From the NCBI RefSeq assembly GCF_900659615.1, contig NZ_CAACUY010000021.1, positions 1-64,000 on the forward strand: 64,000 nt of DNA. The letters are read 5' to 3'. Position numbers and translations under genes: made by a program. This stretch comes from Actinomadura fibrosa. Lineage in GTDB: Bacteria; Actinomycetota; Actinomycetes; Streptosporangiales; Streptosporangiaceae. This document shows, piece after piece, positions 1 to 64,000 of this stretch. Every line of letters begins with the position of its first letter. Within the stretch, counting starts at the first letter, position 1. Below the pieces are notes generated by a model. The model worked only from the letters and a program-made list of their open reading frames with translations. It was not told where the DNA came from and did not search any database.

Positions 1-620
1 CCGGGAGGGGCGACGACGAGGCCGTCCGCGCCCGCGCCGAGCGCGCGCAGCACGTCCCGGCCGGTCGAGACGCCCTGCACGAGGATCGGCAGCGGCGTCA
101 GCGAGCGCATCCGGTCCAGCCGCGCCCAGCCGGGGCCGGGTGCGGACCCGGCCGTCCGGGGCTCGGCGGCGAGGACGAACGCCTCGACGCCGGCCCGTTC
201 CGCGCGCTCGGCCAGCGCCCGGTCCGGGGGCCCGGACACCTGGAGCCAGAGGGGCGCGGCGCTCTCGGCGGCGAGGGCCTCGACGGGGTGCTCGGTGCGG
301 GCGCTGATCACGACGGGCACGCCGGCCGCGGCCGCCGTGCCCCGGAGCGTCGCGAGCTCCCCGGACGGGTGGGCGAGCGCCTGGTGGGCGAGCGGCGCGA
401 TGGCCATCGGCGCGTCCCAGACCCGGCCGAGGATCGTGGTGGCGGTCTCCGGGCGCTCCGGTCCGGGCGCGGCCGGGGAACGCAGCCGGACGCGGCCGAG
501 GGCGTCCGGGTCGGCGTCGAGCGCCCGGTCCGCGCCGGCGGCGCTCTCGAAAAGGCTCCACGTGCCGGACGGCACGCGCGCCTGGGCCAGCCGCGCGAAA
601 TCGCTCAGGGTCAATTCCAT
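1..620 (-). CDS. 4-hydroxymandelate oxidase-like FMN family protein (3' part cut by window edge)
   Basis: Start is ATG at 620, preceded by GGAGGT seven bases upstream; about 206 residues are visible and the C-terminus lies beyond base 1. The N-terminal half follows the alpha-hydroxy-acid oxidase fold (TIM barrel, FMN): residues PMAIAPLAHQ near position 85 match the PVAVAPVAYQ-type motif of 4-hydroxymandelate oxidases, which make 4-hydroxyphenylglyoxylate for Hpg. Oddities: the family Lys in V-K-G-V is Gln (VQGV, near residue 179), and exactly 24 residues later the S-N-H of the catalytic His motif reads A-P-P. The Q-L-Y segment is QVSG and the mobile loop is much shortened. By family knowledge this should abolish hydroxy-acid oxidation, so it may be a pseudoenzyme or have a new role. 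The family call is firm; activity is doubtful. A StrR-like box lies 163 bp upstream. Confidence 0.75.
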   Translation of the reverse strand, partial: MELTLSDFARLAQARVPSGTWSLFESAAGADRALDADPDALGRVRLRSPAAPGPERPETATTILGRVWDAPMAIAPLAHQALAHPSGELATLRGTAAAAGVPVVISARTEHPVEALAAESAAPLWLQVSGPPDRALAERAERAGVEAFVLAAEPRTAGSAPGPGWARLDRMRSLTPLPILVQGVSTGRDVLRALGAGADGLVVAPP

Positions 621-782
621 TTACCCGACCTCCAGTACGGGGAGCGCGCACGGCGGCGACTTCGATTGCGGCGGTATTCGCTTCCGGCGGATTCTGGCAC
701 CGCCGGGAAGCGTCCACCATGCCGATGTTCGCGCTCGCCGGAACGGTCCGCCGAACGATGATCGGCGATCGGTGATCCTCCT

Positions 783-811
783 GGCCAACCGCGGCCCGGG
801 CGCACTTGAAC
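783..811 (-). promoter_or_regulatory. StrR-type operator box upstream of the Hmo-like gene
   Basis: The plus strand reads GGCCAACCG-N11-CACTTGAAC, that is GTTCAAGTG-N11-CGGTTGGCC in the direction of the Hmo-like gene. Half-site spacing (9-11-9) and bases agree with the StrR-family consensus GTTCRActG-N11-CagTYGAAc known from streptomycin and glycopeptide clusters. It sits in the 277-bp gap between the prephenate dehydrogenase stop and the Hmo-like start. One of four such sites in the window. Confidence 0.7.
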
Positions 812-897
812 AGGGCGCCGGAACGTCGCGCCGCGCGCGCCGGCGGTGTAATGCGCGGCACGCGCCGTGTCCTTTCGGGAACGGCGCGCCGCCGTCC

Positions 898-2028
898 TCA
901 CCGCTCCGGCGGATCGGGGAGCGACCAGCCGCGGGTGCGGAGCTCGGCGATCAGGTCCGGGGCCGATTCCGGCGCCACCGACAGCTCGGCCACGCCGACC
1001 GGGCGTCCCTGCAGATGCTCGATCGCGATGTCCTCGATGTTGATGCCGGCGACCCCGGCGGCCTGGAGGATCAGGGCGAGCTCGCCGGGACGGTCGGCGA
1101 CGATGACCGTGACGGTCGCGAGGCGGGCGGCGGGCGCGCCGCGCTTGACGGGGATCCGGTCGTGCCCGGCGACGCCCCGCTCCAGCAGGTCGGTGACCGG
1201 CGCCGGCGGGCCGGCGTGCGCCCGGAGCGCCGCGGCGGCCCGGGCCAGGTCGTCCGCCACCGCCTCGATCACGTCGGCGACCGGGTGGGCGTTGGCCGCC
1301 AGGATCTCCCGCCAGAGGGACGGCGCCCCGCCGGCGATGCGGGTGACGTCGCGGGCGCCCTGCCCGGTGAGGCCGACCATGCCGTCCGGCGCGTCGGCGA
1401 AGCGGGCCGCCATCGCCGCGGACACCACGTGCGGCGCGTGCGAGACGAGGGCCATCGCCTTGTCGTGCGCGGCGGCGTCCATGACGACGGGGGTGGCGCC
1501 GCAGCCGGTGACGAGCCCGGTGACGCCGTCCACGACCAGCGGGTCGGCGGCCTCGGCGGGGCACAGCACCCACGGGCGGCCGTCGAAGAGGCCGGGGCGG
1601 GCGGCGAGCGGGCCGGAGCGCTCGCTCCCCCCGAGCGGGTGCCCGCCGACGAAGACCCGCAGGTCGCAGCCGATCCGGGCCGCCTCCGCCAGGGGCGGTC
1701 CCTTGACGCTCGCCACGTCGGTGTACGCCGCCGCCAGGCCGCGCTCCTGGGCGTCCAGGAGGGTGGCCGCGACCGCCGACGGCGGGACGGCCAGCACGGC
1801 GACGTCGGCGGACTCCCCGGACCACGGCGTCCCGGCCCCCAGGTCCGCGGCGAGCCGCGCGACCGCCGGGTCCCGGTCGATCAGCAGGACCTCGGCCCCG
1901 GCGCGCCGCATCGCCAGCGCGACCGACGTCCCGATCAGCCCGGTCCCGATGACCGTGACCCGCTTGAGCGCGAGCCGGTCCCGCCGCGCGGCGGGTTCTC
2001 CGGCGTGCTCGGAAAGGATGCTGTCCAC
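898..2028 (-). CDS. prephenate dehydrogenase with C-terminal ACT domain
   Basis: Converts prephenate to 4-hydroxyphenylpyruvate, the precursor of both tyrosine and Hpg, in the cytoplasm. The N-terminal Rossmann motif VIGTGLIGTS is near residue 25; a GGHPLGGSERSG segment typical of TyrA follows near residue 125. An ACT-like regulatory domain occupies roughly residues 300-370 (VTVIVADRPGELALIL...GINIEDI). I chose the GTG at 2028 because AGGGA lies seven bases upstream; a longer GTG start at 2079 would place the coding region only 10 bp from the StrR-like box at 2090-2118. A dedicated copy of this enzyme is usual in Hpg-peptide clusters, where it raises precursor supply. It lies downstream of one half of a divergent promoter. 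Confidence 0.9.
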   Translation of the reverse strand: MDSILSEHAGEPAARRDRLALKRVTVIGTGLIGTSVALAMRRAGAEVLLIDRDPAVARLAADLGAGTPWSGESADVAVLAVPPSAVAATLLDAQERGLAAAYTDVASVKGPPLAEAARIGCDLRVFVGGHPLGGSERSGPLAARPGLFDGRPWVLCPAEAADPLVVDGVTGLVTGCGATPVVMDAAAHDKAMALVSHAPHVVSAAMAARFADAPDGMVGLTGQGARDVTRIAGGAPSLWREILAANAHPVADVIEAVADDLARAAAALRAHAGPPAPVTDLLERGVAGHDRIPVKRGAPAARLATVTVIVADRPGELALILQAAGVAGINIEDIAIEHLQGRPVGVAELSVAPESAPDLIAELRTRGWSLPDPPER

Positions 2029-2089
2029 GCGCCGTCCCTTCGGTACGGAATATCGCCCGGCGCCGCCGGCGATGATCACCGGGCGTGCC

Positions 2090-2118
2090 GTTCAACCGGG
2101 CGGGCGCCGCACTTGGAC
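2090..2118. promoter_or_regulatory. StrR-type operator box in the divergent promoter
   Basis: GTTCAACCG-N11-CACTTGGAC, matching the StrR-family operator in sequence and in the 9-11-9 spacing. It lies between the start of prephenate dehydrogenase (minus strand) and the five-gene GH3/HMGR operon (plus strand), so it could serve either or both. Confidence 0.75.
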
Positions 2119-2197
2119 ATGCCGCGCCGCCGTGCGAACAGCGGGCGAGCGGGTATCGAATCACCGATTCCCCATGGCGCGCACCGTGCCGTCGCCC

Positions 2198-2203
2198 TTG
2201 ACA
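2198..2203 (+). promoter_or_regulatory. possible -35 element of the plus-strand operon
   Basis: A perfect TTGACA lies 40-60 bp upstream of the first plus-strand gene. About 17 bp downstream there is only a weak -10 candidate (AAGGAT at 2221). If used, transcription would begin near 2233, which favours the TTG start at 2261 over the ATG at 2243 for the first gene. Confidence 0.35.
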
Positions 2204-2242
2204 CCTCCACAGGGCTGAAGAAGGATCCGCGATATCGGATTC

Positions 2243-3391
2243 ATGGACGGGGGAATTCCGTTGAGCGCACGGGAGGCGTCACCCGTATCGGCGGGGCGGC
2301 CGCTTCTCGCGCCGGTCACGATAACGGCCACGAAACCCCTGCTTCCGACGCATGTAAAAGGCTTTCTGTGGGTGGACGCCCTTTTCCGCGGCACCTGCCT
2401 GGTCGCGGATCCGGAATACCATTGGAATCCGCGCACCCCGAATCTGACCGGGCAGACGATCCAGTTCTGGGACTACCTCGACCGCCGGCACGGGGACCTC
2501 GACTACGAGGGCGTCTCCCCCGACGACCTCGGGCGGCTCTACGTGCGGTTCCACGCGTCGGGCGACGCGCTCCCGCTGGACACGCTGCGCCACTACGCCG
2601 CCAGGGTGGAGCGGGACGGCTGGGTCCATCCGGCCACGCGCCGCATGACCCGCCACTGGAAACGGCACCTGGACCTGCTGGGCGTCCGCGACCCCGGCCT
2701 GCGGCGGGACCGGCCGCTGGGGATGCCGGCCGACGAGGTCGTCGCCCGGCTCGCGAGCCTGCGGCTGTGCCTGGACACCCGCCGGCACGGCGGCCCCGTC
2801 TACCTGGACGGGACGCGGTGGGGCATGCCCTTGCGGAAGGTCATCGGCGCGGACGGGCACGCCAACTACCTGCTGGTGATCCTGCGGGACCTGCTCCCGC
2901 GCCTGAGGCCGGGACGCCGCGTCCTCTTCGTCTACGACGACGACCTCTCCCCCGACTACGCCCTCCTCAGCCGGGTCACCGGCGCCCTGGGGGCGCGGCC
3001 GGCGCGCCTCCCGCTGGGCCGGGTGCCGGTGGGCGGAGCCGTCCGCACGAGCCGGTTCGGCGGATGGGACGACGTGACCATCGACCGGCTCTCCGAGCTG
3101 TGCCGCGGGGAGTTCGACGCCGCGGCGTACCGGCTGGGGATGCGCCTGTACTTCATCGCGATGCTGAAGCGCACGTCCGGCGAGCCGTTCCGGCTGGACC
3201 TGCTCCGCCGGGCCCTGAGGCGCGCCGAGGGGATGGTGCGGGACGCGCGCCGCGACGGGCCGCCGTCCGAGCGGGCGGGCGCGTGCGTCACGCCGTCCGG
3301 GTGGGTCGATCCGTACCGGCTCACCGACGGCCTGTTCGCCCGCCGCTCCCGCCCGGCGTCCCGGGGGCTGCTCGACGCGGTCTTCCTGTGA
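2243..3391 (+). CDS. unknown protein, first gene of the GH3/HMGR operon
   Basis: 382 residues from ATG 2243. An in-frame TTG at 2261 with GGGGGA six bases upstream is a good alternative. I do not recognise the family. It has no signal peptide or membrane segment and looks like a soluble, basic protein. Conserved-looking stretches are FWDYLDRRHGDLDY (residues about 78-91), a central GxxWGMPL...DGHANYLL region (about 192-215) and an acidic patch VYDDDLSPDY (about 233-242). The last resembles a metal-binding DDxxxD motif, but nothing else supports a terpene-synthase reading. The gene is 20 bp before the GH3-type ligase and very probably cotranscribed with it, so it likely belongs to the same acyl-processing route. 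Function not assigned. Confidence 0.75.
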   Translation: MDGGIPLSAREASPVSAGRPLLAPVTITATKPLLPTHVKGFLWVDALFRGTCLVADPEYHWNPRTPNLTGQTIQFWDYLDRRHGDLDYEGVSPDDLGRLYVRFHASGDALPLDTLRHYAARVERDGWVHPATRRMTRHWKRHLDLLGVRDPGLRRDRPLGMPADEVVARLASLRLCLDTRRHGGPVYLDGTRWGMPLRKVIGADGHANYLLVILRDLLPRLRPGRRVLFVYDDDLSPDYALLSRVTGALGARPARLPLGRVPVGGAVRTSRFGGWDDVTIDRLSELCRGEFDAAAYRLGMRLYFIAMLKRTSGEPFRLDLLRRALRRAEGMVRDARRDGPPSERAGACVTPSGWVDPYRLTDGLFARRSRPASRGLLDAVFL

Positions 3392-3411
3392 TCGGTACCC
3401 GAGGAGAAGCG

Positions 3412-5109
3412 ATGTCCGCCGACGAGCGTGCCGATGCCTACCGGCGCAGGGTCCACCGGGAGAGCCGGGCGTTCCTCGCCCGCCTCGGCGATCCGCGCGG
3501 CGCGCAGGCGGCGGTGCTCGGCGAGGTCCTCGCCGCCGGCGCCGGCACCGCGTTCGGCCGCGAGCACGGGCTGGGCTCCGTGCGCGACGCCGCCGGCTTC
3601 CGCCGCGCGGTGCCGGTGCGCGGCCACGAGGAGTTCGGGCCGTGGCTGGACCGGATCCACCGCGGGGAGAAGGGCGTCCTGACCTCCGAGGATCCCCTCG
3701 CGTTCTTCGCCAGCAGCGGCACCACCGGGGCCGAGAAGACCATCCCGGTGACCGGCGGCTTCCTGCGCCGCTGCTTCCTGCCGTTCTACTTCGCGGGCTT
3801 CGCCGCGCTGGTCGAGCACCATCCGGACCTGCCCGGACGCGACGACGCCGTCCTCAACCTCTGGCAGGACCCGCACTCCCCCACCGGCCGGACGAGCGGC
3901 GGCCGGCCGCACCTCGGGCCGAGCCAGCTCGACTACGGCGAGGTCGGCGAGGAGCTAGCCGTGGGCCTCGGCAACCGGGCGCCGTGGAGCCGGCTGCCGG
4001 ACCGGTCCGGCGACGCCGGGCCGTGGGAGCGGACCTACCTCCGCCTCCGGCTCGCCGCCGAGCACGACGTGCGCGGAGTCATCGCGGTGAATCCCGCCAT
4101 CGCGGCCGCCCTCCCCCACCAGCTCCGCCTCTGGTGGCCACGGCTGGTCCAGGAGATCAGGGACGGGACGCTCGGCGGCGCGCCGTTCCGGCCGCCCGCG
4201 CCCGAGCGCGCGGACGCGCTGGAGCGCCGCGCCGAGCGCCGCGGGCGGCCGGCCCCGGAGGCCGTGTGGCCGCGGCTGGAGCTGCTCCTGACCTGGAACA
4301 CCTACGTCGCCCGGCTCTACCTGCCGGAGCTGCGCGAGGAGTACGGGGAGGGGGTCCGGATCCGCCCGGCCCCGATCGGCTCCTCGGAGGGGCCGCTGGC
4401 CATCCCGGCGGCCGGCGCGTCGGCCGGCGGTCCGCTGGCCGTGGCGAGCTGCTTCTACGAGTTCGTCCCGGCCGACGAGGAGATCGATCCCCGCGGCGCC
4501 ACCCTCCTCGCCCACGAGCTGGAGGAAGGACAGGAGTACCACGTGATCCTCACCCATCTCGGGGGCCTGTACCGGTGCGCGCTGCGCGACGTCGTCCGGG
4601 TGGTCGGCTCCGCGGCGGCGACCCCCGTCGTCGAGTACTCCTGCCGCGCGGGCCTGGTCTCCGTGGCGGGCGAACGGCTGCGCGAGTCCCACGTGCTGCG
4701 CGCGATGGCGGACGCGCGGGCCGCGGCCGGCGGGACGATCCGCAACCTCGCCTACCGCGCGCGGCCCGGCGGAGGCGGCATTCCCGGTCACGAGGCGGCC
4801 GTCGCCTTCGGCGAACCGCGTCCCGGACGGGAGCTGGAGGCGTTCGGCGACGCCCTCGACGCGGCGCTGTCCCGGGAGGCGCCCGCCTACGCCCGTGCCC
4901 GCCGGGCGGGCTCCCTCGCCGCGCCCGTGGTCCGGCAGGTCCCTCCCGACGCGTTCTTCCGGGAGTGGCAGCGCCGGGTGGAAGCGGGCGAGCGCCCGCC
5001 GCGGGTGAAGGACAGGGTCTTCCAGGACGATCCCGGCGTCTGGGCGAGGCTGACGGCGCCCGCGCCGACACCCGTCCACGCGAGCGGATCGGACGCGCGC
5101 CATGCCTGA
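3412..5109 (+). CDS. GH3-family acyl-adenylating ligase
   Basis: 565 residues, close to the length of plant and bacterial GH3 proteins. Start ATG 3412 follows GAGGAG at 3401. The ATP-binding motif SSGTTGAEK is at about residues 101-109, a GSSEGPLAIPA motif near 322, FYEFVP near 348 (GH3 proteins have YFEFIP) and GLYRCALRDVV near 385 (family GLYRYRLGDVV). GH3 enzymes are adenylate-forming enzymes of the ANL superfamily that activate a carboxylic acid and join it to an amino acid or other acceptor. Substrate is unknown here. The stop codon overlaps the start of the HMGR/kinase gene by 8 bp, so the products probably act in sequence. It could load an unusual acyl group or prepare an acid for reduction; that part is inference. 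Confidence 0.85.
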   Translation: MSADERADAYRRRVHRESRAFLARLGDPRGAQAAVLGEVLAAGAGTAFGREHGLGSVRDAAGFRRAVPVRGHEEFGPWLDRIHRGEKGVLTSEDPLAFFASSGTTGAEKTIPVTGGFLRRCFLPFYFAGFAALVEHHPDLPGRDDAVLNLWQDPHSPTGRTSGGRPHLGPSQLDYGEVGEELAVGLGNRAPWSRLPDRSGDAGPWERTYLRLRLAAEHDVRGVIAVNPAIAAALPHQLRLWWPRLVQEIRDGTLGGAPFRPPAPERADALERRAERRGRPAPEAVWPRLELLLTWNTYVARLYLPELREEYGEGVRIRPAPIGSSEGPLAIPAAGASAGGPLAVASCFYEFVPADEEIDPRGATLLAHELEEGQEYHVILTHLGGLYRCALRDVVRVVGSAAATPVVEYSCRAGLVSVAGERLRESHVLRAMADARAAAGGTIRNLAYRARPGGGGIPGHEAAVAFGEPRPGRELEAFGDALDAALSREAPAYARARRAGSLAAPVVRQVPPDAFFREWQRRVEAGERPPRVKDRVFQDDPGVWARLTAPAPTPVHASGSDARHA

Positions 5110-7531
5110 GGGGATCGAGGACCAGGCCGGCGCGCCGGAGGCCTCCGGCGGCGAGTACCCGGTCATCCCGGGCCGCGGGGAGTACACGGAGCAGGCGAGA
5201 AGGGCCAGGCTGGAGTGGCTGCGCCGGACGTCGGGCGCCCCGCTGCGCTCGCTGGAGCACTCGTCGATCGATCAGCGCTCGCTGCCCGGGAACGCGGAGA
5301 ACGTCGTCGGCGGCATCGAGATCCCGGTCGGGCTGGCAGGCCCGCTGCTCGTCCGCGGCGACCACGTCCGGGGGCTCATCACGGCGCCGCTCGCGACCAC
5401 CGAGGGCGCGATGGTCGCCTCGGTGGCGCGCGGCGCGAAGGCGATCACGCTGGCCGGCGGGGCCGTGACCCGCGTCGTCCGGCAGCGGATGACGCGGGTG
5501 CCGGTGTTCGAGTTCGACGCCCTCGGGACGGCGGCGGAGTTCGCGCGCTGGGTCGCCGGCCAGGAGGGCGAGCTCGCCCGGCAGGTCACGGAGGTCTCCC
5601 GGCACTCGCGGCTCGTGGAGCTCGACCCCGTGCAGCTCGGACGGGTCGTCCACCTGCGCTTCGTGTACGAGACCGCCGACGCCAGCGGGCAGAACATGAC
5701 GACCGCGGCGACCTGGCGGGCCTGCCGGTGGATCCACGACCGGCTGGCGGCGGCGGCGCGGCCGCTGCCGGTCTGGTCCGCGGTCGAGGGGAACCTCAGC
5801 GGCGACAAGAAGTTCGCGCACATCAACACGATCGGCGGGCGCGGCACCCGCGTCATGGCCGAGTGCGAGCTGGACCGCGCGGTGATCCGCCGCGTGCTCA
5901 AGACGACCCCGGAGGCGATCGACCGGCTGTACCGGATCAGCGTCGTCGCCGCGCAGCAGGCCGGGATGGCCGGGCACGACATCGACGCCGCCAACGTCAT
6001 CGCGGCCATCTTCACCGCGACCGGGCAGGACATCGCCAGTGTGTACGAGTCCGGGGCCGGGTTCTTCTCCGTGGACCCCTTCTCCGGGGACGCCGCCGGC
6101 GGGCTGCGCGCGACGCTCGTCCTGCCGAACCTCGTCACGGGCGCGGTCGGCGGCGGCACGCGCCTGCGGCAGCAGCGCGACTACCTGGCGGCGCTCGGCT
6201 GCTCCGGCGACGGGTCGGCCGCCCGGTTCGCGGAGATCATCTGCGCGTTCGCGCTGGCGCTCGACCTGTCGACGATCGCCGCCATCGCGGGCGGGCAGTT
6301 CGCCGACGCGCACGAGCGGCTCGGCCGGGCGCGGGCGGTCGACTGGCTGCGCCCGGCCGACCTCGGCGCGCCGCTGCTCCGGCCGATGCTGGCCGCCGCG
6401 ATGGACGCCCCCGCCCTGCGCGTCACCGGCGTCGCCCCGATCGCGGACGCCGCCGGGTCGAGCCTCATCACCGAGCTCACCGCGCGCGGCGAGCGGCGCA
6501 AGACCGTCGGGGTCGTGCCGCTGCGCGTCACGTGGGTCCGGCGGGACGGGGACGACCCGAAGCAGACCGACGTGGTCGTCAAGGCCAAGCCCCTCGACCG
6601 GGAAGTGATCATCGAGGCCGCGAAGCTGGCCTCGCTGTGCGGCGGCGCGCTCGCCGACGTCTACCCGCGCTGGCGGGACTGGACGGGCTTCCAAGGCGTC
6701 CACACGCGCGAGCCCGCCGTGTACCGGTCGGCGGAGCCCGCGCTGCGCGCCGTGCTCCCCGCCGCCTTCGGGACGTTCGAGGACCCCGCCCGCGAGGCCT
6801 ACGTGATCGTGATGGAGCGGCTCGGCGCCAACGTGATCCTCAAGGACGCCGCCGACGCGCCGGGCGAGTGGCGGGAGGCGCACATCGCGGCGGCCGTCCG
6901 CGGCATCGCGGGCGTGCACCGCGCCTGGCTGGGCCGCGAGGCCGAGCTGCGCGGCGAGGGCTGGCTGGGCGCGACGCAGACCGCGGAGCGGATGACGGCC
7001 ATGCGGGAGCTGTGGTCGGCCCTGCTGGACCACGCCGCGGCCGAGCACCCCGGGCTGCTGGACGAGGCGGGGACGCGCAGGCTGCGCCGGATCATCGACG
7101 GGATCCCCGGCTGGTGGGGACGGCTGGAGGCCATGCCGCGCACCCTCGTCCACAACGACTTCAACCCGCGCAACGCCGCCCTGCGGGCCGCGGACCTGAG
7201 CCTCGTCGCCTACGACTGGGAACTCGCCACGCTGCACGTGCCCCAGCGGGACGTCGCCGAGTTCCTGGCCTTCGTCCTGCCTCCGGACGTCGCCGGCCCG
7301 GACGTCACCGCGTTCCTCGACCTCCACCGGGAGGCCGTCGGCGGCGGGATCGATCCCGCCACGTGGCGCGAGGGGCATCGCCTGGCGCTGTGGGACTTCG
7401 CCGTCACGCGCCTGCTGATGTACCTGATGGTGCACACCCACCGCGCGCTGCCGTTCCTCGGCCGCCTGACCGCCACGACCCTGCGCCTGATCGCGATCGA
7501 GGACGGCGCGGCCGGCGGGGCGGACCGGTGA
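5102..7531 (+). CDS. HMG-CoA reductase-like / APH-type kinase fusion
   Basis: 809 residues; ATG 5102 overlaps the GH3 stop. Residues about 20-430 are a class I HMG-CoA reductase-like domain: GNAENVVGGIEIPVGLAGPL near 60, TTEG with the catalytic Glu near 101, DASGQNMTT near 197 (family DAMGMNM, NADPH side), GNLSGDKK with the catalytic Lys near 235, TGQD near 309 and a His in FADAHERLGR near 403. All four expected catalytic residues (E, K, D, H) are present. Residues about 460-800 are an aminoglycoside-phosphotransferase/choline-kinase-type domain: VVVKAKP with the N-lobe Lys near 493, HNDFNPRN (catalytic loop HxDxxxxN) near 683 and YDWE near 704. This suggests reduction of an acyl thioester to an alcohol and phosphorylation of the product on one polypeptide. 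The natural substrate is unknown. Confidence 0.85.
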   Translation: MPEGIEDQAGAPEASGGEYPVIPGRGEYTEQARRARLEWLRRTSGAPLRSLEHSSIDQRSLPGNAENVVGGIEIPVGLAGPLLVRGDHVRGLITAPLATTEGAMVASVARGAKAITLAGGAVTRVVRQRMTRVPVFEFDALGTAAEFARWVAGQEGELARQVTEVSRHSRLVELDPVQLGRVVHLRFVYETADASGQNMTTAATWRACRWIHDRLAAAARPLPVWSAVEGNLSGDKKFAHINTIGGRGTRVMAECELDRAVIRRVLKTTPEAIDRLYRISVVAAQQAGMAGHDIDAANVIAAIFTATGQDIASVYESGAGFFSVDPFSGDAAGGLRATLVLPNLVTGAVGGGTRLRQQRDYLAALGCSGDGSAARFAEIICAFALALDLSTIAAIAGGQFADAHERLGRARAVDWLRPADLGAPLLRPMLAAAMDAPALRVTGVAPIADAAGSSLITELTARGERRKTVGVVPLRVTWVRRDGDDPKQTDVVVKAKPLDREVIIEAAKLASLCGGALADVYPRWRDWTGFQGVHTREPAVYRSAEPALRAVLPAAFGTFEDPAREAYVIVMERLGANVILKDAADAPGEWREAHIAAAVRGIAGVHRAWLGREAELRGEGWLGATQTAERMTAMRELWSALLDHAAAEHPGLLDEAGTRRLRRIIDGIPGWWGRLEAMPRTLVHNDFNPRNAALRAADLSLVAYDWELATLHVPQRDVAEFLAFVLPPDVAGPDVTAFLDLHREAVGGGIDPATWREGHRLALWDFAVTRLLMYLMVHTHRALPFLGRLTATTLRLIAIEDGAAGGADR

Positions 7532-8355
7532 CGGCCGCCGGTCCGCCGGCGCTGCGGGCGGCCCTGATCGGGATCGACGGTTCCGGCAAGAGCACCGTGG
7601 CGCGGCTGCTCGCGGATCGGCCGCGGGACGCCGGGCGCCGGGCCGTCCTGTCGTGCCTGCGCGCCCACGAGAACCCCGACGCCCCCTTGCAGGACCTCTC
7701 CCGCCACCTGGACACGCTGTCGAAGGAGGCCGACCGGCTCGACAGCCCCGACCTGAAGCTCGCCGTCCTGTACCTCCAGATGTGCACCTACGGCGTCGTG
7801 GAACGCTTCTTCGTGCGGGAGCTCGGAGTACGGGTCGTCATCACCGAACGCCATCCCCTCATCGACGCGCTCGCCTACCTGCCGCTCTACCGGCGGGCCG
7901 TCCGGCGGGTCGACGGCCCGGGCCGCCCGGCCGTCCTCCGCGAGCAGCTCGCCGGCCTGCCCCCGCCCGCCGCCGAGGCCGCGCTCGACTGGTGCCGGGT
8001 GCTCAGCGGGCGGCCGGGCGGGCGGGAGGTCCGGCTCGACACGCTGGGCGCCGAGCTGGCCGGGCTGGCGGAGCTGCCTCCCGGCCAGTGCGCCGCCGAG
8101 CTGTCCGCCAGGCTCGGGGTCACCGCCCCGGACGTCGCCGTGCTGCTCGACATCGACGTGGACACCGCGCTCGGACGGGTGGCTGCCCGGGGCGGCCGGC
8201 CCGAACTGCACGAGCGCGCCGGCGACCTCGCCCGGGTCCGCGAGAGCTACGACCGGGCGCTCGCGGCGTCCGGGACGGCCCGCGTCCACCGGCTGCCCGC
8301 CGGGCGGCCGCCCGAGGACCTCGCCGCCGAGGTCGCGCGGCTCATCGGCGGGTGA
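7528..8355 (+). CDS. thymidylate-kinase-like P-loop kinase
   Basis: 275 residues from GTG 7528, which overlaps the previous stop (GTGA). Walker A GIDGSGKST is at residues 14-22, an ITERHPLIDALAY segment near 110 corresponds to the nucleoside-monophosphate-kinase DR(Y/H) region, and VLLDIDVDTALGRVAARGG near 205 matches the TMPK segment before the lid. Residues about 125-195 carry an insertion rich in Arg and Pro compared with standard TMPK (about 210 residues). Known TMP kinases phosphorylate a phosphate group. Directly after an alcohol kinase domain, a second phosphorylation to a diphosphate is an attractive but unproven role. A housekeeping dTMP kinase is unlikely in this setting. Confidence 0.75.
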   Translation: MTAAGPPALRAALIGIDGSGKSTVARLLADRPRDAGRRAVLSCLRAHENPDAPLQDLSRHLDTLSKEADRLDSPDLKLAVLYLQMCTYGVVERFFVRELGVRVVITERHPLIDALAYLPLYRRAVRRVDGPGRPAVLREQLAGLPPPAAEAALDWCRVLSGRPGGREVRLDTLGAELAGLAELPPGQCAAELSARLGVTAPDVAVLLDIDVDTALGRVAARGGRPELHERAGDLARVRESYDRALAASGTARVHRLPAGRPPEDLAAEVARLIGG

Positions 8356-8361
8356 ACCGGG

Positions 8362-9051
8362 ATGCTCTCGCAGGACGAGCTGCGCGCACGCTTCGAGGAG
8401 CGGGTCGTGCGCGCCGGCCGGATGCCGCCGGACCCGCGCGACGCCGGCCGCGTCGGCGCGGTCGCCGTGCTGCGGGACTTCTCCCCGGGGACGTTCGCGC
8501 GGTCGGCGGTGGCGTTCGCCCGCGAGGCCCGCGGGACACGAGGGATGCGAGGGACGCGCGGGGACTGGGCGGCGGCCTGGTACGCGGGCTTCACCAGGAC
8601 GATCTTCCTCGCCGGGGATCCGCGCAACCTGCTCGAACGCCATCCCTGCCGGCATCTCGACCCGGACGGGGACATCGCCTGGTACGGCCCCGGGCCGCTC
8701 GCGGACCACGGCGCGCTACGGCGGCTGCTGCGGCCGTTCCAGGGTCCGCTCGGCGTCGCGGTCCCGTTCGTCCAGGAGATCCCCCTCGACGGCGGGGAGG
8801 CGGCCGGGAGCGGCCTCGCGCTGCTGGAGGTGTCCGCGGCGGGGCTGCCGGTGGAGGACTACCTGGTCAACGTCAACCACCTGCTCGCGGAGGCGGTGCT
8901 GGACGGTCTGCTCGACGGCACCGGCCGGTTGCTGATCCGCCACGTCGCCCACGAGCCCGACCCGCCCGCCGGGTACGACCGGATCCGGGTGACCGCCGAC
9001 CCGCGGACCCCGGGAAGGCTCCGCGCGCACGCCTGCCTCCGCGTCGGATGA
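8362..9051 (+). CDS. unknown protein, last gene of the GH3/HMGR operon
   Basis: 229 residues; ATG 8362 lies six bases after the previous stop, so it is in the same operon. I recognise no family. It has no signal peptide or transmembrane segment. A short internal repeat GTRGMRGTRG lies near residue 58, and an ordered-looking C-terminal half contains YGPGPLADHGALRRLL and VNVNHLLAEAVLDGLL. The operon appears to end here: the next 266 bp are non-coding and hold a StrR-like box for the next transcript. Confidence 0.7.
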   Translation: MLSQDELRARFEERVVRAGRMPPDPRDAGRVGAVAVLRDFSPGTFARSAVAFAREARGTRGMRGTRGDWAAAWYAGFTRTIFLAGDPRNLLERHPCRHLDPDGDIAWYGPGPLADHGALRRLLRPFQGPLGVAVPFVQEIPLDGGEAAGSGLALLEVSAAGLPVEDYLVNVNHLLAEAVLDGLLDGTGRLLIRHVAHEPDPPAGYDRIRVTADPRTPGRLRAHACLRVG

Positions 9052-9112
9052 CGTCCCAGGGAAGTGCCCGAGCGGCCGGGCAATACCCCGGCGTTCGGCA
9101 TATCGAAGCGAT

Positions 9113-9141
9113 GTCCAACCGTGCCCGCGCGGCAGTTGGAC
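9113..9141 (+). promoter_or_regulatory. StrR-type operator box before the hydrolase/exporter operon
   Basis: GTCCAACCG-N11-CAGTTGGAC, a near-perfect palindrome with the StrR-family 9-11-9 layout, in the 266-bp gap 9052-9317. The right half contains TTGGAC, and TAATTC follows 15 bp later at 9157, a possible but short-spaced -35/-10 pair. The rest of the gap holds no gene I can support. Confidence 0.7.
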
Positions 9142-9317
9142 GTCCCGGACACCGGGTAATTCGCGGGAACCGGAATGTTGTGCAGCCGACCGATCCCGGC
9201 GCTATTGATCGGCCGCCGCGGACGATGACATGGTGGGCCCGGCCCTTTTCTCGGTCGCGCGGCGGCTCGCACGCCGCTCAGCGCCATAAGCCCCCAGCGA
9301 GAAACGAGGAGCCTTTC

Positions 9318-10193
9318 ATGCCCTTCGTCGTGACCAACGGTGTCCGGCTCTCGTACCAGCGCGCGGGCGCGGGCGAGCCGGTCGTGCTCGTCATGGGCTC
9401 CTCCGCCGCCGCGCGCACGTGGGACGTGCACCAGACGCCGGCGCTGCGCCGGGCGGGCTTCGCGACGGTGACGTTCGACAACCGGGGCATGCCGCCGTCG
9501 GACCGCCCGGAGGGCGACTACCGCCTCGCCGACCTGGTCGCCGACACCGCCGGGCTGATCGAGGCCCTGGAACTCGGCCCGTGCCACCTGGTCGGGGTGT
9601 CGCTGGGCGCGCTGATCGCGCAGGAGCTGGCCCTCGCCCGCCCGGACCTGGTCCGGTCGGCGGTCCTGATGGCGACGCGGGCGCGGTCGGACGCCCTGCG
9701 GCGCGCGCAGTCGGCCGCCGACCGGGAGCTGCGCGCGAGCGGCGTCCGGCTGCCGCCCCGGTACCGCGCCGTCACGACGGCGACCGAGATGCTCGCGCCC
9801 GCGACACTGAACGACGACCGCGCCGTCTCGGCCTGGCTGGAGCTGTTCGAGCTCGCCGGCGGCGGCGCCGCCGACGGCCAGGCGGCGGCGGCCGACGGCC
9901 TCGGCGACCGGCGCGCGGCGCTGCGCGGAGTTTCCGTGCCGTGCCTCGCCGTCGCGTTCGCCGACGACCGGATCTGCCCGCCGCACCTCGTCGCCGAAGT
10001 GGCGGACGCCATTCCCGGATGCGAATTCCTGGAGCTTCCCGACTGCGGTCATCTCGGCTACCTGGAACGGCCCGAAGAAGTCAACTCCACCATCATCGAT
10101 TTCCTCATCGGAAATCGCGACAAGGTCGCGGCGGGCGCGGGTGCCGGGATTCTCCCGGACCCGGCGCCGGCCCCGGCGGGAAACGGGATCTGA
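9318..10193 (+). CDS. alpha/beta hydrolase
   Basis: 291 residues; ATG 9318 is preceded by GAGGAG nine bases upstream. The catalytic triad is visible: nucleophile Ser in GVSLGA near residue 95, Asp in FADDRICPP near 214 and His in CGHLGYLERP near 242. The oxyanion region VMGSSAAARTWD and the DNRGMPPSD loop are typical of the soluble esterase/haloperoxidase-like branch. Related hydrolases occur in ramoplanin-type and other Hpg-peptide clusters without an agreed role; possibilities are editing, ester hydrolysis or peptide processing. It is one base from the exporter gene and should be cotranscribed with it. Confidence 0.85.
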   Translation: MPFVVTNGVRLSYQRAGAGEPVVLVMGSSAAARTWDVHQTPALRRAGFATVTFDNRGMPPSDRPEGDYRLADLVADTAGLIEALELGPCHLVGVSLGALIAQELALARPDLVRSAVLMATRARSDALRRAQSAADRELRASGVRLPPRYRAVTTATEMLAPATLNDDRAVSAWLELFELAGGGAADGQAAAADGLGDRRAALRGVSVPCLAVAFADDRICPPHLVAEVADAIPGCEFLELPDCGHLGYLERPEEVNSTIIDFLIGNRDKVAAGAGAGILPDPAPAPAGNGI

Positions 10194-10194
10194 C

Positions 10195-12120
10195 GTGACG
10201 ATGATAGGCGGCCCGCCCGTGGGCCAGCTCCGAGCCGAACCGCGCGACGAGCTGCTGAAGGGCCGGCGGGTCGGCCGCCGGACGATCCGGCGGATCATGC
10301 CGTACGCGCGGCCGTACCGGCGCCACATCGTGCTGCTCGTGGCGGCCACGGCGCTCGGCGCGTGCATCGCGGCCGCGAACCCCCTGTTCCTCAAGCTGAT
10401 CATCGATCACGGCATCATGCCCCGGGACCTCGGCGTCGTCGTCGGGCTCAGCCTCGGGCTGGCCGGCCTGGCCCTCGTGGAGGCCGGGACCGCCTACCTC
10501 CAGAACCGCTGCTCGTCCCGCGTCGGCGAGGGACTCGTCTACGAGCTGCGCACCGAGGTGTTCACGCACGTGCAGCGGCAGCCGCTCGCGTTCTTCACCC
10601 GCGCGCAGACCGGCAAGCTGCTCAGCCGCCTCAACACCGACATCATCGGCGCGCGGCAGGCCGTGACGACGCTGCTGACGCAGGCGGTCTCCGCCGTCCT
10701 GACGCTCCTGCTGGTGCTCGGCGCGATGTTCTACCTGTCCTGGCAGATCACCGTGGCGGCCATGCTGATGGTGCCGCTGTTCCTGCTGCCCGCTCGGCTC
10801 ATCGGCCGCCGGATGCAGCGGCTCACCCGGAGGATGATGGAGCACGACGCCGAGATGACGTCGATGATGAGCGAGCGGCTCAACGTCTCGGGCGCGATGC
10901 TCTCCAAGCTCTACGGGCGCGTACCGGACGAGCGGGACGAGTTCGCGCGCCGCGCCGCGCGGGTCCGCGACACCTCCGCCAGCACCCTCGTCTGGGGCCG
11001 GATGCTCCCGGTCGTCGTCGTGGTGCTCACCTCGTTCACCACGGCCCTCGTCTACGGGCTCGGCGGTGCCCTCGTCGTCGACGGCACCGTCGAGTTCGGG
11101 ACCCTGGTCGCCATGGTGGCGCTGCTGCTGCGGGTGTACGGCCCCATCAACCAGCTCTCCACCCTCCAGTCGTCCGCCATGATCGCCCTGGTGAGCTTCG
11201 ACCGGGTCTTCGAGGTGCTCGACCTGGAGCCGCTCATCGCGGACCGGCCCGGCGCCCGCCCGCTGGCCGTCCCGGCGTCCAACGGCCACGGGCCCGCGGC
11301 CGTGCCGGACGTCCGCTTCGAGAACGTGTCCTTCCGGTACCCGGCCGCCGGGGAGGTGTCGCTGGCGTCGCTGGAACCGGCCGCCGTGAAGGAGTCCGCG
11401 CGGACGGGCGGCGGCGCGCCGGTCCTGCACGACCTGAGCTTCCACGCGCCGCCGGGGAAGCTCACCGCCCTGGTCGGCCCGTCCGGCGCGGGCAAGACCA
11501 CCATCACCCACCTGGTCCCCCGCCTGTACGACGCGACCTCCGGGACCGTGCGCGTCGGCGGGCACGACGTCCGCGACCTGACGCTAGCGTCGCTGCGCGA
11601 GAACATCGGGGTGGTGACCCAGGACGCCTACCTCTTCCACGAGACGGTGCGCGCCAACCTCGGCTACGCCCGTCCCGGGGCGGCGGAGCGGGAGCTGATC
11701 GAGGCCTGCGAGGCGGCGCTGATCTGGGACACCGTCCGCGCGCTGCCCGAGGGGCTCGACACCGTCGTCGGCGAGCGCGGCCACCGCTTCTCCGGCGGGG
11801 AGAAGCAGCGGCTCGCGCTGGCCCGCCTGCTGCTGAAGGCGCCGCCCGTCGTCGTGCTCGACGAGGCCACCGCCCACCTGGACTCCGAGTCGGAGGCCGC
11901 GATCCAGCGCGCCCTCCGGACCGCGCTGGCGGGCCGCACCTCCCTGGTGATCGCGCACCGCCTGTCCACCATCCGCGAGGCCGACCAGATCCTGGTCGTC
12001 GACGCCGGCCGGATCCGCGAGAGCGGCACCCACGAGGAACTGCTCGCCCTGGACGGCCTGTACGCCGACCTCTACCACAGCCAGTTCGCCCACCAGGCCG
12101 CCCGGCCGGACGGCTTCTAG
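10195..12120 (+). CDS. ABC transporter, fused membrane and ATPase domains (peptide exporter)
   Basis: 641 residues from GTG 10195 (GGGA six bases upstream); an ATG two codons later at 10201 is possible. Residues about 30-340 form the six-helix exporter domain (first helix HIVLLVAATALGACIAAANP). The nucleotide-binding domain has Walker A GPSGAGKTT near 430, signature FSGGEKQR near 533, Walker B VVLDEATAHLD near 552 and H-loop VIAHRLS near 585. About 25 extra residues (LASLEPAAVKESARTGG) sit between the first NBD strand and Walker A. This is a half-transporter that works as a homodimer and is the likely export and self-protection pump for the peptide. Confidence 0.92.
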   Translation: MTMIGGPPVGQLRAEPRDELLKGRRVGRRTIRRIMPYARPYRRHIVLLVAATALGACIAAANPLFLKLIIDHGIMPRDLGVVVGLSLGLAGLALVEAGTAYLQNRCSSRVGEGLVYELRTEVFTHVQRQPLAFFTRAQTGKLLSRLNTDIIGARQAVTTLLTQAVSAVLTLLLVLGAMFYLSWQITVAAMLMVPLFLLPARLIGRRMQRLTRRMMEHDAEMTSMMSERLNVSGAMLSKLYGRVPDERDEFARRAARVRDTSASTLVWGRMLPVVVVVLTSFTTALVYGLGGALVVDGTVEFGTLVAMVALLLRVYGPINQLSTLQSSAMIALVSFDRVFEVLDLEPLIADRPGARPLAVPASNGHGPAAVPDVRFENVSFRYPAAGEVSLASLEPAAVKESARTGGGAPVLHDLSFHAPPGKLTALVGPSGAGKTTITHLVPRLYDATSGTVRVGGHDVRDLTLASLRENIGVVTQDAYLFHETVRANLGYARPGAAERELIEACEAALIWDTVRALPEGLDTVVGERGHRFSGGEKQRLALARLLLKAPPVVVLDEATAHLDSESEAAIQRALRTALAGRTSLVIAHRLSTIREADQILVVDAGRIRESGTHEELLALDGLYADLYHSQFAHQAARPDGF

Positions 12121-12199
12121 CCGCCGGCCGCCGGCCGCCGGAGCCGCGCCAGAGCGCCTCCCGCACGACCTGTCCGTTCCACCGGAAGGAAGGCACATC

Positions 12200-12610
12200 A
12201 TGAGAACCCGCTCCCGTATCGGCGTCCGCGCCCTGGCCGCCGCGGGCATCGCGTTCGCGGCGCTGCCCCTGACCGCCGCGGCCTCCAACGCCGCTCCCCC
12301 GGCCGCCGGAGGCTGTTTCAGCGCCGCGGAGACCCGCGACTTCGGCCGCGGCGAGGTCACCGTCTGCCCCAACGGCGGCGGCACCTACCGCGCCACCGGC
12401 TGGATCGAGGACCTGTTACCCGGGGACGGCGCGTTCACCGGACCGGACGGCGCCTGCGTCGAGTGGGACTACTTCTCGGCGACGCAGTACGAGACGCACT
12501 CCATCTCGGTCTGCCCGCATTTCGACCACAAGACGAAGCTCCAGGTCGACGAGGTGCTGAAGCCCCAGTACCCGCTGACGAGGGCCACCCTCGGACGCTC
12601 CTGGTACTGA
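12200..12610 (+). CDS. small secreted cysteine-containing protein
   Basis: 136 residues; ATG 12200 follows GGAAGGAAGG. A Sec signal peptide is clear: MRTRSR, a hydrophobic core (VRALAAAGIAFAALPLTAA), then an A-x-A site before about residue 33. The mature part has four Cys in GGCFS, TVCPN, GACVE and SVCPH contexts, which could form two disulfides outside the cell. I do not recognise the family. It lies 79 bp behind the exporter and ahead of a strong hairpin, so it probably shares its transcript. An extracellular immunity, binding or sequestering role is possible but is inference. Confidence 0.75.
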   Translation: MRTRSRIGVRALAAAGIAFAALPLTAAASNAAPPAAGGCFSAAETRDFGRGEVTVCPNGGGTYRATGWIEDLLPGDGAFTGPDGACVEWDYFSATQYETHSISVCPHFDHKTKLQVDEVLKPQYPLTRATLGRSWY

Positions 12611-12622
12611 CGCCGAACCGGG

Positions 12623-12674
12623 GCCGAGGGTGCCGGCCGGGGGCCGCGTCGCGGCCGCCGGCGGCACCCTCGGC
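12623..12674 (+). terminator. long GC hairpin after the secreted-protein gene
   Basis: A perfect 13-bp stem, GCCGAGGGTGCCG (12623-12635) with CGGCACCCTCGGC (12662-12674), encloses a second hairpin GGCCGCG-T-CGCGGCC. There is no T-tract, as is common for actinomycete terminators. It lies between the secreted-protein stop and the sulfotransferase start. Confidence 0.65.
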
Positions 12675-12725
12675 GCGTCACGCCCTATCTGGAACCGCCA
12701 CCCAGCACCTGAAGAGGATCCGGCC

Positions 12726-14141
12726 ATGCATCCTGCCGCCAACGGCGACGACACCTTATGCGAGTCCCCTGTATTCGTGCTGTCAACGGCCCGGTCGGGT
12801 TCGACCCTCCTCAGGTTCATCCTGGACAGCCATCCCGTGCTGGCCTGCCCGCCGGAGAGCGATGTCGCGCTGGCCTTCCGGCATCTCCTGCGGATGCGGA
12901 CGATCCTGGAGGAGGCGAGGACCGGCACCGGAGGGCAGGGACCCTCGGCCGGCCTTCCGGAGCACATCGCCGCGGCGGTGCGGCGACCCGTCGACGAGGC
13001 TTTCGCCGAGTACCTGCGGAGCGTCGGCAAGAAGCGGTGGTGCGACAAGTCACCGGACTCCGTCTGGGACGCGGAGATCCTCCCCGAGCTCTACCCCCGG
13101 GCGCGCTTCATCAGCCTGTACCGCCATCCGATGGACGTCATCGCGTCGCTGGTCGAGAGCCACCCGTTCGGCCTGGGCGACGGGCTCGCCGCCCGGCACC
13201 AGCACCTCGCCGCGCAGTACCCCGGCAACATGGTGGCGACGGCCGGCGCGTACTGGCAGGCGCACGTCGAGCGGATGCTGGCCTTCGAGGCGATGCATCC
13301 GGACCGCTGCCTCCGGATCCGGTACGAGGACCTGGCTACCGCGCCGGAGCCGACCGCCGCCAGAATTTTCTCGTTCCTCGGCGTCAAGCAGGTCCCCGGC
13401 ATCACCGAGGAGTGCTTCCGCGTCGAGCACGCACGGCAGGGCCCCGGCGACAAGAAGATCTGGCTCACCGACCGGGTGTCGGCGGACTCGCTCGGCCGCG
13501 GCGTCCGCATCCCTGCGTCCTTCCTGCCCGCGCCGATGCGCCGGGACGTCAACCGGCTGCTGGAGATGCTCGGCTACCGGCCGGTGGACCGGGCGTGGAA
13601 CGAGGCGGTCGGCCGCACGGACCCGCGGGCGGACCGGGCCGCCCCGAGCCGTCCCGGCGCGGACGGCGGCGGCGGCGACGATCCGTCCTCGCCCGTCCGC
13701 GAGATCGACGGCAGGCTGGGCGCCCTGTCCCCGGGCGACCTGCACGCGATCCGGGAGCGGTGGCCCTTCCTCGCCGGGCAGGTCGTGCGGATCGTCGTCG
13801 ACGACCCGGCCGGCCGGTCGCAGTCGCTCGCCTGGAGGTTCTCCCCCGCCGGGACGGAGGCCGCGCTACAGCGCCTGCCCGCGGCGCCCGCGCCGGCGGA
13901 CCGGCGCGCCGACCCGATCACGCTCGCCGCGGACCCGGCGACCTGGGACGCGCTGATGTCCGGCACGGCGAACGTGGACGTCGAGCGCAAGGCCGGCCGC
14001 CTCCGCCACTTCCAGCGGATACCGGCCCGCGGAGCCGCCGTCACCCGCTGGGACGAGATCCACGCCGTGTCCGCCCTGCTGGGCTTGGCGCCCGTCCCCG
14101 CAGGCCGGGAACGAGCCAAGGACACCGCCGCGAAGAACTGA
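12726..14141 (+). CDS. sulfotransferase with C-terminal SCP2-like domain
   Basis: 471 residues; ATG 12726 follows GAAGAGG. The N-terminal 300 residues are a PAPS-dependent sulfotransferase: 5'-phosphosulfate loop STARSGSTLLRF near residue 20 and 3'-phosphate motif YRHPMDVIAS near 135. From about residue 335 a separate domain (LAWRFSPAG..., ITLAADPATWDALMSGTANV...KAGRLR) resembles SCP2-type lipid/ligand-binding folds. I do not know this fusion from other peptide clusters. Sulfation of phenolic Hpg or Tyr hydroxyls, as in sulfated glycopeptides, is the obvious role; the tail might bind the peptide or its acyl part. It is followed by a strong bidirectional terminator. Confidence 0.85.
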   Translation: MHPAANGDDTLCESPVFVLSTARSGSTLLRFILDSHPVLACPPESDVALAFRHLLRMRTILEEARTGTGGQGPSAGLPEHIAAAVRRPVDEAFAEYLRSVGKKRWCDKSPDSVWDAEILPELYPRARFISLYRHPMDVIASLVESHPFGLGDGLAARHQHLAAQYPGNMVATAGAYWQAHVERMLAFEAMHPDRCLRIRYEDLATAPEPTAARIFSFLGVKQVPGITEECFRVEHARQGPGDKKIWLTDRVSADSLGRGVRIPASFLPAPMRRDVNRLLEMLGYRPVDRAWNEAVGRTDPRADRAAPSRPGADGGGGDDPSSPVREIDGRLGALSPGDLHAIRERWPFLAGQVVRIVVDDPAGRSQSLAWRFSPAGTEAALQRLPAAPAPADRRADPITLAADPATWDALMSGTANVDVERKAGRLRHFQRIPARGAAVTRWDEIHAVSALLGLAPVPAGRERAKDTAAKN

Positions 14142-14154
14142 GAACCGCGAGGAC

Positions 14155-14196
14155 AAGGCGCCGCACGCCCGCTTGGACGGGATCGTGCGGCGCCTT
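14155..14196. terminator. bidirectional terminator between convergent genes
   Basis: A perfect 13-bp inverted repeat, AAGGCGCCGCACG (14155-14167) and CGTGCGGCGCCTT (14184-14196), has a 16-nt loop that can pair further (CCCG/CGGG). It stands between the sulfotransferase (plus) and NRPS-D (minus), with short A and T ends on either side. Confidence 0.8.
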
Positions 14197-14227
14197 GACG
14201 CGCGCGACGGACGAACTCCGAACGGAG

Positions 14228-14295
14228 GCGGCCCAGACGGCGCGGCCCAGACGTCGCGGCCCAGACGTCGCGGTCCGGACCGCGCGACCCAGACG
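14228..14295. repeat. 14-bp tandem repeat, about five copies
   Basis: The unit GCGGCCCAGACG plus two bases recurs with an exact 14-bp period. Copies at 14228, 14242 and 14256 are identical over 12 bp; those at 14270 and 14284 are degenerate. It lies in the 211-bp convergent gap just beyond the truncated end of NRPS-D. Function unknown. Confidence 0.75.
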
Positions 14296-14352
14296 GTCGG
14301 GAGCTGGTGGCGTGGGGCAGCGGCGGGCGCGGGGCCGGTGGGCGGCGGTGGG

Positions 14353-19380
<5,028 letters not shown>

Positions 19381-19448
19381 TCCCGCCCCATCCTCGAAGG
19401 TGTCCATGCGAGCGAACCTGCCGTTCGCGGGCATCGCCGATACGGACG

Positions 19449-19485
19449 CCGCGCCGCCCGGCGGGGCGGACGCCGGGCGGCGCGG
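19449..19485 (-). terminator. 15-bp GC hairpin between the CmlA-like gene and NRPS-D
   Basis: Arms CCGCGCCGCCCGGCG (19449-19463) and CGCCGGGCGGCGCGG (19471-19485) are perfectly complementary, with a 7-nt loop. On the minus strand this follows the CmlA-like stop (19508) and precedes NRPS-D. It may end or attenuate the upstream transcript, or protect an RNA end. Confidence 0.55.
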
Positions 19486-19507
19486 CCGCCGCTGACGGGA
19501 GCGCCGG

Positions 19508-21091
19508 CTACCAGCGCCACTCCCGCCGGCCGTACAGGTGCTCGGCGGGGACGTGCCGCTCCTTGCACCAGGCCATGAACTCCTCGATCTGCTTGATCTG
19601 GTAGGTGTCCTCGTTGTACGTGGTCGCCATGACGTGGCCGAGCCAGGGCTCCTCGCCCATGGCGTACACGTACGCCTCGCCGGCGCCGAGCTCGGTCATG
19701 ATGGCGGCGGCCTGCTCGGCGTTGGAGCCCGACAGCTTGCGCGAGTCGCTCATCTTCTTGGTGACCGGGACGGTCAGCAGCGCCTGGTAGAGCCAGGTCA
19801 GCGGCGCGCCGTCGCACTCCATGCCGAGGAACGCCATGTCGGCGGTGCCGAGGTGCCGTTTGACGTAGCGGTAGAGCGCGGGGTCGATCCCGGACGAGTC
19901 GGCGCCGATGAAGATCTTCTTGCCGGCCAGTTCCGCCCAGTAGGTCGACTTGGCGCGGATGTCGAGGTCGCAGTGCTCGCCGAGGAACGGCGTGGCGGTG
20001 ACCTTCCCGCCGGGGACGTCGAGCTCGTCGAAGTCGTCGACCTCGGTGACGGGGAAGCCCTGGTGCCGGAGCATCAGCGCCAGCGAGGGGTCGGGGAGGT
20101 TGCCGCGGGAGGCGCGCGGCACCACGACGCTGCCGACCCGGCCGCGCAGCTGGAGCAGCGTCTCCAGCACGATGTGGTCCTGGTGCCCGTGGGTGATGAG
20201 GACCAGGTCGATGAAGTCGGGCAGGTCGTCCAGGGTGTAGCGGTCGCCGGCGGTGCTGTCGGCGCTGATGAACGGGTCGACGACGATGGCCGCCTCCGGG
20301 CTCTGCAGCACCAGGCAGGCGTGCCCGAAGTAGCGGATCCGGCCGCCGGCGTCGATGTGCCGGTCCGGTGCGAGGGCCGGTTCGGCGCTGAGCATGCCGG
20401 CGAGCATCGCGGCCTGGGCGTCGTCCAGCTCCAGCGCCTCACGCAGGCGGGCCAGGGTCGTGGGCCGCACCCGGGCCTTGAAGAGCTCCTCCAGGCCCGG
20501 GTGATTGAACGGTATGCCGAGTTCCAGGACGTCCAGGGAGGGCAGCCGGGGGGTGCTCATGATGAACGGCCGCTCGATTCCCGTCTCGAACGACAATTGC
20601 ACCGACTGGCGCGACGCCTGGTAGTAGTCGCTGGTGTAGACGAGCGGCTCGATGAAGCGCATCTGCGCGTTGTTGTCGGTGTCGTAGGCGACCTCGACCA
20701 GGCCTCCGAGCTCGGCGGGCAGCTTCGGGTAGAGGGGGGTCAGGTCGAATCCGGTCGCGCTGGTCCGGAGCAGTTCCTGCCCTTCCGCGATCGCCTCGGC
20801 GAACCGCAGGATGTGCGCCCGCTCCCGCTTGATCTCGGCCAGCAGGTCGCGGACCTCGCCGGCGCGCTCCTCGGGGATGTTGATGAAGTAGCCGCCGCGC
20901 AGCTCCGGGTTGCCGCTCGCCGTGACGTGCACCTGCGGCGACTGGAGGTAGGACTCCAGCAGCGGGACCTGGAGGAAGGCGAGGTTCATCGCCGACTGCA
21001 CGGGCGCGATCGTGTGCGGCCAGGCGAAGAACCGGTCCACCAGCGGCTCGACGATGACCTTCGATTTGAGGAAGAGCTGTTCTTCGGCCAT
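19508..21091 (-). CDS. CmlA-type diiron beta-hydroxylase acting on NRPS-bound amino acids
   Basis: 527 residues, near CmlA (about 530). Start ATG 21091 has GGAGGT nine bases upstream; an ATG at 21100 abuts that site and is less likely. The C-terminal metallo-beta-lactamase-like domain carries HGHQDH near residue 300, a Glu in FLGEHCDL near 371 and an Asp in FIGADSSG near 397, in the positions expected for the diiron ligands of CmlA. The N-terminal 240 residues match the CmlA-specific domain that docks on the synthetase rather than other MBL proteins. CmlA and its relatives in teicoplanin- and ramoplanin-type clusters hydroxylate the beta carbon of a carrier-bound amino acid. Candidates here are Tyr (two modules), Asn, Asp or Phe. 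Its promoter region carries a StrR-like box. Confidence 0.9.
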
Positions 21092-21220
21092 CTGCGGCAT
21101 ACCTCCGGAGCGCAAATAAGAATGGCGGCGGTCCGTTTTCTCGTCCGGCCGCGCCGAATGGGAGGGCGGCGTGTCCGGCGACGGAGATCTCAGGGACCGG
21201 AGCCCGGGCGGGAAATATCT

Positions 21221-21251
21221 CCGCCGAGTGCATTCGCATCGTACTCGGCGG
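21221..21251 (-). repeat. inverted repeat in the leader of the CmlA-like gene
   Basis: CCGCCGAGT (21221-21229) and ACTCGGCGG (21243-21251) are perfectly complementary with a 13-nt loop. It lies between the StrR-like box and the start codon, so it may be an mRNA leader hairpin or a second operator. Confidence 0.5.
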
Positions 21252-21270
21252 GCCCGGAAAACACAGTGCT

Positions 21271-21299
21271 GTTCAACTGTCCGCATGCCGCAGTTGGCC
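21271..21299 (-). promoter_or_regulatory. StrR-type operator box before the CmlA-like gene
   Basis: GTTCAACTG-N11-CAGTTGGCC is the closest of the four boxes to the published StrR consensus: the left half GTTCAACTG fits GTTCRActG at every position. It is 180 bp upstream of the start codon. Confidence 0.8.
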
Positions 21300-21322
21300 A
21301 CCGCGCGGCCGGACGGCGCCGG

Positions 21323-21367
21323 CCCTGTCGCCGCCCTGTCACCGTCCTGTCGCCGCCCCTGTCGCCG
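21323..21367. repeat. four 11-12 bp direct repeats (possible SARP-type operator)
   Basis: CCCTGTCGCCG, CCCTGTCACCG, TCCTGTCGCCG and CCCCTGTCGCCG follow one another, giving a CTGTCRC heptamer at 11-bp steps. SARP activators bind heptameric direct repeats with an 11-bp period, so this fits that geometry, though the heptamer is not one I can match to a known SARP. Confidence 0.45.
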
Positions 21368-21419
21368 CCGAATGGCTCAATGGCTTATTGGCCGTGACCG
21401 CACCGCAATTCCGTTTCCC

Positions 21420-24400
21420 TCACCGCCGGGTCGTGCCGAGCCATGCCTCCATCGCGGCCCAGGCCCGGGCGAGCATGTCCGGACGGATCATGTCCGAGTG
21501 CTTGCAGGGAAGGCGGACCTCGGAGATCTCCCCGGAGATGTACGGAGCCCACCGGCCGGCCATGGCCTCACCCTCGTCCCGCCCCTCGTCCGCCACGAGC
21601 AGCAGCGCGTTCCCGTCGAAGCGGCCGAACTCGTGGGCGCCCCGGATGGTCATGTTGGTGCGGAAGACGCGCGCGAGGGTCCGGTACTCGTCGTCCGAGA
21701 TGGCCCCGAGGATGTGGCCGGCCTCCCTGCGCATCCGCTCCATCAGGTGCTCCAGAACACCTTCTTCGTCGCCGGCGGCGCCGTCCCTCACCGGCTCGTC
21801 CCGCCGCCCTCCGGCCGCGGAGTCCGGGCGGCCGCCCGGGGCCGGCGGATAGGTGTCCATGATGACCAGGGCCGCGACCTCCTCCCCGGCGGCCTGCAAC
21901 TGGACGGCGATCTCGTGCGCCGGGACGCCCCCGAAGGACCATCCCAGGAGGTGGTAGGGACCGGTCTCCTGCACCGACCGGATCTGCGCCGCGTAGTCCG
22001 CCGCCATCTCGCGGACGGACCCGGAGAGCCCGGTGGTCCCGTCGAGCCCGCGGGCCTGGAGCCCGTAGATCCGGAACCCGTCCGGGACGTGCCGGGCCAT
22101 CGGCATGTAGCACCAGCTCATCCCGCTCCCCGGGTGGACGCAGAAGATCGGCGTCCCGTCCCCGCTCGTCCGGATGGGCAGCAGGACGTCGAGGGCGTCG
22201 TGGACGGACGCGAGGTCCATCCGGGCCATCAGGCCGCCGACCGTCCGTCCCATGAGGAGGTCCCGCACCGAGACCGCCACCCCCCGCTCCGCCAGGCGCG
22301 CGGCCAGCTTCGCCGCGAGCAGGGAATGGCCGCCCGAGGCGAAGAAGTCGTCGTCCACGCCCACCGCGTCCAGCCCCAGGACCTCGGCGAACGCGGCGCA
22401 CAGGACGTCCTCCAGCGCGGTGACCCGTCCCCGGCTCGCCGCGCGCGGAGCGGCGGCCGCGGGCGCCGGCAGCGCCCGGCGGTCCACCTTCCCGTTCACC
22501 GACAGGGGCAGCGCGTCCAGCACCACCACCGCCGATGGCACCATGTACTCCGGCAGCCTGTCCGCGCACCGCCGCCCGGCCGAGCGCGCCAGGTCCTCGC
22601 GGTCCCGGTCCGCCGCGCCGTCCGCGGGGACGAGGTAGGCGGTCAGCCGCCGCTCACCGGGGACGTCCTCGCGGACGATCACGGCGGCCTGCGCGACGGC
22701 GGGATGCCCGGCGAGGACCGCCTCCACCTCGCCCGGCTCGATCCGGAACCCGCGGATCTTGACCTGGTCGTCCGCCCGGCCGAGGAACTCCAACTCGCCC
22801 CGGGCGTTCCAGCGCGCCCGGTCGCCGGTGCGGTACATCCGCTCGCCCGGCCGGAACGGATGGGCGACGAACCGCTCGGCGGTCAGGGCGGCGTGGTTCA
22901 CGTACCCGCGCGCCACACCCGCGCCGGCCACGTACAGCTCCCCGGCGACGCCCCGCGGGACCGCGCCGAGCCGCTCGTCGAGCACGTACACCTGCGCGTT
23001 GGCCACCGGTGCGCCGATGTGCGGGCGCTCCTCCGGCGCCAACGGCGCGGTCATCGTCGCGCACACGGTGGTCTCCGTCGGCCCGTAGGCGTTGACGAGG
23101 TCCCGGTCCGGCGCCCACCGGCGCACCTGGTCCGGCCCGATCGCCTCACCGGCGGACACGAGGGTGCGCACCGGCGCCAGATCCTCGACCCCGAGCACCG
23201 ACAGCACCGCCGGCGGCAGCGTCGCGTGCGTCACCCCGTGCCGCCGGACCACCTCCGCCAGGCCCGCTCCCGGCAGGAGCTCCGCCGCCGGCGCCACGAC
23301 CAGCCCCGCACCCGCGCACAGCGCCATCAGCCATTCCCAGGTCGCGGCGTCGAAGCCCGGCGAGGCGAACTGGAGGACCCGGGCGCCCGGTCCGGCCGCG
23401 AGGCGCTCCAGCTGCGCCGTCGCCAGGTTCACCGCGCCCGCGTGCGTGACGGCCACTCCCTTCGGCCGCCCGGTCGACCCGGAGGTGTAGATCACGTAGG
23501 CCAGCCCGTCACCGGGCATGGCCGCGCCGGGGCCGGTCTCCGGCGACGAAGCGACCCGCTCCGCGACGTCCGGGTCGTCGAGCCAGACGACGTGCCCGTC
23601 CTCGACGGCGCCGGCCACGTTCCCCGGCACGTCCCGGCGGCTCACCACGAGGCGCGTCCCGCTGTCGGCCAGCATGTAGGCGATCCGCTCGGCCGGGACG
23701 GCGGGGTCGATCGGCAGGTACGCGCTCCCCGCCTTCACCACGGCGAGCAGCGCCACGATCAGGTCGACACCGCGGTCCATGGCGACGGCCACGGGAACCT
23801 CGGGGCCCGCTCCCCGGCTCGTCAGGTAGTGCGCCAGCCGGTTCGTCCGGCGCTCCAGCTCCCCGTACGAGACGCAGGCGTCATCGGAGATCAGGGCGGG
23901 CGCGCCGGGAGTCCGCGCGGCGTGCGCCGCGAGCAACTCCACGACCGACTCCCCCGCCGGCTCGACTGACGTGCCGTTCACGTCCGCCAGGATCCACCGG
24001 CGCTCCTGCTCGCTGAGCACCTCGACCTGGCTGACCCGCGTCGCCGGTTCGGCGGCCACCAGCCCGAGGACACGGATCCAGCGGTCCGCCAGATCCTCGA
24101 CGGTTCCGCGTTCGAACAGGTCCGCCGTCCCGACGAGCGACCCCCTGATGCCCGCGGGCGCCCCGTCCCGGTCGAACGCTTCGCTGACCACGACGTCCAG
24201 GTCGAACTTCGCCGTCGCCGGCCCGCCCGGCGTCCGGTCGCCCGTCTCGTCCGTCTCGTCCTTGCCGCCCGTCTCGCCCGGGAGCCTCCCGGCGGTGACC
24301 GTCCCCAGGTCCAGGACGGCCCGCGCGTTGTTCTGGAGCGTGAACATCACCTGGAACAGGGGGTGGCGGGCCAGGCTGCGATGCGGGTCGAGCTCCTCGA

Positions 24401-27400
24401 CGAGCCGCTCGAACGGCACGTCCTGGTGCTGGTAGGCGTCCAGGCTCGTCTCCCGGACGCGGGCCAGGACCTCCGTGAAGGCGGGGTCGGCCGACAGGTC
24501 GGTGCGCAGGACCAGGGTGTTGACGAAGAAGCCGACCAGATCGTCCAGCGCCTCGTCCGCGCGGCCCGCGACCGCCGACCCGATCGGGATGTCCCGCCCC
24601 GCGCCCAGCCGCGACAGCAGGACCGCCAGGGACGCCTGCAACACCATGAACAGCGTCACGCCCTCGGCCCTGGCCAGCCGCGTCAGCTCGGCGTGCACGC
24701 CCGCCGGGATCTCCAGCCCCGCCCGGTGCCCGCGGTAACCGGGCGCCGCCGGACGCGGCCGGTCCGCCGGCAGCGCGAGCTCTTCCGGGATCCCGGCCAG
24801 CGCCTGCCGCCAGTAGCCGATCTGCCGGGACGACACGCTGTCCGGGTCGTTCTCATCGCCGAGCAGCTCGCGCTGCCACAGCGCGTAGTCGGCGTACTGC
24901 ACCGGGAGAGCCGCCCACTTCGGCACACGCCCCTCGGTCCGGGCCCGGTACGCCTCGGACACGTCCCGCGCGAGCGGACGCATCGACCAGCCATCACCGG
25001 CGATGTGATGCACCACCAGCACCAGCACGTGCTCATCGGGGCCGGCCCTCAGCAGCCACGCCCGGACCGGCACCTCCGCCGACAGATCGAACGCGGACGA
25101 CACCGCCGCCTCCACCTGCCCGGCCACCGCGGCCGGTATCGGTGCCCCCGCAGGTTCCGCCGGTGCCGTCGCCGTCGCCGTCGCGCCGGAGTCGTGCACG
25201 TCGAGGATGCGCAGAGACCAGTCGAGCTCGTCCATGTCCAGGACGCGCTGGTACGGCTCGCCGTCCACCGCCGGGTAGATCGTCCGCAGCACCTCGTGCC
25301 GCTCCAGCACGTCCCGCAGCCCCGCGGCCAGCGCATCCCGGTCGAGGTCACCGGTCAGCCGCAGCACCACCGGGCTGTTGTAGGTCGCGCTCGGCCCCTC
25401 CAACTGCGCCAGGAACCACAGGCGGCGCTGCGCGAACGACAACGGCACCCGCTCGGGACGCTCCCGCGCCGTCAGCGCCGGACGCACCACCCCGTCGTCC
25501 GTCCCGGACGCCAACCCGGCCGCCAGACCCGCGACCGTGGGCGTCTGGAACACCGTCCGGATCTCCACCTCGGCACCCAGAACCGTGCGGATACGGCTCA
25601 CCAGCCGCGTCGCCAGCAACGAGTGGCCGCCCAAAGCGAAGAAGTCGTCCTCCACCCCGACCCGATCCAGGCCCAGGACCTCGGCGAACACCTGGCACAG
25701 CAGCTCCTCGCGCGCACCGGCCGGGCCGCGGCTCTCCTTCATCCGGTACTCCGGCGCTGGGAGTGCACGGCGGTCCAGCTTGCCGTTGCCGGTCAGAGGC
25801 AGCGCGTCCAGCACCACCACCGCCGACGGCACCATGTACTCCGGCAACCGCTCCGCGCACATCCGCCTGACCGCGGACGCCAGCTCCTCGCCGTCCTGGC
25901 CCGCCGTACCGTCCGCCGGAACGACGTAGCCGATCAGACGCCGGTCACCAGGGGTGTCCTCGCGCGCGATGACCGCGGCCCGCGCGACCGCGGGATGGCC
26001 GGCCAGGACCGCCTCCACCTCGCCCGGCTCGATCCGGAATCCGCGCACCTTCACCTGGTCGTCGACCCGGCCCACGAACTCCAGCTCACCGGCGGCGTTC
26101 CAGCGGACCCGGTCGCCCGTCCGGTACATGCGCTCGCCCGCCGCGAACGGATCGGCCACGAACCGCTCCGCCGTCAGAGCGGCCCGGCCCAGGTATCCGC
26201 GCGCGAGCTGCGCACCCGAAACGTACAGTTCACCGGCCACACCCGACGGCACCACGCCCAGGGCGTCATCCAGCACGTACAGCCGTGTGCCGGCGACCGC
26301 GCCGCCGATCGGCGCCGCCCCGCCGGCGAGACCGCCCCGAGCCAGGCGCGTGGTCGCCACGCCGATCGTGGTCTCCGTCGGCCCGTAGTGGTTGAACACC
26401 GCGCAGCCCGCGTCCCCGGCCGCCGCGAGGAGGTCCTCCAGCCAGCCCGCCGCGGCCGCCTCGCCACCGAGGACCAGCGACCGCGCGGGCAGCGTCCCGG
26501 CCCGTCCGTCACGCCCGGCCGGGCCGGTCGCCCCGGCCGACAGTGCCGCCCAGTGCGACGGGACTGCCTTCACGAAATCGATCCCGTTCCGGTCCAGGTA
26601 CTCCGCTACCGCGCTCGCATCGGTGACCATCTCCGTCGGCAGCACATGCAGTTCACCACCGCTCACCAGGCTGGAGAACACCACCGTGTTCCCCAGATCC
26701 GTGAACGGCGCCTGCAACAGCCCGTACCGGCCCGATCCGCCATCGGCTCCGAAACCCACGACCGGCGGTACCGATGTCACATAGGTGGCCAGCCCTTCCT
26801 GAGTGACTCCCACCCCCTTGGGACGGCCCGTCGACCCCGAGGTGTACATCACGTACGCCAGAGCGCCGCCCGGTATCCCGACTCCGAGCGGGCCGTCCGG
26901 AAGGCCGTTCACGAGAACGGAGACCACCGGATCGTCCAGGGCCACCACCCGAACCCGGCCCGCGGGCAGGTCTTCCACGACCTCCTGCGTGCCCAGCACC
27001 AGCACCGCGCCCGCGTCGGCGAGCATGAACGCGACCCGCCCCGCCGGCAGCGCCGGGTCGATGGGCAGGTACGCGCCACCGGCCTTCCACACCGCCAGCA
27101 ACGCCACGATCATCTCGGCGCCGCGCGGCAGGCACAGGCCCACGACGGACTCCGCGCCCACCCCCTGGGCGATCAGATACCGAGCGAGCCGGTTCGCCCG
27201 CTCGTCCACCTCCCGGTACGTGACGGACTCGTCCTGCGAGACCACCGCCACCGCGTCCGGCGACCGCAGCACCTGCTCCTCGAACAGAGCGACCACCGGC
27301 GCGTCCGGCTTCGCCGCGGCGTCACCGGTTCCCGCCGCCAGGATCCGCCGCTCCTCGTCCTCGGGCAGGACGGCGACCGCGCTCAGCGGGAGATCGTTCG

Positions 27401-30400
27401 CGGTGCCGCCGTCCAGCAGGACGTCGAGGGCGCCGACCATGGAGTCGATCGCGGTCTGCAACAGCCCGGCCACCGCGTCCGCGTCCATCGGCGCGACCGC
27501 GTCGACCACCAGGCCGAACCCGTCACGGAGGTCTTCGATCCCGACGGTCAGCGGGTAGTTGTTGCGCGTCTGCGAGAAGACCCTCCTGATGCCGCCGCGG
27601 CGACGAGGCTCGCCGCCGGAGGCGATCCCGTCCGCCCTGTAGGCGTAGGTGTAGTTGAAGAGCGAGGCGAAGAGGGGCCTGTCGGCCGGTACCGAGCTGG
27701 CGCGCTGGGCGACGGCGAGCGGGGCGTGCTCGTGCTCCAGCAACCCGGCCAGCACCTCCCGCGTCGCCGTCACGGCCTCCAGCACCCCGGCGCCACCGAC
27801 CCGGATGCGGACGGGCAGCGTGTTGATGAACAGCCCGGCCGCGCGGTCGGCTCCGGCACCGGCCTGCATCCGGCCGAACAAGACCGTCCCGAACACCACG
27901 TCGTCCCGGCCCGAGATCGCCGCCAGCATCCGCGCGTACGCCACATGCATCAGCGTCGCCGGGCTCACACCGAGCCGCCGCGCGACCTCCCGCAACCGGC
28001 TCGCCAGCCGCTCGTCCAGGTGCCGGACCGTGCGCACCGCACCGGAGCCGTCGCCACGCACGTCCGCCACCCCGAACGGCAGCGTCGGCTCGCTCACTTC
28101 CGCCAGCATGTCCGCGAAGAACCGCTCATGCTCGGCCACCGGGACACCGCCCCGGGCCTGCGCCACGAACTCCCGGTAGGAGGACGGCTCCGGCAGGTCC
28201 GCGCCCCGCCCGGCCATGAACGCCCGGACCTCGTCCAGCAGGACGTCCTTCGCGGTGTGGTCCTGGACCAGGTGATGCTGCCGGATCAGAGCCAGCCACG
28301 TGTCCGTGCCCGGACGCCGGGCGATGTGCACATCGAGCAGCGGAGCCCGTCCCAGATCCATCCTCAGGCCGCCCGCGGCCACCAGGTCCGCCACGGGATC
28401 CTCGGTCCCCGGTTCAAGGATCAGCTCGTGGACCGGCATCCGGGCCGAGCGCCAGACCACCTGCACCGGCTCGCGCAGCCCCTCCCACACCACACCGGTG
28501 CGGAACACGTCATAACGGTCCACGACCTGCTGCAACGCGCCCACGAAACCGTCGAGGGCCTCCCGTCCCTCGAACTCCGCAACGGTCGGCTGGACGTAGA
28601 CGTCATCACCGCCTTGGGTCTCCAGAAGGTGGTGGAAGAAGATCCCTTCCTGGAGTGGCGCCAGGGGGTAGACGTCGGCGACGTTGGACGCACCACCCTC
28701 CACCGCCGCCACCACACGCTCCACCTCGGCCTCGGTGAGCTCCACCAGCGGCAACATCTCCGGAGTGATCCGCTCGGCGCCCTCGGGGATCAGGTTGGGC
28801 GGGACCACGACCGGCTTGGGACCGGCCACCGCTGCCAGGCCCGCCACCGTCGGCGTCTGGAACAACGCCCGCACCGACACCGACACCCCACGCACCCGCA
28901 ACCGCTCCACCAACGACACCGCCAATAAGGAGTGACCGCCCAAGGCGAAGAAGTCGTCATCGACGCCCACCTGGTCGAGCCCCAGGACCTCGGCGAAGAC
29001 TTGGCAGAGCAGTTCCTCGCGTGCATCGGCCGGACCCCGGCCCTGCCTGGTGCGATACTCCGGAGCGGGGAGGGCGCGGCGGTCCAGCTTGCCGTTGGTG
29101 GTGAGCGGCAGCGCGTCCAGCACCACCACCGCCGAGGGGACCATGTACTCCGGCAACCGATCCGCGCAGACCTTCCTGGCAAGGCCCGCCAAGTCCTCTG
29201 CCGCACTGTCGGCAGGGACGATGTAGGCGATCAGGCGCTGGTCACCGGGGGTGTCCTCACGGACGATCACCGCCGCCTGAGCGACGGCCGGATGCCCGGA
29301 CAGAACCGCCTCCACCTCGCCCGGCTCGATCCGGAACCCGCGGATCTTCACCTGGTCGTCCGCCCGGCCCACAAACTCCAACTCACCGGAGGCATTCCAG
29401 CGGACGCGGTCACCGGTCCGGTACATCCGCTCACCGGGCTGGAAGGGGTCGGCCACGAACCGCTCGGCCGTCAACCCGGCCCGGCCCACATACCCGCGCG
29501 CGAGCTGGACGCCCGACACATACAACTCACCGGTCACCCCCGGCGGAACTATCCCCAGTTCCCCGTCCAGGACATAGACGCGAGTGTTGGCGATCGGAGC
29601 ACCGATCGGCGCCTGCTCCCCCGGCACCAACGGCAGGCTCATCGTCGCGCACACCGTCGTCTCCGTCGGACCATACGCATTGATCAACCGCCGCCCCGCA
29701 GCCCACCGCTCCACCAGCCCCGGACCCATCGCCTCACCCGCCGACACCAACGTCCGCACCGACCCCAGATCGTTGACGTCCAGGACCGACAGCACCGCCG
29801 GCGGCAACGTCACATGCGACACCCCATACCGCCCAACCACCTCAGCCAGGCCCGCACCCGGCACCAGTTCGGTCGCCGGAGCCACCACCAGACCCGCACC
29901 CGCACACAACGCCATCAACCACTCCGACGTCGCCGCATCAAAACCAATCGAGGCGAACTGCAACACCCGCGCTCCGGGCTCCACCCCGAACCGCTCCACC
30001 TGAGCCCGCACCAGATTCACCGCACCCGCATGCGTCACCCCCACACCCTTCGCACGCCCCGTCGACCCCGACGTATAAATCACATACGCCAAGGCGCCAG
30101 CGGCCACCTCCACACCGGGGCGGTCTTCCGGGAGGCCATCCACCAGAGCCGCGACCGCCGGATCATCCAGTGCCACGATCCGGACGCGACCGGCGGGCAG
30201 TTCCTCGGCCACTTCCTGTGTCCCCAACACCAGCACCGCACCGGCGTCAGCGAGCATGAACGCCACCCGGCTCGCCGGCAACGCCGGATCGACCGGCAAA
30301 TACGCACCACCGGCCTTCCACACCGCCAACAACGCCACCACCAAATCCACCCCACGCGGCAAACACAAAGCCACCACCGATTCGGCACCCACACCCTGCG

Positions 30401-33400
30401 CCACCAGGAACTGAGCCAGCCGATTCACCCGCCCGTCCAACTCCCGGTACGACACCGACTCATCAGCCGACACCACCGCCACCGCATCCGGCGACCGCCG
30501 CACCCACTCCTCAAACAGCTCCACCACCGACGCATCGATCTCCGGGACGATCGGACCGGTCCCGGCGGCCAGCACCCGCTGCCGCTCGCTCTGCGGCATC
30601 ACCTGGATTCCGCTCAAGGAGGCGTCGCCTTCGATGCCGCCGTCCAGCAGCGCGGCCAGGGTGTCGAGCAGGTTGGCGACCGTGGTGTGCAGCAGATCGC
30701 ACACCATGTCCGCGTCCACTGGCGCGACAGCGTCGACGAGCAGGTCGAATCCGGTGCCGCGGTCGCGCACCGCGACCGCGAGCGGGTAGTTATGGCGGTC
30801 TTGGCTGAACACCGGCCGGATGGCACCGCCACCGCCACCGCCGGCACGCGACGCAGGGGCGGGAGTGGCGGCGGCGGTGCGGGCGTAGGTGTAGTTGAAG
30901 ATGGACGTGAAGAGGGGCGTGTCGGCCGGTACCGAGCTGGCGCGCTGGGCGACGGCGAGCGGGGCGTGCTCGTGCTCCAGCAGTCCGGCGAGCAGTCGGC
31001 GGGTGGCGGTGATGGCTTGGAGGACGCCGGTTCCGCCGACCTGGACGCGGGCGGGCAGCGTGTTGATGAACAGTCCGGCCGCGCGGTCGGCTCCGGCGCC
31101 GGCCTGCATCCGGCCGAACAGCACCGTCCCGAACACCACGTCGTCCCGGCCCGAGATCGCCGCCAGCGTGCGCGCGTATGCCACATGCATCACCGTCGCC
31201 GGGCTCACGCCCAGCCGCCGCGCCACCTCACGCAACCGCTCGGACGATTCCTGCTCCAGAGCGCGTTCCGCCCGTATCGCGCCAGAGCCGTCGCCACGTA
31301 CGTCCGACACTCCGAACGGCAGCGTCGGCTCGCTCACCTCCGCGAGCATCTCCGCGAAGAACCGCTCATGCTCAGCGGCCGAGATCCCGCCCCTGGCCTG
31401 GGCGACGAAGTCCCGGTAGGGCGGCGGCTCGGGCAGTTCTCCACCTCGTCCGGTCAAGAAGGCTCGGATCTCGTCCAGCAGGACGTCCTTCGCGGTGTGG
31501 TCTTGAACCAGGTGGTGCTGCCGGATCAGGGCCAGCCACTGGTCTGAGTCGGGACGTTGGGCGATGTGCATGTCCGTGAGGGGTGCGCGGCGCAGGTCCA
31601 TGACCAGGCCACCGGCGGACACCAGCGCCGCTACCGGGTCCTCGGTTCCCGGATCGAGGACGATTTCGCGTACGGGCAGCTCGGCTGCACGCCAGACCAC
31701 CTGCACCGGCTCGTGCAGCCCCTCCCACACCACACCGGTGCGGAACACGTCGTGACGGTTCACTACCTGCTGCAACGCGTCCACGAACGCGTCCAGGCGC
31801 TCACGGCCGTCGAACTCCAGCACCAGTGGAAGCACGTACGTGTCGTTGCCCTCGCCCGCTTCCATGAGGTGGTGGAAGAAGATGCCCTCCTGGAGTGGCG
31901 CCAGAGGATAGACGTCGGCGACGTTGGACGCACCACCCTCCACCGCCGCCACCACACGCCCCACCTCAGCCTCGGTAAGCTCCACCAGCGGCAACATCTC
32001 CGGGGTGATCCGCTCGGCGCCCTCGGGGATCAGGTTGGGCGGGACCACGACCGGCTCGGGACCGGCCACCGCCGCCAGGCCCGCCACCGTCGGCGTCTGG
32101 AACAACGCCCGCACCGAGACCGACACCCCGCGCACCCGCAACCGCTCCACCAACGACACCGCCAATAAGGAGTGACCCCCCAAGGCGAAGAAGTCGTCGT
32201 CCACACCCACTCGGTCCAAACCAAGGACCTCGGCGAAAACCTCACACAGCAGCTCTTCGTGCGCATCCGCTGGCCCCCGCCCCTGCTTGGTGCGGTACTC
32301 CGGGGTCGGAAGGGCGCGACGGTCCAGCTTCCCGTTGGCCGTCAGCGGCAGCGCGTCCAGGACCATCACGGCCGAGGGCACCATGTACTCCGGTAACCGC
32401 TCCGCGGTAGCGGCACGAACGAGGTCGGCCAGCGCGCCCTGATCACCATCGTCGGCGATGGGAACGATATAGCCGACCAGGCGCCGGTCGCCGGGGCTCT
32501 CGTCACGCACGACCACCGCGGCCTGGGCCACGGCGGGGTGATCGGCAAGGACCGCTTCCACCTCGCCCGGCTCGACGCGGAAACCCCGGATCTTGACCTG
32601 GTCGTCGGCCCGGCCGACGAACTCCAGGTCACCGGCGGGGTTCCAGCGGACGCGGTCGCCCGTCCGGTACATCCGCTCGCCCGGACGGAACGGGTCGGCC
32701 ACGAACCGCTCAGCCGTCAGAGCCGTCCGTCCCATGTACCCGCGCGCCACGCCGGCACCGGCCACGTACAGCTCCCCCGCCACACCGGACGGCACCAACC
32801 TCAGGTCCTCGTCCAGCACGAGAACATGGGCGTTCGCCACCGCGCGGCCGATCGGCAGTACCCCATCCACCGGGGCCGACGTCTCGAACTGGGTGGCGCA
32901 CAACGTGACCTCGGTCGGCCCGTACAAGTGCCGCACGCGGACGCCAGGGCACGCGTCCAGTACGCGCGCGACCGTTTCGGCGGGCACCACGTCCCCGCCC
33001 GTCAGTACCTCCTCCACTCCGGTGAAGCAGGCCGGATCCTCCTGCGCCAGCACGCGGCACAGTCCCGCCGTGACATGCACATGCGTCAGCCCGGCCCCGG
33101 CCACCAGGGTCCGGAGCGTCGCCGCGTCCATCTCCTGGGCGGGCGCCACGACCACGGACGCTCCCGTGGCGAGCGGAGCCCACATCTCGTACACCGACGC
33201 GTCGAAGGCGTGCGGGGCGTGGAACAGCACCCGCGAGTCGTCCGCCAGACCCCAGAAGTCGTCGGAGGCCAGTGCCGCCACGTCCCGGTGCGACACCGCG
33301 ACGCCCTTCGGCTGCCCGGTGGACCCCGAGGTGTACATCACATAGGCCAGGCCGCCGCCCGGCACGTCCACGTCCAGCGGTTCATCTGGCAGGCACGCCA

Positions 33401-36400
33401 CCTCGCCGGCCATCGCCGGATCGTCGACGACGAGCCATGAGATCGCCCCGTCCAGGTCCTCGGACACCCGGCTCCGCAGGTCCACGGCGAGGTCCGTCGA
33501 GGTCAGCGCGCACACCGCGCCCGCGTCGGCCAGCATGAACGCCATCCGGCCCGGCGGGAGCCCCGCATCGATCGGCACGTAGGCGCCGCCGGCCTTCCAG
33601 ACCGCCAGCAGCGCCACCACCAGATCGGCGCTCCGCTCCATCACCACGCCCACGACCGACTCCGCGCCCACACCCCGCCTGACCAGGTAGCGGGCCAGCC
33701 GGTTCGTCCGCTCGTCCAGGTCCCGGTACGAGAGACGCCCGTCCTGCGCCACCACCGCCACCGCGTCCGGTGAGCGCCGGACCCGCCGCTGGAACAGCTC
33801 CACCATCGACGCGCCGGGCACCGGCAACGCGGCGCCGTCCCCCGCTCGGAGCGCGCGTTCCCGCTCGCTCGCCGGCAGCACCTCGACCTGGCTGAGCAAC
33901 GTGTCGCCATCGGTGTCGAGCAGCGTGTCGAGGGCGTCCACGAGATGGGCGATCGTGGTGTGCAGCAACCCGCACACCAACTCGGCGTCCACCGGAGCGA
34001 CCGCATCGACCACCAGGTCGAAGCCGTCACCGCGGTCACCGACCGCGACCGCGAGCGGGTAGTTGCTGCGCTCCCGGCTGAAGATCCTCTTCATGCCGCC
34101 GCCGGTCATGCCTTCGGGCACGGTTTCGGACGAGGCACCGGCATCGGACGCGGAGGCGACCTGGTTGTAGCGGTAGTTGAAGATCGAGGCGAACAGGGGG
34201 GTGTCGGCCGGTACCGAGCTGGCGCGCTGGGCGACGGCGAGCGGGGCGTGCTCGTGCTCCAGCAGCCCGGCGAGTAGCTTCCGCGTGGCCGTGATGGCTT
34301 GCAGGATCCCGGCGCCGCCGACCTGGACGCGGGCGGGCAGGGTGTTGATGAACAGTCCGGCCGCGCGGTCGGCTCCGGCGCCGGCCTGCATCCGGCCGAA
34401 CAGCACCGTCCCGAACACCACGTCGTCACGCCCGGATACCACCGCCAGCATCCGCGCGTACGCCACATGCATCACCGTCGCCGGGCTCACGCCCAGCCGC
34501 CGCGCCACCTCACGCAACCGCCCCGCCAGCTCCTGATCCAGAAGCTGTGCGGCGCGGACCACGTCAGAACCGTCGCCACGGATCTCCGCCACCCCGAACG
34601 GAAGCGTCGGCTCGCTCACCTCCGCCAGCATCTCCGCGAAGAACCGCTCATGCTCAGCGATCGAGATCCCGCCCCTGGCCTGCGCCACGAACTCCCGATA
34701 CGACGGCGGCTCAGCCAGCTCATCGCCCCGGCCCGCCATGAGCGCCCGCACCTCATCCACCAGGACGTCCATTGCCGTGTGGTCCTGGATCAGGTGGTGG
34801 TGCCGGATCAGAGCCAGCCAGCGATCGGAAGTTGGGAACCGAGCGATGTGCACGTCCATCAGGGGTGCGCGGCGCAGGTCCATGACCAGGCCACCGGCGG
34901 AGACTAGCTCCGCTACCGGGTCCTCGGTTCCCGGATCGAGGACGACCTCGCGCACGGGCAGCTCGGCTTCACGCCAGACCACCTGCACCGGCTCGCGCAA
35001 CCCCTCCCACACCACACCAGTGCGGAACACGTCGTGACGGTTCACCACCTGCTGCAACGCGTCCACGAACGCGTCCAGACGCTCACGGCCGTCGAACTCC
35101 AGCACCAGCGGAAGCACGTACGTGTCGTTACCCTCGCCCGCTTCCATAAGGTGGTGGAAGAAGATGCCCTCCTGGAGTGGCGCCAGGGGGTAGACGTCGG
35201 CGATGTTGGACGCACCACCCTCCACCGCCGCCACCACACGCTCTACCTCGGCCTCGGTGAGCTCCACCAGCGGCAACATCTCCGGGGTGATCTGCTCGGC
35301 GTCCTCGGGAATCAGGTTGGGCGGGACGACGACGGGTTCAGGTCCTGCCACCGCTGCCAGGCCCGCCACCGTCGGCGTCTGGAACAACGCCCGCACCGAG
35401 ATCGACACTCCACGGACCCGCAACCGCTCCACCAACGACACCGCCAGCAGTGAATGACCACCCAACGCGAAGAAGTCGTCATCCACGCCCACCTGGTCGA
35501 GCCCCAGGACCTCGGCGAACACCTGGCATAACAACTCTTCGTGGGCATCGGCCGGACCCCGGCCCAGCCGAGTGCGGTACTCCGGAGCGGGGAGGGCGCT
35601 GCGGTCCAGCTTGCCGTTAGTGGTGAGGGGCAACGCGTCCAGCACCACCACCGCCGACGGCACCATGTACTCCGGCAGCCGGTCCGCACACCGCTGCCTG
35701 ACGGCCGACGCCAGTTCCTCGCCGTCCTGATCCGTTGCGCCGTCGACGGGAACGATGTAGGCGACCAGGCGCTGGTCGCCCGGGGTGTCCTCACGAGCGA
35801 TCACCTTCGCCTGCGCGACCGCGGGGTGCCCGTCGAGGACGGCTTCCACCTCGCCCGGCTCGACCCGGAATCCCCGGATCTTCACCTGGTCGTCCACCCG
35901 GCCGACGAACTCCAGCTCACCGGCGGCGTTCCACCGGACCCGGTCGCCCGTCCGGTACATCCGCTCGCCCGACCCGAACGGGGAGGCCACGAACCGCTGC
36001 GCTGTCAGGCTCGTCCGGCCCAGGTAGCCTCGCGCGAGCTGGACGCCCGACAAGTACAGTTCTCCCACCACGCCCGGAGGCACGAGGGTGAGGCCCTCGT
36101 CCAGCACGAACGCCCGCGTGTTGGTGATCGGCGTGCCGATCGGCACCTGACCGGGCGCTCGCTCACCCGAGGATCCGCGCGCTTCGATCCCGGACGCGGC
36201 CGCTCCGGTCGGCGCCTCGGCGGGGCCGTACAGGTTGTGCAGTTCCACATCGCCGCCGAACACCTCGGCGAAGCGCTCGACGACGCCCGGCGGCAGCGCC
36301 TCACCGGACGAGACGACCCGCCGCAGGCTCGCGCACTGCCCCGCCGCCGGTTCCCTGAGGAACATCTCCAGCAATGACGGCACGAAGTGCACCGTCGTCA

Positions 36401-38528
36401 CCCGCCGCTCAGTGATCACCGATGCGATATAGGCGGGATCCCGGTGGCCGCCCGGCCGGGCCATCACCAGCACCGCGCCTTCGAGCAGCGGCCAGAACAG
36501 CTCCCACACCGAGACGTCGAAGCCGAAGGGGGTCTTGTGCAGGACTCGCTCGTCCTCCGCGACCGCGAAACGCGAACCCATCCACAGGAGCCGGTTCAGG
36601 ACTCCCTCATGCGACACCACGACGCCCTTCGGCTCGCCCGTCGAGCCGGACGTGTACATCACATATGCCGCGTCACCACCCGAGGCCCCCAGCCGGAGAG
36701 GGGAGTTCGAGAGCGCGTTGACCGACGCCGCCACCGCCGGGGCGTCCACGGTCCACGTGACCACTCCGGGCAGTTCCCCGGCCAGATCTTCGGTGGTCAG
36801 TACGCCGATCGCGCCCGCATCGGCCAGCATGAACGCGGCGCGGCCGGACGGCAGGTCCGGATCGACGGGCAGGTACGCGCCGCCGGCCTTCCACACCGCG
36901 AGCAGCGCCACCACCAGGTCGACGCCCCGCTCCATCACCACGCCCACGACCGACCCCGCGCCCACGCCCTGCGCCGCGAGGTAGCGGGCCAGCCGGTTCG
37001 AGCGCTCGTCCAGGTCCCGGTAGGAGAAGCGCGTGTCCCCCGACACCACCGCCGGCGCTTCCGGCGACCGCCGCGCACGCTCCTCGAACAGCTCCGCCGC
37101 CGATGCCCGCGGCAGCGGCAGCGCGGCGCCGGTCCCGGCGGACAGGACGTGATCCCGCTCGTCCGCCGACAGCACCCGGACGTCGCTCAGACGGGTCCCC
37201 GGCTCCCGGCCCACCTGCTCCAGCACGCGCACCAGCCGTGCCGCGATCCGCTCGACCGTCGCCACGTCGAACAGGTCGGCGGCGCCCATCAGGGCCCCCC
37301 GCAGCCCCCCGGGAGCGCCCTGCGGATCGAAGCGTTCCTCCACGGTCAGGTCGAGGTCGAACTTGGCCGTCGACAGCTCGCCCGAGGCGTGCGCGATCGC
37401 TTCCACGGCCAGCTTCCCGGTGCCGGACGCCGGCAGGTCCAGTGCTGCCCGCGCGTTGTTCTGCACGTTGAGCATCACTTGGAAGAGAGGGTGGCGGGCG
37501 AGGCTGCGATGCGGGTCGAGCTCCTCCACCAGCCGCTCGAACGGCACGTCCTGATGCTGGTAGGCGTTCAGGCTCGTCTCCCGGACCCGGCCCAGCAGCT
37601 CGGTGAAGGACGGGTCGCCCGACAGGTCGGTGCGCAGCACGAGCGTGTTGACGAAGCATCCGACCAGATCGTCCAGCGCCTCATCGGTACGGCCCGCGAT
37701 CGCCGAACCGATCGGGATGTCGGTGCCCGCGCCCAACCTCGACAGCAGCATCGCCAGGGACGCCTGTAACACCATGAACAGCGTCGCGCCCTCGGCCTGG
37801 GCGACCGCCATCAGCCGAGCGTGCAGATCCGCCGGGATCTCCAGGGCGGCGATGTGGCCTTGGTGACCTGGCGACGCCGGGCGCGGTCGATCGGCGGGAA
37901 GGGCGAGCTCCTCGGGGATCCCGGCCAGCGCCTCCCGCCAGTAGCCGACCTGCCGGGACAGCATGCTCTCGGGGTCGTCCTCGTCGCCGAGCAGTTCGCG
38001 TTGCCATAAGGCGTAGTCGGCGTACTGCACCGGGAGGGCCGTCCATCCAGGGGCGCGGCCTTCGCACCGTGCCACGTAGGCCCGGGAGACATCGCGCGCC
38101 AGAGGCCCCATCGACCAGCCGTCGCTGGCGATGTGGTGCAGCACGAGCACCAGCACGTGCTCGTCCGGCCCGAGCACCAGCAGCCGCGCCCGGACCGGCA
38201 CCTCGGCCGACAGGTCGAACGCATACGAGACGGCGTCCGCGACCAGTGCCGACGTCGCGGCGTCCGGGTCCTGGACCTCTTCGATCCGCAGGTCCCAGTC
38301 CAGCTCGTCCATGTCCAGGACGTGCTGGTACGGCTCACCGTCCGCCATCGGATAGACCGTCCGGAGCACCTCGTGGCGTTCCAGCACGTCCCGCAGGCCC
38401 GCCGCCAGCGCCTTCCGGTCCAGTTCCCCTCGCAGCCGCAACACGAACGGGACGTTGTAGACCGCACCCGTCTCTTCGAACCGGGCCAGGAACCACAGCC
38501 GGCGCTGGGCGAACGACAACGGGATCAT
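21420..38528 (-). CDS. NRPS-C: five modules with terminal thioesterase, predicted Ser(?)-Hpg-Tyr-Asp-Phe
   Basis: 5702 residues; ATG 38528 overlaps the NRPS-B stop (ATGA), with GGAGGAG just upstream. Module 1: C (HHIASDG near 131), A near 670 with pocket D-V-W-H-V-S-L-T-G (serine-like, with a damaged core A5), T near 1024. Module 2: dual E/C, A near 1777 D-A-Y-H-L-G-L-L-C (Hpg). Module 3: dual E/C, A near 2866 D-A-S-T-V-A-A-V-C (Tyr). Module 4: dual E/C, A near 3946 D-L-T-K-V-G-H-I-G (Asp). Module 5: C (HHIAGDG near 4508), A near 5063 D-A-W-T-V-A-A-V-C (Phe). Each module ends in a carrier with GGHSL. The thioesterase has GWSFGG near 5529. The three E/C domains should make residues 1-3 of this protein D. 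The thioesterase releases the finished peptide, by hydrolysis or ring closure. Specificities are read by eye from motif alignment. Confidence 0.93.
27340..28750 (-). other. dual E/C domain between Tyr and Asp modules of NRPS-C
   Basis: It begins after VELTEAEV with [24 protein letters not shown], where HHL-x4-G resembles the extra His motif that marks dual epimerisation/condensation domains. The main motif is HHLVQDH (near 28265) instead of HHxxxDG. It should epimerise the preceding Tyr and then condense. Confidence 0.7.
30600..31990 (-). other. dual E/C domain between Hpg and Tyr modules of NRPS-C
   Basis: Same architecture, with [13 protein letters not shown] near the start and HHLVQDH near 31506. 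It should epimerise the preceding Hpg. Its first 300 bp are almost identical in DNA to those of the other dual domains. Confidence 0.7.
33870..35290 (-). other. dual E/C domain between Ser-like and Hpg modules of NRPS-C
   Basis: [13 protein letters not shown] marks the start; the main motif is HHLIQDH near 34792, preceded by a third His. It should epimerise the residue loaded by module 1. Confidence 0.7.
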
Positions 38529-38650
38529 CGGGACTCCTCCTGCTCACGCATCGGCCGCAACGCAGGCCGGCTCGACTTCCGATCACCGACCTGCCGCGCC
38601 AGCTCCGCCACCGTGGGGCTCTGGAACACCGTCCGGATCTCCACCTCGGC
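38525..38650 (-). repeat. NRPS-B/NRPS-C junction, copy of the A/B junction
   Basis: The coding end of NRPS-B plus the start of NRPS-C is nearly identical in DNA to bases 54727-54850, including the ATGA overlap, the GGAGGAG ribosome-binding site inside codons E-E-S, and the tail [22 protein letters not shown]. Confidence 0.85.
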
Positions 38651-41600
38651 GCCCAGCACCGTGCGGATCCGGCTCACCAACCGGGTGGCCAGCAGCGAAT
38701 GGCCGCCCAGGACGAAGAAGTCGTCGTCCACGCCCACCTGGTCAAGCCTCAGGACCTCGGCGAACACCTGGCACAGCAGCTCTTCGCGTTCATTGGCCGG
38801 AGGACGGCTTCTTCCCGCCCGGTACTCCGGCGCCGGGAGGGCGCGGCGGTCCAGCTTGCCGTTGGTGGTGAGGGGCAGCGCGTCCAGCACCACCACCGCC
38901 GAGGGGACCATGTACTCCGGCAACCTGCCGGAGCACCGCTGCCTGACCGCGGACGCCAACGCCTCACCGTCCCCGTCCACCGCGCCGCCGGCGGGGACGA
39001 TGTAGCCGACCAGGCGCCGGTCGCCCGGCGTGTCCTCGCGGGCGATCACGGCGGCCTGGGCGACGGCGGGGTGCCCGGTCAGGACCGCCTCCACCTCGCC
39101 CGGCTCGATCCGGAAGCCCCGGATCTTGACCTGGTCGTCCGCCCGGCCCAGGAACTCCAGCTCACCGGCGGTGTTCCAGCGGACCCGGTCACCCGTCCGG
39201 TACATGCGCTCGCCCGGACGCAGGGGGTCGGCGAGGAACCGCTCGGCGGTCAGACCCGCGCGGTTGACGTATCCGCGGGCCACCCCGGCGCCGGCGACGT
39301 ACAGTTCACCCGCTACACCGGGCGAGACCACACTCAGAGACTCGTCCAGGACGTACAACCGGGTGTTGGCCACCGGGCGGCCGATCGGCACCGCGTCGCC
39401 GACCTCGACACCGGCCCTCACCTCGAAGACACAGCACCCCACCACCGTCTCGGTCGGCCCGTACTCATTGACGATCACGGCGTCCGGCACCCGCTCCAAC
39501 CACGAGCGCGCCACCGCCCCCGGCAACGCCTCCCCACCGACCACCAGACACCGCGCCGCGTTCACTGCCTGATCGTCGGAGAGCAGCTCCGCCAGCAACG
39601 GCAGATGCCCCGGCACCACCTTCACCAGACCGAACCCACCGCCATCGGCCACCAGCCGCGCCAACCCCTCAGCGCCGCCCTCCGCACTCACCACGACCGC
39701 CGACCCCGACACCAACGGCACCAGCACGCTCGTCACCGTCAGATCGAAAGCCAACGACGAATGCAGCGGAGCCCCACTCCCGCCGTCCGCCATCCCGTAG
39801 GCCGCCGCCGCCCACCTCACATAGTTGGCCAACCCCTCATGCGTCACCCCCACGCCCTTCGGACGACCCGTCGAGCCCGAGGTGAACATCACGTACGCCA
39901 GACCGCTCCCGGACGTCCCGGCCTCGATCCGCGCGTCCGGGAGGCCGCCCGCCATCACCGCCACCGCCGGGTCGTCCAGGGCCACCGTCCGAACCCGGCC
40001 CGCAGGCAGATCGTCCAGGACCTCCCGCGTCCCCAGGAGAAGGACCGCGCCCGCGTCGGCGAGCATGAACGCCACCCGGTTCGCCGGTGATGCCGGGTCG
40101 ACCGGTACATACGCGCCGCCGGCCTTCCACACCGCCAGCAACGCCACGATCATCTCCACGCCGCGCGGCAGGCACAGGCCCACGACCGACTCCGCGCCCA
40201 CCCCCTGGGCGATCAGATACCGAGCGAGCCGGTTCGCCCGCTCGTCCACCTCCCGATACGTGACGCTCTCGGCACCCGACACCACCGCCGCCGCATCCGG
40301 CGACCGCCGGACCTGCTCCTCGAACAGTTCGAGCACCGGCACGCCCGGTCCCGGCACCACGTCGCCGGTTCCGGCGGTCAGCACCCGCTCCCGCTCGTCC
40401 GGCGTCACCACCTCGACACTGCTCAGCGGCGTCCGCGGCCGCTCGGCGATCTGCTCCAGCACCCGCACCCAACGCTCGACCAGCCCGGCCACCGTCGACT
40501 CGTCGAACAGATCCGCCGTACCTGCCAGCGCACCTCGCAGCCCCGCGGGCGCGCCCATGGAGTCGAAGCGCTCCTCCACCTTCAGGTCGAGGTCGACTCG
40601 CGCAGCGGAGAGCCCGGCCGACATCTCGGCGACCGCTTCCGCCGAGAGTCCTCCGATCTCGACCGCCGCCAGATCCAGCGCGGCCCGCGCGTTGTTCTGG
40701 AGAGTGATCATCACCTGGAACAGGGGGTGGCGGGCCAGGCTGCGATGCGGGTCGAGCTCCTCCACCAGCCGCTCGAACGGCACGTCCTGGTGCTGGTAGG
40801 CGTCCAGGCTCGTCTCCCGGACCCGCCCCAGCAGTTCGGCGAACGACGGATCGCCCGACAGGTCGGTGCGCAGGACCAGGGTGTTGACAAAGAAGCCGAC
40901 CAGATCGTCCAACGCCTCATCGGTACGGCCCGCGATCGCCGCCCCGATCGGAATGTCCGACCCCGCGCCCAACCGCGACAGCAGGACCGCCAGAGACGCC
41001 TGCACCACCATGAACAGCGTCACGCCCTCGGCCCGCGCCAACTCCGTCAACCGGGCGTGCAGGCCCGCGGGAACCTGGAGTTCGGCAGCGTGGCCGCGGT
41101 GGCCAGCCACCGCCGGGCGCGGCCGATCCGCCAGCAACGCGAGTTCTTCGGGTATCCCGGCCAGCGTCCGGCGCCAGTACGCGATCTGCCGCGACAGCAC
41201 ACTGTCCGGGTCGTTCTCCTCACCGAGCAGTTCCCGCTGCCATAAGGCGTAGTCGGCGTACTGCACCGGAAGGTGCGTCCACGCCGGGGTCCGATCCAGG
41301 CAGCGTGCCGCATAAGCCTGCGAGACGTCCCGGGCGAGGGGACTCGTCGACCATCCGTCACCGGCGATGTGGTGCATCACCAGCACCAGGACGTGCTCGT
41401 CCGGCCCCAGTGCCAGCAACCATGCCCGGATCGGCAGGTCCGTCGCCAGATCGAAGACGGACGATGCCGCGTCCGCCATGTGCGCGGTCATCGATGCGGT
41501 GTCCGGCGCGTCCACGATCCGCAGGTCCCAGTCGAGCTCGTCCATGCTCAGGACGCGCTGGTACGGCTCGCCGTCCACCGCCGGGTAGATCGTCCGCAGC

Positions 41601-44600
41601 ACCTCGTGCCGCTCCAGCACGTCCCGCAGCCCCGCGGCCAGCGCATCCCGGTCGAGGTCGCCGGTCAGCCGCAGCACCACCGGACTGTTGTAGGTCGCGC
41701 TCGGCCCCTCCAACTGCGCCAGGAACCACAGGCGGCGCTGCGCGAACGACAACGGCACCCGCTCGGGATGCTCTCGCGCGGCCAGGACGGGACGTGTTCC
41801 AGCGCCCTCGTCCGCGGCCGCCAGATCCGCCGCGAGCCCGGCCACGGTGGGTGCCTGGAAGACCGTCCGGATCTCCACCTCGGCGCCCAAGACCTTGCGG
41901 ATCCGGCTGACCAGTTTTGTCGCCAGCAACGAGTGACCGCCCAGAGCGAAGAAGTCGTCGTCCACGCCCACCCGATCCAGACCCAGGACGTCGGCGAACA
42001 CCTGGCACAGCAGCTCTTCGCGTTCATCGGACGGGCCGCGGCTCCGCCCCGCACGGTACTCCGGCGCCGGGAGGACGCGGCGGTCGAGCTTGCCATTGGT
42101 GGTGAGAGGCAGGGCGTCCAGCAGCACCACTGCCGACGGCACCATGTACTCCGGCAGCCGCTCCGCGGCGGCGGCACGGACCGACGTCGCCAGCTCGTGG
42201 CCGTCCCGGTCCGTCGCGCCGTCGGCGGGGACGATGTAGGCGACCAGGCGCTGGTCGCCTGGGGTTTCCTCGCGGGCGATCACCGCGGCCTGGGCGACGG
42301 CGGGGTGCCCGGCCAAGACCGCCTCAACCTCGGCCGGCTCGATCCGGAATCCCCGGATTTTGACCTGGTCGTCCACCCGGCCGACGAACTCCAGGTCACC
42401 GGCGGCGTTCCAGCGGACGCGGTCTCCGGTCCGGTACATCCGCTCGCCGGGGTGGAAGGGGTCGGCGACGAACCGCTCCGCCGTCAGACCGGCGCGTCCC
42501 ACATACCCACGCGCCACCCCGGCCCCGGCCACATACAGTTCGCCTGCCACTCCCGGCGGCACCAGACTCAGGGTCTCGTCCAGCACGAACACCCGCGTGT
42601 TGGCGACCGCCCGGCCGATCGGCAGCACATCCGCCACCGGACCAGCCGTCTGGAACTGCGTCGCGCACAACGTCACCTCAGTCGGGCCATACAACTGCCG
42701 CACCGAGATTCCGGGGCAGGCTGCCAAGATCCGCGTCACCATGCCCGCCGGCACCACGTCTCCGCCGGTCAGCACCTCGCGCAGACCCGCGAAGCACTCC
42801 GGATCCTCCTGGGCCAGCACCCGCCCCAACCCCGCCGTGACATGCACGTGCGTCAACGCGAACTCGGTGATCAGCTCACGCAGCCACGCCGCGTCCACCT
42901 CACGCGCGGGTGCCACGACCACCGACGCCCCTGCTGCCAGCGAACCCCACACCTCATATACCGACGCGTCGAAGGCGTGCGGGGCGTGGAACAGCACCCG
43001 GGAGTCGGACGACAGCCCCCAGAAGTCGTCGGAGGCCAGTGCCGCCACGTCCTGATGCGACAAACCGACGCCCTTGGGCACCCCTGTCGATCCGGAGGTG
43101 TACATGACGTACGCCAGACCACCGCCCGGTGCCATCACGTCCAGGGGCTCCGTCGGGAGACTTCCGACCTGGGCCGTCACCGCCGGGTCGTTCACAGCCA
43201 CCCACGGCACTGACCCTCGCGCCTCCTCGGACAGCTCCGTGAGCGACTTCACCGAGGTCAGCCCGCATCGCACACCCGCGTCCCGGAGCATGAACGTCAC
43301 GCGCTCCGCCGGCAGCGCCGAATCGATCGGCAGGTACGCGCCACCCGCCTTCCACACCGCCAGCAGCGACACGATCAACTCCACGCCGCGCGGCAGGCAC
43401 ACACCAACAACCGACTCGACGCCCACACCCTGGGCGATCAGATACCGAGCGAGCCGGGTCGCCCGCCCGTCCAGCTCCCCGTAGGTCACTTCCTGCTGAT
43501 CCGACACCACCGCCACCGCATCCGGCGACCGCCGCACCCGCTCCTCGAACAGCTCCACCACCGACGCACCCGGGACCGGCAATACGGCGCCCTCGCCGGC
43601 GAACAGCAGCCGCTCCCGCTCGCCCGGCGACAGCACCTCGACCGCGTTCAGGCGCGTCCGCGGTTCCCGGGCCACCTGCTCCAGCACCTGGACGAACCGC
43701 GCAGCGGTCCGCTCGACCGTCCCCGCGTCGAACAGATCGGCGGTGCCCGTCAGCACACCCCGCAGTCCCGCGGGCGCACCCGTGGCTTCAAAGGACTCGG
43801 CCAGACTCAGGTCGAGGTCGAACTTCGCCGTCGCCAGTCCGGCCGACGACTGCGCGATCGCTTCGGCCGGCAGCCCGCCTGCCCGGACCGCCGCCAGGTC
43901 CAATCCCGCCCGCGCGGTGTTCTGGAGGGTGATCATCACCTGGAACAGCGGGTGACGGGCCAGGCTGCGATGCGGGTCCAGCTCCTCCACGAGGCGCTCG
44001 AACGGGACGTCCTGATGCTGGTAGGCGTCCAGGCTGGTCTCTCGGACCCGCCCCAGCAGCTCGGCGAACGACGGATTCCCCGACAGGTCGGTGCGCATCA
44101 CGAGCGTGTTGACGAAGAAGCCGACCAGATCGTCCAGCGCCTCATCGGTACGGCCCGCGATCGCCGCCCCGATCGGGATGTCCGACCCCGCACCCAGCCG
44201 GGACAGCAGCGCCGCGAGGGAGGCCTGCACCACCATGAACAGCGTCACGCCCTCGGCCCGCGCCAACTCCGTCAACCGGGCGTGCAAGGGTGCCGGGATC
44301 TCCAGCCGGACGTTGTGGCCGCGATGGCCGGCCACGGCCGGGCGCGATCGGTCCGCCGGCAGCGCGAGCTCCTCTGGTATCCCGGCCAGCGCCTGCCGCC
44401 AGTAGCCGATCTGCCGGGACAGCGCGCTACCGGGGTCGTTCTCGTCGCCGAGCAGCTCGCGCTGCCACATCGCGTAGTCGGCGTACTGCACCGGCAGGTC
44501 CCCCCACCCCGGCGCGCGGCCCTCGCACCGCGCCGCGTACGCCTGCGAGACGTCCCGCGCCAGCGGACGCATCGACCAGCCGTCACCGGCGATGTGATGC

Positions 44601-47600
44601 ACCACCAGCACCAGCACGTGCTCGTCCGGGCCGGACTCCAGCAGCCACGCCTGGACCGGCACCTCAGCCGACAGATCGAACCTGTACGACACCGCCGCGG
44701 CGACCTGCTCGGCCACCTGGACCGGCACCACCGTCGGCGGCCGGTGCGCAGACCGATCATCACCACCGGATGCCTCGGCCACCACCGTCAGGTCGATCGG
44801 CCGGTCGCCGGATCGCCCTTCCCGTCCGTCACTGGCCAGGTCCACGATCCGCAGGGACCAGTCCAGCTCGTCCATCCCCAGGACCCGCTGGTACGGCTCA
44901 CCGTCCAGCGCCGGATACACCGTCCGCAGCACCTCATGGCGTTCCAGCACGTCCCGCAGGCCCGCGGCCAGCGCGTCCCGGTCGAGGTCGCCGGTCAGCC
45001 GCAGCACCACCGGGCTGTTGTACGTCGCGCTCGGCCCCTCCAACTGCGCCAGGAACCACAGGCGGCGCTGCGCGAACGACAACGGCACCCGCTCGGGACG
45101 CTCCCGTGCCACCAGTGCCGACCGTCCGGCCACCGCAGGAGCGTGCTCCGACACGATCGCCACCGCGAGTCCGGCCACGGTGGGGCTCTGGAACACCGTC
45201 CGGATCGCCACCTCCGCCCCCAGCGCGCTACGGATCCGGCTCACCAGCCGCGTAGCCAGCAGGGAATGCCCGCCCAGCTCGAAGAAGTCGTCGTCCACAC
45301 CCACTCGATCGAGCCCCAGGACGTCGGCGAACACCTGGCACAGCAGCTCTTCCCGCGCGTCGCCCGGGCCCCGCCCTCGCCTCGTGCGGTACTCCGGCGC
45401 CGGGAGCGCGCGGCGGTCCAGCTTCCCCCTCACCGTGAGAGGCAGGGCCTCCAGCACCACCACCGCCGACGGCACCATGTACTCCGGCAGCTTGTCGGCG
45501 CAGAGCTTCGCAGCGAGGTGCGCGAGGTCCTCGTTCTCCCGCTCCGCTGCGCCGTCGCCGGGGACGATGTAGGCGACCAGACGGGGCTCACCCGGGGTGT
45601 CCTCGCGGGCGATCACCGCCGCTTGGGCGATGGCGGGGTGCTCGGACAGGACCGCCTGCACCTCGCCCGGCTCGATCCGGAATCCGCGGATCTTCACCTG
45701 GTCGTCCACCCGGCCGACGAACTCCAGCTCACCGGCGGCGTTCCAGCGGACGCGGTCTCCGGTCCGGTACATCCGCTCGCCCGACCGGAAGGGGTCGGCC
45801 ACGAAACGCTCCGCCGTCAGCGCAGCCCGGCCCATGTACCCGCGCGCGAGCTGGGCACCCGACACATACAGCTCCCCTGCCACTCCCGGCGGCACCACAC
45901 CCAGGGCCTCGTCCAGCACGTACACGCGCGTGTTGGCGATCGGCCCGCCGATGTGGGCGTGCTCGCCAGGTGCCAGCGGCATGCTCATCGTCGCGCACAC
46001 CGTGGTCTCGGTCGGCCCGTAGGCGTTCACCAGCCGCCGTCCCGGAGCCCACCGCTGCACCAGCCCCGGACCCATCGCCTCACCCGCCGACACCAACGTC
46101 CGCACCGACGCCAAGTCCCCGCCGTCCAGGACCGACAGCACCGCCGGCGGCAACGTCACATGCGACACGCCATGCCGCTCGACCACGTCCGCCAATCCCG
46201 CACCCGGCACCAGTTCGGTCGCCGGAGCCACCACCAGACCCGCCCCCGCACACAACGCCATCAACCACTCCCAGGTCGCGGCGTCGAAACCGATCGAGGC
46301 GAACTGCAACACCCGCGCGTCCGGCTCAACGCAGAAGTGCTCCATCTGAGCGGTCGCCAGGTTCACCGCACCCGCATGCGACAGCCCCACGCCCTTCGCA
46401 CGCCCCGTCGACCCCGACGTGTAGATCACATACGCCAGCCCGTCCCGGGACGTCCGCAGCCTGAGCGGTTCATCAGGCAAGCTGTCGACCAGCGCCGACA
46501 CCGCCGGGTCGTCCAGCGCGACGATCCGCACCCGACCGGCGGGCAGATCCTCGGCCACCTCCTGCATGCCCAGAACCAGCACCGCACCGGCATCGGCCAG
46601 CATGAACGCCACCCGGCTCGCCGGTAAGGCCGGATCGATCGGCAGATACGCACCACCGGCCTTGCCCACCGCCAGCAGCGACACGATCAGCTCCACGCCG
46701 CGCGGCATGCACAACCCCACCACCGATTCCGCACCCACACCCTGCGCCACCAGGAATCGAGCCAACCGATTCGCCCGCGCATCCAGCTCCCGGTACGAGA
46801 CGGACTCCTCCTGCGACACCACCGCCACCGCATCCGGCGACCACCGCACCCACTCCTCGAACAGCCCCACCGCCGAGACGTCCGGCACGGGCACGGCCTC
46901 GCCGACCCCGGCGGCGAGCACCCGCTCACGCTCACCCGCCGCCAGCACCTCGATCCGGCTCAGACGAGTACCCGGCTCCTCGACGACCTGCTCCAGGACG
47001 AGCATCAACCGCGCCGCGATCCGCTCGACCGTCGGCTTGTCGAACAGGTCCACCGCACCGGTCAGCACGCCCCCCATTCCGGCGGGTGCACCCGCCGGAT
47101 CGAAGCGCTCCTCCAGCCCCAGATCGAGATCGGACGTCACCGTCGCCGTCCGCGAACCCATGCCCACGGCCTGGACGCCGGGCAGGTCCACAGTGCCCCG
47201 TACGTTGTTCTGCAGAGTGAGCAGCACTTGGAAGAGGGGGTGGCGGGCGAGGCTGCGGTGCGGGTCGAGCTCCTCCACCAGCCGCTCGAACGGGACGTCC
47301 TGGTGCTGGTAGGCGTCCAGGCTCGTCTCCCGAATCCGCTTCAGCAGCTCACTGAACGACGGATCGCCCGACAGGTCGGTACGCAGCACCCGCGTGTTGA
47401 CGAAGCAGCCGACGAGCTCGTCCAGCGCCTCATCGGTACGGCCCGCGGTTCCCGAGCCGATCGGGATGTCCGTGCCCGCGCCCAGCCGGGACAGCAGCGT
47501 CGTCAGCGACGCCTGCATCACCATGAACAGCGTCACGCCCTCGGCCTGGGCGAGCCTCCTCAGCCGGGCGTGCAGTCTCGCCGGGACCGCCAGGTCGGTG

Positions 47601-50600
47601 CTGTGCCCCTGGTGACCGGCCACCGCCGGCCGCGGCCGGTCCGCTGGCAACGCGAGCTCCTCGGGGATACCGGCGAGGGCCTCCCGCCAGTACGCGAGCT
47701 GCCGGGACAGGACGCTGTCGGGGTCATCCTCGTCGCCGAGCAGTTCGCGCTGCCACAGCGCGTAGTCGGCGTACTGCACCGGCAGCTCCGCCCACACCGG
47801 CGCCCGGCGCTCGCACCGCGCGGCATAAGCCTCGGAGACGTCCCGCGCCAGCGGTCCCATCGACCAGCCGTCAGCGGCGATGTGGTGCACCACCAGCACG
47901 AGGACGTGCTCGTCCGGCGCCACCACCAGCAACGACGCGCGGACCGGTACCTCTGTCGTGAGATCGAACGTGTACGACACGGTCTCGGCGATCCGCTCGG
48001 CCACCCGCTCCGGCGAGACCGGCCCGTCGTCCTGAAGGTCCGTAATCTGAAGGCTCCAGCCCGGCTCGTCAGCCGGGAGGACCCACTGATACGGCTCACC
48101 GTCCACGGCCGGACACAGGGTCCGCAGCACCTCGTGCCGGGCAGCGACGTCGCTGAACGCCTGGACCAGCGCGTCCCGGTCCAGCGGCCCGGACAGCCTC
48201 ATGGTCGTCGAGAGGTTGCGCGCGGCGCCCGGGCCTTCGATCTGGCTCAGGAACCATAACCGGCGCTGCGCGAACGACAACGGCACCCGTGCGGGACGCG
48301 CCTGCACCACCAAGGCCGGTCGCGTTTCCGCGTCCTCTGGCCCAGCCGCCAGACTCGCCGCGAGCCCGGCCACGGTGGGTGTCTGGAAGACCGTCCGGAT
48401 CTCCACCTCGGCGCCCAGCACCTTGCGGATCCGGCTGACCAGCCTCGTCGCCAGCAACGAATGACCGCCCAGGGCGAAGAAGTCGTCGTCCACGCCCAGC
48501 CGATCCAGACCCAGGACGTCGGCGAACACCTGGCACAGCAGCTCTTCGCGTTCATTGGAAGGCTCGCGGCCCTGTTGCACCTGGTAGTCCGGTGCGGGTA
48601 GCGCACGGCGGTCCAACTTGCCGTTGGCGGTGAGCGGGAGGGCGTCCAGGACCACGACCGCGGACGGCACCATGTAGGCGGGCAGCTTGTCCCCGGCCAG
48701 CTTCTGTACCGAGGACGCCAAGTGCCCACGGCCTTGATCGGTGGCGCCTTCTACGGAGACGACGTAGGCGACCAGGCGCTGGTCGCCGGGGGTGTCCTCG
48801 CGAGCCACCACCGCGGCCTGGGCGACCGCGGGATGCCCGGCCAAGACCGCCTCCACCTCGGCCGGCTCGATCCGGAACCCCCGGATCTTGACCTGGTCGT
48901 CCACCCGGCCCACGAACTCCAGCTCACCGGTGGCGTTCCAGCGGACGCGGTCTCCGGTCCGGTACATCCGCTCGCCGGGCTGGAAGGGATCGGCCACGAA
49001 CCGCTCGGCCGTCAGACCGGCGCGCCCCACATAGCCGCGCGCCACCCCGGCACCAGCCACATACAGTTCGCCTGCCACACCCGGCGGCACCAGACTGAAG
49101 GTCTCGTCCAGCACGAACACCCGCGTGTTGGCGACCGCCCGGCCGATCGGCAGCACATCCGCCACCGGACCCGTTGTGCGGAACTGCGTCGCGCACAACG
49201 TCACCTCGGTCGGGCCATACAACTGCCGCAACGAGATCCCAGGGCAGGCTGCCAAAATCCGCGCCACCATGCCCGCCGGCACCACATCTCCGCCGGTCAG
49301 CACCTCCCGCAAGCCCGCGAAGCAGCCCGGATCCTCTTGGGCCAGCACCCGCCCCAGCCCCGCCGTGACATGCACGTGCGTCAACCCGAACGCGGCGATC
49401 AGCTCACGCAGCCACGCCGCATCCACCTCACGCGCCGGCGCCACGACCACCGACGCCCCCGCCGCCAGCGGACCCCACACCTCATACACCGACGCATCAA
49501 AAGCGTGCGGAGCGTGGAACAGCACCCGCGAGTCGGACGACAGGCCCCAGAAGGTGTCCGAGACCAGCGCCGCCACATCCCGATGCGACACCCCCACGCC
49601 CTTGGGCACTCCTGTCGACCCCGAGGTGTACATGACATACGCCAGACCACCGCCCGGCGCCATCACGTCCAGAGGTTCTGCCGGGAGACCTCCGACCTGG
49701 GCCATCACCGCCGGGTCGTCTGCTACCACCCACGGGACCGTCCCACGCGCCTCCTCGGCCAGCTCCGTGAGCGACTCCGCCGTGGTCAGGCCGCATCGCA
49801 CACCCGCGTCCCGGAGCATGAACGCCACGCGCTCCGCCGGCAGCGCCGAATCGATCGGAAGGTAGGCGCCACCGGCCTTCCACACCGCCAGCAACGCCAC
49901 GATCAACTCCACACCGCGCGGCAGGCACACACCAACAACCGACTCCGCACCCACACCCTGTGCTGCCAAGTGGCGCGCCAGCCGGGTCGCCCGCTCGTCC
50001 AACTGCCGATACGAGACGGACTCGTCCTGCGAGACCACCGCCACCGCATCCGGCGACCGCCGCACCTGCTCCTCAAACAGCTCCACCACCGACGCACCCG
50101 GAACGGGCAACACGGCGCCCTCCCCGGCCGCCAACACCCGCTCACGCTCGTCGTCCGTCAGCACCTCGACAGCACTCAGACGGACCTTCGGCTCCCCGGC
50201 CACCTGCTCCAACACCCGGACCAGCCGCGCCGCGATCCGCTCCACCGTGCCGACCTCGAACAGATCCGCCGCACCCGTCAGCACGCCCCGCAGGCCCGCC
50301 GGGACGCCCTGGTGATCGAAGCGCTCCTCCATCGCCAGATCGAGGTCGAACTTCGCCGCCGACAGTCCGGCCGAGAGCGGGACAGCGGCATCCGCCGACA
50401 GCCCGCCAGCCTCGACCGCCTCCAGGTTCAGCCCTTCGCGCACGTTGTTCTGGAGGTTGAGCATCACTTGGAAGAGGGGGTGGCGGGCGAGGCTGCGGTG
50501 CGGGTCGAGCTCCTCCACCAGCCGCTCGAACGGCACATCCTGATTCTGGTAGGCGTCCAGACTCGTTTCCCGGACGCGCTCCAGCAATTCGGCGAAAGTC

Positions 50601-53600
50601 GGGTCGCCCGATAAGTCGGTGCGAAGGACGAGGGTGTTGACGAAGAAGCCGACCAGATCGTCCAGCGCCTCATCGGTACGGCCTGCGATCGTCGAACCGA
50701 TCGGGATGTCGGCGCCTGCTCCCAAACGCGAGAGAAGGGCCGCTAGGGAGGCTTGCAGCACCATGAACAGCGTCACGCCCTCGGCCCGGGCCAGTTTCAC
50801 CAACCGGGCGTGGACGTCCGCCGGAACTCGAAGGTCGATGCTGTGGCCTCGGTGACTGGCCGCCGCCGGGCGCGGTCGGTCCACCGGTAGGGCCAGCTCC
50901 TCGGGTATCTCCGTCAGCGCTTTTCGCCAGTACCCGACCTGCCGGGACAGGACGCTGTCGGGGTCGTTCTCATCGCCGAGCAGTTCGCTCTGCCATAACG
51001 CGTAGTCGGCGTACTGCACCGGCAGAGCCGCCCACCCCGGGGTCCGGTCGTGGCAGCGTGCCGAATAGGCCTCGGACACGTCCCGCGCCAAAGGCCCCAT
51101 CGACCAGCCATCACCGGCGATGTGATGCACCACCAGTACCAGCACGTGCTCATCCGGCCCCAGCACCAGCAGCCGTGCCCGGACCGGCACCTCAGCCGAC
51201 AGATCGAACGCACAAGAGACGCTGTCCGCGACGAGCGCCGGCAGTGAGGTGCCAGGGTCCCACGCCTCCGTGACCTCCAGGCGCCAGTCCAGCTCGTCCA
51301 TGCCCAGGACCCGCTGGTACGGCTCACCGTCCACGGCCGGATACACCGTGCGGAGCACCTCGTGCCTGGCGATCACGTCACGAAGGGCGTGGGCCAGCGC
51401 CTCGCGGTCCAGGGCGCCGGTCAGTCGCAGCGCGACCGGGATGTTGTAGGTGGTGCTCGGGCCTTCCAACTGGGCCAGGAACCACAACCGCCGCTGCGCG
51501 AACGACAACGGCGGCCGTTCGGATCGCTCCCGCACCGCGAGGACCGGGCGCGCCGCCGCTCCCTCCGAGTTCGTGACAAGACCCGCCGCGAGCCCGGCCA
51601 CGGTGGGTGCCTGGAAGACCGTCCGGATCTCCACCTCGGCGCCCAGGACCTTGCGGATCCGGCTGACCAGCCTCGTCGCCAGCAACGAGTGACCGCCCAG
51701 AGCGAAGAAGTCGTCGTCTACGCCCACCCGGTCCAGACCCAGGACGTCGGCGAACACCTGGCACAGCAGTTCCTCGCGCGCATTGGACGGGGCACGGCCC
51801 GCGGTCACCCGGTACTCCGGCGCCGGGAGCGCGCGGCGGTCTAGCTTGCCGTTCACGGTCAGCGGCAGCGCGTCCAACACCACTACCGCGGACGGAACCA
51901 TGTAGGCGGGCAGCTTGTCCCCGGCCAGCTCTTCTACCGAGGACGCCAAGTGCTCGCGATCCTGGCCGGTAGTGCCGTCCGAGGGAACGACGTAGGCGAC
52001 CAGGCGCTGATCGCCTGGGATGTCCTCGCGGGCGATCACCGCGGCCTGGGCGACCGCGGGGTGCCCGGCCAAGACCGCCTCCACCTCGGCCGGCTCGATC
52101 CGGAAACCCCGAATCTTGACCTGGTCGTCCACCCGGCCCACGAACTCCAACTCACCGGCGGCATTCCAGCGGACGCGATCACCCGTCCGATACATCCGCT
52201 CACCGGGCTCGAACGGGTCGGCCACGAACCGCTCCGCCGTCAAACCGGCGCGCTCCACATACCCGCGCGCCACCCCTGCCCCAGCCACATACAGCTCGCC
52301 CGCCACTCCCGGCGGCACCAGACTCAGGGTCTCGTCCAGCACGAACACCCGCGTGTTGGCCACTGCCCGACCGATCGGCAGCACACCCGCCACCGGACCC
52401 GTTGTGTGGAACTGCGTCGCACACAACGTCACCTCGGTCGGCCCATACAACTGCCGGACCAACACCCCCGGACACGCCTCCAAGATCCGCGACACCATGC
52501 TGGTCGGCACCACATCTCCGCCGGTCAGCACCTCCCGCAGACCCGAGAAGCACCCCGGATCCTCCTGCGCCAGCACCCGCCCCAAGCCCGCCGTGACATG
52601 CACATGCGTCAACGCGAACTCGGTGATCAGCTCTCGCAGCCACGCCGCATCCACCTTCCGGACGTCAGCCACGACCACGCGAGCCCCTACGGCCAGCGGA
52701 CCCCACACCTCGAACACCGACGCATCGAAGGCGTGCGGCGCATGGAACAGCACCCGGGAGTCGGTCGACAGCCCCCAGAAAGTGTCCGAGACCAGCGCCG
52801 CCACATCCCGATGCGACACCCCCACGCCCTTAGGCACTCCTGTCGATCCGGAGGTGTACATGACATACGCCAGGCCACCGCCCGGAGCCTTCACGTCCAA
52901 GGGCTCCGTCGGGAGACTCTCGACCTGGGCCATCACCGCCGGGTCGTCTACAACCACCCACGGCACCGCCCCTCGCACATCCTCAGTCAGCTCCCTGAGC
53001 GACTCCGCCGAGGTCAGCCCACACCGCACCCCCGCGTCCCGGAGCATGAACGCCACGCGCTCCGCCGGCAGCGCCGAATCGACCGGCAGGTACGCGCCCC
53101 CCGCCTTCCATACCGCCAGCAGCGACACGATCAGCTCGACACTCCGCTCCATCACCACACCCACGACGGAGTCCGTGCCCACACCCTGTGCTGCCAGGTG
53201 GCGCGCCAGCCGGGTCGCCCGCTCGTCCAACTGCCGATACGAGACGGACTCGTCCTGCGAGACCACCGCCACCGCATCCGGCGACCGCCGCACCTGCTCC
53301 TCAAACAGCTCCACCACCGACGCACCCGGGACCGGCAACACGGCGCCCTCCCCGGCCGCCAACACCCGCTCACGCTCGTCGTCCGTCAGCACCTCGACAG
53401 CACTCAGACGGACCTTCGGCTCCCCGGCCACCTGCTCCAACACCCGGACCAGCCGCGCCGCGATCCGCTCCACCGTCCCGACCTCGAACAGATCCGCCGC
53501 ACCCGTCAGCACGCCCCGCAGGCCCGCCGGGACACCGTCGGTATCGGAAGACTCCGTCATGCCCAGATCGAGGTCGAACTTGGCCGCCAGGTCACCCGCC

Positions 53601-54730
53601 CATCGGCGGGCCGACATGTCCTGTGCCTCGATGCCCGCCAGCTCGACCACTGCCCGCGAGGTGTTCCCGAGCCTGAGCATCACCTGGAAGAGGGGGTGCC
53701 GAGCGAGGCTGCGGTGCGGGTCCAGCTCCTCCACGAGCCGCTCGAACGGGACGTCTTGGTGCTGGTAGGCGTCCAGGCTTGCTTCCCGGACGCGCTCCAG
53801 CAGCTCGGCGAAAGTCGGGTCGCCCGATAAGTCGGTGCGAAGGACGAGGGTGTTGACGAAGAAGCCGACCAGATCGTCCAGCGCCTCATCGGTACGGCCC
53901 GCGATCGCCGAACCGATCGGGATGTCGGTGCCCGCCCCCAGCCGCGACAGCAGCATCGCCAGCGACGCCTGCACCACCATGAAGAGTGTGGCGCCTTCGG
54001 CCTTGGCGAGTTCCAGTAGTCGAGCGTGCAAATCCGCCCGGACGCGGAAGTCGACGCTATGCCCGCGCCGACCGCCCATCGCCGGACGCGGCCGATCGAC
54101 CGGCAGCACCAGCTCCTCTGGTATCCCGGCCAAGGCCTCCCGCCAGTACCCGACCTGGCGGGACAACACACTGTCCGGGTCGTCCTCGTCGCCGAGCAGT
54201 TCGCGCTGCCATAACGCGTAGTCGGCGTACTGCACCGGCAGAGCCGCCCACCCCGGCGCCCGCCCTTCGCTCCGGGCCGCGTACGCCCGCGAGAGATCCC
54301 GCGCCAAGGGGCCCATCGACCAGCCGTCACCGGCGATGTGATGCACCACCAGCACCAGGACATGCTCCCCCGGCCCCAGCACCAGTACTTGTGCCCGGAT
54401 CGGCACCTCCACCGACAGATCGAACGCGTACGACACCGCATCGGCCATCTGCGACGTCAACGAACCGCCGCTCGTCGCGTCCACGATCTGGAGGGACCAA
54501 TCCAGCTCGTCCATGTTCAATACGCGCTGGTACGGCTCACCGTCCAGCGCCGGGTACACCGTCCGCAGGATCTCGTGCCTGGCGATGACGTCCCGGAACG
54601 CCCGGGCCAGCGCGTCCAGATCCAGCGGCCCGGACAGCTTCATCGCCGTCGAGATGTTCTGGGTGGCGTCGGGTCCTTCGAGCTGGGCCAGGAACCACAG
54701 CCGTCGCTGCGCGAACGACAACGGGATCAT
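38525..54730 (-). CDS. NRPS-B: five modules, predicted Hpg-Hpg-Phe-Hpg-Asn
   Basis: 5401 residues; ATG 54730 overlaps the NRPS-A stop (ATGA). All five modules are C-A-T with intact HHIAGDG (HHIAADG in module 3) motifs in the C domains and no E or dual E/C domain. Pocket readings: A1 near residue 671 D-A-F-H-L-G-L-L-C (Hpg), A2 near 1747 D-A-Y-H-L-G-L-L-C (Hpg), A3 near 2817 D-A-W-T-V-A-A-V-C (Phe), A4 near 3923 D-A-Y-H-L-G-L-L-C (Hpg), A5 near 4993 D-L-T-K-V-G-E-V-G (Asn). Carriers (GGHSLLA) lie near 1012, 2088, 3151, 4264 and 5341. The last residues ([14 protein letters not shown]) copy the NRPS-A end. It receives the chain from NRPS-A and passes it to NRPS-C; residues added here should stay L unless an enzyme in trans acts. 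Confidence 0.93.
49970..50300 (-). repeat. near-identical direct repeat in NRPS-B module 2
   Basis: About 330 bp spanning the C-A linker and the first A-domain motifs are almost identical to 53200-53535, one module length (about 3.2 kb) away, with only a few base differences by eye. This points to recent duplication or gene conversion. Confidence 0.8.
53200..53535 (-). repeat. near-identical direct repeat in NRPS-B module 1
   Basis: Partner of the repeat at 49970-50300. It covers the sequence encoding [20 protein letters not shown] through [20 protein letters not shown]. Confidence 0.8.
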
Positions 54731-54850
54731 CGGGACTCCTCCTGCTCACGCATCGGCCGCAACGCAGGCCGGGTCGACTTCCGATCACCGACCTGCCGTG
54801 CCAGCTCCGCCACCGTGGGAGTCTGGAACACTGCCCGGATCTCCAATTCG
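54727..54850 (-). repeat. NRPS-A/NRPS-B junction, copy of the B/C junction
   Basis: Partner of 38525-38650. The split linker [14 protein letters not shown] | [14 protein letters not shown] aligns with unbroken intra-protein linkers such as [19 protein letters not shown], so the two genes look like one reading frame cut by an ATGA. Confidence 0.85.
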
Positions 54851-57800
54851 GCGCCCAGCACCGTACGGATCCGGCTCACCAGCCGGGTCGCCAGCAACGA
54901 ATGGCCGCCCAGCTCGAAGAAGTCGTCATCCACTCCGACGTGGTCCAGCTTCAGGACCTCCGCGAAGACTTGACACAACAGCCGCTCGCGTTCGTTGGAC
55001 GGTGGCCGCCCCTCCTTCCTCCGGTACTCCGGAGCGGGGAGGGTGCGGCGGTCCAGCTTGCCGTTGGTGGTGAGCGGCAGCGCGTCCAGCACCACCACCG
55101 CCGAGGGGACCATGTACTCCGGCAACCGATCCGCACAGACCTTCCTGGCAAGGCCCGCCAAGTCCTCTGCTGCACGGTCGGCGGAAACGATGTAGGCGAT
55201 CAGGCGCTGGTCACCGGAGGTGTCCTCACGAACGATCACCGCCGCTTGAGCGATGGCGGGATGCCCGGACAGAACCGCCTCGACCTCGCCCGGCTCGATC
55301 CGGAACCCGCGGATCTTCACCTGGTCGTCGGCCCGGCCGACGAACTCCAACTCACCACCGGAACTCCACCGGACCCGGTCTCCGGTTCGGTACATCCGCT
55401 CACCCGGCTCGAACGGGGAGGCCACAAACCGCTCCGCCGTCAGCCCCGCCCGGCCCACATACCCGCGCGCCACCTGGACGCCCGACACATACAACTCACC
55501 GGTCACCCCCGGCGGAACTATCCCCAGTTCCCCGTCCAGAACGTAGACGCGGGTGTTGGCGATCGGAGCGCCGATCGGCGCCTGTTCCCCCGGCATCAAC
55601 GGCAGGCTCATCGTCGCGCACACCGTGGTCTCCGTCGGACCATACGCATTGATCAACCGCCGCCCCGCAGCCCACCGCTGCACCAGCCCCGGCCCCATCG
55701 CCTCACCCGCCGACACCAACGTCCGCACCGACGCCAGATCCGCCACGTCCAGGACCGACAGCACCGCCGGCGGCAACGTCACATGCGACACCCCATGCCG
55801 CTCGACCACCTCGGCCAGGCCCGCACCCGGCACCAGCTCGGCCGCCGGAGCCACCACCAGACCCGCCCCCGCACACAACGCCATCAACCACTCCGACGTC
55901 GCCGCATCAAAACCGATCGACGCGAACTGCAACACACGAGCTCCGGGTTCGACGCGGAAGCGCTCCATCTGGGCCCGGACCAGGTTCACCGCACCCGCAT
56001 GGGTCACCCCCACACCCTTCGCACGCCCCGTCGACCCCGACGTATAAATCACATACGCCAAAGCGTCCTGGGACCCTGGCCGACTGACAGGCTCATCGGT
56101 AAGGGCGTCGACCGTCGTCATGACGGCTGGGTCGTCCAGGACGACCGTCCGGACGCGACCTGCGGGCAGATCCTCGACCACTTCCTGCGTCCCCAACACC
56201 AGCACCGCACCGGCGTCGGCCAGCATGAACGCCACCCGGCTCGCCGGCAACGCCGGATCAACCGGCAAATACGCACCACCGGCCTTCCACACCGCCAACA
56301 ACGCCACCACCAAATCCACCCCACGCGGCAAACACAAAGCCACCACCGACTCAGCACCCACACCCTGCGCCACCAGGAACTGAGCCAGCCGATTCGCCCG
56401 CCTGTCCAACTCCCGATACGACACCGACTCACCAGCCGACACCACCGCCACCGCATCCGGCGACCGCCGCACCCACTCCTCAAACAGCTCCACCACCGAC
56501 ACGTCCGGCACGGGCACGGCCTCGCCGACCCCAGCGGCCAGCACCTGCTCGCGCTCACCCGCCGCCAGCACCTCGATCCGGCTCAGACGGGTGTCCGGCT
56601 CCTGGACGACCTGCTCCAGCACCCTGACCCAGCGCGCCGTGATCTGCTCGACTGTCGGCGCGTCGAAGAGGTCCGCCGCCCCGGTCACCGCGCCGCGAAT
56701 GCCGGACGGAGTTCCCGCGGAATCGAAGAACTCCCTGATCTCCGCGTCGAGGTCGAATTCCGCCGTGTCCAGTTCCCGTGACGCCCTGGACGACAATCCC
56801 TCAACGTCCACGTCCGCCATGCTCACGATGCCGCGCGCCGTGTTCTGCAAGCGGAGCATCACCTGGAAGAGGGGGTGGCGGGCCAGGCTGCGATGCGGGT
56901 CGAGCTCCTCCACCAGCCGCTCGAACGGCACGTCCTGATGCTGGTAGGCATCCAGGCTCGTCTCCCGGACCCGCCCCAGCAGCTCGCTGAACGACGGATC
57001 ACCCGATAGGTCCGTACGCAGCACCCGCGTGTTGACGAAAGAGCCGACCAGATCGTCCAGCGCCTCATCGGCACGGCCCGCCGTTCCCGACCCGATCGGG
57101 ATGTCCGTGCCCGCGCCCAGGCGGTACAACAGCGTCGCGAGGGAGGCCTGCAACACCATGTACAACGTCACGCCTTCACTTCTGGCGAGACTCAGCAGTT
57201 CAGCGTGCAGATCCGCCGACAGGTTCAGCTTGGTGCCATGGCCGCGATGGCTGGCCACCGCCGGGCGCGGCCGATCCGCCGGCAGTGTCAGCTCCTCCGG
57301 TATCCCGGCGAGGGCCTGCCGCCAGTAGCCGAGTTGCTGGGAGAGCGCGCTGTCGGGGTCGTTCTCGTCGCCGAGCAGTTCGCGCTGCCATAGTGCGTAG
57401 TCGGCGTACTGGACCGGCAGCTCCGCCCAGGCCGGCGCCCGGTCCTCACATCGCGCGGCATACGCCTCGGACAGATCCCGCGCCAGCGGCCCCATCGACC
57501 AGCCGTCACCGGCGATGTGGTGCACCACCAGCACCAGCACCTGTTCGTCCGGCCCCGCCGCGAGCAACCACGCGCGAACCGGCAGCTCGCCGGAAAGGTC
57601 GAACGCATAGGACGCCGCTGCGGCGATCGCCTCCGCGACCAGGTGCCCGCCATCGGAGACGTCCAGAACTTGGAGCTCCCAGTCCAGCTCGTCCATCTTG
57701 AGGATGTGCTGATAGGGCTCGCCGTCGAGTGCCGGATAGACCGTCCGCAGCACTTCATGCCTGGCGATGACGTCGTTGAACGCCTGAGCCAGCGCTTCCC

Positions 57801-60800
57801 TGTTCACCTTTCCGGTCAGCCGCAAGGTGACCGGGATGTTGTAGGTCGCGCCAGGGCCTTCCAGTTGGGTCAGGAACCATAACCGACGCTGGGCGAACGA
57901 CAGAGGCAGCCGCTCGGGACGTTCGCGTCTGACGAGTGCGGGCCTTGCCGACCCGCGCTCCGGTCCTGTGGTGAGCCCCGCCGCGAGCGCGGCGACGGTG
58001 GGTGCCTGGAACACCGTCCGGACGCCCACCTCGACGCCCAGCATCCTGCGGATCCGGCTGACCAGTCTCGTCGCCAGCAACGAGTGGCCGCCCAGCTCGA
58101 AGAAGTCGTCGTCCACCCCGACGCGGTCCAGTCCAAGGACCTCAGCGAAGGCCTGGCACAGCAACTCCTCGCATTCGTTGGACGGGGCGCGGCCCACGGT
58201 CACCCGGTACTCCGGCTCCGGAAGGGCGCGGTGGTCCAGCTTGCCGTTCACGGTCAGCGGCAGCGCGTCCAGGACCACCATCGCCGACGGCACCATGTAC
58301 TCCGGTAAGCGCCCAGCGGCGAACTTCCTCACGCTCACGGGCAGCTCACTACCACCCGCGTGGTCCAAAGGGACGATGTAGGCGATGAGGCGCCTGTCGC
58401 CGGGGGTGTCCTCGCGAGCGATCACAGCGGCCTGGGCGACCGCGGGATGCCCGGCCAAGCACGCCTCCACCTCGCCCGGCTCGATCCGGAACCCCCGGAT
58501 CTTGACCTGGTCGTCGGCCCGGCCCACGAACTCCAGCTCACCGGCGGCATTCCAGCGGACGCGATCACCCGTCCGGTACATCCGCTCACCGGGCTCGAAC
58601 GGGTCGGCCACGAACCGCTCCGCCGTCAACGCCGCGCGCCCCACATACCCGCGCGCCACCCCGGCCCCGGCCACGTACAACTCACCCGCCACACCCGGCG
58701 GCACCACACTCAGGGCCTCATCCAGCACGAACACCCGCGTGTTGGCCAACGCCCGACCGATCGGCAGCACATCCACCACCGGACCAGCCGTCTGGAACTG
58801 CGTCGCGCACAAGGTCACCTCGGTCGGGCCATACAACTGCCGCACCGAGATCCCAGGACACGCCTCCAAGATCCGCGACACCATGCTGGTCGGCACCACA
58901 TCCCCGCCGGTCAGCACCTCGCGCAAACCCGCAAAGCACCCCGGATCCTCCTGCGCAAGCACCCGCCCCAACCCCGCCGTGACATGCACATGCGTCAACC
59001 CGAACGCGGCGACCAGCTCACGCAGCCACGCCGCACCCACCTCACGCGCCGGTGCCACAACCACCGACGCCCCCGCCGCCAACGGTCCCCACACCTCATA
59101 CACCGACGCGTCGAACGCGTGCGGCGCATGGAACAGCACCCGGGAGTCGGACGACAGCCCCCAGAAGGTGTCCGAGACCAGCGCCGCCACGTCCCGATGC
59201 GACACCCCCACGCCCTTGGGCACTCCTGTCGATCCGGAGGTGTACATGACGTACGCCAGATCGCCGGCTGAGGCTCCCGCCGCCATTCCCGCGCCCGAGA
59301 GTTCGCCCACCGCTCCCCTCACCGCCGGATCATCGACCACGACCACGTTCACGTCCCATGGCAGGACGATGGTCAGCCCGCCGGTCAGCTCTCCAGGGAG
59401 CTTCCCGGCCAAGGCGGACGTGGCCAGCGCGCACGTCACGCCCGCGTCCCGCACCATGAACGCCACCCGGTCCGCGGGCAGCCCCGGGTCGATCGGCAGA
59501 TGAGCGCCGCCGGCCTTCCATACCGCCAGCAGCGACACGATCAGCTCGACGCCCCGCTCCATCACCACGCCCACCACCGACTCAGGGCCCACACCCTGGG
59601 CGGCCAGGTATCGAGCGAGCCGGTTCGCTCGTTCGTCCAGCTCCGGGTACGTGACGGATTCGTCCTGCGAGACCACCGCCACCGCATCCGGCGACCGCCG
59701 CACCCACTCCTCGAACAGCTCCACCACCGACGCACCCGGGACGGGTAGGACCTCGCCAGTGCCGGCCGACAGGACCCGCTCACGCTCGTCCCTCGACAGC
59801 ACCTCGACCCGCTCCAATGGCACGTCAGCGCTGGTGTCGAGCAGGGCCTCCAGGGTGTCGACCAGGTTGCCGATCGTGGTGTGCAGCAACCCGCACACCA
59901 ACTCGGCCTCGACCGGAGCGACCGCATCGACCACCAGGTCGAACCCGTCACCGCGGTCACCGACCGCGACCGCGAGCGGGTAGTTGCTGCGCTCCCGGCT
60001 GAAGATCAGCCTCATCCCGGCGCCGAGCTCCTTCGCGCGTCCGGCAGCCGGACTGGTGTAGCGGTAGTTGAAAATCGAGGCGAAGAGCGGAGCATCGCCG
60101 CGGACCGCGCTCGCGCGTTGGGTCAGGGCTAGTGGAGCGTGTTCGTGTTCGAGTAGCCCGGCGAGCAGGTTCCGGGTGGCGGTGATGGCTTGGCGCACTC
60201 CCGCTCCGCCGACCTGGACGCGGGCGGGCAGCGTGTTGATGAACAGCCCGGCCGCGCGGTCGGCACCGGCACCGGCCTGCATCCGGCCGAACAGCACCGT
60301 CCCGAACACCACGTCGTCACGCCCGGAGACCACCGCCAGCATCCGCGCGTACGCCACATGCATCACCGTCGCCGGGCTCACGCCCAGCCGCCGCGCCACC
60401 TCACGCAACCGCCCCGACATGTCGGGTTCCACCGGCCGGGCGGCACGCACCACACCCGAACCGTCGCCACGAACCTCCGCCACCCCGAACGGAAGCGTCG
60501 GCTCGCTCACCTCCGCCAGCATCTCCGCGAAGAACCGCTCATGCTCAGCGGCCGGGATCCCGCCCCTGGCCTGCGCCACGAACTCCCGGTACGACGGCGG
60601 CTCAGCCAGCTCACCGCCCCGGCCCGCCATGAACGCCCGCACCTCACCGAGCAGCACGTCCAGACCGGTGTGGTCACGGACCAGCTGGTGGACGCGGATC
60701 AAGGCCAGCCATCGCCCGGAATCGGGACGTTGGGCGATGTGCACGTCCATGAGGGGTGCGCGCCGCAGGTCCATCACCAGGCCACCCGCGGATACCAGGT

Positions 60801-63800
60801 CGGCCACGGGATCCTGGGTCTGAGCGCTCAGCACGCCCTCGTGGACGGGCAGCTCGGCCTTACGCCAGACCACCTGCACCGGCTCGCGCAACCCCTCCCA
60901 CACCACACCGGTACGGAACACGTCGTGACGGTTCACCACCTGCTGCAACGCGTCCACGAACGCGTCCAGACGGTCACGGCCGTCGAACTCCAGCACCAGC
61001 GGAAGCACGTACGTGTCGCTGCCCTCGCCCGCCTCCATGAGGTGGTGGAAGAAGATGCCCTCCTGGAGTGGCGCCAGAGGATAGACGTCGGCGACGTTGG
61101 ACGCACCACCCTCCACCGCCGCCACCACACGCTCCACCTCGGCCTCGGTGAGCTCCACCAACGGCAACATCTCCGCGGTGATCTGCTCGGCGCCCTCGGG
61201 AATCAGGTTGGGCGGGACCACGACCGGCTCGGGCCCCGCCACCGCTGCCAGGCCCGCCACCGTCGGTGTCTGGAACAACGCCCGCACCGAGATCGACACT
61301 CCACGGACCCGCAACCGCTCCACCAACGACACCGCCAGCAGCGAATGACCACCCAGAGCAAAGAAGTCGTCATCCACGCCTACCTGGTCGAGCCCCAGGA
61401 CCTCGGCGAACACCTCGCAGAGCAGTTCCTCGCGTGCATCGGCCGGACCCCGACCTTGCCTGCTGCGATACTCCGGCACCGGGAGGGCGCGGCGGTCCAG
61501 CTTGCCGTTGGTGGTGAGCGGCAGCGCGTCCAACACCACCACCGCCGAGGGCACCATGTACTCCGGCAACCGGTCCGCACACCGCTGCCTGACCGCCGAC
61601 GCCAGCTCCCCATCGTCCTGATCCGCCACGCTGTCGGCAGGCACGACATAAGCCACCAGGCGCCGGTCTCCCGGGGCGTCCTCACGAGCGATCACTGCCG
61701 CTTGGGCGACGGCTGGATACCCGGACAGAACCGCCTCGACCTCGCCCGGCTCGATCCGGAACCCCCGGATCTTCACCTGGTCGTCCACCCGGCCAACGAA
61801 CTCCAACTCACCAGCGGCGTTCCACCGGACCCGGTCGCCCGTCCGATACATCCGCTCGCCCGACCCAAACGGAGACGCCACGAATCTCTCGGCGGTCAAT
61901 CCGGCACGACCCACATATCCCCGGACGACCTGAGCACCCGAAACGTAGAGTTCGCCGGTAACCCCGGTCGGGACGACGTCCATCCCCTCGTCCAGCACGT
62001 AGACGCGCGTATTGGCGGTCGGTTCGCCGATCGGCGCCGTCCCCGCCGGCACGCTGTCGCGGGTGAGGCGCGCGGTCACCACACCGATCGTCGTCTCGGT
62101 CGGGCCGTAATGGGTGAACAGTTCGCAGCCGGCATCCTCGGCCGCCACCAGCAGTTCCGCCAGCCAACTGGGCGGGGCCGACTCACCGCCCAGGACCAGC
62201 GACCGCGTCGGCAGCACGCCCTTCATGCCGGCGCCCGCCGAGAGCGCCGACAGGTGCGATGGCACCGCCTTCAGGAAGTCGATCTCGTGGCGGTCCAGGT
62301 AGTTCGCCACCGCGCTCGGGTCGGTGACCAGTTCCGCCGGTATCACATGGAGTTCGCCGCCCGTCGTCAGGCTCGCGAACAGTGCCGTGTTCCCCAGGTC
62401 CGTGAACGGCGCCTGCAACAACGCGTACCGGCCCGGCCTCTGATCGGCGTCGCCCCGGAAACCCACCTCCGGCGGTACTGAAGCGACGTAGTTGGCCAGT
62501 GCGGCCTGTGTGACGCCCACACCCTTCGGTCGGCCGGTGGACCCGGAGGTGTACATGACGTACGCCAGTCCGCCGTCCGACACGTCTGGCACGTCTGCTC
62601 CGAGGGGGCCGTCGAGAAGGGCGGCGATCGTCGTCTCGACGATGGGATCGTCCAGGACCACTGTCCGGACGCGGCCCGCGGGCAGGTCCTCCGCCACCTC
62701 CCGTGTTCCCAGGACGAGGACCGCGCCGGCGTCGGCGAGCATGAACGCGATGCGGCTCGCGGGCAGCGCCGGGTCGATGGGCAGGTACGCGCCGCCGGCC
62801 TTCCAGACGGCCAGCAACGCAGCGATCATCTCGATGCCGCGCGGCAGGGACAGCCCCACCACCGACTCCGCGCCCACGCCCTGCGCCGCGAGGTAGCGGG
62901 CCAGCCGGTTCGCGCGCTCGTCCAGGTCCGCGTAGGTGACGATCTCAGCGCCCGACACCACCGCCACCGCGTCCGGTGATCGGCGCGCACGCTCCTCGAA
63001 CAGCTCGGCCACCGACGCGTCCGGTCCTGGCCGGACGCTGCCGGTGCCCGCGGCCAGCAACCGCTTCCGTTCGCCCGGCGATACGACTTCGACACCGCTC
63101 AGGCGCGTGCGGGGCCGTCCGGCGATCTGCTCCAGTACCCGGATCCAGCGTTCGACCAGTCCCGCCATCGTCGGTTCGTCGAACAGGTCCGCCGCGCCGG
63201 TCACCGCTCCGCGGATCCCGGAAGGGCGACCGTCCTGGAAGGCCTCACCGACCATCACGTCGAGGTCGAACTTGGCCGCCGGCCTGGCGGTCGGCAGGAG
63301 CTCGACGTCCAGTCCCAGCAGCTTCGGGGCGCCCTCAACGGTGTCGTGCATCGTCAGCACCACCTGGAAGAGCGGGTGGCGGGCGAGGCTGCGGTGCGGG
63401 TCGAGTTCCTCCACGAGCCGCTCGAAGGGGACGTCTTGGTGCTGGTAGGCGTCCAGGCTCGTTTCCCGGACGCGCTCTAGCAGTTCAGCGAAAGTCGGGT
63501 CGCCTGATAGGTCGGTGCGAAGGACGAGGGTGTTGACGAAGAAGCCGACCAGGTCGTCCAGGGCCTCGTCGGTACGGCCCGCGATCGCCGAACCGATCGG
63601 AATGTCGGTGCCCGCGCCTAAGCGTGAGAGAAGGGCCGCTAGGGAGGCTTGCAGCACCATGAACAGCGTCACGCCCTCGGCCTTGGCCAACTCCAGCAAA
63701 CGGGCGTGCAGATCCGCGGGCACCTCCAACTCGGCGCTATGCCCGCGGTGGCTGGCCGCCGCCGGACGCGGCCGGTCCACCGGTAACGCCAGCTCCTCGG

Positions 63801-64000
63801 GGATTCCAGCGAGCGCTTCCCGCCAATAGCCAATCTGCCGAGACAGGACGCTATCGGGGTCGTTCTCATCGCCCAGTAGTTCGCGCTGCCATAACGCGTA
63901 GTCGGCGTACTGCACCGGTAAAGCCGCCCACCCCGGCGCCCGACCCTCACAGCGCGCCGAATACGCCTGCGACACATCTCGCGCCAGCGGCCCCATCGAC
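54727..64000 (-). CDS. NRPS-A (5' end missing): ..Asp-Hpg-Tyr
   Basis: About 3090 residues are visible; the protein begins beyond base 64000, the window opening inside a C domain just after its HHxxxDGW motif. First visible module: rest of C, A (core TDLGNT near 62395; pocket D-L-T-K-V-G-H-I-G, Asp), T near 61355. Second: dual E/C with a changed active site (HQLVRDH near 60680), A near 59100 D-A-Y-H-L-G-L-L-C (Hpg), T near 58088. Third: C (HHIAGDG near 57515), A near 55900 D-A-S-T-V-A-A-V-C (Tyr), T near 54908. It ends in [14 protein letters not shown], overlapping the NRPS-B start by ATGA. It is the most upstream visible part of the main assembly line; starter modules, any acylating domain and the promoter are to the right of the window. 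Confidence 0.92.
59790..61160 (-). other. dual E/C domain with altered active site, NRPS-A Asp to Hpg
   Basis: The dual-type start [13 protein letters not shown] is kept, but the main motif reads HQLVRDH where the other three copies have HHLIQDH or HHLVQDH. The second His, catalytic in condensation and epimerisation domains, is Gln. The DNA (60665-60695) confirms the CAG codon. Epimerisation of Asp, and perhaps condensation, may be impaired. Confidence 0.7.

What the first reader, a model, noticed from the sequence alone, without database searches (positions are those of the whole stretch)
2243..9051. Five-gene GH3 / HMGR-kinase / NMP-kinase-like operon: candidate new acid-to-diphosphate route in a peptide cluster
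Seen: five genes on one strand with overlaps or gaps of 20 bp or less, encoding an unknown protein, a GH3 adenylating ligase, an HMG-CoA-reductase domain fused to an APH-type kinase, a thymidylate-kinase-like enzyme and a second unknown. Known: GH3 activates acids; HMGR does a four-electron reduction of a thioester to an alcohol; APH kinases phosphorylate hydroxyls; TMPK-type enzymes add a second phosphate. Inference: in order these give acid -> acyl conjugate -> alcohol -> phosphate -> diphosphate, a mevalonate-like logic that could make an unusual alkyl donor or side chain for the peptide. I know of no described Hpg-peptide cluster with this set.
Basis: partly seen in the sequence, partly recalled or inferred. 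Interest (0 to 1): 0.85.

Follow-up and report, generated by a model that had tools for sequence, protein, structure and literature searches.

The report
Portable five-gene biosynthetic cassette, product unknown
Five neighbouring genes in this soil bacterium form a conserved, movable set of enzymes that turns up in clusters for several different kinds of natural product and seems to build an unknown chemical group, which makes it a testable lead to new chemistry.

Summary
The operon is real. Window 2243-9051 holds five same-strand genes: A, GH3, an HMGR-APH fusion, a TMPK-like kinase and DUF6182. I found 21 full-length HMGR-APH loci; 20 carry all five genes side by side in two gene orders, one carries the fusion alone. 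The set behaves as a unit and sits in Hpg/Dpg-NRPS, PKS and lasso-peptide clusters, near a radical-SAM RiPP, or with no scaffold genes seen (6 of 20).

Both "unknowns" gained a lead. Protein A is a stand-alone paralogue of arginyl-tRNA synthetase (fold Z 23; degenerate HIGH, KMSKS-like loop). DUF6182 has a Pth2-like half (weaker evidence). A sister "type II" cassette keeps A, DUF6182, usually GH3 and a P-loop protein, but has a carboxyl-methyltransferase and often an FAD enzyme in place of HMGR-APH. By order and size it matches a nine-ORF unassigned insertion published in the rubiginone cluster.

I favour a portable module with two adenylating ligases that assembles a group containing a reduced, phosphorylated alcohol. 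Substrate and product are unknown; HMG-CoA is doubtful.

The parts
2243..3391 (+). Protein A: stand-alone ArgRS-like class I tRNA-synthetase paralogue (382 aa); HIGH-like TKPLLPTHVKG, KMSKS-like RTSRFGGW
   Evidence: AlphaFold pLDDT 90.9; Foldseek ArgRS 2zue E 3e-9; VIA Z 23.2 over 343 residues to ArgRS, MshC 20.6; profile's top PDB hit is ArgRS, E 0.012, with both signature motifs aligned
3412..5109 (+). GH3-family acyl-adenylating ligase (565 aa)
   Evidence: Pfam GH3 131 bits; in 42 aligned homologues: SG[ST]TG..K 42, EG of motif II 42, YR in motif III 40 (HR and FR in the other two) with its Asp in 42
5102..7531 (+). HMGR-APH fusion (809 aa)
   Evidence: conserved as a fusion in 21 loci
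5198..6328 (+). HMG-CoA reductase domain, class I type; the four catalytic residues kept
   Evidence: PF00368 338 bits; site table 20 of 20 for E101, K236, D310, H404
6440..7501 (+). APH-like kinase domain (ends approximate; the Pfam stretch is 6758-7282)
   Evidence: PF01636 22.5 bits, cut-off 23.2; HNDFNPRN and YDWE motifs
7528..8355 (+). Thymidylate-kinase-like P-loop kinase (275 aa)
   Evidence: PF02223 44 bits; PDB thymidylate kinases, best E 1.5e-4; P-loop in 17 of 20, the other three begin late there and show it; [ED]RHP 20 of 20
8362..9051 (+). DUF6182 protein (229 aa); residues 30-126 Pth2-like fold
   Evidence: PF19680 168 bits; VIA Z 6.0-7.2 to six Pth2 entries, next entry 2.1; Foldseek E only 0.83
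3..620 (-). Context: FMN-dependent hydroxyacid oxidase (HmO-like by recall), cut by the contig end
   Evidence: PF01070
898..2028 (-). Context: prephenate dehydrogenase
   Evidence: PF02153/PF20463
9318..10193 (+). Context: alpha/beta hydrolase, 266 bp after the operon; homologues in NRPS-type loci of other genomes
10201..12120 (+). Context: ABC transporter
   Evidence: 72% identical to L170:13550-15424
14353..19380 (-). Context: NRPS (C-A-T-C)
19508..21091 (-). Context: CmlA-like diiron beta-hydroxylase
   Evidence: PF18456 278 bits
21420..64000 (-). Context: NRPS assembly line, continues to about contig position 70,000

Best explanation
The operon is a self-contained, horizontally moving biosynthetic cassette that builds a small acyl or amino-acid-derived group and joins it to scaffolds made by neighbouring clusters. 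SHOWN by sequence: five co-inherited genes; a core of A, DUF6182, a P-loop kinase-like protein and mostly GH3 shared with a sister (type II) cassette; an interchangeable accessory part (HMGR-APH here, LCM methyltransferase with or without an FAD enzyme there); intact catalytic motifs in GH3, HMGR and APH and an intact P-loop in the TMPK-like kinase; A has the fold of the ArgRS branch of class I synthetases but is much shorter. INFERRED: GH3 and A are two ATP-to-AMP ligases, each making an acyl or aminoacyl bond (A working like MshC, a synthetase paralogue that ligates an amino acid without tRNA); the HMGR domain reduces a thioester by four electrons to a primary alcohol and the fused APH domain phosphorylates it at once; the TMPK-like enzyme adds a phosphate in a step common to both cassette types; DUF6182 binds or transfers the aminoacyl intermediate. 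The HMGR substrate is probably not HMG-CoA but an acyl or aminoacyl thioester with a cationic or neutral end group.
For: 20 of 21 full-length fusions have all five genes, in two gene orders; r 0.90-0.97 between distance matrices. Type I is one well-supported split in the trees of A (0.994) and GH3 (1.0). Contexts differ while the cassette stays the same: Hpg/Dpg-NRPS, PKS, lasso operons (TauD and A overlap in L128, 5 bp apart in L126), rSAM RiPP, stand-alone. A has an ArgRS-like fold. Catalytic residues kept 20 of 20. No HMG-CoA synthase match in the genome (97.5% complete). Three positions that in human HMGR face the HMG end (recalled) differ: S684 is E/D in 20 of 20, H752 is D/N in 20 of 20, K735 is R 14, T 4, V 2. 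This genome's three GH3 matches all lie in such cassettes. Published precedent for a synthetase-like enzyme moving an amino acid onto a metabolite: SbzA (PMC6331615, abstract and passages).
Against: No product is known. 6 of 20 type I loci and 26 of 31 other A loci had no NRPS/PKS motif or RiPP gene noticed in the stretches held (the motifs do not cover every scaffold type), so attachment to a scaffold is not shown. The rubiginones reported from a cluster that carries a type II cassette show no part assigned to it. Glu at the S684 position also occurs in 7 of 15 other actinobacterial HMGR-like proteins, so it is no proof of a new substrate. The first His of HIGH is replaced in A, so adenylation is not certain. 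The type I split was not recovered in the DUF6182 tree. One genome has the fusion without the other four genes. Only 1 of 4 type II P-loop proteins scanned passes the thymidylate-kinase cut-off.
Confidence: 0.42

Rival explanations
1. The cassette makes a free small molecule (signal, synergist or separate antibiotic) and only travels with natural-product clusters; nothing is attached to the peptide.
For: 6 of 20 type I loci and 26 of 31 other A loci show no scaffold motif in the stretches held; three type I loci have the same exporter-type gene next to A (identified as DHA2-type MFS on L034 only, under that model's cut-off); 4 type II loci carry AfsA-type and HAD-type genes (scored on L117 only); rubiginone structures explained without the nine genes.
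Against: Repeated co-location with several scaffold classes, including the gene overlap with the lasso TauD gene in L128 (TauD ends 9413, A starts 9410).
Confidence: 0.25
2. A mevalonate-type unit: HMG-CoA is reduced to mevalonate, phosphorylated by APH and perhaps by the TMPK-like enzyme, and GH3 joins its carboxylate to an amine.
For: HMGR catalytic residues, R590 and the DKK loop are kept; HMG-CoA could come from leucine breakdown (recalled).
Against: No HMG-CoA synthase match in the genome; the changed pocket positions; type II cassettes lack HMGR.
Confidence: 0.13
3. One reading: acid -> acyl conjugate -> alcohol -> monophosphate -> diphosphate alkyl donor.
For: The enzyme classes could do these steps in that order; the type II P-loop protein is only weakly TMPK-like, so the type I TMPK-like enzyme could still act after APH. 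(Raised from 0.08 to 0.10 for this on rechecking.)
Against: GH3 occurs with A and DUF6182 but without reductase or APH in type II cassettes; none of the five proteins matches an alkyl- or prenyltransferase family; does not use A or DUF6182.
Confidence: 0.1
4. tRNA-linked chemistry: A charges, or takes amino acids from, a tRNA and DUF6182 (Pth2-like) handles the aminoacyl ester.
For: ArgRS-like A beside a protein with a Pth2-like half; profile match of DUF6182 to mitoribosomal mL65 (E 0.0004); SbzA works in the presence of charged tRNA.
Against: A lacks the ArgRS N-terminal domain and is short at the C-terminus; Pth2 catalytic residues (recalled) are not evident in DUF6182; Foldseek match E only 0.83.
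Confidence: 0.08

Closest known systems
Nine-ORF insertion rubM2-rubP4 in the rubiginone cluster of Streptomyces sp. CB02414 (PMC8487521; abstract, passages and sections 7, 11, 12 read)
   Same: Gene order and sizes match the type II cassette: MT, alpha/beta hydrolase, LysR-type, 254 aa, 373 aa, oxidoreductase, MT, GH3, 209 aa. Authors suggest horizontal transfer or transposition and note the same nine genes outside any recognisable BGC in S. hundungensis.
   Different: No HMGR-APH; the authors assign no function; I did not compare the Rub sequences themselves.
MshC, cysteine ligase of mycothiol synthesis
   Same: Class I synthetase paralogue; fold Z 20.6 over 299 residues to A. It ligates an amino acid to an amine through an adenylate (recalled).
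   Different: CysRS-derived with zinc-binding Cys (recalled); A is ArgRS-like, and no Cys is among its invariant or nearly invariant columns.
SbzA of SB-203208 biosynthesis (PMC6331615; abstract and passages seen)
   Same: Synthetase-like enzyme that moves an amino acid onto a non-peptide metabolite.
   Different: IleRS-like, multi-domain, works from charged tRNA.
Class I HMG-CoA reductase of the mevalonate pathway
   Same: Family and the four catalytic residues.
   Different: Fused to a kinase, no HMG-CoA synthase match in the genome, pocket changes.
Bacterial GH3 ligase OlsH
   Same: Same GH3 superfamily; E 6e-24 to the OlsH model.
   Different: 84 bits against a cut-off of 620, so not an OlsH.

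Membership tests
Mevalonate pathway (HMG-CoA to mevalonate diphosphate) | HMGR catalytic Glu, Lys, Asp, His | tested here: met
   20 of 20 fusions
Mevalonate pathway (HMG-CoA to mevalonate diphosphate) | HMG-CoA synthase in the genome | tested here: not met
   PF08540: 0 matches in own genome (97.5% complete); 4 of 14 control genomes ring
Mevalonate pathway (HMG-CoA to mevalonate diphosphate) | GHMP-type mevalonate kinases in the operon | tested here: not met
   Kinases are APH-like and TMPK-like
Mevalonate pathway (HMG-CoA to mevalonate diphosphate) | Turnover of HMG-CoA | not testable with these tools
   needs enzyme assay
Arginyl-tRNA synthetase | Class I catalytic fold of the ArgRS branch | tested here: met
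Arginyl-tRNA synthetase | Intact HIGH motif | tested here: not met
   PTKPLHMGHARN aligns to PTKPLtptHlKg: first His lost, second kept
Arginyl-tRNA synthetase | ArgRS N-terminal domain | tested here: not met
   382 aa; in the ArgRS rows the alignment begins at chain residue 103 or later, except one row (1iq0) from residue 70
MshC-like tRNA-independent aminoacyl ligase | Synthetase fold without anticodon-binding domain | tested here: inconclusive
   Z 20.6 over 299 residues; C-terminal helices are short but partly aligned to ArgRS
MshC-like tRNA-independent aminoacyl ligase | ATP-dependent amide formation | not testable with these tools
   needs assay
GH3 acyl-adenylating ligases | Three ATP/AMP motifs | tested here: met
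   motifs I and II in 42 of 42 aligned, motif III YR....D in 40 of 42, HR or FR in two
Peptidyl-tRNA hydrolase 2 | Pth2 fold | tested here: inconclusive
   residues 30-126, Z 6.0-7.2 to six Pth2 entries, the only other entry listed at Z 2.1, but Foldseek E 0.83
Thymidylate kinase | dTMP kinase equivalog score | tested here: not met
   39.5 bits against 83.25 for TIGR00041; the wider family PF02223 is met

The most novel reading that the evidence does not exclude
A previously undescribed family of portable tailoring pathways, built around a stand-alone ArgRS paralogue and DUF6182, that plugs into NRPS, PKS and ribosomal lasso clusters alike and installs a group made by adenylating ligases plus an aminoacyl-thioester reductase fused to a kinase. 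The HMGR fold would have been recruited to make phosphorylated amino alcohols.
Probability: 0.25. Interest if true: 0.88.

Novelty: new variant of a known kind. Interest (0 to 1): 0.68.

Why it matters
If right, one small gene set can be added to peptide scaffolds of quite different origin, which is rare and useful for engineering. It would give a first role to DUF6182, show a tRNA synthetase of the ArgRS branch turned into a metabolic ligase, and show an HMG-CoA reductase fold fused to a kinase outside the mevalonate pathway. The lasso loci (a 40-residue precursor plus about nine genes) make the question cheap to test.

Tried and rejected
Pfam, NCBIfam and single-sequence PDB searches gave nothing useful for A (1wjg E 0.017 taken as chance). 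Profile matches of A5 to RecR (E 0.19-0.22) and of A6 to arylsulfatase (E 0.09) were taken as chance. The APH domain alone has no PDB sequence match up to E 10. PDCD9 matched 1 of 40 DUF6182 proteins at E 0.38, so the mL65 link stays a lead. Promoter and terminator scan: nothing above chance. The first HMGR comparison used wrong frames for several loci and was replaced. Literature: in the listings of searches I saw no paper on the HMGR type and only PMC8487521 with the type II set; long results were listed only in part (25 of 9,718; 20 of 111; 12 of 90), and subscription papers are mostly not held. My gene caller sometimes started genes late; starts of core genes were reset, others not. Regex counts miss late-started genes; aligned counts are used where given. 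One search counts window bases 60001-64000 twice; the module strings do not. The 31 other A loci include two contig ends of one genome (L118, L119), probably one cassette, and short contigs.
Full report
WHAT IS THERE. Two same-genus genomes have contigs equal in length to named Actinomadura records, so Actinomadura is likely. The five genes lie at 2243-3391, 3412-5109, 5102-7531, 7528-8355 and 8362-9051 on the + strand with gaps or overlaps of +20, -8, -4 and +6 bp. Family matches: GH3, HMG-CoA_red with an APH-like tail just under the APH cut-off, Thymidylate_kin, DUF6182; nothing for the first. To the left, on the other strand, are an HmO-like oxidase and prephenate dehydrogenase; to the right an alpha/beta hydrolase, an ABC transporter, a sulfotransferase, a CmlA-type hydroxylase and a long NRPS line that ends near contig position 70,000 with a short MbtH-like gene (the MbtH, HmO, HmaS, HpgT and Dpg labels are by look or recall).

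IT IS ONE UNIT. A search of 341 genomes of the family with the fusion protein found 26 genomes with an HMGR-like match. Thirteen loci were full-length fusions (two of them matched in two pieces), two of them in this genome. All 12 fusion loci outside the window had the same five genes in the same order (in L037 the contig ends inside DUF6182). A plasmid of Streptomyces sp. NBC_01435 has a 52% identical fusion with all five genes in another order, A-DUF6182-GH3-HMGRAPH-TMPK. In 392 genomes of genus g85 (not named by the tool, probably Streptomyces), a search with the APH half found 8 genomes: six are loci with all five genes, also in that second order; one (G727, L163) has the fusion alone; one (G959, L164) has only fragments of the APH half and of the TMPK-like gene. 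In sum, 20 of 21 full-length fusions carry the complete set. Pairwise distances of the five proteins over these 20 loci correlate at 0.90-0.97 (no unrelated gene was run as control).

A SISTER CASSETTE. DUF6182 was found in 6 of 394 genomes of the class, protein A in 28 of 392 genomes of g85, in 3 of 35 of the family of G612 and in 16 of 341 of the window's family. Of the 51 A sequences, 31 are from loci without HMGR-APH (two of these are contig ends of one genome). The usual form there is P-loop protein - GH3 - LCM methyltransferase - (FAD enzyme) - A - DUF6182 - (PBP-like protein - alpha/beta hydrolase - methyltransferase). I call the HMGR form type I and this type II. Smaller variants show no GH3 (L075, L134, L167; L168 is only a 4.8-kb contig), and one form has DUF6182 fused to an FAD domain (L073, L074). 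The type II P-loop protein passed the thymidylate-kinase cut-off in 1 of 4 scanned (L117; not L070, L075, L114) and matches the type I kinase only over 78 C-terminal columns (hhalign probability 94%), so I call it kinase-like with less certainty. This genome has two type I copies (contigs C21, C76) and one type II copy (C327), and its three GH3 matches are exactly those three. Type I is a single split in the A tree (0.994) and GH3 tree (1.0), but not in the DUF6182 tree. A nine-ORF region of the rubiginone cluster fits type II gene by gene in order and size; its authors give it no function and suggest horizontal transfer or transposition (PMC8487521, section 7). I did not compare those sequences.

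WHERE TYPE I SITS. Of the 20 complete type I loci: 10 have NRPS, PKS or Hpg/Dpg-type genes in the stretch held (window, G190, G186, G180, G322, NBC_01435, G802, G901, G907, G1026; for G190, G186, G180 and G907 the sign is a CmlA-like gene with Hpg/Dpg-type genes, not NRPS modules). Two are joined to lasso operons (G900 = L126, G939 = L128). On L128, PqqD NF033530 (89 bits, cut-off 70) and B2 NF033537 (103, cut-off 33) pass; the cyclase model NF033561 is the best match but under its cut-off (242 of 300). On L126, Asn_synthase PF00733 and TauD PF02668 pass. Both have a precursor-like ORF of 40 codons. G900 also has NRPS motifs further downstream. Two lie near a RiPP radical-SAM C-methyltransferase: G246, 130 bp from the cassette (TIGR03975 E 9e-180), and G285, about 2.8 kb away with three genes between and a protein with the same start, not scored. 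Six have none of these (C76, G264, G250, G268, G239, G263; G268 has a single carrier-protein-like motif). In L128 the TauD gene and A overlap (9410-9413); in L126 they are 5 bp apart. The stretches held were 10-79 kb, so absence is not proof.

WHAT THE UNKNOWN PROTEINS ARE. Protein A was modelled from an alignment of 43 sequences (pLDDT 90.9). The best solved structures are arginyl-tRNA synthetases (Foldseek E 3e-9; Z 23.2, rmsd 3.8, 343 residues), then CysRS and MshC (20.6). A profile of the family has ArgRS as its best PDB sequence match, at a modest E of 0.012, but with PTKPLtptHlKgllwvDv against PTKPLHMGHARNAILGDV and ssrhGgweght against SGRKGTWVGFT (the second piece scores under 1 bit). 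So the HIGH motif is degenerate (one His kept) and a KMSKS-like loop is probable. DUF6182 (40 sequences, pLDDT 90.4) has residues 30-126 like Pth2: six entries at Z 6.0-7.2 and the next entry 2.1, but Foldseek alone gave E 0.83, and Z under 8 can be a common arrangement. Its profile also touches mitoribosomal mL65 (E 0.0004) through WxxSFTxTVFLxGxP.

WHAT THE ENZYMES CAN DO. In 42 GH3 proteins motifs I and II are kept in all (one has TSG for SSG) and motif III YR....D in 40 (HR and FR in the others); the 20 APH domains keep HxDxxxxN; the 20 HMGR domains keep the catalytic Glu, Lys, Asp and His. Three positions that in human HMGR face the HMG end (roles recalled) are changed: E/D for S684 (20 of 20), D/N for H752 (20 of 20), R/T/V for K735. 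Glu at the first also occurs in 7 of 15 other HMGR-like proteins, while H752 is kept as His in 13 of those 15. PF08540 (HMG-CoA synthase) has no match in the genome, which is 97.5% complete. I read this as a working four-electron reductase whose substrate is probably not HMG-CoA.

MECHANISM. The favoured model is given under best explanation. The core therefore is A + DUF6182 + P-loop protein (+ GH3), and HMGR-APH is an add-on that would make and phosphorylate an alcohol. Whether the product is joined to the neighbouring scaffold is not shown; the lasso loci are the best place to test it. Against attachment: the authors' pathway to the rubiginones uses none of the nine type II genes.

NOVELTY. 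Each enzyme belongs to a known superfamily, and synthetase-like ligases in natural-product or thiol pathways are known (SbzA, MshC). I saw no description of this set in the searches listed under tried and rejected. I rate it a new variant of a known kind (portable tailoring or precursor cassettes), with a real chance of being a new pathway class.

Noticed in passing
G000:C76 (L034:7035-13803) and G000:C327 (L070:641-8489): The same genome has a second type I cassette beside an MFS-type transporter gene and a type II cassette; its three GH3 matches are exactly the three in these cassettes.
   Followed up: yes
L128:5794-5916 (+) and L126:14152-14274 (-): Two lasso-precursor-like ORFs of 40 codons with nearly the same core (GVG[FI]PLADFFIHFD) upstream of lasso genes, TauD and the cassette.
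   Followed up: partly
L163:9593-11869: A lone HMGR-APH fusion (45% identical to a type I fusion, genome G727) without the other four genes nearby.
   Followed up: partly
L164: Fragments of the APH half (with a stop) and of the TMPK-like gene: a likely decayed cassette in genome G959.
   Followed up: no
window:8362-9051: DUF6182 profile matches mitoribosomal protein mL65 (MRPS30) at E 0.0004 through one motif; PDCD9 in Pfam matched 1 of 40 members at E 0.38.
   Followed up: partly
L073:10514-12700 and L074: DUF6182 fused to a cytokinin-dehydrogenase-like FAD domain (PF01565 + PF09265; scored on L073 only).
   Followed up: no
L016-L024, L031: Stand-alone HMGR-like proteins of actinobacteria, 36-42% identical to the fusion's reductase half; 7 of these 10 have Glu at the human S684 position.
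   Followed up: no
window:12726-14141: Sulfotransferase in the NRPS cluster; the NBC_01435 plasmid cluster has an APS kinase gene and two sulfate-adenylyltransferase-like genes by look, so some products may be sulfated.
   Followed up: no
window:9318-12120 and L170:12710-15424: Alpha/beta hydrolase homologue and ABC transporter (72%) shared with an Hpg/Dpg-type NRPS locus of genome G1026, suggesting related peptide clusters in two genera.
   Followed up: partly
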